This document shows, piece after piece, positions 1 to 64,000 of a stretch of DNA of 64,000 bases. The position numbers and the translations under genes were made by a program. Source of the DNA: Protonemura montana (taxonomy: Eukaryota; Arthropoda; Insecta; Plecoptera; Nemouridae); assembly GCA_947568835.1 (NCBI GenBank), contig OX387602.1:25161021-25225020 (forward strand), in the 5' to 3' direction. The notes beneath the pieces are model-generated. The model searched no databases. It worked only from the letters and a program-made list of their open reading frames with translations, and was not told the origin of the DNA. Numbering within the stretch: the first letter of the stretch is position 1; each line of letters begins with the position of its first letter.

Positions 1-1030
1 AATGATAAGAGTCCATTAGGATCCTAGTCTGCATCAGCATGCTCTTGACCAAAACATAATACAAAATTTAAAATATTGCTAGGTTGGTCTTTTAGAAACT
101 CGTCACATCACTTTGTACAAACGTAGGGAAAAGTAAACAAATAACTTGAATAGGGTCAACAATAAATTATTATTAAATATAACAACAAAGATAACTTCTG
201 CAGGATCCTTTGCATACAGCTTACACAATATTTTAATATAACAATTTCGAAACAGATTAAAATTAGTTTAAAATTAGTTATTTTCACATAATCCAGTGAA
301 CAAGTTGTAATATTGATATTTGGTTAGTGCTGATAGATGGTATGAACTCCTTACAAAGTTAGATTAATTTAATTTTAGAGATAAAACCATCACAGATTTG
401 GTAGGTCATGAAACAAAATTAATGCAATCTCGTTACTCACAGGATTACGATTGGATAACAAAATAATTAGATTATTCAACCAACAAATAAAATAAAATAA
501 TACTAGAACTGGTATTTGAAGTTTCTACCTATGATAATAATCAGTCTATCTACCTACCATGGAAAGATTAGACCATGCTGCAAAGCATGTATCCGTGCAT
601 CCATAGTTATTCTGTACATCTTACAAGTTTTTACAGCTTTTGATGAGGAAAATTATGTCGATGCCTCATAAGAAAGGTACCATAAAAATACAGAAGACAG
701 TTACTGATGGCCACACTTACGTGATATGTTGTAGCCTCCACCAAAATTAAATATGAAGTAATTACATTGGAACCAAGCAGATTGTGTCAGTAAAGAAAGG
801 TACAATACGTTAAAAGGAGTCACGAAAAATAAATATATAGTTAGATGATAGATATATGTAGATATAGATATAAATATATACATAGAGAGAAAAAGAAAGT
901 CGAGAAGAGGAAAATGTGAGGATGCACAATATGATTCACGAATGAATGTTACTTTAACAATTGCTTGATTTCAAAACTGATTTCAACAGTAAAAATAGCT
1001 AAGAAACAAATTAAACTAGCGGCTAATAAA
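1..1030. other. AT-rich flank and GPD2 3' untranslated region
   Basis: No coding exon was found here. Because the GPD2 stop codon lies at 1031-1033 on the minus strand, the right part should be its 3' UTR. Positions about 835-900 are a degenerate GATA/TA-type simple repeat running into a purine-rich run. I see no clear minus-strand AATAAA close to the stop, so the transcript end is not placed. Confidence 0.6.
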
Positions 1031-4000
1031 CTACAAGCCTCCACCGCTACGGTCAACATTGATCTTCTTTTTAAGCTGTTCTTTCTCGTGTTGCTCTTCT
1101 TCCATTTCTGCCATTCTAGCAAATCTAGAGTACGCAACATGTCCAGACTTAATGGCCGACATCATCTGAAAACAGCGACGTTATAGATTAACGATTAACT
1201 CAAAATATCAATGTCTCAAAGCTCGAAAAAGTTTGATTTAAAAAATCTGCATGCTGTAATAGAAGAGAAGTAAAATATATTGTGTCCAATGTGGCATCAT
1301 CCTCGGAGATTATCCTTGGACAATCAAGTGCTTATGCATTCTCTATGTGAGATCCAACCACAGTAGAACAATTTGCTTCTAATATCTCCACATATTTATT
1401 ATCTTACCACCCCGCCAAAGGGCCGGGCTCGGTTATGATTTCGTGATAGACAAATTGTAAGCGTGACAATAAAACCTCTTTACCAATTCTTAAGCAATCG
1501 TATTTCATGACATTTGTAAAGTGCATTTAAAATTGAGATGGGAAAAAATACAAATATTCGCTGATTTTTTTCGTAGAGAAAAGGGCACGGAATATTTTCA
1601 AAATAACCAGCAGGGCGGTTGTGTAAGAACTAAGAACTGTCAAAAAAGGTCCCGCGCAATAACTTGTCACTTCTATGGTTAACATTGGGTTTTAATTGGG
1701 AGGGATAAAGTACAAAAACTCGTTAAATATCTATTCTAAACAATCAACCTCCAGAGCAAATTTTCAACTACCATGTGATCTAAATTAGCAATGTAGTTAG
1801 TGCAATTCACATTCGAGCGTGCAACAGTCTGACATCTCAGACTAGGACAATTACTAATTTTAAAATGTTTGCTTTTTTGTTGCTTTTCACCCCGCAGAAA
1901 TTCTTATTTTTTTGGAATTGCTAAAAAAGTCATTTACTGTGTTGCCAGGGATTTGAAAATTAGGACCTATCATCTCGTCTATTAATTCAGACTCATGCCT
2001 GCTTTTGAACCTCAATCAATTTTTTTAGCCCTTCGAACAATTGATGAGAAAATAAATTTTAGGAGGATTCTATAGCTAAAGAAGTTAAAATTTAAGTTAA
2101 AATAGTTTTCCTCTGGCTAGATCTGACCTTAGATCTGATGCACTGAAGGGTTAACTGCTCGGAGGTGGTTATTCTGGAAACCCAGGGTCTTGGAGTATAG
2201 CAAAATATTATGTAGTTAGGTAATTTAAGAGCATGAGCAAAAAATGGTTTGTTTCAGGTGCAAGCACTCCATGCAGTCGTGATGATGTGTCTACCTGTAA
2301 ATACTCGTCCAATTCTACTTGGCCATTCATGTTTGTGTCAATCTCTTTCAAAATCTCATGTAGAGATTCGCGGGACACTTCTTCACCGGTAATCTGGAAG
2401 TAAAACATTAAAATGATCAAATTGCGTTATTTGTAACAGAGTGTTTATTTACCTCAAGATAGTCATGCAATTCTAGTTTCCCTGTGTCACACGTTCGAAT
2501 ATTACACAGAAGTTCATGCATTTCTTCCTGTGTAAGCGTCATTCCAAGGTGCTGAATAAATCAATTGTTTCCAAGATTAGTGTTGCATCAGTACGTTGAA
2601 TTAGGGCTTATATGTAAATACTTAGCTAAACTATTCCATCTCCCTTTATTCCTCTTATTTTAGGTTCACTTCTTTACTTCAATCCTCATGCCATACCAGT
2701 ACTGAGCTAAAAATGGATTCTTTTATAGATAACGAATTATATTGGGGTCAACCAGTGGCATTTTAAAAATGTATCCCCCAAAAAAGCACATTTTTTGTCA
2801 ACATTCAGATAAAATGAAATTTGAAAAAATACGCTCACTTTTGGGAAAACGTCACTGGCAGATCTTACTACCAATATATGATACTTTTTATAACAAATGG
2901 GACCTGGATTCGTATGCAAATCATAGTCACTCTACTGGTTAAGTTAATTGTTTGGACATCAAATTAAAATACATATGCTCCGCATTTACTACAACCTCAT
3001 TCTAAGTGTAATACAAATTTGGGAGGTCTAAAGATCAAACCCTTTATCAAACAAGGTCCACAAAATAAAAGAAGTGTACATTGAAAAATTGTGTGAGCAA
3101 AATGTACCTTAAGACCTCTCTGGATATCAGTAATGGAAACATATCCCTTCCTGTCCTTGTCAATGATCTGGAATCTCTTGATGTATTGCTGGATCTCATC
3201 TTTCGTGAGGTTGATGGGCTGCTTGTCTCGAGATGCCCGATTGACCATCTGTCCCATCTCGTCTTGCAAGAACTTGGTGGCCGACTCAATTTGAGCTTTC
3301 TTTACATCGTTACTCCATTTCAGCTCTTCAGCCATGATGTCTACGATGCCAGGAAGGGCTTCTTGAGCTGCCTGCCAAGAAATAGTTCATATAAGAATCA
3401 AAATATACATTCAAAAGAGTTTCTAGGAAAATACCATTTCGTCATTTTAATATTTTTGTTTCCAGAAAATGGTTTTAGAAAACATCTGTCCCATAATGGT
3501 CACATAATGTCACCTAAATATAAATTAAATTCTATATATTGTTTTTTCCCATCAGTAAAATTTTTAAATACCTGAACGTTGAGAAAAGCAAGCCGCAATC
3601 TCCTCGCAATGACATCGACTGCATTGCAAGCGTACTCTCGCACTGCGTATCGGACTTCAGCGTCGATGTAAGGGAACTCGGGATGAAGCTTCTTGCCGAT
3701 GATGGGCCAACGCTTGCCCGTGAGCGACGCTAGCCTGGCGACAGCAAAGGCTCGGTCCCCGTAAGAGTTGGACAAGTGCTGGGCGACCTCACACTCCAAC
3801 CCAAAGTCCTGCACTAGTCGGATGTACATTGTCGGTGTCCAGTCATGGGCCCCTTCGATGAGCAGCCCGTCAGTTTGGCTCTCCAAAAACTTGGGAGTCA
3901 GGTTGCATGCTGAAAAATAAATTCTTTCGTTTAGAAAAATAATTACCGAGTTATGGACGGTTATTTTTGTGGCAAATGAATTTGCACATTGTGGTACATA

Positions 4001-7000
4001 TCAATCATATTTTATTAACATTATTTTCCTTCTGGAATATTCAAATTTATAACTTATTTTGATTCCACAGCTAGATGTTCTTTGCCTGTCACATAATGTA
4101 TTTAACAAATAAAATCTTCTATTTTTATTTCACTGCTATTTTTGCAAATTTATAACATTTGCTTATTCAGTAGAAAGTTGTGGTTAAGAGACAAGAGATT
4201 GTACATTAATAATCATGCAAAAACCTTTGATTGCAGCATCAATTGTGTGCTCGGCCATTGCTCGATACGTGGTCCACTTGCCGCCGGCGATGGTGATGAG
4301 CTTCCCATCGCTGACATGCACTATGTGGTTCCTGGCTAGCGACTGTGTATCGCCCTTGTTTGGGTCTGAGACCAATGGCCGGATGCCGCTCCATGCTGAC
4401 AGCACGTCTCCGCGTCTCACTACAGGCATAGTAGTATTGCCGTTAACCATTAATTTATAAAAGAAATAAGCATTTGGACTGTTGTAAACTGCCAAATTGG
4501 TTGTACTGACTGCACTCTATCTGCCTTGCTGAGAGAAAAATTGTCTGGCTTTACAATTTGCATTCAAAGCCCAGTTTGGAAATAGTGTTTTTGAAAACAA
4601 TACGAAGGTAGACGATAAGATATACTACTAAGAACTAACTGTACATAGTACTGGTATGATAGTACACGATAGTACTCATAGGCTGTTTGCACATAAGCAA
4701 TCTTGAATCCACAGAGATACCTCACTCACACTTGAATAAAGTACTGTAAAGTAATAAAAGAACCATGAAATAATGAAGTACTTGACAAATTAATGAGCCG
4801 AATGTGGTCAGATACTTTTCGAAGCACATTTTTAAAATATGTTTTATAAAATATGTTAATATGTTTTTATAAAAAGATTCTACTATTTTTGGAAACCATA
4901 TTTTTATGACAGTGTTTATTTAAAAACAAATTCACAGTTATGCTTTTGGTTGACCTGGCATTTTCAATTCGACCCTCACAACAAAAGTCCCTTCAGCCGG
5001 TTCTACTGGTTGATAAACGTACCCTCCACATCGGGGTTGAGGTAATTTTTGACCTCCTGCAAGATGAACATGATCTCGTCCTCAGTGGGCTTTGGGTTGT
5101 GAGTGATGTCACAGGGCAGGTCTGTCGTTCCTGCGATTGTGTGCCGCTGCCACGGTAGGAAGAAGATGACTCGTCCGTCTGACGTGTCGGGATCCAGAAG
5201 CCCCATCTGGTCCGGGCTGTAATATCTGTCAAAAAAAAGTCCCACCATGTCACACTTTAACACATGTCTTGTGCCGTAACAAAGCATGGTGACAGGAGCA
5301 CCTGGGGTTGGTGGTTTCTGAGACAATCATTTTTGCCCTGGGGGTCCCTGACTTCTAACAATAGTTTGATTCCAAGCGTTAATGACATTTAGGTTGAAGT
5401 GCTATTTGGCACGATATTAATTTTGATGGATTAAGAGGTTTTAAGCAAATTTAAAACTCTGCAGATCTGTCTAATTTCTTTGAATCCTAAGAATTTAGTA
5501 AGATCTTCAGATCTTTGCTTCTTTGCTTTGATACAAAATTGGCAAGAACAAACCGAACATATTTCAACTAACCCTGGCAAAACAATGTGCACTCCTGAAC
5601 TAGGGCAGCAGATCTCCTTGACAGCCGGATTGTCCATCTTGCGAATTGAGTCGGTCTCGGGTCCTGTGGCATTGATGATGCACTTTGCGGTGACGTCCCA
5701 CTCCTTGCCGGAGAGCTCGTCGCGCAGGCGAGCACCACTCAGCACCTGCTTGGCATCCTTGTAGAGCTTTAGTACGCGGACGTGGTTGGCAACCGTCGCT
5801 CCGTGTCTTGTGGCCGTCAGCGCTATCGCAAGGTTCATTCGGGCGTCGTCCTGTTGGCCTGAGCAACAGTTGGTCGCGTTTAGACAGACAATATGCGCAT
5901 TCTATTTGTCTGTATATAGGTATAGCACTGTTAGCCTGCTTGGAACACGCATATGTTCCATTGCGATTGCATAGAGGCACGTGATAGAAATGGAACATTG
6001 GAAATCTATCCACGTTTAGCTTAGTTTATGGCTGACAAACAAACCTATTGCTCATAATAGAACAGAATTCTATTTTTAAGGTAGGTAATTGAAATTTTTC
6101 ACTTACCATCATAGTAAACAATTGCTCCTTTAAGTTTATCTCCTTTGATCATGGGGAAGAGTTCCAGAGCATCTGCTTTTGACAAATAGTATGAACTTTT
6201 CACCGTTTTTGAGCCGGCAACTACATCATACATCTTGATGCCAAACCAAAAGTACGGTATTTGCCACCACCTGAAAATGACAACATGATGATATATTGAT
6301 GATACTTAAAAGAGACAACTTCTATGTTCTGTCATCTTGTTGGCGGTTTACACCTGCACTTACGTATAGACAGGCAACATAATCGGAAGAGGGTGTGTAA
6401 GATGAGGAGCCGACTGCAACATGTTGGTTCGTTCATGTAGAGCCTCTTTTACCATACGATACTGCTCAATATCCAAATTCATGATAGCTTTTTGAAGGTA
6501 TCGAACTCCTCCATGAATGAGCTTTGTGCTACGACTACTTGTGCCGGATGCAAAGTCGTCAGCTTCCACTAATGCCGTTTTCAAGCCTGAAATTGAAAGC
6601 AAATGTAGAACTAGCTATAACTCTCTTTTGTTTGCATTTTGCTTACAGCAAGTTTCCCAACTTTGAACATTTTTAGGCTCTATTAAGATTTACCTCTGCT
6701 ACAGGCATCTAATGCACATCCAGAGCCTGTGGCCCCTCCTCCGATGATAAGTACATCAAAAGATTCAGATTGGAGGGATTTAATTTGTTCTTCTCTGGTT
6801 GGGAGATGACGCTTGGCTCGTTTGGCATTTTTTGCCTCTGCAGCTAACACAACTTCACTGATCTAAAACAGTAAAAAACATTCTTATGCTCGTGAAAAAA
6901 TGCATGTTAGTTTTACTTCCATAGATCAAACACAAAGTCCAACTTTCAAATAAATTTGATTGAAAATCGAATTTTAAATTTTCCCTCTTAAAAATTTCGG

Positions 7001-7309
7001 TACTGTTAAAGGTGGTTGACCTTAATCTGCTTTTTTAAATTTTTTCCTAGACAAGAAACAAAACCACGCACGAAAAGGGTTACAAAATGGCTTTCGTACA
7101 CTAATTTTAACATAGTAATCACTCCAACCAAGATACCTACAAGGTATGAGCACTAGAAACCTTAAATTTCACACTAATTGGTAGGCGTAGTCTTTTTATT
7201 TATTTACCTTCAATTTGTCCTCCCCGTTTAGCACCATCCATGACGCAATACATGCGCCAGCTCCAAGTGCTAATCCTCCAGCAGCGATTTTCCTCAATCG
7301 CGAAGCCAT
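1031..7309 (-). CDS. GPD2: mitochondrial FAD-dependent glycerol-3-phosphate dehydrogenase
   Basis: Inner-membrane flavoenzyme of the glycerophosphate shuttle; it oxidises glycerol-3-phosphate to dihydroxyacetone phosphate and passes electrons to ubiquinone. Coding exons (minus, 5' to 3'): 7208-7309, 6694-6862, 6364-6586, 6107-6270, 5573-5858, 5023-5225, 4225-4419, 3572-3909, 3108-3371, 2453-2551, 2295-2393, 1031-1165. All junctions are GT-AG and phases agree, giving 758 residues if every exon is used (human 727). The N-terminus MASRLRKIAAGG is basic then hydrophobic, as expected for import. The FAD dinucleotide motif is at residues 75-80 (GGGATG). STKLIHGGVRYL, NATGPETDS, GRVIFFLPW and IAGGKWTTYR are family signatures. 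EF-hand 1 is at 631-642 (D, D, K, D positions kept) and EF-hand 2 at 700-711. The C-terminus DRSGGGL is the conserved family end. Start chosen as the first ATG of the conserved N-terminus. Confidence 0.96.
2295..2393 (-). other. GPD2: GPD2 EF-hand 2 exon, calcium-competent version
   Basis: A 99-nt exon, phase 0 at both ends, coding 33 residues (ITGEEVSRESLHEILKEI, then DTNMNGQVELDE, YLQ). The loop DTNMNGQVELDE has D, N, N at positions 1, 3, 5, G at 6 and E at 12, a canonical calcium-binding EF-hand. It occupies the place of the single second EF-hand of vertebrate GPD2 and joins the last exon, which starts MMSAIKSGHV. Confidence 0.93.
2453..2551 (-). other. GPD2: GPD2 EF-hand 2 exon, degenerate duplicate (candidate mutually exclusive exon)
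   Basis: Another 99-nt, phase 0/0 exon, 59 nt upstream of its homologue. It codes HLGMTLTQEEMHELLCNIR then TCDTGKLELHDYLE, which lines up without gaps with the neighbouring 33-residue exon (E..HE.L..I....G...L..YL). The residues at EF-loop positions 1, 3 and 5 are R, C and T rather than acidic or amide residues, so calcium binding is not expected. Using only one of the two exons gives 725 residues, close to vertebrate length; using both gives 758. The 59-nt spacer is the shortest intron in the gene. Mutually exclusive splicing is inferred, not shown. Confidence 0.85.
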
Positions 7310-7347
7310 ATCGTTCTCGCTCGTAGGGTCTACTCTGCCAATACTCT

Positions 7348-7466
7348 ACTGAGACAAAATTAAATTCATTCTATTGTAGCCATCTTTAAAGACCTGCTGC
7401 AGCACCAGCTGGTACAGTCATTACCTATAAATGTACACCACCGCGATCATAGCGACGCGATTCCAT
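7348..7466 (-). promoter_or_regulatory. probable 5' UTR intron and 13-codon uORF of GPD2
   Basis: On the minus strand a good acceptor (ctcag) precedes 7348, and a donor (GTAATG) follows 7425, suggesting a 5' UTR exon ending at 7425, a 76-nt intron, and the coding exon starting at 7348. The upstream exon holds a short ORF, 7466 to 7425, MESRRYDRGGVHL, whose TAG stop ends exactly at the proposed splice site. The intron is inferred from splice consensus only. Confidence 0.4.
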
Positions 7467-7479
7467 GATACCTGACCTA

Positions 7480-10400
7480 GACCAACGATTCGAAAAAAAT
7501 CAATATCTGTCACCGAACGTTCACACCATGAACACGAAAAAATACACGACGGTTCTTTAAGTGCAATCTTTGTCGATAGGAAAATGATTTCGAAATCAGT
7601 TCAAGGATTATGTTTTCTCTTTTTTCGATTTGGAAAACCGCATCCGTGCTCCACATGATAAGTGAGTGCGGCAACTATTCAGCACGTTATGTTGCTCGCA
7701 ATAGCGAAGGTCATAAAATCCATTTTACTGCCTCTGTGATAAATAATATCGTCACTGTTAGTATTTTAGATTGTGTAAGACACCTACGACTTACAAGAAA
7801 GCAGTGCAAACTGCATGTACAGCATAATTCCTTTTATTATTAGCAGCAAAAACAAACTGAACCCAAAACAACATCGTGCTTACAAAAAAGAACTCGGTGC
7901 GCCAAACAATTCTGAGCGCAACATCTTGATTTTGACATTTTGGGCGTCAGTTGTGGGCAGCTTGTTTCAATTCCAGTTTTCAGTGCAAAATATTTGAAGT
8001 TTACTTTCCCACGCAGTGTTTACCGCATTTTCCTGAATGATGTATGCTTTCAGCTGAACATTCATTACTACAGCAAGTCTATTACAACAGAAATTTTACG
8101 AAAAAAGTCGCTGGTCTACTTTAATTCTACTCTAATCAGTTCGAAATAAATCTTGTCGACAGCTTCCAAGCATCTCTAGCATGCGGATATAGGAGGATCC
8201 CTTGCATTGTTCAAGTCGCGAGAGTGGGACCACTTTGTTAGGTGGCCGGGATTATATAGCTGGCAAGGCTAACTCTGCGATAGTTATTTATATAATCGAC
8301 CCTTTGAACAATTCAGATGCAGGCTGCTAGCCAAATCGCATAGGTCAAAGATACACGGTATGATTTCGTGATCTCGCCTCATAAGTGAGCCTATCCTTTG
8401 ATACCACAGGTATTGCCTATCATTTTTCCAAGAGGACTTATCACACAATTTTTCCTAGGAAATCTTATCTAATAATGGTTCCCTGTTCGCTTTAAGATGT
8501 GCAAGAAAAAGCTTTTTACTTACAGTTTAACACATCTGCGATTGAAAATGAGTCATTCGACCTTCAATCTCACCTCTGCGGGCTCCACATTTGCCTAGGT
8601 CTGTGTCAAGGCGTTACTAGCTCACTAGGTGTCCGACACAGAATCACACGCGCTCTAACTCACAGATTCGTTGACTGTCTGCTAGCTTTTCAGAAGAAAG
8701 ACTAACTTTAACACACCCATGCATTTGAAAATAGCTAACTATTTTTTTTTTAGCTTCCAATCTACTCAGAGCTATTACGATAAAAAAAAAAGGCTGCCGT
8801 TGATTGTCTCAAAATACTACCTATAGGTATGGTCACCTACTTTCTACTTCCTTCATATGATAAGTTTCAAGACAGTAATAAGCATATACCTTTAATAATA
8901 ATTAGGAAGAACACGCTGCAGGGGAAACGGAATGAATTACAACGAACCTGCCACACCCTCGAAGAGTCCAATTTCTTTCACATTTTATTGTTGTAGGTAC
9001 ACTCACATCAATTTATTTCGCGGGTCATATTATTTTGCATTATGTACTCTATTGGATATTTTTCTATCTACCTGAGCTAGTTCACATCACAGTCACGCTG
9101 TCGCAAAGTTCATTCGTCCGTTCATCTAAACAATATCCACACTCGGCATCGATATAAAAAACATTTGCTGGAATATTGCGGGCTAGCACGCTCGCTACAA
9201 GGAAACAAGAAGTTGTTTATTCAATTGACAGCTCTTTTATTAAACTATATAATATTGTGTTTATTAAAAGCAATCGCGTTATTTTATATTGTGTGTTAAA
9301 TGCAGTGTTCGTAAAAATGCGTTCAATTAAATTTACATTTAATATATAATTAAAAATCACATAAAATAATTCAGACTAAAATGATTTGTATATTCTGCAT
9401 TCCTTCAGATTTGCAGTTTTCTATTAAAATTACATCGTTACAAATCGGGTTACTCATGCATTTTTTTTTGTCTCCCGACTGCATCATACAGTTTGTTAAT
9501 TTTGTCGAATATGAAATACTAATATTAAGAACATAGCACAAAATATAAAATTTAACATTAAAATTCTATGAATTTAAAAACGAAATATAATAAATTACAG
9601 TGGTACATTCACAAAATGAACATTAGCGCAAGTTGGAAAAGTAACTTGTGCGATAGTACCTATAATAACACGCGGTCGCACATTTATATCGTAATATTAC
9701 AGGAAGGCCACAATTATTATTTAACTCTAAGACACTCGCAATAACTTCTTTTTCCAACATTCATTCAACTTACTTGAAAAGAAAAACACACACACACACA
9801 CACACACACATCTTGCATCGCTATATTTTAACTACTTTTACTGGCAAACCCCAATCGAGTTTTTAAAATAAAATTGTTACAATTTGATTACAGAAATGAT
9901 GCCAAGTACCTACGACAATGCTAGCAAGTACTGAATAATCGATCTTTACCTGCAGCTGCCAACGTTAGCAATTAGCTGTAATAGCTGCATTGAGTGAATA
10001 CTCCTACGAACGGAAATTGTCTTGCCAGTCAGTTTCTAATTGCACAAGTCTCTACCAAACGCAATGCGTGGCACGTTGCATGTGTGCGTATTTCACGGGC
10101 GTCTGGAACGTACCTAGGATAATCTATAAGTTATACCTACTCATCAACAGCCATCTACAAATCGTCTACCGAATAATCAACAATATTGTCGTTGCTTTGG
10201 CATGTTGAGACAAATATTTCGCCTTTTCTCTTTTTCAGATTGCATCCAAAGCCAAGGACAATATTCTAGCACCTAGGGAAGTGAGCATATCAATTTGGTT
10301 GCAGAGGTACTGGGTAGGGGGGAGGTCTTCCAAGCGATACACACAATATCGTTGAAGGCCTTACACTTACAATCATTTCACTTATTATATGTAATAATAA

Positions 10401-10677
10401 TTGTTTAAATTGATTTCTTCTTGCGCCTATTTTTAAATAGTAATACCTATCGTCGAATCAGCACCCTCGATAGCTCACTACACGCAGCTCTGTGCGTGCC
10501 GGAACTTTCCGGGGCATATAACACTTTAAAAATATATAATATTTACGTTATTAATGCTATTATGTTAATAATAATATTATAATATTTTACGCTACACTGG
10601 AAACATGTGTATCTGTGATGGAAGGATCGATCACTAGTAATTAGTATGATTATCTATTCTACGGAGTGTGTTCGCGC
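7480..10677. other. intergenic, AT-rich, no gene recognised
   Basis: Lies between the 5' end of GPD2 and the 3' end of the SLC4 gene, both on the minus strand. Only short ORFs without recognisable similarity are present. It contains a (CA)n microsatellite near 9786-9810 and a very AT-rich tract near 10525-10590. The SLC4 3' UTR and the GPD2 promoter should be in this interval, but neither boundary could be fixed. Confidence 0.6.
9786..9810. repeat. (CA)n microsatellite
   Basis: About 12 uninterrupted CA dinucleotides in an otherwise AT-rich spacer. Confidence 0.95.
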
Positions 10678-10758
10678 TTACACCGGGGTTTCGGGGACAT
10701 TCTTCCCTTTCAGTTTTCTGGAGGCGCTTCCACACTCGATTGCTTGGGTTTGCTCGAT
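10678..10758 (-). other. SLC4 terminal exon coding a PDZ-type ETPV end
   Basis: Acceptor ttctttcag precedes 10758. Joined in phase to 11927-12032 it codes [19 protein letters not shown] then NVPETPV and a TAA stop at 10678-10680. The final T-P-V fits a class I PDZ ligand (S/T-x-hydrophobic). If exon 11927-12032 is skipped, the same exon is read in another frame after 13145 and ends ...SSVEAPPEN at a TGA (10710-10712), without a PDZ motif. Confidence 0.7.
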
Positions 10759-13700
10759 CTGAAAGAACGCCGGACACGTCAGTTTGGATTTCACAATCGT
10801 TTGGCACATGCCAAACGATGCCATGATCTCATGGACTTGGTGTTCATTGCAAAAAACACACACATATAAATACTTCAATTTGTTTCAATGCATTCAAATA
10901 ATGCTAGAAATACTGGGCAAATAGACAAGTTTAGAAGAACGGAATATGACGAACATTACACAAGAAAAAACAAGACATACACAGGACACATCACATTACA
11001 CACAAATACATTCTATGTAGCCTACATTATGTATATGTACTAATTAGTGTAGTGTAATCTAATAAGTATTTACTATTAATGAGCGAACTACATGAGTCTA
11101 AAAATGTCTAAAAATTAGGAATGGCTATTATAGTGATTATTATTGGTGTTTAATGTGTTAAATAATTAAACATGTTTAAATCATGATTTAATGACAGCTA
11201 TGACATTAATGTAACCTGCAAGCGCTGAGATATGTTGTTATACCTGTGTTGGTGACCGTATTATATTGAATGTGAACTTAAAAATGCTTTGTGGAAAATG
11301 TTTTTAACAATTTGATTCGACGAGTCAACTATGGCAGTATCTGTGATAATTGCAATATCTAAGGCATATTGTGGTATACTATTAATTAGTGCTACAACTA
11401 AACAAATTAATAAAGAAACGAGAAATCATAACTGTTCGAGTCAATTACAAATAAAACTAATTAAAAGATACACAGAAAACGGTCAAGATCCAGGGTAAGT
11501 AACGAACCCTTTTTCTGACGGCCAGGTCACACACGATGGCCTGTGTGACTCCCTTAACAAAAGGGACTCACGGTTACGACAAACGAACATTTTCTAAGCG
11601 GATCACAAACGTGTAGAAGAAAATGAGATGCTGCCACCCACCACCATTCGCAAGTAAGCGTGAGAGCGCCGCGAGATTGAAAGAGCAGCTAGAAGTCTAT
11701 GGAACAACCTACACCAAGCTTGATTAGTTTCGAGTCAGGAAGCGTTGAAAAGCGAGCCATGCGCGATAGAATAATGTAAAAACGACCGAAAGACGAAAAA
11801 TAAGCTTGATATATTTAAGGTTCGTATATTGTTTGTGCCGGACTTACAATATAGTGTATTTGATTGATTGGTGTTCAGTTTTTTAATCGACGATTAGACC
11901 TTCGAGTCGATTAAGTCTAACCCCACCTTGATTGCGAAATTGTCATCTTCTTCCTCTTCGGGCATTGTGGACAGTCTCTTGGCTTCATCTTCCGTCAATG
12001 CATCCTTTTTAGTACCTCTCTTCTTTGACGAGCTAATAGAGAAGAGATCACAATATTCTTCTAAGACTAATAGCGAGCTTCTTCAGCCCAACGGAACTCG
12101 AATTATCAGAAAAGTTTTAGTAGCAAAAAACTGCATAACAAAGTGATAATCCAACCTTTGTAAATCAGTAAAATTAGTCCAACACAAAAATATTAAACTG
12201 GTTTCATTGCATTTCGTTAACACTTGAGTAGATTTAAAATTAACTGTTTAGATGTTACACCCTCACCTACATGCCTCCATAAAACAAGATATTTGAATTA
12301 TGAAAATATATTCATGATGTGTCCAGATTCACTGCTCAAAGTTTTCACAGTTATATTCCAGGCTTTTTGGGTCCAGATTTCGCACCCACCCTGCGAGAAG
12401 CAACCACGATTGAATTTAAACCACAGACGTTTGACACGGTTTGATATTTTGCCCGAAATATTGCCAAGAAAGTACCAGAAATATTGGAGATATTTTCCCT
12501 TTATTTTTTTGAGGCATTAACACGCCTCACTATTTTGTGCCTATGTAGAGGAACCCTCGTCCAATTTTATTTATTTTTTTTAACTTATTTCGTGCACACG
12601 CAGTTTCTCCCAAATCATGACATATCACAGGCAATTTAGATTTGTCAAAGCAAGCAAGCCTAGAAAGAGTCGGTGTAAAAGTGAGCAGCAATTGAGTTGG
12701 TCGAAGCACCCGATGCGAAGAAGCGAAAGATAGTCATTTTGAAAATAGGATTTTCAGAAAAATGCAATTTTACCAATTGTTGTACAATGATGACTGACTT
12801 TGAACTATCAAGGGCGCCCGGTTTTTAGTGAATGCCATGACTTTAATATGAATCGAGCACCCGTCTGAACTTGGAAGCATCATGTCATTAGATTAATTTG
12901 GTCTGATTAGACATCATCGTCCTGGTTGTATCCACCGCAACCCTTCTAGTAACCAATCCACGTTATTGAGTTTTGCAATTACCAAAGTAAAATGTGTTTC
13001 CGTTTCACTTGCACAATAAACCAGGTTGGTTGAAAGTTAGGGCTAGGTAAAAACGCCAAAATGCACTAGAGAAGGTGGCATGCATTCGATGAAAATGTCT
13101 GTACTTTGTACACTTGCACTTGTCGAAACCTATTGTCCACTTACTTGGATTTGCTGGGACTCTTCTTCTTTTCTTTGCCATTCGAGTTGGTCTGATTGAC
13201 TTGCTTCCATATACCAGTTTTGTTGACCTCCTCCGAAATGTTGATGGAGGCTAGAGGAATCTTCATGATGTTACCATTAGCTAATGGGATCTGGAGGTTG
13301 CCAGACGGCCCAAATGCTAATGATTTTTCGTCCTAAGTGAATGAATGGCAACAAAATCTTATTCTTAGCGTCATATTGGCCGCCTGTTTGTGCGAGGTGA
13401 TAGTCGTGCGAATCAAGTGTTTGTTCAGATGAAGCAAAATAACGCAACTGATAAAGTGCTTCAGCCATGCGTGAGTTTACCCAAATTATCCATTTCACTT
13501 TTCCAAATAGTGAAGCTTAATTTAACGGCATTTATTTCGGGATATTTCACTAAAGGAATGGAGCTAGTATGGCATTCCCCACTACAGCGTTCATCTAAAG
13601 TTTCCTTTTTTCAGGTAACCTAACACATAAATGTATGTAATAATTTGTAACATTAAAAATACTTATACTTTACTCACGTTTGGCACTTCCATATCTACGC

Positions 13701-16700
13701 AGTCTTCTTTTGATCTCCTCGTTATCTCTGGCATGACATCATCCAAAATTTTCAGTTCCCTTTGCGTAAACACGAGGTCCAAAGCTTTCCGAATTCCAAT
13801 CATCACCACCAGCTAGAAGGGCAAACTAAATGTGTCAGAAACATTTGGAACTTTCGCGAGTTTCTTCGTTTCTTCGTGCGATATTTTTACTGACCATGAG
13901 CGGGAACAGAATCGACGTAGCGCTGAAAGACTTGATGATCCAGAGGCAAGCCAAGCACGTCATTTGAATCAGGGTGAACAAGTGCACTCTTTTGATGGGT
14001 ACCTGAAAGCACAGACATCCTATCAGGTTGCGGCTTAGAATCTTCGCTTCGGAATGCTGGGAACTAAGGTTCCCATTCCCTAGTCGTCACAGCTTATTTA
14101 TTTAGGGCAAGTTTGCTACAACCAGACACTTCTGTGTGCTTACTGGCTTCCATCTTTTAAGCTGTACGTTGTGTAACTGGTCCATATTCATCTTAATGTG
14201 GAGTGGAGATATAGTTACAGGAAGTTTGTAGGAAACGTAGACTAGGTAACTAAAATCAAGTACAAGTTGTAGTAATAACTTCATTTTACATTCGGTACTG
14301 ACAAGAGGAGGACCTAAGAATCGGGGGGTAAACACTGCGTCTTCGGCTCTCCTTACCTGTCGAAGGAACATGTGGTCAGGTTGGTACTTCGCCGGCATGA
14401 AAATGATGAGGATGCGGTCGAAGAACTGGAGCCCCTTAAGCGACGCCACCCCCATGTAGAGGAAGACGCCAAACAAGACCGGCATCGGAATGTGCTTCAA
14501 GATCGGTGTCAGCACCACAGAGAGGCCGATCATGAAGAAGATCATGATGTGCGTGACCCGTTGCTCCCTGGATAGTGGAACAAACGGTTTAAGGGACCGG
14601 GTTTAACATAATCTCACCCTTCGTCTTTGCCGGTTGAGTTCCACAGCATTTAGCTTAGTTCTGTATCTCTTCCTCGAGAGATATGAATGTGGCGATTACA
14701 CGATTGGCCAAAACGGGCGGTGTTTTCGTATGAGTTTCTCCCACCCCTAAGCGAAGAGCGTCGCGCGCATCTCTACAAAACGCGCTCATAATTTCTGCCT
14801 GAAATCTCACCTGACACCCAAGAACTGCGGCTTTTCTCCGGGCGCCGCGCACTCCGACTCGACCTTGAGCGAGTTGACGTGGTTGATCGACAAGACCGTA
14901 GCCGCGACAAACCAAGGCAGGCCCATGGCCGTGCAGATCATGATGAGGATCGACAGCACGAACAGGTCCAGATGGTAACCACACCCTTTCTGCAAATGAA
15001 CGGTGGATGCGACGCACCCACGAAACGCGTTAGCCGCTTTCCTTCCACACGTGCGTTCACCCGTTTACAGGGAGGTAGGCGATCACGGCGAGGAAAATGG
15101 GAGAGGGTTTTGTTGCTGAGACAACAACGATACCATGTGGGTCAAGAAACTAATTTTATGTCAGAAAATGCATGTAATTCAGGAAATGTTTATTATAAAT
15201 GAGCTCTGTTAAAGAGCGTGATGAAATTCACTCTAGAGCAGCTCCGCTCTGGTGTGATCTAATCGGAAATTTGAACGACTTCCATGATGGCGTTGGATAT
15301 GATTTCTGATTGAAATTGCTAAATGGGTGTCACTGCGATATCTGGTAATAGAAAGGCCTCCCATCCCCCACCGTAACTTCCTCTGGGCTGCAGGAAAGCC
15401 ATCGGAGGTGATTGGTTGTCGCCAAAGTTCAAGCCGCCCATTGGCATATATGCTCGTTCAAGATTCACTTATCCTTTTCTAGAGTTTCCTGTTTACCTTC
15501 AGTTTATTTTCCTTTCGGTTGATGATGACGGCGCTGATCTGTTGATCCATGAAAATGAGGATGACACCCAGCAACGCGGGGAACACTCCAACGATGGCAG
15601 TCCAGTAAGGGTTGTGGTTGAAGGGGTGGATCACCCAGCCACGAGATGGAAGGGTAGGCTTGAACTCATGAGGTACCTGGTGAAAGAGAAACCATTTTCA
15701 AGACACTTTATAGTGGTCTTCAAATGTTTTGACGACAACATTTGCGACCGGAGAATAATCTCCTGAAAATAATTTTCAGTAGATTAAGCTCCGAGCATAA
15801 AATATAAGCAGATTCTTCCCAATGGCTTCAAATTTGAACAAATATCAACGAAACCTACAAAACAATCTTAATTGCAATTTTTAATGTGGAAACATTCTTA
15901 AAGCCCATTAAAACCCAAAAAACCCAATGAAACCAAAAATAACCCTAATACCTAATAACGGCCAGTGGATTGGGTTAAAAACACTAGGTTCTTACATCGC
16001 TGACTCCTTTTACTAACGCATTGAATGGATGCTTCCTAGAGTAAAATCTATCCTTAAATTAAAGGAAATGCGAATTGGAGAAAATGCTCGTGTTCGAGAA
16101 AATTCTCTAAAAGAAAATGCTTTCAAGTATTAGGTATCTCTACTTACGTCTAATTTAGGTGTGCTGATGCCCAAGTAGAAATCTAGTCCAGTCATCGAGA
16201 ATATAGCAATGATGACACCAAAGTCGCTCACGTATTGACGGACCTGAAACAGTGAGATAAATATTGTTGTCAACATTATAGCTGTAGTTCATGAAAGAAT
16301 ATGGGAACTGAGCTAAAAGCACCCATAATTTTAAAGGTGGAGTTTGCAATTGTCATTTGCATTTGGGACTACCTTTGGAGATAATTTTAGGTTTGGGTCA
16401 AATAAACCATGGCTTAATATAGCAACAATTGAGGATTAAGAAATAATGCGATGAGTTTAGGCCTGAGCCGTTTCATAATTAAATCTGGCTCAGATTTGAA
16501 GTCAAGAAACAGAATGACAAATGTGACAAATTGACTTAGATGCGTGTATCATGGATTGGAAATCTCAACTTTCCCAAGCTCTGGAGTTGCCCAAACTACC
16601 AGCAGCGTCGAAAACGTTCTGACCTATAAGCACCCTGGGCAAACTTGACAAGGTTCACTTACCGTCGAGGGGAAGAACAGCGCGTTCTTGAATTCCTTAA

Positions 16701-19700
16701 GGGTAGTAGACAAAATGAATGTTCCCAGGAACAGGATGATTGACATCAGGAATACGTCAGGCACGTAGGGGTAGATGCCGCATTCGTCGCCGGCCATCGT
16801 GCCGTTGTTGTACTGTAAGAACAATGCAGACGGTTAGTATCTTGGTTTCCGCACCTAGAGAGTTTACTCATGTCCGGTTCAGTAGGTGGGGTCTCACTCA
16901 CCAAACAGGTCTGCTTTTCCAACGAGGTCCAGTTACTGACAATGCTGTTCGTGGAGCTGTTGGCAGGGGGTATGCAATAACAATTGAGGCTGCCGAGAGT
17001 CGTGTTTCCCGATCCATTTATAGGGTTCTGTTTGCCGATCAAGATAACATTCTCAACCGCCTGAAGAAAAAAAAGGAAGTCATGCAATATATATTACATT
17101 TCAACTGTTATCAAAACTAACAGGGGTGGTGTCCACTGTAAATGGACATTTTCATCTACTCTCCAGATCTTGGAGTTTCCAGAACTTACCTTATAGATGA
17201 AAATGAAAGCTATAAGCGTGGCAAAGTTTTCTTCGGTAAAACGTGTAATGTAACACACTAAAGCACTTGCGTCGACTGCTACCAAAATCAAGAGTATACA
17301 CCCGATCCACATTCCTATCCAGAACCGGAACGACATGTAATCCCATTCGAGCGATCTGGAAGAAAAGCACATTTTTGTTGAGCCAGTGCACCTGAGTTGC
17401 AAGCCCCTAACTGTAGCTTGATTATTTCCACCCCTTTAAAGAGTCTTATTTGGGAGGATGGGAGCAGCAGTTAAATAACCTCCCATCTTCTCGCCGAAAA
17501 AATTTACCAAAATCAAAGATGGATATCTTATCCCGCGGGACTACTACTTTACTTTTCACTTGGGTGGTACGAAGGCATTGGGTAGCAAATGGTAGAAATG
17601 TTTACTTGCTTGCTTGCTTGCTGGTACTTACTGGCAAAACTCGTACATGATGGTCTCAAACACAAGAACGGGCCCAGTCGAGCCCAGGATGGTAAGCGGC
17701 TGGCCCGAGAAGAACCCATAGCCGATGCCGCACACAAAGCCGGAAACCAGAGACTCCATGGCTGCCATGTTGTTTCCGGTGGCCTGGCCTAGCAACCCAC
17801 CGAACGTGATGATCGGCGATAAGCAGGCGAAGTAGAGGAAAATCCACGAAGCAATGCACTGCATCGATATTGCATCCTTGAAGTCTGACCAGTACCTGAA
17901 ACACAAAAGAAGTGCGCATTTTGGTCCCGGGCCATGTTTATGTTCTTCATTTCAACAAAACAAAGGAACAATTGCTAATATTTCGCATGGAAAATAAAAG
18001 GGCTTCATTTGTATTGGTACACAAATTATTTACCAAGGCGCTTTTCGTTTGAGGTCGTTCATCAGTCCACCGAAGAGTATACCAGTTCGAGAAAGTCCAG
18101 ACTCTTCTCTCAGCCTTTGTTCATCTTCCTCTTCATCTTCTTCTTCAAACTTCTCCGGCTGTCGTTTCCGACTCTCCTGAAAAGTCAAGTGTAGTTTCAG
18201 CAAAAAGAACTGGTTCCTATGTTCCCATGGAACTGGTTTTAGTATATGGGATATTTGTTTTTAAAACTTTTGGGGAAACATCATTATCAGTAAATTTAGG
18301 ATAAAGATTTGTATTTCCTGTCAATTATCTTATGCCTACGCTTTCCTGTATGCCTTTGACAATTGCTACTTAATAGGCCGAACTAAATACGATAGGCAGC
18401 TTAACCGCTAATGATTGCCCCCATTGACTCTGAAAGTCGTCATCAACAATCACAGAAGTAACTAAAACTAGAAGTCGTCAATCAGCCGAACGAACCAGTC
18501 GATTGTGACAAAGTCCGACAAAGCAAAGGGGGTTCTCAGACTCACCTGCGACGGGATCGCCGCGGGGGGTTCTATCCTGATGGATGGGTCCCATTCTCCA
18601 GGCGGCAGCACGGTGACGGCGTCTAGGAACTCATCGACGGCGGCGAGCAGGTGGTTCCGGTTACGCGCCTTGTACGCGACGTCGTGGAACACTTCGTCGG
18701 ACATGAGCGTCGCCATCGCTCGGCCGATCTCGTGGAAGCCACCGATTCCTCCCTAAAGAGACACACCCTGGTCTTTTAGCTCACGGGGCGGAACTCACTA
18801 ACTAAATATTGTGTTACCAGCGCTACCAGCTACTTCGAAGGTACTGTAGAATACTTGCTGAAACTGCAAGTTGCAAAGGGTACATTCAAGAAGCAGCATT
18901 TAAATCCACGACTAAACATTTCAAAATCATGTTGCAGAATAGTATTTGCAAAAGTCGCGAGAGGTAACTCAAAAGAACTTAGCGTCATCTAATTTCCCCC
19001 CAAACTAACATTTAAATTAGTTCGGGGTGTTATTATTCAACTCAACCCTGTTTACGGACCGATTCGTAACAAAATAAGTAGATGCAGGTCTGTGCAATTT
19101 ATTATTTTGTAATTATTTTGCTTTCTATTCTTGTTTTATTTAATGGATACTTGTCGATTTTTCGGCTATTATTATAATAAAAAAATTTCCTCCAATTGTC
19201 CACGCAAAAGGTCACACCAAGGTCACAGCGCAATGTTCAAATCCCACTCCATTTCCTCGGTTCTGTACTAATTCTCCATAGATTACCCACTTACAATAAT
19301 TGCATCTGCAATTAGTACCCAAGTACGCATTACAAGCCCATTACCAATATGACAGCAGAGCGTTATTCTCTCTGCATGCACTCCGGACCGGTGTTAAATG
19401 CACTGGTGAGGCAGGTATTTCGCGGTTTATGGCCGCGAGAGAAACCGGTGTGTCGGAATTCCAATCGCAGTTCACATTTGTCAGTTTGCTTTCAAATATC
19501 TCGGATGACATTGAATAGAGAACACTTTTCATGACATTAGATATTGCAGATGTTAACGTTGTGTAAGCCTTTGGGCTGTGGCACCAGGGTGGGGCACAGG
19601 TTTTCTGGAAGGGGGAGCGAGTAATTACTAGCGCTTACCGTAGGCCCAAGCAAAATGAATATGAAGCGCGTAGGTACGGGCACTTCCGTCAGGTCGCCCA

Positions 19701-22700
19701 TGAAGCTGGCCTCGCTCAGGCGGATGAACGCCGACAGAGTTTTGTCCAAGAAGTCCACTTCTCCCACCAAGATGTTTGACGCCTCAGCCCCTGCTGGTAT
19801 CTTACGCATGAAGTGCGTGTTGCCCTGGAATCACGTGCAAAGAGTTAGCATTGGTTTTGTCGGTGCGAAATGCGATGATAATTTATAACACCGAAATCAT
19901 GTATAATATCTCCATAACCAGTATGGTTCATCTGTGAGTTGACTGCATGGCAAAATAGCAAGGCAAAAGCGAGGCAGAGATATTTTGGTGGCACTCAATC
20001 ATTCTGGTTTATACGTCTGTGTTTAAATGTTCCTAAATTGTGTAATTAAATGACAACAAGGCATTTCAAATTCTCAAATAAGTTATTTGAAGGTTGAACT
20101 ACGAGGGCACAACTTGAAATGCAAATGAAAGCTTCTTAAAAAACTGATCGAAATTCACCTTCTTGCCCTCTCCATTGCCGAGTTCTCCTAATGCTGAAGA
20201 GCTGTGGTTCCTGTTGATGGACAAAGAACTTGGGCTTTTTTCCATCCCCGGCGTGACAGCTTTTTCTGACCCTGAGAAAAGGAAACGACGTAATGTAGAG
20301 TCAGCTGTGGCGAAATCAAGTGCATGCTTGGCGGGCAAGCATTTGCTGACATGCTGAATCGACCTACCCACTATTTGTGTTTACATGGGCCTCAACGTCA
20401 AAAAGTTATCTTTCATTTTGAATGCAAACACGTTTTAATTTGCATCAATAATTGATGCTTAAATAATGTCAGACTGCTTTGAAGCAGATCGTGAAGATGC
20501 TAATTCATACTTCGAAGTTTGAGTGAACCAATTAGCAACTTTGGCTAAAGGCTATTTGGCTACACAATTGCGATTGGTTTCGACTGGCACTAAGAAATAC
20601 CGCACTCAACTAAGGGCTAAGGAAAGCAAAGCATTTCATTCAGTGATTTCCAGCCTTTGGCTCAACAAAAATACGTGACGCTATCATTCGTAATCGTAGA
20701 CGATGCTGATTTTAATTTTCATGATTTTACTTCAAGGCCGAGCGGTTGCATCGAATCCGTAATAATTTAATTAGAAGCAATTATTACGATTTACGAAATG
20801 ATGTCTACCCTATTAAATGTTTGGGCCATATAGGTGGAGCATCACTGCGTTCATTGAAAGTAGGTGCGCAATTTCGCGGTTGCCACGCTTAGTGAATTCG
20901 TGGCAATTTAATATAGGCATTCACTTTTTACTACTAAAAATGCACGCTAGCCTGCAATTTTTTTTCTAATAATATAAATAGCATAGATCATAGACATAAA
21001 TATTATCATAATTGGCAATATAAAAATGAGAAAATAACGAGCATATAAACATGAAAATACCGACATTAGGTAATTGTCGATCACACGTATTAATATTTAC
21101 AGACAAAAGTAATGCTTATCTGTAAATAAGGCAATGCAAGACAGCAGTTTGGACTATATGGACAGGTAATTGAGATAAACTTGTAAGTAGCACCGTAAGT
21201 CATAGACAGTATGGAAGAAAGAGCTGCATAAGTTGTGGCCAAGCCATTGCTGCATGCGGGCAGTACACTGCAGAGATAACAATCATTCCGAGCAGAAAGT
21301 TACCAGTTCCAGGAATAGTTAGAAACCGGCCAAAGTCTGTGGGCCTGTTAGCTGGGACTGTAGTGGCGAGATGGTGAGATGAGTGAGACTCCTCCACTGT
21401 GAAAGATATGTGTACGCGTGTGGTTATATACAAGACAGCAACTAGCAAGGCAACATTAGGCAGAAGATCGACACATAAGGGACATGGAGTGACGAGACCA
21501 AACATTTACACAGACATGGATGGTATCTGTGTACATGGAACTCGAGAGATAGAAAGATATGTGCAGAAGACGTTTAACGAGAAAGAGATGTTTTTTTGTG
21601 TTGTATGGTGTTTTTTTTCTACTCGAGTTCACTTTTTGTATTTCTAAGTTTTCTGTTCTGTCCAATGATTTGTGTAGTTGTGTTTGGTGTTGTATTTTAT
21701 GAACTCTATGTAGCCACAATCTGAGTCTCTGAATGGTAATTTGGTTTATGTGTAAGTTTCCACAAATGTTCTTCAAACTGCAGAAAGCACTTTCAGTTTG
21801 AAACACCCAGAGACCTTTTTAATTTATCGCTTACATTCTCCGTCATAACTCTCGGTAAATTAGCTTTCTTAATGATTGAAATAGATGCTGTGCCGTTATT
21901 GATCTCGCATACATACCTATATAACACAGCCCGTTTCACTTCATTTCTAAAATTGCCACCACGGCAGATAATTTACAGTGCGAAATTCATTCAAAAATTT
22001 ACCAGACGATGCAAGCACTGAGCCATTACACTCGGTGGCAAAGCAAAACTAAATTAGATGTGAGCCTAAACAATTACATTGTACACTAAGTAAGGTTACG
22101 CCTCTGAAATACGTGTCAATTAAGCAGCAGGTGATTTACATATTGCATGACTCCAACCGCTACCATAAATTAGTTCAAATGTTAAGTATTATTAAGTAAG
22201 AAGATCATCCAGGAAAGTACAGTCAGTAGAAGAAATGCTAGAAATTGAAGGAAAACCACAAAACGAATGTAATAAAGGAAACACGATTAATGAAAAAAAA
22301 ATGGAAGAGATACTTGAAGGGACGTACTATCGAAATCCAAACCTTGCGGAACCTTGCTCAAAGCAAACCAAGTGGTCGTGTACCCAGTACTCTGGCAGTG
22401 AGGTACGACGTCCGCTAATAAAGAAACCAATACCAGTGTTGTACATAAGAGTAAAAGCTGGGATTATCACGCTTACAAGAGCCTAGAGGGGATTCACAGG
22501 GCTCGAAACTACCTTTTAGGCGGGGCCATGTACTGGCAACCCGTCGTAAACGTGTCAGCCAAGCCAAGGTCAAGCCAGATAGACGCGGCGTTTTCGCCAA
22601 GCCAAGCTTCTCTGAGACTTTTCGCCGGAATTTTTTAAATTTTTTTGATAAGCTCTATGAAGGAACAACCGCGAAAGACATGAAGCAAAGCTATTTGTTT

Positions 22701-25700
22701 TTCACAGATTGACACTGTTTTGGCAAAGCGGATTATTTCGAGGCCCGTTCAAAGCGACGTTGTGGAAGAAGCGTCTTAGCGTAGAAACCAGCCCAGAGAG
22801 GTGATACCGAGAGAGTGCTGACTACGATATCGTATAGAGCACGCCACGAGGGCACTTTTCTAGTGATATACCTGGAACTGCAAGGTAAGGGCCCTTCTGA
22901 TCGCGAGTTCCTACATCCAATAGGTTGGTCTGTGATGTAGGCATCGGACTGGTTGAAACGGCTGGAATTTTGTCCTGGAATTCTGTTCCGACAATCACAC
23001 ATAAAACGTCACACACAGGAAACATGAACATGACTTATTCAAATGTGGTGTCATATGTAATGGTGAACAATTAGAGATGAAAACTATGATTAAATGCGAT
23101 GGAAATGACGATGTTTCGTGGAACATATGTCAACACTGATTCTGACGATGAACACTGCGCTTCTCGCTTCTAAATAGCTGCGGAAAAACCTTTCTCTACA
23201 TTATTGACTTCAGAAACAGTCCTTAAAAAATGGCAATATCGGCTGCTTCTTCTTGTAATATTATTCAGCACTTCGCACTTTAAGATAAGTATTTTGATAA
23301 TTCGTGACTTGGAAACCCATTTATATTTAGATTTTTTTCAGGGTCCTTGGTCTGTTTGCACTGCAATAAAACAGCCAAACGGGCTGTAAACATTCTGGCC
23401 ATTACACCCAGCGAGCAAGAATCTTCTCAGATCCCTTCAGTAATATTAGCGCATATATTAAATTCGATTTGGTCAGTGACATGTAAATGGTGACAAACAC
23501 TGACAAAGAAATTGTTCCAAGAACATCCCCTTACTTTTCGAAGAGGAATGGCTGCGTCCGATCTCCGTGAGGGATCGAATCAGAGGTAGCCTGGACATGT
23601 TGTTCGCGTCTTTGCGTCGCTCGTGTTGATGTCTGTGCCGTCTAAGGAGGGCTTCTCGAACCTGTGAAACCAACCATTCATTGTTAGGCGAGACCTCTCT
23701 GTGCATAGCTCATGCAAAATCAAGGGAAGGAATCCAAAATAGCATTGGGCGCATGAAATACTAGGCTATAACACTGGTGGCACATGAAAGGGGGTCTCAT
23801 TCTCAGCGGCAGCTAAAATATACTTCCATAGTTTAAGAAGTGAAGGTTCAACTGAAGCAATTAAGTTGATTAAAACAATTGTTTCTGTCCTAGCATGACG
23901 CTGTCACCTTGTCTCGCGAGTCGAAAGGTAAAGATCCATTGTTGATGACGTTGTCGAGCAGAAGGTCAGCGACGTCTTCCAGACAGGAGGCCTCCATGTC
24001 CAGCATGACTGAACCGTTCAGGAGGAGGCTTCTCAGCTCGAACAGCGAGTGCAGGGAGAGGGTTGCCACGTGAGGTTTTGACCAGCGATTGCCGCCCTCC
24101 TCGACGTCCTCCTCGAACTTGATCCATCTACAGACGGATTGCATTTGAGTTAGTAGCGCGCGTTGCAGTCGCTTGACGTTTGCGCCGAAGGTGTCGCGAG
24201 GTCACTGCCAAAGTCGGCAAGTTTGCCCAACTAGGAGGGCTCGTCTAATCGAGTTTAGATCCATCTCATTCAACTTGCAAAGTGTGTAGATTTTGGAGTC
24301 TACGGCACGTTTCCGTCTGACTTACCTACTCAGTTGAGATTTTGCCAACGGAATCACTTGGCGTTTCGAAACAGTTTGCGAAACTTAACGCTAATTGCAA
24401 CTAATTTTTGTTCTGAATGTTAGTTGAGAGGACTTGAAAATTGAGACTTTGTTTTCAGGGGTACGCTTCGTTTGACAAACTTTGCTGTTCACGAAAGTTC
24501 TCTTCGCGACAGATTGAAAAGTTCGCACTTATACCCTTTCACCGTAGCATTTGCTTGAGTGTAGAGCACGTACCACCACTGCAATGTCTACAAAGATTGG
24601 TAATCGAGTCAGAATTCTGTTCGGTCTCCCCTTTGCCAGGGCAGACAGCAATTACCTCGCTGTCTCCTTCCACTCCATGTCGTCCCCGTCGCCGACGAGC
24701 TCGCCCATCTCCGAGAAGAGCGGATGGGGCTCGTGCGTGCCATCGTCGACCTCTTCGCCCAGGATGAACTGCACCCGCTGCGCCGGGGGGGTACCTGTGA
24801 CAAGACGCCCGTTCAGCCAACGAACACGACAACGACGCTCTAGCACAACGGGCAACCATTTTGGCAGCCGCATTCGGACGAGTTAGGGACTGGAAATGCT
24901 AACAGTACCGCCGACAATCACCTATATAGAAATTTAAAATTAATAATTGCAATAACAATGATATTACCTTCCTTTTATATAAATTTAAAATTTTTGTCTG
25001 AGGACAAATACAACTAATGATGGCAAATCATCTTAATATGATGGCGTAGGGACTTGTACTGTGGATTGTGGATTCGTGGGTTGATATCTGCCATCCATGT
25101 CGTGCATGCACTAGGTACTGGCGACTACCCCGGCTACCGTGATCAACTCGAGGTCTGCAAGTGATTCCCACACATTCTTTCTGATTGATGGATATGTGTT
25201 TGTCGCAATACTACGTGCTGCAATGGTCTATAACTCGTCAAGATGCAAGTGCAGTGCTTTGAATTATACACTACGTGCTGGTAATGCCAGGACGGCCATG
25301 ATATTGAATGTCGTTCAATAAGCATTCGAACTGCAGGCGCTACAGAACGACTATCTAGAAAGGAGGGTCAACGACTACCACAGTTTGGGACACAGATATA
25401 TACGTATAAAATAAGAAATAAAATGCTTATCTTCAAATAGCTGCGTGCAGTAGCCCTTAAAGTCAAATTCTTAACAATCATAACATCGTAGCATTATATT
25501 ATACTCAGATTCCATTTGTATATTATCTAAAATGACTGCGATTACGGACACGAACATTACAACGGCCGTTAAAAATAAGGGTTATAGACATCTAAAAAAA
25601 AAAAAAACATCTAGAAAAAAATATGTAACGACAATGCACAACGAAATGAATTATGCAAATCGACCTAACGCCAAACACAATAGTAACAACAGCGACTACA

Positions 25701-28700
25701 GGTCGTACAACCAGACTCGAAACTAAAAACGTTCGTAAGAGAACAACGAACTGGAGCCGCTAAGCCATTGACTACCGTGAGAGGTTTGTGCAAGCGGGCC
25801 GACTTGCAACGGTGAAGATGCATTTGTCCTGCATAATTCACCGCCGCCACCGCCACCGTCACCACCGGAGGCGTCGGAGAAGCTAGCTAGGCGCCCTCGT
25901 CGGGCCTGGACGACAACTCCTGTGAATGAACACCTCGTATTGGTGGGTACACAACAACAGAGTAAGAAACTGAGCGCTTGTCATGGCTCATTCTCGGCAG
26001 CGGCAACCCACACAGCGCAGTTGTCAGCTGCATATTCTTCGCCGGCGACAGAACCTTCCGTCACTAATTCGACTAATTTTAACGATACACAAACAGCGCT
26101 GCCAGTATTTTAGAATTCTGTGCATGCTTCGCATATTTTTTCTCGTTTTCATCATGGAGCTTGCCAGCGTACGTGACTGCAAACACTCATTTGTGGCTGA
26201 AACAGTGTTTTTTTGTGTGTGTTTTTTTACCTTTTTACTGCAGTCATGTTGACCCGTCCTAAATAAAATGTAGTTCACAGTTCTTGACCTGACCGACATA
26301 GCGTCCTGTTAATTTCTTGCTTTAATGTAAAAAAGTGTCGGGTCTAGAAAATCAACAGTCTGCCAGTTTGACATGTTTTCAAAGTCATTGGTCATTGTTG
26401 TGTAGCATATTCAAAGCATACCTGGGAAATGAGAATCACCTACGGAGGCATTAATTAAGACAAGCCCCAGAAAAGTCATCTATATAATTGAAAACGACGG
26501 AAAAGAAGCGAAGCGGCGTTTTATTGTCACTTAAAATGATTCTCAATTGTGTGTTTGTGTGTTTGTGCGTGCTCGTTGCAAGAAAACAAAATAGATTGTG
26601 TTGAAGCCCTGTCTGCCGTTAGTCAATAAACTCTCTCTTGCCGTAAAGACTCAATTGATTGAACAGTCTTGCTTGCTTACAGCTCAACAAGTTAATCAAA
26701 ATTTCCCGGCGCACGGTTCTCTGTCGGGCTAAACGCAAGACGACAAGACGCCCACACAAACACGCCAACCAGCTCGCTACGACCGTGCAATCTGTACGCT
26801 TCACGGCGTCGGCGTCGGCGTCTGCTCCGTCTCGAGCGTTGGATCACAAAATTGAATGTTATAACGTGAGAATCACCGAGAGACAAATCGACATCGCGGA
26901 TGCCCATCTGCACTCTTCGGTTCGTGTCAGACAAACCAACATAGGTCGTTCGTGGCATTCGAAAACGTGAAATGGGCGAGCGTTCGTGGTGGTTTCTTGT
27001 TCGCCTGTCTGCACTAAGTCGCGCTGATTCATTGACATGCATTTCACGAGGCGCGCGGATACGAGCATGCTACGCGACTCGCAATCTTTTGTCGCTGGTT
27101 GTGATTGAAACAGGAACACATTCCCTCGCCCCACGCTGCAGCAGCGGCTGGCAAACAGACTTAATCATCATGTGTCTCTGAGCAAGTGTGCGCTCTTGAT
27201 TGCCGTTTCTAGATACAAACATCGCAGACCACGATGGCGCTCCGCTGGCAATACACTTTCAACTTTCGACTCTTTTATACATAATACATTTGTGTTGTGT
27301 ATGCATGTACTGCGCTTCAACTCTGAAAGTCGCGCCTTCATTAAAATGTACATTGTGCTAGCACAAGTGCATGTAAATACACTAATTAATCTAATTAGCA
27401 CGCTTCATAAGCAAGCCTGGCAAAGCGGGGGTAGGTATAGGCGTTCTGTGAGGTGCACCAACGACGAAATGTACCAGAACAGAGCTGTGATTTAATCATG
27501 AGACCGAGGCCTGCAGGGAGTTTATGATGTAATATAGAAGTTGACATGAGATAAATTTCTGCAAAAGTTTCGCTTGCCGCGGCTTGTTTCAAGCTGCCGC
27601 TGTCGAGTATGGTGCATGCACCCGAGGCTGATGTGAAATTGATTTTTCCGCCCAATTCTCATCCCCAACAGCCGCGGGGGAGGACGACAATCGCTTCAAA
27701 ATTCCAATTATTACCACGTCGGATTCAACCGTTTCGCTTGCCGGCTGCCAGGGCGGTTATACAAATTTTCAGCCGCATTGCAAAAGTGCCCACATTAACT
27801 TTCCAAACTGCCGCGCGCTATCTTCACGATCTGCCATGCACTGTGGTTACTTTGCATCAACTTGGTTGTACATCTCCCTTAATATTTGCATAGCCACCTT
27901 ACTCGAGTGGATACCGCTAGCCACTTGCTGTTGGCTTCAACACATATGGAATATATTGTCACACGTGCCCGCGATGACCTGGAACTATGACGCATTGATT
28001 CTATCGGGCCGAGTGCGTTTAGAGTTTTGACAATCGCACCATCCCGTCCAGTGCGGAATGACTCGCGTAGGTGTGTGTGTGCCTGTGCGTGTGCGTGTGA
28101 GAGAGTAGCGTTTTCCCATTGGCTACCCCCAGAGTGTCTCAAGCGATATTGATCCTGCGTATTTGTTGGGGCTAAACCGTGGCGCGCTACGAAACAGTGA
28201 CTCTCAATGCACCTGCATTTTGCAAACGCATCTTTATACTGGCCACCGTCTTTAGCCGTTTCTCCCACACTTGTCCACCGGAGTTTCACTCAGTAGTGGG
28301 TGCCGACGCTAGCTACTTCGATAAACGATGTCACTACTCACTAGCGATCTAAATTACTTCTAGCGTAACAGAACAAACGAACCAACGTTCGGAAATAAAT
28401 CAACTGCGTATGGCTTTCGACGGGATTAACGTGAGCCTAGATAACATCGGGGGTTAAGGGACTACCGCACTGCCCAAGGGGTTTATCAAGCAGGTGCCCT
28501 CGGCCAATGACCGTGCGGCATGTAGGCTTTACAGGTACGACTGCTCGACGCGTTACGTCGTTTGCTTTACGGCGTAGCGCGCGGTCCTTGCCTTCAAAGA
28601 TGCTGTCGAGACGGGTAGAGACTTTAGAAGAAGCATTTTATGCGCCACTTTTTTGGTTCATATTTCATGATAAACTCGCTTCCGAAAGCTGTCGTCCATC

Positions 28701-31700
28701 CGATGATAAATTTCTCAGGACACACGAGGCAATCACGATCGTAGATTGTCGCCCCAATGTCGCTAGGGTCGGCGATCACATGGTGCTGGAAGGATCTACG
28801 TTAATCTGGTCGGAGGCCGGAGGATGTTTGGTTAGGATACAGAGGCACACAATATTATATACAAGATCAACGCTGGAGAACGTTGGATCTCATGTGCATG
28901 GCGCATAAACACCACGAAACGTTCTAGGTAGCGAATTCATCTCCGGGGGGAGGCATGATGAGGACAGGAGGCGTCGTGCATAATTACTCACTCGGTCGGT
29001 CATCTTCCTCCGATCCCGAGCTATTCTTGCTTTTGTGGCGTCGGTGATGCGAACGCCGCTTAACGCCGTCGCCCGGTAGATGGACGCCGACATAGACGGT
29101 GTGCTCGCGGTGACCTGCAATAGAATGGTGACATCTTCTTACTTATCTCATTGAATGCTCGATCATCCTTGCTCTCGTGGTAAGTCGGCCAACCGGGGGT
29201 ATGGATGAAAAAATACACTCCAGTCGCTGGCTGTACTTATTTTGTGTCAGCTCTTAGATAATTATTGGAAATGTTAACATCGTCGTTAATTCTCAGTACT
29301 GAGTACAGGTGATAGCTGAAGGAAATGCAATATGTGCCAGTGCAATTTGTCATTTAATTATAGTAGTTTAATGCTAATTGAAACTTTTGCGTTGTGCACA
29401 GTTTCTGAACAAGTTGGTGAATTAATCAGCCTGCTTTTGGCGTGCTCCAAGCGATTGCGTGTATGGAATAGAGTTTGTAGATAGACCAATTGTTGCTCTT
29501 TATGACGCTGTCTACACCCACCTATACCTAGGTAATGTGTAACATTTTAATAAATAGACCACTCAAAGCTATGAGATACATGAAAGCAGCCAATATTTCA
29601 TTCTTCTGAAACCGATCATTTCTCAAACACTTACAATTCGACAGCCCCATCGTTTTTATCAGCTCATGTCATATGCATAGCCGCCGATGAAATGGTATTT
29701 AACATAAATTTTTCTTTTATCATCAATAGTATGACTTCTCGGTATCTATTTAAATAATATAGATACTGTGCGCTGCAGCGCGGCTATCGAACACGAAATT
29801 TCGTTAGTTTGTTTGATTATTATTTGATAGATTCCAGCCCAATATTGATTTTTCTCCTACGCAACTCCTGTTGCGTGGCCTTTTGTTTGTGACATGTATT
29901 CGAACACCGTTTTATTTCGAGTTCATGCCGATGCGTCTGAGCGATCGGCTGAAATCTGAATCCATGTCAAGGCAAAGTGATCTGCGCGACCCCAGGCCTC
30001 TCTGGACGAGGCGTCCGTCAGCGTCGCGCCTGTATTCATAGTTCATACCCTTCAACTTTTTCCCAGCCCTAGCCATGAAAATACCTGCATTCAAAGCTAA
30101 TGAAAGTATAATCAGCATAATTTTCAAACTAAATCGCCTGTTGGTGCTTACTAAGAGTCCAGAAACATGCGAGACATTTGAGGATATACTTCGGGACTGT
30201 CAAGACTACTCCTTGCCGCCCCCGGTTTTATTGTTGACATACTTTTCACGTAATCTCGGAGATTAATGTGAATATGATTGTTGTTATCACTTATCATGAA
30301 CATTTACATATAAATAATTTCAATGTGTTATTGAACGTAAGTACCTGCCGGTGTTTTTAATCACATTTACGTGCAGTTATTGGATTGCAATCGTTTTTTT
30401 TTAATCAAAGTCAACAAGTTAACTCTAATTAGGAGTTGCGTCGCGCTAAATTCAAACAGTGGGCTGTATTTTTTTGGCGCCTTGTCATACTTTTCCTACT
30501 ACCCTCGCATTAAATTTAAATTATTTGCTTAAGGCGAAAATTAAAAACTGAAATCAAACTCAACATTAAAATGAAGTGCGTTAATCATGTAATAGATTGT
30601 AACATTCAAGTTCGCCTGCTGTTTTTGTCGTTATCTGTGGATTCAACGAGATGACTTTTATCTGTGTACTTGAGGTGTTCAAGTACACCTCAGTGCAGAC
30701 TAGACTTCAAAGCGTCGTGCGTGTACTGCTAAAAAAAACAACCACCCTATAATGACTAACTCAGCGAGTTGACACCACTCGCCACTTTGCAGCACACAAA
30801 TTTCAGAAGACAAAAGACTCGTTGATTAGCTCCTTTTTTTGTTAGCTCTGAAAGCATGTGCCGCCCACAAATGCCGGGATGTTGAATATCCATTGTTGTA
30901 GTCTGAGAGTATGCATATAGACGCGCTGCGCAATGCGACACTTCACCCAACGTACTCTTTCGAGGGACGCGAAGGGCAGCCTACACCGGTTCTTGTTAAA
31001 GGATTGCTGCTCCATTTGGGAAATAATTGAATTTTCCTGTAGTGCTATTGGCTTCGTGCTCGCGAGGTGTAACGTGTAGAGCCGAGCCCCAGTTAAAATG
31101 TAGTATGTATTTGGGATTGGGATGAATATCCTCTACACATGCATTTGCAGGAAGGTGAACAAACAAGCCGGGCATAGATAAGGAGTTACCTCCTCCCAGT
31201 GACTAAAGCCCTCTCGGGTTAAAGATCACGCACTCGCGGTCACACGTCGAGTGTATAGGTACGGAGCTGGCTTTCTTGGCAAAAGCCACACTCGGCCGAA
31301 GATGCTTTACGGTGCAGCGAAAACCTACGGGAACTTGAAAGGCCGGGATGCTGCGGCGTGCATGCTTGGCCGAAATCCAAAACGCGTCGCCGCCGGCGAA
31401 ACACCAAAGTGCATTTGCTCGAGTGTACAATGGTGGGTTACGAGCAGCTCGGCGGCGAGGGTAGTCAGCTATGTGACAATCTTGCGCGGCTACTCGTGTA
31501 ATTATTCAATTAAAATCTGATTTTCATCAATGACGCGATACTTGAAGTCAAGCGTGACAATTTCAGCGTACCACGAATCGGGTTGCGTAATTTCAGCCAC
31601 AGCGAACGCGACTATTATTTCGTCATTATAACAATTTCGCTAATGAATGAACACACGCGGATCAATCCTATTTAGCATCTCATAGTATGGCTTGGTAGTA

Positions 31701-33416
31701 TTTTACACGTTTTCTTGGCAGACCTTGTAGTTACTCTTCCTACGCTAAGCGGCGCCTCCTTAGTATTTGTGTTCCGCGTTACAACGAAGCTTAACGAAGC
31801 TTGGTTAAATCTGTCAGCGCAGTTCACTGTTCGCGGGGTTCGTGTTTTTTTTTTTTTTTTTTTTTTTGAGCAGGGGTTCGCGTCGTACTTGCGTATATTG
31901 ACGCCGCCGACGCCGCCGACGCTGACTACTCCTTGCAATGTGGAGTCGCATTCGTTCGTAAACTTTCTCGTTTCAGTCAACCGCGACACGTCTCTGCCAT
32001 GCTGAGATTTCGATTCATATTTACCACTTTTTAGATGGATATGCGCATCAACCCCTGGGTTAAAGGCTCACAATGCATCGATAACAAAGTAATAGTATAA
32101 CATTGGATGCATTGTGAAACTTTATAGATTTTTTACGGTCTCTCTTTGGAAATGGTCGGTCTGTCATGACAGCATAGCTGAATCTTCCCAAGCCGCGGTG
32201 GTTCCTGATCTACACCGGGGCGAAGTGAGGATGTACGAGTGAGATTAGACTCATTTTATAAATAGATCAATATTTATTCTATGCTGCCTATCCAGCCTCG
32301 CGTTACTCGTTTCAATACTGCTACACTATCTCCCACCACGTCTCTCGAGAGTATACGCGGGTATACCAACCACGCGAAGACACCAAGGCAGGCTGGCACC
32401 AAACGAAAACCAGAAACAACGAATTTGTAATTCTACAGTTCAATTTTGAGTCTGTACTGGAGTCTCAATCGCTGCAATCTGAATCGCAGCATCGAAAGGG
32501 TTGGCTTAGACAACCGAGTCGGTAGCCTGTCCCCACCCCACCCTACTCTTCCCTTCCAACCACAGCCTTTGAAAGGAACGGTGTGTGTGTAGGTACCTAT
32601 CGACGGTGCGAATTTGATCTCTGATACAGCCATGCTCAAGTGGTCTGGCGTCTAGACTGAGGTATTTCCGGTGATCTTGCCGCCTCGAGAAAAGCTTTGC
32701 GCCGTGCGGGCAGAGGCCCGATCAAATATCAAATTTCATCGCGCTGTTTATTTACCAAATTGAATGAAACGCGTTTGCTTTTACAGAGAGTTCGATTTTC
32801 TATTCTATGAGGGAAGTATGTTTTAAAAATAGTTCGAAACCAAGTCAAGGAACTGAAATTGCTTAAGTAAACCGCGCAACGTTTGCAGCGTAATTTTTGC
32901 CAAGAAAATCCCATAAAACAGTGTTTATTTTTTCACAGAAATGTGTAGATCCAACTTTCCGCCTCCTTCTTGCATACCTTCTCGCCACTCGTACCTTATT
33001 CGTTGGCTGGAAATGCGATGGTTTCTAACGTAACGGCCAGGCTAAATTCAGCCAGAGTTTCGACCCCACCGTTGTACTAGGTGTGAGTACGTACACGCTA
33101 ATCATTAGTATTCGGGTCCATTGGCGCCCCAGTCTCTCAGCCTCACATGTGTTTCATGAGTGTTGGCTAGAGCGCATGATCATTCCTCGCCTAGCTGCAC
33201 ACATGTATACATGTACATACGTCACATAACATATGCTATGCCATGTGGTGTGGCCATTCTTTTCCCTCGCGTTATATGACTGAAAGTCTCTTAGCAATTG
33301 CCATTCAACCATCGGCTCTCTTTACCTTCGAAATCCTTCTCCGTGTAGCTTTGATGATGTGTCTTGAGGGCGCCAGGATCCTTTGGTGCCTCGTAATCCA
33401 GAGGAGAGGTTTCCAT
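10678..33416 (-). CDS. Na+-coupled bicarbonate transporter / Na+-driven anion exchanger (SLC4, NDAE1-like)
   Basis: Plasma-membrane acid-base transporter moving Na+ and HCO3-/CO3 2-, in some relatives in exchange for Cl-. Exons (minus): 33326-33416, 28992-29114, 24656-24794, 23908-24127, 23535-23661, 20159-20271, 19639-19824, 18546-18752, 18034-18176, 17632-17895, 17190-17355, 16902-17060, 16663-16812, 16148-16243, 15497-15676, 14811-14989, 14357-14567, 13895-14002, 13678-13812, 13145-13332, 11927-12032, 10678-10758. They sum to 3372 nt, 1123 residues, and every phase matches. Signatures in order: [40 protein letters not shown]-type segment, [44 protein letters not shown], an acidic run ([13 protein letters not shown]), [31 protein letters not shown], an extracellular loop with NGS/NTT/NSS/NWT glycosylation sites and several cysteines, [13 protein letters not shown] with the adjacent KLKK (DIDS-type) motif, [13 protein letters not shown], and [15 protein letters not shown]. 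The exact ion mode cannot be read from sequence. Confidence 0.95.
11927..12032 (-). other. SLC4 C-terminal tail exon (alternative)
   Basis: A 106-nt exon with a clean acceptor (ctctattag) and donor (AAG|GTGGGG). In the frame set by the previous exon it codes [20 protein letters not shown] then [15 protein letters not shown], a basic-then-acidic cytoplasmic tail. Reading on into the intron adds [10 protein letters not shown] and a stop at 11894-11896, also ending in S-x-V. Confidence 0.75.
13141..13332 (-). other. SLC4 exon 20 with splice-or-stop 3' end
   Basis: Codes [11 protein letters not shown], then [19 protein letters not shown] and ends KKKSPSKS. The sequence AAGTAAGT can either be read as Lys-stop (TAA 13141-13143, 1062-residue short form ending SPSKSK) or spliced at AA|GTAAGT into the 11927-12032 exon. 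The donor is a perfect consensus, so both outcomes are plausible. Confidence 0.8.
20272..23534 (-). other. SLC4 intron, no further exon recognised
   Basis: Intron between the exon ending [14 protein letters not shown] and the serine-rich cytoplasmic exon. The two flanking exons join as A|GG (Arg). I found only short ORFs without similarity, and no repeat I could name. Confidence 0.6.
24795..28991 (-). other. SLC4 intron with a GC-elevated middle part
   Basis: Intron joining ...EEDDRP A|GT (Ser) to [11 protein letters not shown]. Roughly 25.7-28.9 kb is richer in CpG than other introns of the gene. It holds ORFs on both strands of up to about 136 codons, none recognised, plus short CGGCGT and CCGCCA runs. 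An alternative promoter is possible but unsupported by any matching first exon. Confidence 0.45.
29912..30118 (-). CDS. candidate secreted peptide precursor, or alternative last exon of the SLC4 gene
   Basis: Unrecognised 68-residue ORF on the same strand as the surrounding SLC4 gene, inside its 5' intron. From ATG at 30118 the N-terminus [18 protein letters not shown] looks like a signal peptide with an ARA cleavage site. The rest is short basic-site-punctuated segments: [50 protein letters not shown]. There is one cysteine and no amidation glycine before the RR sites. The stop codon overlaps an AATAAA poly(A) signal (29911-29916). Alternatively, an acceptor (aatgcag) before 30084 lets the SLC4 exon 33326-33416 splice here in the correct phase (G|GT), producing a truncated 87-residue chimera. 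Either reading is inference. Codon use looks coding. Confidence 0.4.
   Translation of the reverse strand: MLIILSLALNAGIFMARAGKKLKGMNYEYRRDADGRLVQRGLGSRRSLCLDMDSDFSRSLRRIGMNSK
31845..31867. repeat. poly(T) run
   Basis: 23 consecutive T, in an intron or spacer. It could be the poly(A) tail of a minus-strand retroposed element, but no element body was recognised beside it. Confidence 0.9.
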
Positions 33417-33426
33417 CACCCACGGT
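33326..33426 (-). other. first recognised coding exon of the SLC4 gene
   Basis: The acceptor (gttccag) precedes 33426 and the donor GTAAAG follows 33326. It codes [20 protein letters not shown] followed by [10 protein letters not shown], and the phase-1 G joins GT of the next exon to give the conserved [12 protein letters not shown]. The ATG at 33414-33416 is the first in the exon, but the frame is open back to the acceptor (PWVM...), so an upstream coding exon cannot be excluded. Confidence 0.8.
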
Positions 33427-33429
33427 CTG

Positions 33430-36400
33430 GAACAAAAGAACGATAAAATTATTCAAAAAGAACCCAAATCAAATACACTCGGGAAGGACACAAGATGTAT
33501 ACTAGATTTTCCTTAGATATGAGGCTACACTAAAAGACACGAGGCACACAACGCGGTGTACAGGCGTGCTTAACGGTTAATATCAAAAGGTGCATAAAGT
33601 GTGTGACTTTTGACGAAGGCCTCTATTGTCAAGTCGTCAGCTGTAACATCCTGCAGCTCGGCGCCGAGAGTTGAATGAAATATCGTCCTGTTTTTAGCGT
33701 GTAGTTTGTGCGTAGATGCGTGCGAGCGACGCAGTCGCATTTAATCGATATCTAGTTCGGCTAGATCGCTCTGCCAAAATCGCGAGGCGGCAACATTGTT
33801 TTCACAAGAGGTGTTTTTAAATGTGTTTTATTGTGAACGCCAGTATAATCTTTGATACAATTGAATAGCCTTGTTCGATTGCGTGAATTCGTATACAACG
33901 GGTCAAATTAAGCACACTTTGCTCGCGTGCTTAGGTATAGGATGGTATCAATCAAAATATGTCTGGAAATGTATGTAACTCTAGTATCAGGAGAACTTCT
34001 CGGTAATCAAATCAGAAACACCTGATTAATTTACTCTTTAATAGTTTGTATGCAGGAGATTAATTGAATTGCATAATCCTTCAATCACATCTCTGAATGA
34101 CTGTCTAGCACGTGGTCATTGATCATGACAAATTGAAATTCCACAATTTGACATATTTTGATCGATTACTACAAGTAATCGACTTCGGGTAAATGAAATC
34201 TTCACTTTAATTTCATCGAAGTAAACGAAGGCTGTCAAAGATTTAAGATTGCAAGGCAAGGCAATGTTATTTCTCAAATTTAACTAGGATTAAGGTAACA
34301 ATGAACTACTAACCTGGATGCTTAATTGTTCACTCTCAGAGATAAGATAATTGAGTTGGGATATCACTTGAAATCACTGTATCTTTAGGGGATTAATGAC
34401 GGAACAACAGTTTCGGCACAAATAGTTACTCAGTGCTTTGTTCCACCTCAGCTGTCTATGACAAACAAAAAACAACATGATTTACACGTGATAACAGAAG
34501 AAGTCATCACCGTTATCAACTTGAGTTTCTTTGTAAACGAATTTATTATGGTTTGAAGTAAAACAGTGCGCGAAGGCGAAGGAATGTTTGCCGAAACAGG
34601 CACGTCGATCACCTAACTGGACATGTATTATCTAAACTTCAACCGATCTAAAACGAAAAAACGACGCACTTTTCCGTGCAAAATTCGTGTACCAAAAACG
34701 TGTGATGCGAGATCGTTTTTAATTGCCGCTAGCGTGCGACTAGTGAGACCTATCCCGCTCAACTGTTTCGCTTGGCGTGGAGTGTGCAGAGTTGGAGCAT
34801 GGACTGCCGGGACTCGGCGCGGCCGCCGCAAAGGCAGGCAGGCTCCCCTCCACCGCGGCGTGGGCTAGTATTGATCGACGCCGACGACGCCTCGGCGGAC
34901 GCTCTCGACGTCGTCGTGTTAGCTACTGACCGACGACGCCACGTGGGGGCAGCTACCTGGTTCGGTCGACGGAGACGCGCAGGGGCGTCCACTTAGGGGC
35001 GGATAACTGAGACGTGAACGAGACACGGGGTAGACACTTAGCGACCACTATGGCTATCAATCATGCTAGCCAATTGACGCCATGGGTGAGCTATTCATTA
35101 ACAGAAGGGTTTTCAGCAATCATTATGTCAGAGCAAACAGCCACTTGTTGGCCTTACAGATTAAGTTTCGCTTAATTACTCTTGTTTGGTAAATGCACTG
35201 CTTGTATGGCTTCTATAATCTGAATTTAATACGTGTTGACATCTACTGGCGGTGAGATGTGGATATATAGATTACATAACATAATTAGCAATCAATGCCG
35301 AGCCATAGATATGGATTTCATTTATCGTATTTATAATATACTTATATTTTTCGTTTAGCTGACCAAACACATAAGCACTTTGCTAAACGAAATAAATCAC
35401 CGAGTGAAGCAAGAAATATGTAGTGTCCGTCATATTTGGAATTCTCTTAGTGATTGCCAAAGCCAGCTGGCATGGCGTGTATTGCAGTTATTTTAAGGTA
35501 AATGGCGATGCAAAATGATTGTCACTAGTGTCGTGGGGGGGAAGGACGCGATATACCGCTCTGTTCCAATATATGTTTGCTCTCTTTCCGATATTGGCTG
35601 CTTGTTGTGTATCGCAGTCAACATGTTTGAGAATACATGAATTAATTTCCCTAGGCGAGATTTCAAATGTGCATGAGATTACACTCAACGGAGCCAGCCC
35701 TACAGTCAAGAGCAAGGTCAAGAGCCCATGTACTTATCTGGAGTGATAACGCCTTACACTGATTAATTATTTATGAATTTCAAAAATAACAAACATCATG
35801 GGTCTGGTGTGGGCACTGTACCATCAGGTACGCGCACATTTACATTCCTTTTTCATGCTATTTAGTCACCATGAATAATCAATGTAGTCTGTGAAGAAAA
35901 ATTGAGAGAATAATATCTTACGTAACCTCAAGTAATGACTTTCTTGCCCATTCCATTGCAAGTAATGCAGGCAAAACTAAAATGTTAAAAAAACTAGATA
36001 CAAGCTAGCAATTTGTCAGGTAAGTTGGAGATCGGTTGCTCTACTTCAATTGAGTCAATTAATTTGTATTATTAATTTACAGAGTATCATAATTGAGTTG
36101 GTTGTAAGCAAAGTTAGACTGGACCGAACAACTTTTTGCCTCTCAACTTATCGTCAACGGCCGATTCGACGCTAGCAAGTTACGATCCTGTTTGAAAAGT
36201 GGATTACAAAATAACATCTATGTAAATTAAAATGCCTACCATATAGGCATATAATATTAAATTACATAAATTATTATAATAGCAGAGGCGTCTCATACTA
36301 TTAAGATACAGGCTCAACAGCTTTACCATTCAAGCATCGATGGCTTTACCATGGATTCGGAAAAAATCTCGCGAGAAATTCTTCCCAGGTCTACCTCAAA

Positions 36401-39400
36401 CACGACAAGATCACCACTCAAGCATAAATTAATTCGATCACACAGCAGTGGTCAACAGTTTTTGAGTTCTACCGTTTAAGCCGTTGGACCGATTTCTGGC
36501 CGTGAGCCCCAGTGAAACTCTTTCTTCCACGTTGTCCGTGTTACTCAATAATGGCCATCAAAGTTCTGTGACGTCCGTTTTGGCGACACTCGAAAATTTC
36601 ACGGAACCACGAAGAGGCGGATGCAAATTTGGTAATCGAGTAACTAAACGAGTTTGTAATGTCGTCAGTTTTCGATAAATTCTTGAATGAATGGTGAAGA
36701 TATGCAAATCATTTCCTATGTCACTAATCAAGCAATGCAGTTTCTTTCTGCCAAGAGCGACGCGTTTTAAACTCTAAATTGGTCAGAGCACATCAATCAC
36801 TAGATTAGTATATAGACCTTTCGCGGTACTATTAGCGAAATTAGGTCACGACGGCGTATCAACTTTTTATCAGTTCTCGTAGGGGATCGTTGACCAAGTT
36901 CACGGTTAGAAAAGATCTCTCGTTGGAGACTGGCACGCTTCGATTCAAGGTTTTGGTCCAGATTCCAGAACATCACTTTCGAGGGAAGAAACCCTTATCT
37001 GGTTCTATGTCGGCGCAATCTGCAGTTGCTACCGACAAGGAAGTTACGCCTTCCGTTGCGGGACCGGTCAGGGGTCAGACTCTTTACTCCGAGAAGATAG
37101 CAAACCCTTCGCCCACAGCTCAGCTGCTAGCTCTGGTCTCCACGAACCGATTTCGTTTGGGTTTTACCTTAGTTACGAGGAAATGGCATTCGCCTGCCGA
37201 TCGCCATTTGTCAGGCACTGTGTCGAGTAGCTCGAGAAAAAAAGCACCTGGCCCAGAGCGTGGCTCTTCTGAATGACGCGGAACATACTTTCGTTTTAAA
37301 ATCAATCATAATCAATTCAATACCACAAATTATTTTGATAGTTGAGTGTAGCATGCGAATTCGTCTAAATGTGAATCGTTTCTTCTAAAATTGGCAGAGC
37401 GATTACTTCGAAAGAGAGTAATAGCATGTAAAAGGTAGGCCAGTAAATGGTCCAATAGCGTGCACGTGCATATCGTCATGAGCATCTGACAAGATTGTTT
37501 TTAAGAGCCTATATATGCAGAGTTGACCGTTGATCCAATGAATACATCACAAACAAAACAAACAGTGTTCCGATTCCCATAAGTCTGCGTCTAAACTCAG
37601 ACATAATCTGCCTCAAAGACTCTCTGCCTAGAGCCACCGCGCCACAGTATAATTACAATTGCCTATTTGTGGCTATACCAGAAACAAAACCCAAACAAAA
37701 AACAGGTGGAACGCACAAAACAGGTGATTGCATTGAGGTTCCAGAATGCGAGTTACTCACAGAAATTTACTGTTCAAAATTCGTTCCATGTCGTCAAATT
37801 TGACTCGTCTCCCGTCTGCTGCTGCGTCCGCCATGCTCTTCTTTTCATGTTTCATCACATGAATCGCACAGAACTTAATCACCTATCCTTCTGATCACCA
37901 ATACTTATATATCGAATCGATCGAGTTGAAATTCTCAATCACCTTATCAGTAGATGTGTATTGCTAAATAGCATGATTATCTTCAAGTTCCATCGAATGC
38001 TGTCTGTCATAAAGAAATAATTAATTTTTTTCATGTTTTTTCTTTCCAACAGAATTTTGACATAACTGGAGTTAACCAGTGATACCATCTTCAATTCGAT
38101 ATGATTCACTAAGGCACTTGACCGCAAAATTACATCTAATTCTAGAATACATCAAAATACTCTTGATATCTCACAAATATATCTTCAATACAAAAGGCGA
38201 CTAGGACTGAATCTGTCAGTATCGTCGATCGAAGGTAGCCAGCTCACTGCAGATCAACACACTTGTTACGGCGCTCAGGGCGGTGAGCTGATACCATTCG
38301 ACTTGGCCATCGCCTAACTGAATAAACGCCTCGTATATTATTGAACCCGGCACGCATTGTGCCATACGACGTGTAATGGGATAATCGGTACACACTTAAA
38401 TCCAGTGAGAGGACGCAGAGCCAGCTATGATCCTGATTTCTGATGTGTCACAATGAAAAGGCGCGTGACCCGCACCGAGGACCTCCGAATTGGAGCCCGA
38501 GGGCAACGATTGCGTCAAAACACAACGAGCGGCGGCCTCCATTTCCGTATCTGTACCTGCCATTCATTGCACACGATTAACCGAGTGATATGTATACATC
38601 TTAGTGCTGCGCTTGTCGCTGTTCTCTTCGCAAACACCGGTCGAGCAGTGCATTTGCGTGATGCACCTGTGACTACTCACTCGCGGATCTCGTTGTTATG
38701 TTTGGCGGAGGCTACTTAGATCGCTACAGATCTCCATCGAAATTATCTGACCGTTGAACCTTTTACTAGTTTATTTTTTCGGATCATAACCTTCCGCTCA
38801 TAAAGTTTGCAATAGATTGTCAACATAAACAATTCATGTCGCGAGAACTACAATGATAATGATAAAAACTCTATGACCTATAATTATCGGATCACGTCAG
38901 CTGCTACCTATTTTTCCTCTAGTTTTGCAATTTAGTTGCCTTGTTGCACGAGGGCTTGATCTCCCGGGGGTGGAATTTTGTTGAGCTCTGATAAATTTTA
39001 TCGTGAACGGCGACTCCGTCGCCCAAAAGACAATAGCTCGCTGATGATGAAGTGTACCACTGTCTTGTCTCCCGCTACGTCGAGCTTCAGGAGGTGCTCG
39101 TCGTCGTTCAAGAGGAGTTTGTCGCCGACACATGAGCTGCAGCCTCTTCGGCGAAAGGGGTCATGCACGCGCTTGCGATTGATTTTCGTTTTTACATTAT
39201 ATTTTGCGCTTGGCTTGCTGCAGCCAGCTTGAAATTAAAGCAGATCTGAATGGGCGAGAGAATCGAGCCTGAATTCTTTAAAGGAAGTTGACATGAAATG
39301 TGAACTTATTTATGCACGTATTGTCTGGGCAAAAATTGTGACGCGGAAGCACGTTGGTGCAGTTCATTGCAATAAACACTGGTCTTAGAACCTGATGCTA

Positions 39401-42400
39401 AACACTGTATGACTACGAATTGCTGTCAACGTACAAAATGCAATCAATCAAATGGCCGCCGTATTGGATTCTGTTTGATTGCTATTAATAGTGCTAGTGT
39501 ATTTGCAGACATTCAAGGTATCTTTACTTCCATATTAATGATGATTAAGACGGATGATCCATAAAAACGTTATTGGATACCACCAGCTCCACCATTTCGT
39601 TCGTGGAGTACCTGTTATGAGGGAGCACTCTGACCTATGAAAGTAAAGATAAAAAATACAACAACCTTCCCTTCAGGATATTTCGATGCACCACACAATG
39701 GTGATGAAATATGTAAATGCTTAATTTATTCACCCCCAACTTGGATAAATATCAGGTATGAGTCTCACCTTGCTATTTAAAAATTTTGTAGGTGCGAGAT
39801 TTGGCTGGGATTTTCATTTCACTCAACTATAATTCATTCCATCTTAAGAAGGACACGTTTTTAAAAGTTTCAAGCCCTGACACCTAAGTTTCAAAACTGA
39901 AACCCCAATCCTTGAGGTCGACAAAAAGCTCACAGCAATACATCCAAATTCTCCATAGAGGCACTTTTTGTCGGTTTATTTGTCTACCAATTTTTCCCCC
40001 CCAATATTTATAATCTAAACCCCTCCAAAACCACACAAGATACATCGTCCATGCGTGTCATTACTCATCACTTTTGGTATGTGTTCCATGAAAATGGCAC
40101 ATGGATGGCCTACAAGTCCAGAGAGTATAATTGTAATTAACAATAGTTGGCATCGCGAGGCTAACTCGGCACGATCTGCACGGTGATAGTGTCAATAGTT
40201 ATTGATAGGTCCATCGTCAGGCACGTTTCTAATCAGACTAATCGAGCGATCGAGAGAGAAACGAATTTATGATCGCGATCGCATGTGGCAGCAACCACGC
40301 GAGGCTCGTGTGAAATTATACAATCCTTTAGCACGAGATTATCGGGATTCGATCTTCCAAGACGAATTTTTGCACATCACCAGACATTCTCTTGTATATA
40401 GCGCTTTCACGATTGCTAGCTGGCAGGTCCGCCTTTCTCCAGACAGTATAGGTCGGTAGTCCTTCGCATATCGTTGTCTTATGCCATTGTTCGTTCAGTA
40501 ATCAGATGCATACCATCTATTACACGCGTGCATTTTTAAATCCATGGTAGAAATATATTTGGAAGCACGGCGGAATGAAGGAGGTTCCGAAACGTCATTC
40601 GCAATAGCTCCTGAATCCGTCACGGATCCAGCTGATTTCAGCGAGGGACGACAACCAACATGGCGATAGGAATTCTCCAGAACGTAGTCTCTTATCAGTA
40701 GCCAATGCAAACTATCTCTTACGGATGACCATCGCCGGACGCTAGATTATTATTACATGACATGCTATTGGTGAATGCGAAACGGGGAACGCAAGGTGCT
40801 AAATGGAACGCTTGATTCACGTCCGCGTGCTGCGATTCGCCATCGACGGCATCTCTGCAAAACCATGCAGTGCAAAGTCGTGCGTCTAAGTCGTTGGCTT
40901 GGCGATGACCGTCTAGTAACCCCGGTGCTCTCGATACCAACAGCTGGTCTATCGCCTATGTTGGTCGTTTCGAGTCAACACGAACGCTAGGGTTTCACGA
41001 CTGGAATCTTTATGGATATGAAGGAATCAAGTGTAAAGTTTGAATCTCTTTGAGCTGCCATTGAGCGAGAGAGGCGACATCACGTGACTTCAGTCAACTT
41101 CTTGAAATCCTTGAAAGAGTCGACTTCATCGGCGCTATAAATTATACGAAATTTTCATCTTTTACATTCCTTCTTTCGCCTTTTTCTTGTAATTACAAAG
41201 TACGTCGCGGTGCAGCTAATGTGAAGTGCCAATTTAGCGAGGCACCCAGAGAATGACGGTTGATTGTGGGAAAAGTGCCCCCTACTGCAACATCAATTAT
41301 CCTCTTCCTTCATTATTCAGAATTACTACGAATTAACGTATACTTTGGGATGACAGTCACTTGTGAGAGGTCAACAAAGTTGTAACTTTGTTAATTCTAC
41401 CTTAATTAATAAACTAATTCTATCTAGCTATAACAAGTTACGAGCAGTTGACCACAATAATTAAACGTGTGTTTGTGTATAAGACTTTGTCCACTAGAAT
41501 ATATAATTGGCTTCAAATAAAACCGGACTCAAGTGAAATTTCTTAATGACCTACCTATTCCGCGAGTTTTTTTTTTGCGACAAAAGTCTAGAGTGTTGCA
41601 TGGTTTTCGAAATTTTTGCCAGTTATGTTCTTTAAAAAAGGTCAATTACGTAACACTTCAGCTGCGACAGACAGTAATCGCATTCAAATTTGATGCGCCA
41701 AGTTTCCTTTCCTAAAAAGCGCATCAACAGAACAGAAAAAAAGTGTGCAGTTTTATCAAAATTATTAGAGAAGAACACAATATGTTGTAGAATTATTTTT
41801 ACCTTCTCCAGTTATTGTAAACGTCAGTGAGAGAAACCAACAGCGACATTTGACGAATCGATCACAAACTTAAAGCCACGATCAAAATCACTTTGTATCA
41901 CGACCGTTACAAAATACAGTTGCTACGGACTTAACATAGAAATATGTGCGGTGTCCAGCGGTGTTGGTAAAGCGCGAAGAAAGAGAAAGATGCACGAACG
42001 AGTGTTCGTCTAGGTTCCGAAGTGAGAACCTATCGCGACCGATGCAGAAAGGTATCTGTCGTTCTTTTCTTATAATTATTTGCGCTCTGCCAGCAACCAC
42101 TGTGTGTGTGTGCCTCACTCAATAAGAGCCGACCGACCGGCAGACGGCGATGGGTGGTGGAATGGGAGAGCTAGCCCTACCACTTCACCTACAGGCCATC
42201 AGCATCGCCGTAAACCCGCTACCTGAACACACACTGCCGGCCTGCTGCACGGTGGACGAAAAAAGTGGATGGGAGGTGATACGACTTGATATCCAAGGTC
42301 TTATTTTAGAGCAAATACACCTTAATCATTCCAGGAGTGTTAACACTAAAATTAAGCAGAGATTGATTTGCCGCCTTGTAACCAATTAGTTGGGGACACA

Positions 42401-43140
42401 AAAATATTATTTTAAGTGGATCTGCACGACCAATCAAGAGGTAAATATGCGACTAGAGCCCACGAACTGAATGAGGATTGGCCAAACACTGTTTGTTCAG
42501 GGCGACTTTGATTTGTTCATTGACGTGCGATGAAATAAATTGCAATATAAACTAACAATGAGATAATCAGTTACCAAAATATAGATCGTCGTGCAAATTT
42601 GTAGGGCATATCAGTATGTATTCATTATTTGTGAGCAAATGGAGCGAACACCTCTACTAATATGCAGCCAGCCAGACCTTCGAAGACGCAAGGGAGGCCT
42701 ACTTATACTTATTCACACTGCTGCATACGCACGGCTGGCGTCGGCAGTTGTATTTGCTATGATTAGGCAGTAATGGTTGTTATTTATTGTGGCATGCGTT
42801 CGCTCTGGGGTCCAATTAATTAAACGCGCGTGCAGAGACGATGAAAAATCACGCCTCCGGGACTGTGCAGGGTTTTTTGAAAATTATTTTGAAAAATTTG
42901 TTGTTGAAACATCATTGTTGGTAGTAATTTAACCCATGTTCACTGAATTTTGTTAGCCTTAGTGCGATACTAGTAAAATCGTTTCATAAATATTTACCAA
43001 CACGTATCTAAATGAGAGCGTAACGAAAATATCAGGTCGATTTGAATTTTCCTGCTCACACAATTATTTCTAGCATTCTCGCGGGCTGTCACCTCTTGTT
43101 GCTAGTGCCAACGGTAGCTGCTAGGTAGCAGCATAATATT
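33430..43140. other. large spacer / SLC4 5' region, no gene recognised
   Basis: Between the SLC4 5' exon and PSMD6. It contains a GC-rich, CpG-rich patch (about 34760-35010) and several ORFs under 130 codons with no similarity I can name; the longest is on the plus strand at 36890-37276 (codes 128 residues). Non-coding first exon(s) and the promoter of the SLC4 gene probably lie here. Confidence 0.5.
34760..35010. promoter_or_regulatory. CpG-rich island, candidate promoter
   Basis: About 250 bp with many CG dinucleotides in an AT-rich region, upstream (on the minus strand) of the first SLC4 coding exon. ORFs are open on both strands, as expected from base composition. A promoter or non-coding first exon for SLC4 is an inference from position and composition. 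Confidence 0.35.
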
Positions 43141-43237
43141 TGCCTCCATGTGCACAATGCTCAATCACGGGCCGCTACTTTTCTTTTCAAAGAAAGTGTG
43201 TGGACTGGAGCGGTGGGCAATCTTTGGACGCGTGAAC

Positions 43238-43565
43238 GTAAGTTACACTTAATTTATTTACTGGAAGGTGTTGCTCAAAGCCGGAAAACACATTTCACAT
43301 CTTTGCCTCGCAGTAAACTTAAAGATAAGTCCAATAATTGGACAGACGAGAGAGCCGGTAGATTTTCGTTGGAGGCTATGGTCTCCAAAGTGTCTCATGT
43401 CACAACCTGATGTTTCAGAGGAATGTAAGGAAAGTCGTTGTTGTAACCATGCATTACCATTCTAATCACTTGCTTAGATATGAAATTCGCAAATTTGATA
43501 CTGAGGAAATATATACTCAGGCGTCTGATTTCAAGGAATTTCAACAGCTTTTTCATCTGTTGTAG
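43238..43565 (+). other. probable 5' UTR intron of PSMD6
   Basis: A consensus donor (GAAC|GTAAGT, at 43238) and acceptor (ttttcatctgttgtag ending at 43565) bracket 328 nt; the acceptor is 22 nt before the PSMD6 start codon. This would make the gene spliced in its leader although its coding sequence is a single exon. Based on splice consensus only. Confidence 0.45.
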
Positions 43566-43587
43566 GCCAAATAACAACTAAAACAAA

Positions 43588-44778
43588 ATGGATGAGCTGG
43601 ACGAAGAGAAGACTCCAGAATACATGGCCCTAGCACAGATAAAGTTTGAACTGCGCTTACCTGAAAATAGAGACAAAGTCGAGCTTAAAGAAAAGCTCCT
43701 AGCTGGAATAACTGCTTGCAATATGGCTCCATTTTATACCAAAGTATGTGAAGATCTCGGGTGGGAAAGAGATCAAGCGCTTCTAGATACGATGATCGAC
43801 GCCAACAACGAAAGCCTGAAACAGTTTGAAAAGGAAGTAATCCCAGATACATCCACCTTGGATGACGATTACAGTTCCAGGATGTGGTATGAGAAGCTTC
43901 TTTTTCTGTGCTCCATTGGCGATGAACAAGCAGCGAAAGAATTGGCAACATCCAAGTTGTTGGACAAAGACCTGTCAGTGAATCGGCGCCTGGATGTTTA
44001 CTTCGCAATGTACCGCATTTCGTATTTCCACGGCTGCGACTTGAAGGGCATGAAAAGCGCTGTAGACAAAGTGACGGCCATGGTGGAGGGAAAGGGCAGT
44101 GGCGACTGGAGCTCAAGAAACAAACTCAAGTGCTATGAAGCCATCTGCTGTCTGGGTTTCCGCAATTATGAGCGGGCGGCAAATCTCTTTTTGGACGCTC
44201 TACCCACATTTACATCGTACGAGCTGGTATCATTCGGAGACTTTGTCCGGTACGCGGTCTTGGCGGCGATGATTGCCCTACCACGAAACGTTCTACACGA
44301 AAATCTCACCAAGCAAGGAGTCGTTCCTCAAGCCCTGCACTCGGAACTGCCCATTCTTCAAGATTACTTCTCGTCGCTGTACGAATGTTGTTACTCCAAG
44401 TTCTTCGTATGTCTCGCGGAAATCGAGACGATATTAAGGAACGACCCACTGACTCGCCCACACATGCGCCAGTATGTACGTGAGATGCGTATTCGTGCGT
44501 ACTCGCAAATGCTGCAAGCGTACTCGAGTCTTAGTCTGCAACGAATGGCCGAGGCGTTTGGTGTCTCCGAAGAGTTCATCGAGAAGGAGATCGCACGGTT
44601 TACGGCGGCAGGCCGTCTGCATTGCAAGATAGACAAGGTGGCTGGTACAGTCATCACTAGCAGGCATTTGCAGAGCAATGCGGATCGCCGTCGAGAAATG
44701 GTATACCAGTCGACAATCAAGTGTGGAGACAATCTGCTAAATCGCCTTAAGAAGCTTACAAAAATTATGGAGTTTTAG
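43588..44778 (+). CDS. PSMD6: 26S proteasome non-ATPase regulatory subunit 6 (Rpn7)
   Basis: Scaffold subunit of the 19S lid of the 26S proteasome, which degrades ubiquitinated proteins in cytosol and nucleus. The single exon codes 396 residues (human 389) from an ATG in good context (acaaaATGG). The N-terminal helical repeats include NMAPFYTKVCEDLGW. FTSYELVSFGDFVRYAV, YVREMRIRAYSQMLQ and MAEAFGVS lead into the PCI domain, with FIEKEIARFTAAGRLHCKID and the C-terminal helix GDNLLNRLKKLTKI. The PCI part is well conserved, but the N-terminal half (about residues 85-150) differs strongly from the usual Rpn7, including loss of the common AFRKTYDKT-type stretch. An AATAAA lies 80 nt after the stop. 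It may be a retro-derived paralogue rather than the only Rpn7 gene. Confidence 0.93.
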   Translation: MDELDEEKTPEYMALAQIKFELRLPENRDKVELKEKLLAGITACNMAPFYTKVCEDLGWERDQALLDTMIDANNESLKQFEKEVIPDTSTLDDDYSSRMWYEKLLFLCSIGDEQAAKELATSKLLDKDLSVNRRLDVYFAMYRISYFHGCDLKGMKSAVDKVTAMVEGKGSGDWSSRNKLKCYEAICCLGFRNYERAANLFLDALPTFTSYELVSFGDFVRYAVLAAMIALPRNVLHENLTKQGVVPQALHSELPILQDYFSSLYECCYSKFFVCLAEIETILRNDPLTRPHMRQYVREMRIRAYSQMLQAYSSLSLQRMAEAFGVSEEFIEKEIARFTAAGRLHCKIDKVAGTVITSRHLQSNADRRREMVYQSTIKCGDNLLNRLKKLTKIMEF

Positions 44779-44856
44779 CACCATATGGAAGCTGGCAATT
44801 TGCCAAGAAATCGGAAGTAGAATCTTTCTTTTAACAACTCGGGGGCTTCAATGTAC

Positions 44857-44862
44857 AATAAA
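44857..44862 (+). terminator. PSMD6 poly(A) signal
   Basis: Canonical AATAAA, 79 nt downstream of the PSMD6 stop codon, followed by a T-rich stretch around 44880-44900. Confidence 0.75.
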
Positions 44863-44879
44863 TTTCACAATGAGTAAAC

Positions 44880-46700
44880 ACTTTTTCGGTGCGAATTTTT
44901 TGTAGACCAGAGAGCTGCATTTGTCAGAATTGGTTGCAGTGAACCATAAATTTAATGCGGGTCCAGGCAGCTCGAGATTCTTGGGACTTTGAAGGAATCG
45001 GTAAACAACCTTAAAAGCTCACATTAATTTTTTCAGGGTGCATTAACGTCATTAACGCATTAACATCCGCCAGATAGTATGCAGTTCTACATAATTTTTG
45101 TTTATTTCAAGACAGTTCATCAATTCTTTTCGGTTTGTAACATGTTTCTTCAAAATAAGCCATAATTGTTTGCGATTGAAAATTAAATGATGTGGTCATG
45201 CGAAGATGTTTTTTTTTAAATGATACCTACACAGGACGTGTTATTTACTACCTTAGGTAGGTACTACTCAATGCTTCCGAAGAAACCTCTTCTTTTAGTA
45301 GGTAATTTGGTTCAAATTTTCGTCAATAATTCCATTTATTGATATTCCGAGTAGCAATCTCAAATCAATATGAAATGAACACATTCTGTGACAGAAATCA
45401 CTGGGCACGATAAGTCAATATAAAGATATATCAGGAAGAGCCAGAAGGGCATGTCAATTTAACCCAAACCAAAAACGATTCCTCCACCGTTCGAACTAAG
45501 AAACATAATATCATGATAATATCAACTAGTTTGACATTCGTGCACATCTCTTCACATAATAAATGCAGCACTCAAACCCAGTCAGAGTAGATTGATTTCG
45601 TTTTGCCATGAAAATGTAGAAAACTTGTTTAATCTCCAGAGACAACTCCTGAGAGACAATGACCGGTAATGACCGTTAAAGTTATGATTCATTTTTTGGT
45701 ACATTTATTTAAAATGTACCTACAGCTTGAACAATGGACAAGTTGCAAAAAATCCTTTATTAGAACCCCAATCTGAGCCATTTGATGTCAGGCCAGCTAC
45801 ATTTGGAGCATGCATTAAAATTTAAAATTGGTAGGTTTTTGCAGCATTGCATTGCAGATTGGATCAAAAACCCCCATTTAACCCTGATTCAAATGAGAAT
45901 TATCATTGGTTCACTCCAAAGGGTCACCCCATCAATAAGACAACCTGGGAACAATTAAAGAACAAGAGGGATGCAAACACAAAACCAAATGCAATACTTT
46001 CTAAACTTAACTACTTTTCAGCTCCCTCGTTCACAGACGGCTCGTAAAAAATGAACCTAATGAGACTTACCTAATCCTGCCGATAAACAATTTCTCCAAT
46101 TATACTGGCTACACGTAGGTTCGAACGGTCGTTCCAATATTCTGTTACGATTAGTACCTACCTGCACTGCCAAACCCCCGGGACTTACTACATTTGATTC
46201 CCAAAATAACTATTGATGCTCACAGTTGAGCTCTTCCGCAGTTTTGTCTTATGGCAAAAGTGGATACAGAGAACTGAAACTACATCTAAGGTTCCTAGGA
46301 TAAGCTATCCATGATCCCTATAATCACCTCACATTTTGTTTATGGAGCATGCTTAAGGAACGTTGCAAGTTTTCCCCTTTCAAAATAAGAGCATTTCACT
46401 TATTAGCAGCATTTAAAAAACATTTATAATTTATAATATATTATGATATTTTTATACCTATAACATTATCATTAACTGATTAATACCCTGCTGTGTCCAT
46501 AGCATTGAAAAACAAATTCTTTTTAATAATCTCACATGTTTCACCAATCTGAATACAAGAAACTTTGCGCTTCTCAGTATACTTATCTTTGTAGAAAATC
46601 CACAAGAATTTTTAGTTCCGTTCAACCGTTTATTCGATGTGATGCTTTCTCACTTCGTTGCAGTTTTTTGTTTTGTTTTTCCAAGCACTCACTTGCACCA
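44880..46700. other. intergenic between PSMD6 and SLC7 gene (convergent)
   Basis: Convergent gene ends: PSMD6 ends from the left and the SLC7 transcript ends from the right. AT-rich and largely featureless apart from one possible coding exon at 45858-46047. Confidence 0.6.
45858..46047 (+). other. possible orphan coding exon
   Basis: Not recognised. After an acceptor-like sequence (gcattgcattgcag) an open frame codes LDQKPPFNPDSNENYHWF, then TPKGHPINKTTWEQLKNKRD and ends SAPSFTDGS with TAA at 46045-46047. The composition (W, H, Y, N, few repeats) looks more protein-like than the surroundings. No partner exon or domain was found; it may be a remnant or a chance ORF. Confidence 0.25.
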
Positions 46701-46701
46701 T

Positions 46702-46707
46702 TTTATT
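46702..46707 (-). terminator. SLC7 gene poly(A) signal
   Basis: AATAAA on the minus strand, about 30 nt past the stop at 46736-46738. A second AATAAA lies at 46629-46634. Confidence 0.65.
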
Positions 46708-46735
46708 GATCAACTTTTAGCACTGTTGTGTGGTC

Positions 46736-46800
46736 TCAATCACATTTCTCATCTTCCAAAACGCACATGAACATTTTGGCGCACGTTACGTTGAGGGAAT
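46736..46800 (-). other. SLC7 last coding exon
   Basis: The acceptor cctttttcag precedes 46800. Joined at phase 1 to 47437 it codes [20 protein letters not shown] then D and TGA, resembling the short C-tails of insect relatives. If the intron is retained instead, the previous exon reads on as [12 protein letters not shown] and stops at 47399-47401. Confidence 0.75.
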
Positions 46801-49800
46801 CTGAAAAAGGAAAAATTATTTGTTATTTAAGCACTTCAAGGTAAGGTTTTTAAAAATTTCTTTGTGTATCTAGCCGCCTGAATTTGCCATTTTGAATATG
46901 ATAATATTTTGAAAACATTTTGCCTTACCTGCAGATTGGTACTAGTTTCTCCCGCTTTCTCCCCCATGTCAGGCATTTTAGTCAATGCCCCAAATTCTTT
47001 TCAAATCCCTACTTATACAGTTTGAGACTACTTTAAAACCCATGAGAATCAAACTCTTTTTAAAATGATAACTAAAATAACACTTGCCCATTCTTCTATT
47101 TTTTCATGCATTCTAAATAAAGCCATAAAGAATTCCTCTTTTGGTTGTGGCAGGTATGTATTAAAAGAATAGAATAAAACTCGTGAAATAATAGGTGAAA
47201 AGAATAAAACTAGCTCTTTCTGTGCCCCCACTAGTTTTAATCAATGTGGATCCTTTCTAGTCAAACTGTGGGAAGAAACATTAACGTCCAATGGTCCAAA
47301 GTTGAGCCAAGCAATTTTGACCGACTGGGAATGGAAATGTGGTTGATTTATTTAGACCCATAAATAAGCTTTCAGTTTGCAGAACAGATAAAAAATAATT
47401 AAATTGTATTCTGGATGCATTCCAGTCTCGGGTCACCTGATATACTGACGAGCCAGTTTGGCTTGTTCTTCCAGTAGATGAAGATCAAGTAGACGGGAAT
47501 TCCCGAGAAGATGAAGACAAGCCCGATACCGACCTCCCAGGGCGTGACGTAGCATGGCAGCGTCACCAGGAACAAGCAGATCACGAAGAAGATGATCGGG
47601 AAGATTATGTTAACCTGTGCAAAGAAAACCAACCCGTTTAAGGCATTGAATCACTGCAATCGCTTGACATCTGACAGAGCAGCAGGCTAGGAGATAAGGC
47701 TCAATATGTTTTAAAATAAAAAATATACTTAGTACTCCAAAGATATTGTTCTTAGATTTGAAGGGGAACTTAAAAATACAAAATGTTGATTATAATATCA
47801 CGAGCATTGATCATGGGTAACGCAATCACTAACATTGTTAAACCAAAAAAAAGGAAACCAAAAAGTAGGCTGTGACCTTTGAATCGATCCAAAATATTCG
47901 TTCAAGAATGGCATAAGTACAACAGTTACTTCATGGCTTCAGTTGCAGAATAAAGTGGCGTGGCAAAATTAAAAATTTTGAAGATTTCTAGGTATTTACA
48001 AAGTCTTGGTTTACAACACTTAATCAATAAAATCAATAAAAAAAAAACTGTTTAATAATGAATGCAAGCAGATGAGCTCAATCGAACCTTGATCGGTCTT
48101 TCGAAGTCTGGTCTTGTGTGTCGGAGCCAGAGTAGACCCGACACAGATATGGTCGTGAAGAGCGCCTCTACGAAGCTTAGGTAGTTGATCAGAACGTAGA
48201 CGTCTTTGATCACGAGCAGTATCAGAGTAATGATGCACTGAAACATAAAAACACCAATACACTTCAAGAACCAATCAATTTCTTTAACCATAATTATTGT
48301 CTATCTAAAATGGTTGTGTAGGGAGAAAACTTTGCAAATCTGTATTTGACAAATTATTTTGCCTATCATATTTACTTTTATGTGAAGAATCTTCAGTCTT
48401 AACGTCATTTCAAGAAATTATCGCAAACTTTGGGTTTTTTTTGTGGATAAAATCCAAAATTGAGAATGGCTACTATGGTTTTCACTTTTGTTTAAAGGAT
48501 GTAAACCTGTATAGGAATGTACTTGTTGGGTGCTTTTAACACTCCGATACACCAAATGGGTTGTAGGCAAATTTTTTCAAAACCAGTCTATTACTTGAAA
48601 AAAGACATTCCTGTGTTTATCTGCGCTCTGCAGTTATAGTGGTATGCTACAAAAACCATAGGTCTGAACACCCGAAGACCAAAACAAATTCAGTATGTAA
48701 ATAAATGTTTAGTTAAATTTGTTTCTCAATGGAATGGAAACTAGACTGGAAAAATGTGCAACCGAACCGAGATATGAACCCGAAACCTTCCAATTGCCAG
48801 TTGGGTGCTCTACCAACTGAGCTATCCGGGCACGCATAATCCAGCTTTTGCGGGGTGGGATAAGCGATCCCCTCAAGCCCCGGCAAAGAGACAGAGGCGA
48901 CTTTTATTGACGAGTACTTAGTAACTCTGGACAGGATGCTAATTCAACAGCCTTATGGAGAGAATCGTCTGTCACTTTTCCTCGAATCCCGTTTTTATCT
49001 CGAAAGATAGATGGTTGTTGCAGGTTTTTTTATTTTTCTAGTGTTTCCACTTATGAGCTGAAACCAGCAAGCGAGGGATGGAAAGGAAGCTTTTCATTAT
49101 TACACAACGTTTCACGATGAGATATACACTTAAGTAGCAGATAATTTGCATGTATGTTTCAAACAGATTGCTGCTTACCCTGTTTTGACCAACAACTTGG
49201 GCATACAGAGATCATTTAACAAATTAATGCAGACATCTGTGAAAATTTGGCCTGTGGCACCAAACAAGAATAAATTGGTACATTAATACAGGAAGCAGAT
49301 TCTAAAAAAAAAACTACAATTTTTATAATTGTCTAATTCTAAAATGGTCTTCTAGCCAAAAAGTGTTGTTTGACTCTGCATATATCACAACCAGCTTTTT
49401 CAAACTTGGTAAGTTGCTTTCCTTTTTTCCTCTTCCCTATTAGATAGAACAGCTTTTCAGCTCTCTTACTATTGGAACGTAATGGTTCAAAGGTATTCAA
49501 TTAAGGCTGACCAGAAAGACTAGTGACGGCACTGGCGTGAACTTGTCGACGTTGATGAGTGCGATGGCCTTGGGTAAGTGTCCTTGTCGTGCTCCGACAA
49601 AGAAAAGACGAGATGAGGCAAAGATGGCTCCGTTGAGGGCACCAAACGTGGAGCACGCAACAAAGAACGGCATGATCCACGCCATCACGCCCAGCAAGTT
49701 GTCGCCAAATGTCTGTATTGGAAGGAATGGACAATAAAATTACTGCTGGCATCAATATCAAAAACAGTCTTTTAAATGTGATTGTAAAAGTACTAATGAT

Positions 49801-52800
49801 AAAGGGATGTATTTTGATATTGAAAACTTCTAGAATTATTACAAATGCCAAAATTATTGAAAATGATCTTTTAATCAAGTAAACAAAATATTCTGTACAG
49901 CTAATGGTTCAGAAAAAAGACGTTCAGACCATCAGAGATTGACAGGGGTCAATGGGTGAGATGGGATACAAACTAACTAAAATTTTATCACAAAAATTTA
50001 TTTCCTTTCAGAATCATCGTAATCGTTTTTCACCTTGACCTTTTAGTTTGTCTAGACCAGCACAGAATGAAGTACTTCAATTGGACTAAATGCGTTCAAG
50101 ATATTTGATAAGTCATGTCAGAAAATAAGCATTTTTAAGCAACGCACCACTGCCACAGCATTCGATGATAAAATTTCGTCCCTTGTTAAAACCACAAAAT
50201 ACGCAATATTCGTGAGGACGTAGATTATCGTCACCAATGGTAACGAGATACCAATGGCCCTCGGAAGGTTTCTGGAACAAAAAATTTGCATGCCATTAAA
50301 GTCTCAATGAATGTTCTAAATGTAGAGCAAATTAAATATCAATCACTTGAAAGTCTCACTTGTACGGTTCTTTCAATTCTTCTGTAACGAAATTGAGATA
50401 ATTCCTGAAAGAAAAAATTGGTGGTAAGACATTTGAAGACTTTCAGCTTACGAGATCCGTTTCGTAATATTCTTGGCTTCTTCTAGTTAAAGTGCCATGA
50501 TTTCAACAGCCATGATTTCAACAGTCAATTACAAGCAATGAAATTTATTTTTTTCTGAGACTAACGAGTTCTTATGTTATATGCCAATAAAAAAACTGGG
50601 CTTTTAATATCCTACAGATTAGGCGTAGAACATTGTATAACTAAGTCTGCTTGTCCCTTTACTTACCATCCCGAATAGGAGAAAAGGCCAGAGTAGAATG
50701 CCAGTGCAATGTATCCCGGCTCAGTGGTGGTACCGGCAAAGGGCTCCTTGAAGTTGTCGGTCTTGCCGGAGACAAGTACAACAACGCCGGCAATTATGAT
50801 GATCACCAGCGCTAGGATCTTGGTGCCCGTGAAGATGTCCTGGACGCGAGTCGCCCACTTCACGTTGTAGCAGTTTATGGCTGTCAGCAGACCTGCAATG
50901 CAAAAATTAGGTATTTTGTGTTTAGAAAAAAAAACAGCAGCTTTTAAACGTGTTGTACGTTTTTTTTCATCTAGGTTCACTAAAACATGTTTTCTAATCA
51001 AAGAATTGAACCCTGGTCCTCCAGCAATTGCAAAATGTGATCTGGCCAATTGAGGAAGTTGATGCCTAATATTAAATAATATCTCCTCAGTGCTGCAGTT
51101 TAACATAAATAAATAAGCATACATAAAGTGCTTTTTTTGCCTTGTGATATCCACCAAACGCCACTTAATTGAATAAAACAAGGGATGGCTGTGCCCGTAA
51201 GTAGGAGGAACTGGCCAAGTACTTCCTGAAGTTGTCAGGACAACCTTTCTGGTATTTGTATTATATTTTTGCGTTTTCTCACCGTGCCAGGTTTCGAGCC
51301 TGAGACCTCCATAATACCGGACACACAGATTTTGAAATCCCATTTGCTCGATAATCTAACTGGAGAGAATACCACGCCACCAATGCAGACCATTTGGACC
51401 ATAGGACCATTTGATCAATTGTATACATATTGATATTGCCTTCACTAAAGAGATTTTTTTCTTTTAATTTAAAATGTTTATCTAAGATGGTAATTGGTAG
51501 GTCACTATTTGTTATTACTGCTATTACTGGTTTTGTTATCAGTTATGTATCAGTTATTATCATTGCGCATGTTTGAAAAGCTGAGTTTATTTTTCAATAA
51601 TGACTAAACCATGCCTTTTCTTCAGCTCGAAGCACAATCCAATACCGATATTCAAATTTTATTACCATGTGTATGAAACCATTTGTTATTTACGTGTCAC
51701 GATGTCAACACCTTTCGCTTATTTTTTCAAAGCGATAGTGATAACATTTATTGAAATATCGTGTCGGTGCTTACGGTCTCTAACCAGAGAGGGAAGTGGC
51801 TCCAATTATTCTGTCAAGCCGGGTTAGAGAGAGGGTCTATATCCAGTGCAACCGATCACCACGCTCGTCAGAAAAGCCGGCGTGATCTGACATCCGCGTG
51901 TAAATCCAGTCAGATCAAACTGTCATTAAAAACAGACTGTACCGGAGATCAAATTTGTTCAGATTAAGACCTTTCAAATTAGGGATCCATTGAGTTGTTA
52001 AAAGACTTTGATTTGGAAGACAACAATACAGTTCGTGACGCCTCGTGTATTGGAGTTGGCAGCACCCACTCCTCTATGGGTCCACATGATAATAGGTCGG
52101 GCAATTGTCGCCCTAACCATCTTGTCACACAAGTTTGACATCACACACCCATTGCCACATCGCTGTCCCTAATCCAGTTCCAGTGGCACCACTTGAATCT
52201 TGTGAATCTTAAACGACTATCATCACATAGACGCTCAAGCAAAGTACACAGAGTCAACGGGTTGCTTTGCGCTGCGTCTTGATTCAGGCATTTGAATCTA
52301 GAACGAGCACCGAGTAGTAATCCAGCCACTTTCTGGAGTTTATACTTATACAAAACTTTCTGGAGTTTATACTTATACAAAACTCGAGCCATATCCCCCG
52401 CCAAAGTGGGATTCTTTGTGTAAAACGTGATATTTCGCTAGAGCATCGCCACACAATCACCACCCATTCTTTAAAAAAAAACTTTGCATGAACCGCCACA
52501 AGCGACACTAACTGGTGACAAACAGCAAATGAGCTAAGTTTAAATTGGGCATAACCATTTATTTAGACTGAGTTGGCAAATTATACTGTACAGAAACCCA
52601 TCCGGTGTGTTTATTGCCGCTTTTTGGCAAAGCGCAAGGCTTCTGTCACTCCGACAGAAGTGAGGGCGTAATTTTCATCAAAGTTTAGAATTCAAGTTTA
52701 GCTTGTCTAATTATTTTCCACACGTGCGTGCTAAATCCAAGATGCTTGTCTGTCGCATTTCAAGGGCTGTAGAAACTGAGCATGAAAAGCACAATTGTCT

Positions 52801-54807
52801 CAATAGTCCGTCGTACGTATATGAAGCCAACATTTCTCTCTTCATTTTGCCCACGTGAAAGTTCACCTCTAGAGCAGTCGGACTCGGATATTACTGGCTG
52901 TGCGATAGATGATGGATTTCAAAACAGTCTGCGTACCTTGTCTCGCATAAACGACATATAATCTCGAGAAGGAGGGGGAGCTTGCTTCTTTTGCGTACAA
53001 TCAACTGCTATGGTGAAGTATAGCTTCAAACCTAGTTTCATGAAATGTATGCAAAAGGCTCCATGTGGCTCAATGGTCAGTTTAGTTTAGATATTTGTGG
53101 GTCCTGAAATTACGTGGTACTTATACATATTATATGAGAGGTAGTGGTGGCAAAAATTTTCCTGGTAGAAAAACTAAAGAAAATCAACTTCTCCCTGTGT
53201 CGATGAGTTCCTTGAAAAATTTTAGTGGGGGAGGGGGAGGGTAAGGCGGATTGGTGGCTACCCCCCCCCCCCCCCTTCCCTTCACATGTCGTCAACGGCT
53301 ATAGTCAGGGATTCTTATTAGCGTGGAAAGCTGTTTTCTTCTTCAGGCGATATAAATAGTATGACATTGTCTCATATTTTACAAGTTCCTACTCCACGGG
53401 GATATATAATTGAGTAGATTTTTACTGAGTAAGGAGACGAGTCTTTACTAGTAAGAAGAATTTACCAACTCTCCGAGATACGTTTGAGACTCTTGCTCAT
53501 GCTTACACGTGATGACGGCGGCCAGGAGGCGCACGGCGGCATACGGGGGTTCGCAGCCCGGCCACATTGGCTGCAAGATGTACTGTGCAAAGGTGAGAGC
53601 TGTGATGGCGTTGCCCGTGGGCACGATGATGAACAGCGCCACCCACAAGTAGAGGAACGCCGGCAGCGGGCCGAAAGCCGTGCTGATGTACGCATAGTCG
53701 CCTCCGCTCTTCGGGATCATCGTGCCTGCAGCCCGGGAGATATGACATGCCGGGTAAACAACCGAGATGCAAATCAAATGTTTACATAGATTACAATAAG
53801 GATTATCTGCAGGGTAATGTCAAAAAGAATGGATATAATATACTGCAAACAATATGAAAGCCTGGCCCGAAGGACAAATGAATCATGCCCACAGGTATAC
53901 TGCTTCGACGCTCAGACAAGATACAAACGAAAATGAAACCAGGGAGCTTGAACGAGTGTTTTAGTTTAGGAGCTATTTTCTATGAAGGTGTAACCAGATT
54001 ATTTTTATTTTCGCAATGTCTACGTAGCTTCCGATATCCGAAGCCGTAGGACGATTCGAAGACTTGACATTTCTAACCACGACGTGGTTTTCCTTGGTTA
54101 TTTGACACCACCATGTCAGGACACCACCTTATGCTGCTATACACCTAACAACTGGTCCAGGAAATTCCCTTTCACCCTACCTCGTTATTAAACCGGATGA
54201 CTAATCTCATTATATTGCGCGGACATGACCTCCCCTGTATTAACGGCTAACCATAGCTGTTAACTTTAGCTCCTGGACGAGAATCTTGCGAGATGCCGCC
54301 CGGATGAGACCAGTCTTCAACCCCATTCCACTATTACACAAAGCATAGGGGTCCGGGAAGTGCTATAAAAATATAGCCTAAAGGCGAACAAAGATACTGT
54401 ACAGACAAAAACATATGTCGAGCTCCTCAATCTAATGCACGTTAAAAAAACTAAACAATAAGCCATAAGGTACTAGGTACAGATAACAACATTGAAACGT
54501 GAAGCTTACCTAATTCAGCATAGCATAACGCACCAATCATCGACAGCAATCCCGATAATATCCATATAACCAGACCCAAGCCTATCGAACCAGAGGCCAG
54601 TAGTACACCTTTGGGGGACACAAAAATACCCGCCCCTATGATAACACCGACTATGATCGCGACACCGTCCAAAAGTCCCAACTCTTTCTTCAGTTGAATC
54701 GCATTCTTGCTCACATTCGTAGTCTCCGTTGTCGTACCCCCATGGTCGGTACAGTCTCTTGGCCATGGAGCCGAATCTTTCATGCCCACTTTTTTAGTTT
54801 GTGCCAT
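46736..54807 (-). CDS. L-type / y+L-type amino-acid transporter light chain (SLC7 family)
   Basis: Twelve-helix APC-superfamily exchanger of neutral and/or cationic amino acids; family members pair with an SLC3 heavy chain at the plasma membrane. Exons (minus): 54510-54807, 53507-53725, 50667-50892, 50360-50404 (45 nt), 50148-50271, 49512-49712, 48088-48237, 47437-47614, 46736-46800. All GT-AG, phases consistent, 501 residues (family about 500). Motifs: [16 protein letters not shown] in TM1 (GxGIF substrate loop), [65 protein letters not shown]. Cys157 in PMWPGCEPP matches the cysteine that makes the disulphide with the heavy chain. The cytoplasmic N-tail (residues 1-45) is hydrophilic. Start is the first ATG in frame (54807), just after an A-rich leader. 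Substrate specificity cannot be assigned. Confidence 0.95.
48715..49100 (-). mobile_element. tRNA-derived SINE copy (composite)
   Basis: On the minus strand 48756-48832 reads as a tRNA-like block beginning GTGCCCGGATAGCTCAG and ending GGTTCGGTTGCAC. The A box lies within 48807-48824 and the B box GGGTTCATATC at 48771-48781. The anticodon-like loop shows GGC but its stem is imperfect. A flanking segment at about 49012-49095 matches the body that follows the tRNA part in the copy at 60739-60832. The element sits in an SLC7 intron. Confidence 0.8.
51260..51350 (-). mobile_element. decayed tRNA-like SINE fragment
   Basis: Minus-strand B-box-like GGCTCGAAACC (51290-51300) lies inside a T-arm-like hairpin CAGG-CTCGAAA-CCTG (51288-51302). 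The A box is too degraded to place. Family assignment is tentative. Confidence 0.35.
51990..52404 (-). pseudogene. degenerate ORF remnant with internal tandem duplication
   Basis: In an SLC7 intron. A minus-strand frame reads [30 protein letters not shown] and [18 protein letters not shown], then an in-frame TGA, then [14 protein letters not shown] and [18 protein letters not shown]. The protein-like composition across a stop suggests a decayed gene or transposon fragment. A 27-bp unit is exactly duplicated at 52328-52381 (coding KVLYKYKLQ twice). Family not recognised. Confidence 0.3.
52328..52381. repeat. 27-bp perfect tandem duplication
   Basis: Two identical adjacent copies, 52328-52354 and 52355-52381, each starting actttctggagttt. 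Confidence 0.95.
53224..53280. repeat. G-rich then C-rich low-complexity tract
   Basis: G runs (GGGG, GGGGG, GGG) at about 53226-53241 followed by 15 consecutive C at 53261-53275. The two arms could pair or form a quadruplex/i-motif; most likely simple-sequence expansion in an intron. Confidence 0.8.
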
Positions 54808-54860
54808 TTTTTTTTTTTCAATACTCGCGTCTGACAGCAAAATCACTCCACATGCATTCA

Positions 54861-54864
<4 letters not shown>

Positions 54865-54893
<29 letters not shown>
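54865..54893. repeat. (CA)n microsatellite in the SLC7 leader
   Basis: About 14 CA dinucleotides, 58 nt upstream of the SLC7 start codon; on the transcribed strand this is a (GT)n run in the probable 5' UTR or promoter. Confidence 0.95.
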
Positions 54894-56429
54894 CACGTGT
54901 GCACGAATAGTCGGATTGAATGATCGGCCAACAGCTGGGGCAACGGACGGCACTACTTTGCACCAATCGACTTCATCTCTTCGAAACTTCTTCAGCGTTA
55001 ACAATCTTCAAGACGACATCTTCGTCTCAGCGCGTTGAAGATGGCACATTCAATCAGCCACCTTCCGTGACAAACGAAATAGGGGCTCTGATAAGGAACA
55101 ATAAGTTAGCTGAGCGGCAGCTGTGCTAACAGAGAGCGAGAGTGAAGCAATGCGAGTGTCCACCGCTCGAGTATTTACGAAAGACTGACGGGGGAACCCT
55201 TGCGATGCTGGATGGAGGCAGCAGGGAAATGTTATTGTAAATGTAAATTATCGTATGTAGTGATAGTGATGACATTCTGAACGCGCCCACCGAACGAAGG
55301 GGTCATTGACGAACTTTTTGTAGTTGATTGTAGAGATTAAATGCATTGTCATGTGCTCACATTTATTGCTGTATTCGAACGGGTTATTGGCGTTTGGTCA
55401 GTAGGTACCCAAGTTATGTCTTTACTAAAAGCACTCTACAACGTCATATACACGTGATACAGAATCAAAAAGTAGTTTAGTGCAATCACAATTGATTATA
55501 AACCCGTTTTATAATGTACTTTAAATGTAAATTACCATTTCTTTGCATGTGATCCCGAAAACGTTGCAACTTGCTCTGGAGTGGATTGAGCTGTCCAGAG
55601 TTAACGACCTAGAACCCATGCTATCGACTGAATGTGTACATTTTGATATACCCATGATATACCCAACTACCCTAACAGATAAAGGATAAACACAACCTTA
55701 GCCTTTCGGTCGGCTGGGAACAGAGCGAGGGTTCGTTTTATCAGTGGTAATTGTTTAGTGGTCCATTAAAAAACGTCTTTACAGCTTCTGTAACAGTCTG
55801 TTAACTTGTTACTGGAGGGAATCAGCCAATGATATGCTGTTGTTTGATTTCACCGTCTGTTTTAGTTTCTTGATTTGCCACTGTTAAAATGGTGTTCTCA
55901 TTTGAATAAAACCGGCGTGAGGCTAAGGTCGTGGGCTTAACGAGCACACAAATCAAAGTTTAAATTTTGATGGAAGAAAAAAAACTTGAGGGAAAGGAAC
56001 AATGTGAATGGAAGATGTTAACAAATCTGTTTTAAGATTGGCTAAGTATCTTTCAATTCTGTAAATGTCCATATTGCTACAAGTGACTAAATTGTGAATG
56101 ATTTAGATCAGAATGGGTTTCATGCCAAATTTATTAGGTAGCGAGAGTCTTTTAAACAATGATTTCTATAGAACCGTGTCAGAAAAAGTAACAATTATCT
56201 AGAATTTACAGGTAAAACAAATTCAATTTATTTAATTTTAGTTTATTTTTTCATAAACTCTGAAATAACCTAGGTAATGATGGCAAATTCCAAGAAAAAT
56301 ATCTTCTTGTAATTCAATCAATAATTTATTGAAAGAAAATAATACTGTTGGAATTCAGCACAGTTAAAATACCACGATTAATTTCAAGATAGGAGTTACC
56401 TAAATCATGCGAATGTTTTGGAGAAGAGG

Positions 56430-56600
56430 AAAGCAGGAACAACTTATCCCACCTCGCTAAAGCTGGAATATGTGTGCCCGGATATCTAAGTTGGTAGAGC
56501 ACCCGACCAGCAATTGGGATATCCCTGGTTCATATCCCGGTTTGGTTGCACATTTGTCCAGCCTAGCTTCCTTTTCAAGGTTTAAAACATTACAACTGAA
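56430..56600 (+). mobile_element. tRNA-derived SINE copy
   Basis: Plus-strand tRNA-like block 56474-56551, GTGCCCGGATATCTAAGTTGG..., with A box, TGGTAGAGC, and B box TGGTTCATATCCC, ending GGTTGCAC. The upstream flank (cttatcccacc, agctggaata) and downstream flank (ccagcctagcttcc) match the minus-strand copy at 48715-48880, so the repeat extends beyond the tRNA part. Confidence 0.82.
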
Positions 56601-56894
56601 GTTTAACAACTGACATCAGACTGACGTTGAAAAAGCTGGTTGCAATAGATGCAGATTTGCAGGTGGTATTTAAATGATATCTAAAACTTAACAATATCGG
56701 TAGGTTTAATTAATAATTTTAAATAATTTCATATTATACAATACATTGTTTAACAATGGCTTATCAATTTAGCTAATTCCCAAACACCCTGTACTACAGG
56801 GTCAAATTTTCATTAGGACATTGAGATTGTAAATGATCTTTGGAGCCAATATTTCTATTATTATATTATTATTTGTGGTGTTAAATGACGCACT

Positions 56895-57175
56895 GTTTTG
56901 ACAACTGGCCATGCAGCGTCGGTGAATGAGTGGATGATGATGAACCTAACCTAGTCTAGAAGGGAGGAGGGGAAAACCGGTGCCGGCACTTAGCCTACTC
57001 CTGTCAAAGAGCACCAAGGGGACCACCGGCTTAACGTCCCTTCCGAAGAACGTTACAACTGGGCATGTGTAAGATGGTCACCCATCCAATACCAGACTCA
57101 GCGCATTGTTACTTAACTTCGGTGATCTAACGAGAACCGGTGTTTCCAACACGCCAAACCGTTCAGTACCAATCT
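56895..57175 (-). mobile_element. 5S rRNA-derived SINE (SINE3-like)
   Basis: Read on the minus strand, about 57172-57060 resembles the internal part of 5S rRNA: CTCGTTAGATCACCGAAGTTA (57112-57132, read in reverse), the A-box-like GTTAAGTAACAATGCGC (57101-57117) and the C-box-like GGATGGGTGACC (57076-57087), in the right order. A non-5S body follows and ends near a TCATCATCATCC run (about 56934-56946), which may be the repeat tail. An authentic 5S gene would keep its 5' and 3' stem, which I do not see. Confidence 0.72.
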
Positions 57176-58931
57176 TTACCTATATAAATAGACCTGATTG
57201 TGAGTTTGTTTCCACAAACAATTAAGTCTTAGATACCTGGAAATAATATGCTATTATTATTAGTATATGTTTTAGCTATGTTGCCCATTTCACATATAGA
57301 GTAGAATAATGAGTTTGATAGCTGGTGAGTTCATTTGAACAGGACAGCAGCTGAAACGTTCTCTCGTCAACAGCCGCAATCAGACATTACTAACCTGGTA
57401 ATTTATTTGTTATTTCTTCATTGCCAATTTACAACAAGGTAGGATCCCAATTGGGGAGGTAACTGTAAAGAAAGGGGAGAGTTTAAAATACTAAGAGAAG
57501 CGAGAAGTTACATTGCTTATGTTGTGACTTTTATTCTAAACAACTTTTTACCTTGTCTGCCTTTATGTATCTACTATGAAACCAGAGTTTATGCAATTGG
57601 GTGGTTCTGCCTTCCAGTGAGATAAAAACAAGCATTTCATTCGCAAAGAATTATTATTTTCTTCTGCAATTAGAATCATAATACTTTTATACCACTGAAA
57701 ATTACCATAATTTACTAGATACGTTGAAATTGCAGCGTGTTCTTTCTTTACAGTTTTTGATTTATTCAGATTAAATCCTTCATTGCTTCCTTACAAGCAA
57801 TGCTTCCTTGAACGTGAATAAATGTCACCAGGAACAAAATACTTGGTGTTATGCAGCATATCCGGTTGTGCAGTGCAGTGCTGTGCTTCCAGTAGCGACC
57901 AATCAGCAACTCTTGGCAAGCAATGAAGTTGAGGCGCAATTATTCTTTCTTTTTACTCCTCTCGCTTGATGAGATTGTGGCCTAAAAGAGAAACCCAAAT
58001 TCAGGCGTACTTAAAGGTGCGCAGACTAAAATTGATGAAAGTTTCATTTCATAAAGTATGAAAATAAATCAGACTGTAGTATGGCAACCGAAGCTCGTGG
58101 TTCTTTGCTCGTGGTGCTACTGAATCGTTACCACCATATTGCTTTTGCAAACGGGGTTGACTTTGTTACTTCTAGCCAGGGAGTGTAACTTGTAGCCTGT
58201 GTTAAGATGTCAAATGCATTATGGCCTGTTATCAATGGCACAGCCCATTTAAACCAACTGAACCAAAGGTATTGACAAGTTTGGCATGGTAACCTTTGTA
58301 ACAATTTTCACAGTTGCCCTCTTGAGCTTTATTGCTTTTATTATTCCACTATGTAAAAATGACAAAAGATGCGTTCTTGTCAATTTCAAAACTTTCATCA
58401 CGAACAAGGGACAAGGGGCAAGGGCATGGGACAAGGGCATGGGACAAGAATTCATCCTCTTGGATGTGTTTTCAGCTTGATTCAAGCCATGGCTTGTAAA
58501 CTAAACAACTTTTGGAACACGGGCAATGAGATCTCCATCGTCTCATTTTGTGATGATACATATACGTCGATTCTGATTTTCTTAATCAAACAGATTAAAA
58601 TTTGGCTGAACAACCCCCTGATTTCTAGATAACATTAAATACAAAAATAAATCTTCAATAAATTGTACAATTAACATCTCACTTCAATAAAACAGGCAAC
58701 TAAAGCAAGAAATAAACTAAATCTGCTGAGTGGCAAGGCCAATGGAAATTATCTTCTCTTTCAAAATATTTTGGTGGGAAAATCCAGTGAAAAAAGGTAG
58801 ATTTTTTGCACACCTGGCTTACTGAAACATGGGGCAAACATCTTGTCGGTGATTGCATCGCTGTGGCTCTGTAGGATTAGTGCAATGAATGTGCGACTAG
58901 TGCCTAGTGTTCCGTCGGGACTTCACTCGGA

Positions 58932-61900
58932 TCATTCCGTGTTTAGGACCAGCGTTTCCGACCCCTTCTCTCTGCGTACTGTGCCCGCATTGTGCCGGGC
59001 CTCCTCAAGGCAGCGCTGTTTGCATTCCAGGAGGCTACAAAATAAAATATTTATCGTCATTAAGTCACACTTTCAAGCATCGTGGAATCAAAAGAGGTAA
59101 ACAAAAAGTAACTTCTCTAACAGGAAATCAAGATTCTCTAAAAACTGAGCAAAGCAATAAAAACTACTGTTTGATTAGATTTTGCACGTGGACACCCAGT
59201 GGTTAATTTCAGGGTGGAAGCGGATGGACGGCGTCCACCACCCTTTTTTTAGGGTGGACGTGGGTGGACGGCGTCCACCCACCTAATTATTTTCGAAATG
59301 CCTTTTATTTTAATTTTGCCTTGTCAATGCGCTGTTCTAATTAACTCAGAGTGCGGACGATACACCATTTTACTAGCCACAGTAAAAGCCACAGTGACAA
59401 TTGCATCAAATACTGTGGAAATAAGTGTAGAAAATAAATGCCTGGCAATCCACGAACGAGAAGTGAGAACTCACATCTGCAGATCCCCCCACAATTTCAT
59501 CTGCCTGGCGCGGTTCGTCTGGCTCTCCTTGACGAGTCGCTGGTCTTCGCGAAGATGCCGCCCGCGGCGCTCGTGTTCCGTGATTTCCGCGGCAAGCATG
59601 TCACGTTGGGACTTGGCCCCGCTGTCTGCTGCTCCAGCTCCCGCCACATAGAGCCGCACCTCGTCCGCCATCTGCCTCAGCCGCTCTTCGCTGATTACGG
59701 ACTCGGCCGCCAGCAGGAACGTCTTGGACTCTCGGCTAAACACCTGCTCTCGGAGGCTGCTTACGTTCTGAGGAAGAAACACACATTTTTTGTTATGAGC
59801 TGCCACACAAGCCACTTATGTCTTGTAAGGAGGGACTAAGACGAAGTTTCAAAGAGGGTTTGTAGTTTGCACACATCCACACTCTTTTGAAAAATAAAGT
59901 GGCCCTGAATTTGTTTCAATAAAAAAAGTCGAGGGTAAATAACAGAAAATTGCCATTTAGGTAGTCACTAAGACGTTCAGACATAAGAACTTCCGAATTC
60001 AGGGTATTAGCAATGAACTGGTGTGTACATACTGGTGTTTATCGGTGGATAAACCTTCTGAAGGGCGTTGGGAATAATGTACCTGTTCTAGAGTGATGAT
60101 GTTACTGTCCAGTCCAGCTGCAGTTGTGTTGTAAATCTTCTTCTTTTCCTCGTATTTTTCTGTCACCTCCTGGCATTCTTCCCGCAGTTGACGCAGTTCT
60201 AATAAGAAAAATATTTTGATCAACTTTAATACTGGTATATTTATCTGGCTGCCCCGGTGTGATCCAGTGTGCACTGGGGGCGATCTGCATGATTGACTGG
60301 GCATGTGATGTGACTCTGTTCTAGTGCAACTTTCACGAGTTCGACTGGCAGAGTTGCTCGCCCTTGGGTGCAATTAGTAAACAGATGAATGTACTGACAG
60401 CTAGTGATCACGTATTCGGGTGGAAGCGCTCATGTTCAGAGCTGGTGCAAACCCGGTGGAGAACATGGCATCATTGAGCAAGTTTAAAACCCGCCTTGGT
60501 GCAGGGCAATCGAAAACGCTTTGAGATTGATAAGATTTCAAAAACAGAATTATCCTGTGAGAATAGTTTCCACAGTTCTCTTTCTGTGACTTAGGCTGCT
60601 AACACAGATTGAGAAGCCATTATTTTAATAGTTAGAACTAGATTTATTTCTTGGCAGCAATTTTCATAGTTAATAACAGAAACAGGATAGGAACCTGGGA
60701 GGTCCTTCCTGGGTTCATATCCCCATTTATATTTTTCTAGTCTAGCTTCTTTTCCATCATTCGCTTGCTGGTTTCAGGTCCATAGTGGAAACGCCAGAAC
60801 AACCAAAAACCCTGCAACATACTTCAAAGTTTCATAAGGTCTACCCAGAATTAGAAATTAATTCCAGTTTTCGGCTTCATTATAGAACTAAACATTAGTC
60901 TAAAAATAAGGTTTTGTACCTGGTGCTTATAGCAAATAAAACTCAATATTTTACTCAACCTTTTATGACAGGAGCCAACTGTGCACTCTTGCTAGCAATC
61001 CTCTGCGATAGCTGGACTACCAGTGACGACATGTCTTCCAGGGACTGTCCCTTGTCCTGGTCCACTGTGTCCTTTTCTCCCACCACCTGATCCAGCTGAT
61101 CCCGGGTTGCCAGGTAACCTGGCTGGGATTGTTCTGTCAACTGGATACAAACAGGTACAGGGTTCTTGTAATTAAACTTAACACTTTCCTGCTCCAAAAC
61201 AATTTCAGATAGTCTCAATTGACAACAATTTTACAACATAGAGTACAAAAACTAAACAAAAACCAGTCTCTAGGACAGTTTTCTCCTTTCACCACCAGAA
61301 AAATATTAAGTACCTATTTTAACATGTCAACGACTCAGACGTTGATATAAATGGGTTCTTCTCACACAATCTGAATTTTGCCTCACCTTTTAAAGAAAAA
61401 TACGGTAGGTACTATGAAGGCAATGTAGTGAATTTGTTCAAATAAAAGATATAAATTAGTAAAAGCATAACCTTCATGACTGCTTCATCACGAGACTTCA
61501 GAACTTCGATCGTGCGAGACAAGACGCCAGACTCTGCTTTCAGCGCCATCAACTCTGCTCGGTGCCTCTTGTACAGTGCACTCCGCCCTCGCAGTTTGTT
61601 TACGTATCGTTTAAATTCGTCACCTCGCAATACAGTCTCCCCTGCAAATTCGTGAAGCTGAGTGTTCTTCTCGTCCAACTCTTGCATGAGCGTCGCCAAG
61701 TCGGCTTTCAGCTCAGTAATCTGGTCAACCGTCTTCACTTTCTTCCGCGTTATTATAGCAGCTTGTTGCCGGAATGGTGCAAGTTTATCATCAGCTGGGT
61801 TAGAGGTGGCCATTTGAGTCTCGACCATCCTGTTGATTTCTTTACTCATTGTTTGGATTTTCTCATTGAGAACCTCGAGGTCACTTCGCCCCATTGCTGG

Positions 61901-62878
61901 TTCGTTCACAACCATCTCCATGATGTTAACTTGTTTACTTATTGCTTCTACATCTCGAGGGAGCTTTTCTTTAACGACGTAGTTCATTACCTTAGTTTCT
62001 TCCTCTAAACGTTGTACCAAACCTTCTGGGCTTGCCCCAAGAGCAGACTGGCGCAAGTCTTTCAGCTGATTTTTTAAACGTAGTATCCGTTGGTCAGAGT
62101 GACTCAATGCTTCATTTAACTCTTGGTCTTGGTTAGTTAACTCCTTTTCGCGTTCATGCTGAACACGGAGAGCATGGGCAGCGTCAACCATAGTTGTTCT
62201 GTTCCCAACATTTTCTATCTTCCGTTCCATTCGTTCAATTCTTTTCTGTACTATGTCTTTTTCTTTTTCCATGATTTCAATATCAGCTCGTAGTTCAGCC
62301 GTAGACAGACCGTTACTTTTCAATGCTTCACTTTCTTTGTGAACAATTTTAAACTCTTCTATCAACTGCTCGTACTGCTCGTATGTGACTGCCATGTCAG
62401 AGTCAGCTAGAAACTCATAGGGAACGACAAGCTTGACGAGATACTGAGCCAGATACGCTCTTTTCTGAAGGTCCGTAATATTTTTAAGCAGCCACTCGAG
62501 TATTGGATGCACAATAGAAGTGTCACCTTGCACAATCCCTTGACGAAATTCACTGGCAGAGACTGCCGGACCAGGCTTATATTTCAATATTCGAAGCAGG
62601 TCCAAAACTCTAACAGTTGTTTGTTCCGGTTCTTCGGTCCGGACATCTACCTTGCTGCTGGGATCTACCTCAGAAAATACGTCCGACAGTACCTAGAAAT
62701 AAAGTTGGTTGTCATAGTAAAAAAAAACATGTTAAAAAACCTCAAAAGAAACCGTGAGTAGAAGACTTACCTGCAACAACTGGTCAGAATCCAGAGAATC
62801 AAAAGATATAAGATTATAAACTTTACCGGGATAAAGTTTGTTCAATTCGGTTACAATAAATTTGAGTTGATCACTCAT
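58932..62878 (-). CDS. IFT81: intraflagellar transport protein 81
   Basis: Core IFT-B subunit; with IFT74 it binds tubulin and carries it along cilia. Exons (minus): 62771-62878, 61472-62692, 60960-61140, 60083-60198, 59475-59767, 58932-59034. Total 2022 nt, 673 residues (human 676), all GT-AG with consistent phase. The N-terminus MSDQLKFIVTELNKLYPGKV is the conserved CH-like tubulin-binding domain (residues 1 to about 120, with ILKYKPGPAV and KRAYLAQYLVKL). After about residue 130 the protein is heptad-rich coiled coil: NEPAMGRSDLEVLNEKIQ, GDEFKRYVNKLRGRSALYK and LRQLREECQEVTEKYEEKKK match family signatures. The last exon codes LLECKQRCLEEARHNAG and ends LVLNTE, as in the vertebrate C-terminus. 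Start is the family-typical MSDQ. Confidence 0.96.
59211..59283. repeat. 33-bp imperfect direct repeat with near-palindromic core
   Basis: Copies 59211-59243 and 59251-59283 are separated by a 7-T spacer. Each begins AGGGTGGA and contains TGGACGGCGTCCACC, whose arms TGGAC/GTCCA are complementary. It lies in the last IFT81 intron. Confidence 0.85.
60683..60832 (+). mobile_element. 5'-truncated tRNA-derived SINE copy
   Basis: The 3' half of the tRNA-like block is visible (B box GGGTTCATATC, 60711-60721) followed by the element body (tctagtctagcttc ... cttgctggtttcagg, 60739-60832). This body is found again, inverted, at about 49012-49095. Inserted in an IFT81 intron in the opposite direction to the gene. 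Confidence 0.7.
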
Positions 62879-63666
62879 CGTGAAAGGTTTGAGAGTAATT
62901 CAACTCTTTGAATTTCAACTCTTTGAACTCTTTCTACTCTTTCTAGATGGACTAGAAATATCCAAAGTGGATATTTAATTCTTTGATCGATTATTTTCTA
63001 TGGCACCAAAATAACCAAGGAAAAACGATCAATAACCTAGAAAATGCCACATTGGGATGTAAACAAAACTTCGGCGATCCTCGGATATCCTCGGATTCCT
63101 CCGGACACCCCGCCAACATTATGAAATGATAGATTATGGAAACTAGCTATCCAAATGACATACCCATCCCATAGGACGAGATGATGAAATGGGAAGATGT
63201 TTTCATAATCCTAAATCACCTATCTACAAAGTTGCCGTGGATGAATTAGGAAACTTAAAATAATTAGAAAATCAGATTATTTCGGAGAAAGAGTTTAGAG
63301 ATTTGGTTCCCAACTTCTTCATGTACATGTGAGGCAAAGATTTTTTTTATTCACACGTACTACCGTGGTGCCATTAATTCTGTCGAGTCTTGCGACGTGC
63401 CTACGCTTCTCGTGCAGACTGGTTCCCTTTGAACCAAGACTCGTTGAAACAACATAAAAACCGTCGACATTTTCTGGTCAAATCTCGTCGTTCTTGCCCA
63501 CCCTTTTTTCAGGCTCAATTTTAAGAGATTTAATTTGCAATGCTTTTTCCCCCACACAATACCATTGTTTGTTTTTGAAAGAGCACTACACAGAAGACAA
63601 CAACGTCTTGATAGACTCGTCATTGTCCTCGCCTTCATCACGCATTCGTGGAAATCGGAGTAAAAA

Positions 63667-63921
63667 ATGCCGCAACCGATTGTAATTAAATGTGGCTGGC
63701 CATGCCCCGTCATTCGAGCAACGTGTTTCCAAAAAGTCTGTCTCGACTATGCATGCCACCACTTCATGACTTCGGCGCTCGCTGAGGGCTTGTGGACCGC
63801 AAAGAAGGTGCGCGCTCCTCTTAATGCTCTCAAACCTATGTTTGCAATTCTATTTGGACTTACTGGCTTCTTCGATAACTCGAAAATGATTTCGAAAATC
63901 GAGTTAAAGTGTGCGGGTTAG
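63667..63921 (+). CDS. unrecognised cysteine-rich small ORF
   Basis: 84 codons from ATG (63667), preceded directly by an in-frame TAA, so the start is fixed if the ORF is real. Starts MPQPIVIKCGWPCPVIRATC, with five cysteines in the first 30 residues (spacing C-x3-C-x6-C-x4-C-x4-C), and has a short hydrophobic stretch KPMFAILFGLTGFF near the end. Codon third positions look coding-like. It is divergent from IFT81 with about 790 bp between starts. The TAG follows TGTGCGGG; a weak donor (GTTAGT) here means the frame could instead continue beyond the window. Function not inferred. Confidence 0.35.
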   Translation: MPQPIVIKCGWPCPVIRATCFQKVCLDYACHHFMTSALAEGLWTAKKVRAPLNALKPMFAILFGLTGFFDNSKMISKIELKCAG

Positions 63922-64000
63922 TATAGCAAGCTGGCAGGCGTGGAGCCAAATTGTTAAAGCTAACCTCTCTTTACGACTCGTGTAGTTCTGAAGAGTATGT

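Follow-up and report, generated by a model that had tools for sequence, protein, structure and literature searches.

Duplicated exons that switch the calcium response of a protein are already known from OGDH and from alpha-actinin. In the excerpted text of PMC7969005, human OGDH is described as a mitochondrial dehydrogenase under calcium regulation, with forms sensitive and insensitive to calcium that are produced from the homologous exons 4a and 4b. The distance between the 5′ splice site and the branch points, 25-41 nt, makes these exons mutually exclusive; for vertebrates, a steric limit of ~50 nt on this distance is quoted there. In alpha-actinin, mutually exclusive exons in the EF-hand region alter calcium sensitivity; this protein is cytoskeletal, and alternative splicing of its EF-hand is said, in the sections available, to be limited to chordates (PMC9177970). 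The locus described here, from the plecopteran Protonemura montana, resembles both systems, but it encodes a metabolic enzyme, GPD2 (mitochondrial glycerol-3-phosphate dehydrogenase), which differs from OGDH in identity and compartment, and which carries an EF-hand pair in place of the DADLD site of OGDH. Whereas exclusivity and branch points were measured for OGDH (PMC7969005, in excerpt), their counterparts in GPD2 are predictions.

Tandem homologous exons, of which one enters each mRNA, are also a feature of muscle myosin heavy chain, and such clusters have been reported from protostomes, arthropods included (PMC3912159, in the portions available). Myosin clusters are larger, and they alter motor properties rather than the calcium response. 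In the genome studied here, one gene at C1:6015301-6018763 contains six tandem matches to part of the myosin head profile (~376-436), spaced ~410-570 nt apart, and this segment looks like a mutually exclusive exon cluster, presumably that of the relay.

GPD2 channels the electrons of cytosolic NADH into respiration. The vertebrate enzyme, that of mammals included, contains a single copy of the second EF-hand segment and is near 725 residues in length. In mammals, the EF-hand domain of this same enzyme was reported to face the intermembrane space, and rising calcium acts through the domain to lower the Km for glycerol 3-phosphate (excerpts of PMC3933693). A preprint, as excerpted, proposed MICU2 as a further source of calcium sensitivity for a GPD2/SDH assembly (PMC12270237), so that the second EF-hand need not be the sole calcium input. 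In chilled Apis cerana, glycerol-3-phosphate dehydrogenase was found among the alternatively spliced genes, in an excerpt that specifies neither the GPD nor the exon (PMC11677483). No report of an exon pair in GPD2 or in Drosophila Gpo1 was seen among the matches listed, although a prior listing may exist; a term search in the available text of PMC3228551, PMC3923563, PMC7954323, and PMC5740500 returned no mention of the GPD2 pair, and the available part of PMC6556048 held nothing relevant to it.

The window (the whole 64,000-nucleotide stretch of DNA that was analysed) contains the GPD2 gene on its minus strand. Its features, in window coordinates, are as follows.

1031..7309, minus strand: GPD2 gene, 12 coding exons from ATG to stop, the alternative exons A and B being counted separately
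3108..3371, minus strand: exon 9, which encodes the first EF-hand (EF1), where the EF-hand matches begin; predicted to splice to A or B
2453..2551, minus strand: exon A (exon 10), 99 nt, non-canonical second EF-hand with the loop RTCDTGKLELHD
2394..2452, minus strand: intron between A and B, 59 nt
2295..2393, minus strand: exon B (exon 11), 99 nt, canonical second EF-hand with the loop DTNMNGQVELDE
1031..1165, minus strand: exon 12, end of the second EF-hand, C-terminus, and stop codon

The introns of the 12-exon model are bounded by GT and AG, and its spliced translation is free of internal stops. All four combinations of A and B are in frame, with products of 725 residues (A only), 725 (B only), 758 (A and B), and 692 (neither). 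In searches of Pfam, the 725-residue B form matched DAO (191.9 bits), DAO_C (143.5 bits), and EF-hand_7 (49.5 bits), all above the cut-offs, and the product thus combines the FAD-dependent oxidoreductase, DAO_C, and C-terminal EF-hand pair by which GPD2 is recognized. Its best relatives of solved structure were glycerol-3-phosphate dehydrogenases and alpha-glycerophosphate oxidases, while calmodulins matched the tail. Judged by its sequence, the gene is that of GPD2, for which a calcium-activated function at the inner membrane is predicted. When the flavoprotein part and the tail were each searched against the genome (258 Mb, 34 contigs), with the best candidates scored, no second GPD2 gene came to light to which the other form could be assigned. 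Two contig collections that hold no animal genomes were also searched: 28 pattern hits were obtained among the prokaryotes, including two bacterial loci with short EF-hand-like matches, which were dropped, and none of the nine pattern hits among the viruses was kept. In neither collection was an orthologue of GPD2 found.

Exons A and B are each 99 nt long, open, bounded by AG and GT, and in phase 0/0, and they encode the same 33-residue segment of the second EF-hand. The two peptides align without gaps and are identical at 12 of 33 positions, with a BLOSUM62 score of 57; none of 20,000 residue shuffles reached this value (maximum 29), and only two other stop-free 33-mers, taken from all six frames of the whole window, scored 28 or more against either exon (33 and 30). 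Adjacent, similar in length, identical in phase, and homologous in peptide, A and B have the properties of homologous exons. Comparison by codon position revealed 13/33, 22/33, and 11/33 identities at positions 1, 2, and 3, respectively. Shuffles as high were not seen in 10,000 trials at position 2, and made up a fraction of 0.05 at position 1 and 0.21 at position 3. Conservation of the second position, with the third at chance, indicates that the duplication is old and that the protein rather than the DNA has been conserved. The pair is thus best read from its codons as an old duplication maintained by protein-level constraint, which makes it unlikely that A is a recent or a dead copy.

The two exons differ in their calcium loops. 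The B loop, DTNMNGQVELDE, has acceptable ligands at positions 1, 3, 5, 9, and 12 and, with Gly6, conforms to the canonical EF-hand. In the A loop, RTCDTGKLELHD, the ligands of the first three of these positions are replaced by R1, C3, and T5, while Gly6, E9, and D12 are retained, and the loop is not canonical; loss of calcium binding is predicted from the missing ligands 1, 3, and 5, and the second loop of the A form would therefore not bind calcium in the normal way. The fold appears to have been kept, as hydrophobic or aromatic residues occupy all eight of the core positions chosen for inspection in A. The EF-hand pair was recognized with either exon (Pfam, cut-off 30 bits), at 54.9 bits with B and 36.1 bits with A. 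With EF-hand_1 (cut-off 25.4 bits), the B form gave 39.8 bits in two stretches, and the A form 21.6 bits in one stretch, located in EF1. The tail containing A alone matched calmodulins and further EF-hand proteins of known structure. The earlier note, which was made from the letters of the window, had placed the two exons at these positions with equal length, 0/0 phase, and gap-free similarity, had given 725 residues for one exon and 758 for both, and had assigned the canonical loop to the downstream copy and the loss of ligands 1, 3, and 5 to the upstream copy; the spliced model, the alignment, and the residue-level inspection agree with it on each of these points.

The note was also right that the intron between A and B is the shortest in the gene, at 59 nt compared with 93 nt for the next shortest. 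None of the 64 reference introns is as short (minimum 76 nt; seven of the 64 below 100 nt); these are alignment placements from a few genes rather than annotation. The reference introns were derived by spliced alignment from the SLC4 and SLC7 genes of the window, from myosin genes, and from VCP. Of 113 placements, 54 had a similarity score of at least 10 on both sides and were kept, and the 10 other introns of GPD2 were added to these. The neighbouring genes of the window are the following.

13702-18074, minus strand: SLC4-type bicarbonate transporter gene, in part
47444-54693, minus strand: SLC7-type amino-acid transporter gene, in part
61412-62605, minus strand: IFT81 gene, in part

The span of the SLC7-type gene also includes a tRNA-family match (48759-48831, minus strand, 47.9 bits), and an uninterrupted 396-residue frame for the proteasome subunit RPN7/PSMD6, possibly intronless, lies at 43588-44778 on the plus strand. 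Among the 59 placements that were dropped, seven fell below 76 nt (43, 47, 48, 50, 60, 70, and 71 nt), and four of these (43, 47, 48, and 50 nt) below 59 nt; support for all seven was weak, one flank or both having scored under 10. The 47-nt placement, in SLC4, was rejected with flank scores of -10 and -21; by eye its length is 89 nt, and the 64 count this intron at neither length. In VCP, two placements (355 and 128 nt) passed the filter with doubtful splice sites and leave the minimum unaffected.

Introns of ~59 nt are routinely spliced in some animals. Within the 59-nt intron, no AG precedes the one at its 3′ end, and the predicted branch points of the yUnAy type that fall at usual distances are 36 and 45 nt from the 5′ splice site. 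These candidates may correspond to the exclusivity of OGDH and alpha-tropomyosin, in which a too-short intron or a distant branch point puts the branch point within the splicing limit of the species, but the sole candidate of a 77-nt reference intron lies at 37 nt, and all of these positions are predicted. Scored with matrices built from the 64 reference introns, among which the introns of the A acceptor and the B donor themselves sit, so that the comparison is slightly circular, exon A has an acceptor at the 48th percentile and a donor at the 80th, and exon B an acceptor at the 75th percentile and a donor at the 5th. Neither exon looks disabled at its predicted splice sites, and the weak donor of B would be compatible with regulated use. 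Competing RNA pairing of the Dscam type gave no signal in a weak, single-sequence test, in which 56 and 64 of 100 mononucleotide shuffles of intron 10 equalled its best duplexes with intron 9 and intron 11, respectively.

A dispersed copy of the exon pair is present elsewhere on the same contig, 1.39 Mb away. Window positions 2036-2621 recur at positions 5576-6161 of a second locus, L004 (C1:23773575-23774160), as a segment of 586 nt, in which 582 of 586 positions are identical (99.3%). The segment spans the two exons with the 59-nt intron between them; none of the 198 exon bases differs, and of the four differences one falls in the intron. Genome searches in which the best candidates were scored found no other GPD2 exons beside the copy, which is probably inert. 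Because the copy is flanked by inverted repeats of 452 nt, it was considered that a transposon had captured the exon pair, with the repeats as its terminal inverted repeats. A genome search with the repeat gave at least 41 matches, 40 of them nearly full length (40 scored of 405 candidates), and in nine of ten copies inspected the repeat extends beyond the 452 nt on both sides. Its many copies and its extension identify the flanks as a common dispersed repeat; the terminal-repeat assignment was rejected, and capture is unsupported. Sequences resembling 5S rRNA occur at window positions 57047-57164 (minus strand, 54.5 bits) and at L004 positions 4023-4143 (plus strand, 62.6 bits), inside repeats common to both places, and each is more likely a repeat derived from 5S than a gene. 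Short reads of the two GPD2 exons would align to the window and to the dispersed copy alike, and discarding multi-mapped reads would give the false impression that neither exon is used.

We propose that A and B are mutually exclusive exons, which arose long ago by tandem duplication of the exon for the second EF-hand, and that they probably provide GPD2 in a calcium-responsive and a non-responsive version. Each mRNA would take either A or B to yield a 725-residue enzyme, and the two forms would match in length and diverge in the second EF-hand. From the effect of calcium on the mammalian EF-hand domain, a calcium response is expected of the B form but not of the A form: with a calcium-binding second loop, the B form would be calcium-activated, whereas the A form would retain the EF-hand fold and be either insensitive to calcium or locked in a single state. 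Joining of A to B would be disfavoured, provided that this species cannot efficiently splice an intron of 59 nt, and retention of the intron between the two exons introduces a stop at codon 693. The frames of A and B are always compatible, so frame would not enforce the choice were the intron spliced.

For exclusivity speak the equal length, phase, and protein position of the two exons, and the EF-hand pair that either exon leaves when used alone. Against it are the routine splicing of introns of ~59 nt in some animals, the four weakly supported placements below 59 nt, the small number of reference genes, the 37-nt candidate of the 77-nt intron, and the absence of a pairing signal. One alternative is that both exons are constitutively spliced, which would produce a 758-residue enzyme with EF1, a non-binding EF-hand from A, and a canonical EF-hand from B. 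The joint reading frame is indeed open, A and B together match EF-hand_7 with 56 bits in two stretches, and the short intron has good splice sites, with its donor at the 80th percentile and its acceptor at the 75th. However, this arrangement would need the removal of an intron shorter than any of the 64 reference introns, and, as A and B align without gaps at one position, the presence of both would leave one EF-hand without a partner; we regard it as improbable. About as unlikely is that B is nearly always used and that A is an optional cassette or a minor form, added or substituted without regulated choice. The loss of three calcium ligands and an acceptor that is merely average would suit such a role for A, but its donor is stronger than that of B, and long constraint at the protein level argues for regular use.

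The lost ligands would also be expected if A were a relic of the duplication that is never spliced in. Such a relic would hardly have retained its frame, its length, both splice sites, the inspected core residues, and identity at 22 of 33 second codon positions since a duplication old enough to bring third positions to chance, and this explanation is very improbable. The reading as mutually exclusive exons, which the earlier note had advanced as a calcium switch, thus stands in part: the constraint, the splice sites, the EF-hand pair, and the short intron point to two working alternatives for one protein position, while the search for RNA pairing lent it no signal. The further proposal that a short, hard-to-splice intron forces the choice between a calcium-binding and a calcium-blind exon, and with it, tissue by tissue, whether the glycerophosphate shuttle is activated by cytosolic calcium, and that GPD2 is the second such mitochondrial dehydrogenase besides OGDH, is a tentative one, to which we give somewhat less than an even chance.

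If the two exons are used in this way, tissues of P. montana could set whether calcium drives the glycerophosphate shuttle. The locus would then parallel the exon switch of OGDH, with another enzyme in another compartment, and the A and B forms would constitute a natural matched pair of enzymes, with which the role of the second EF-hand could be tested.
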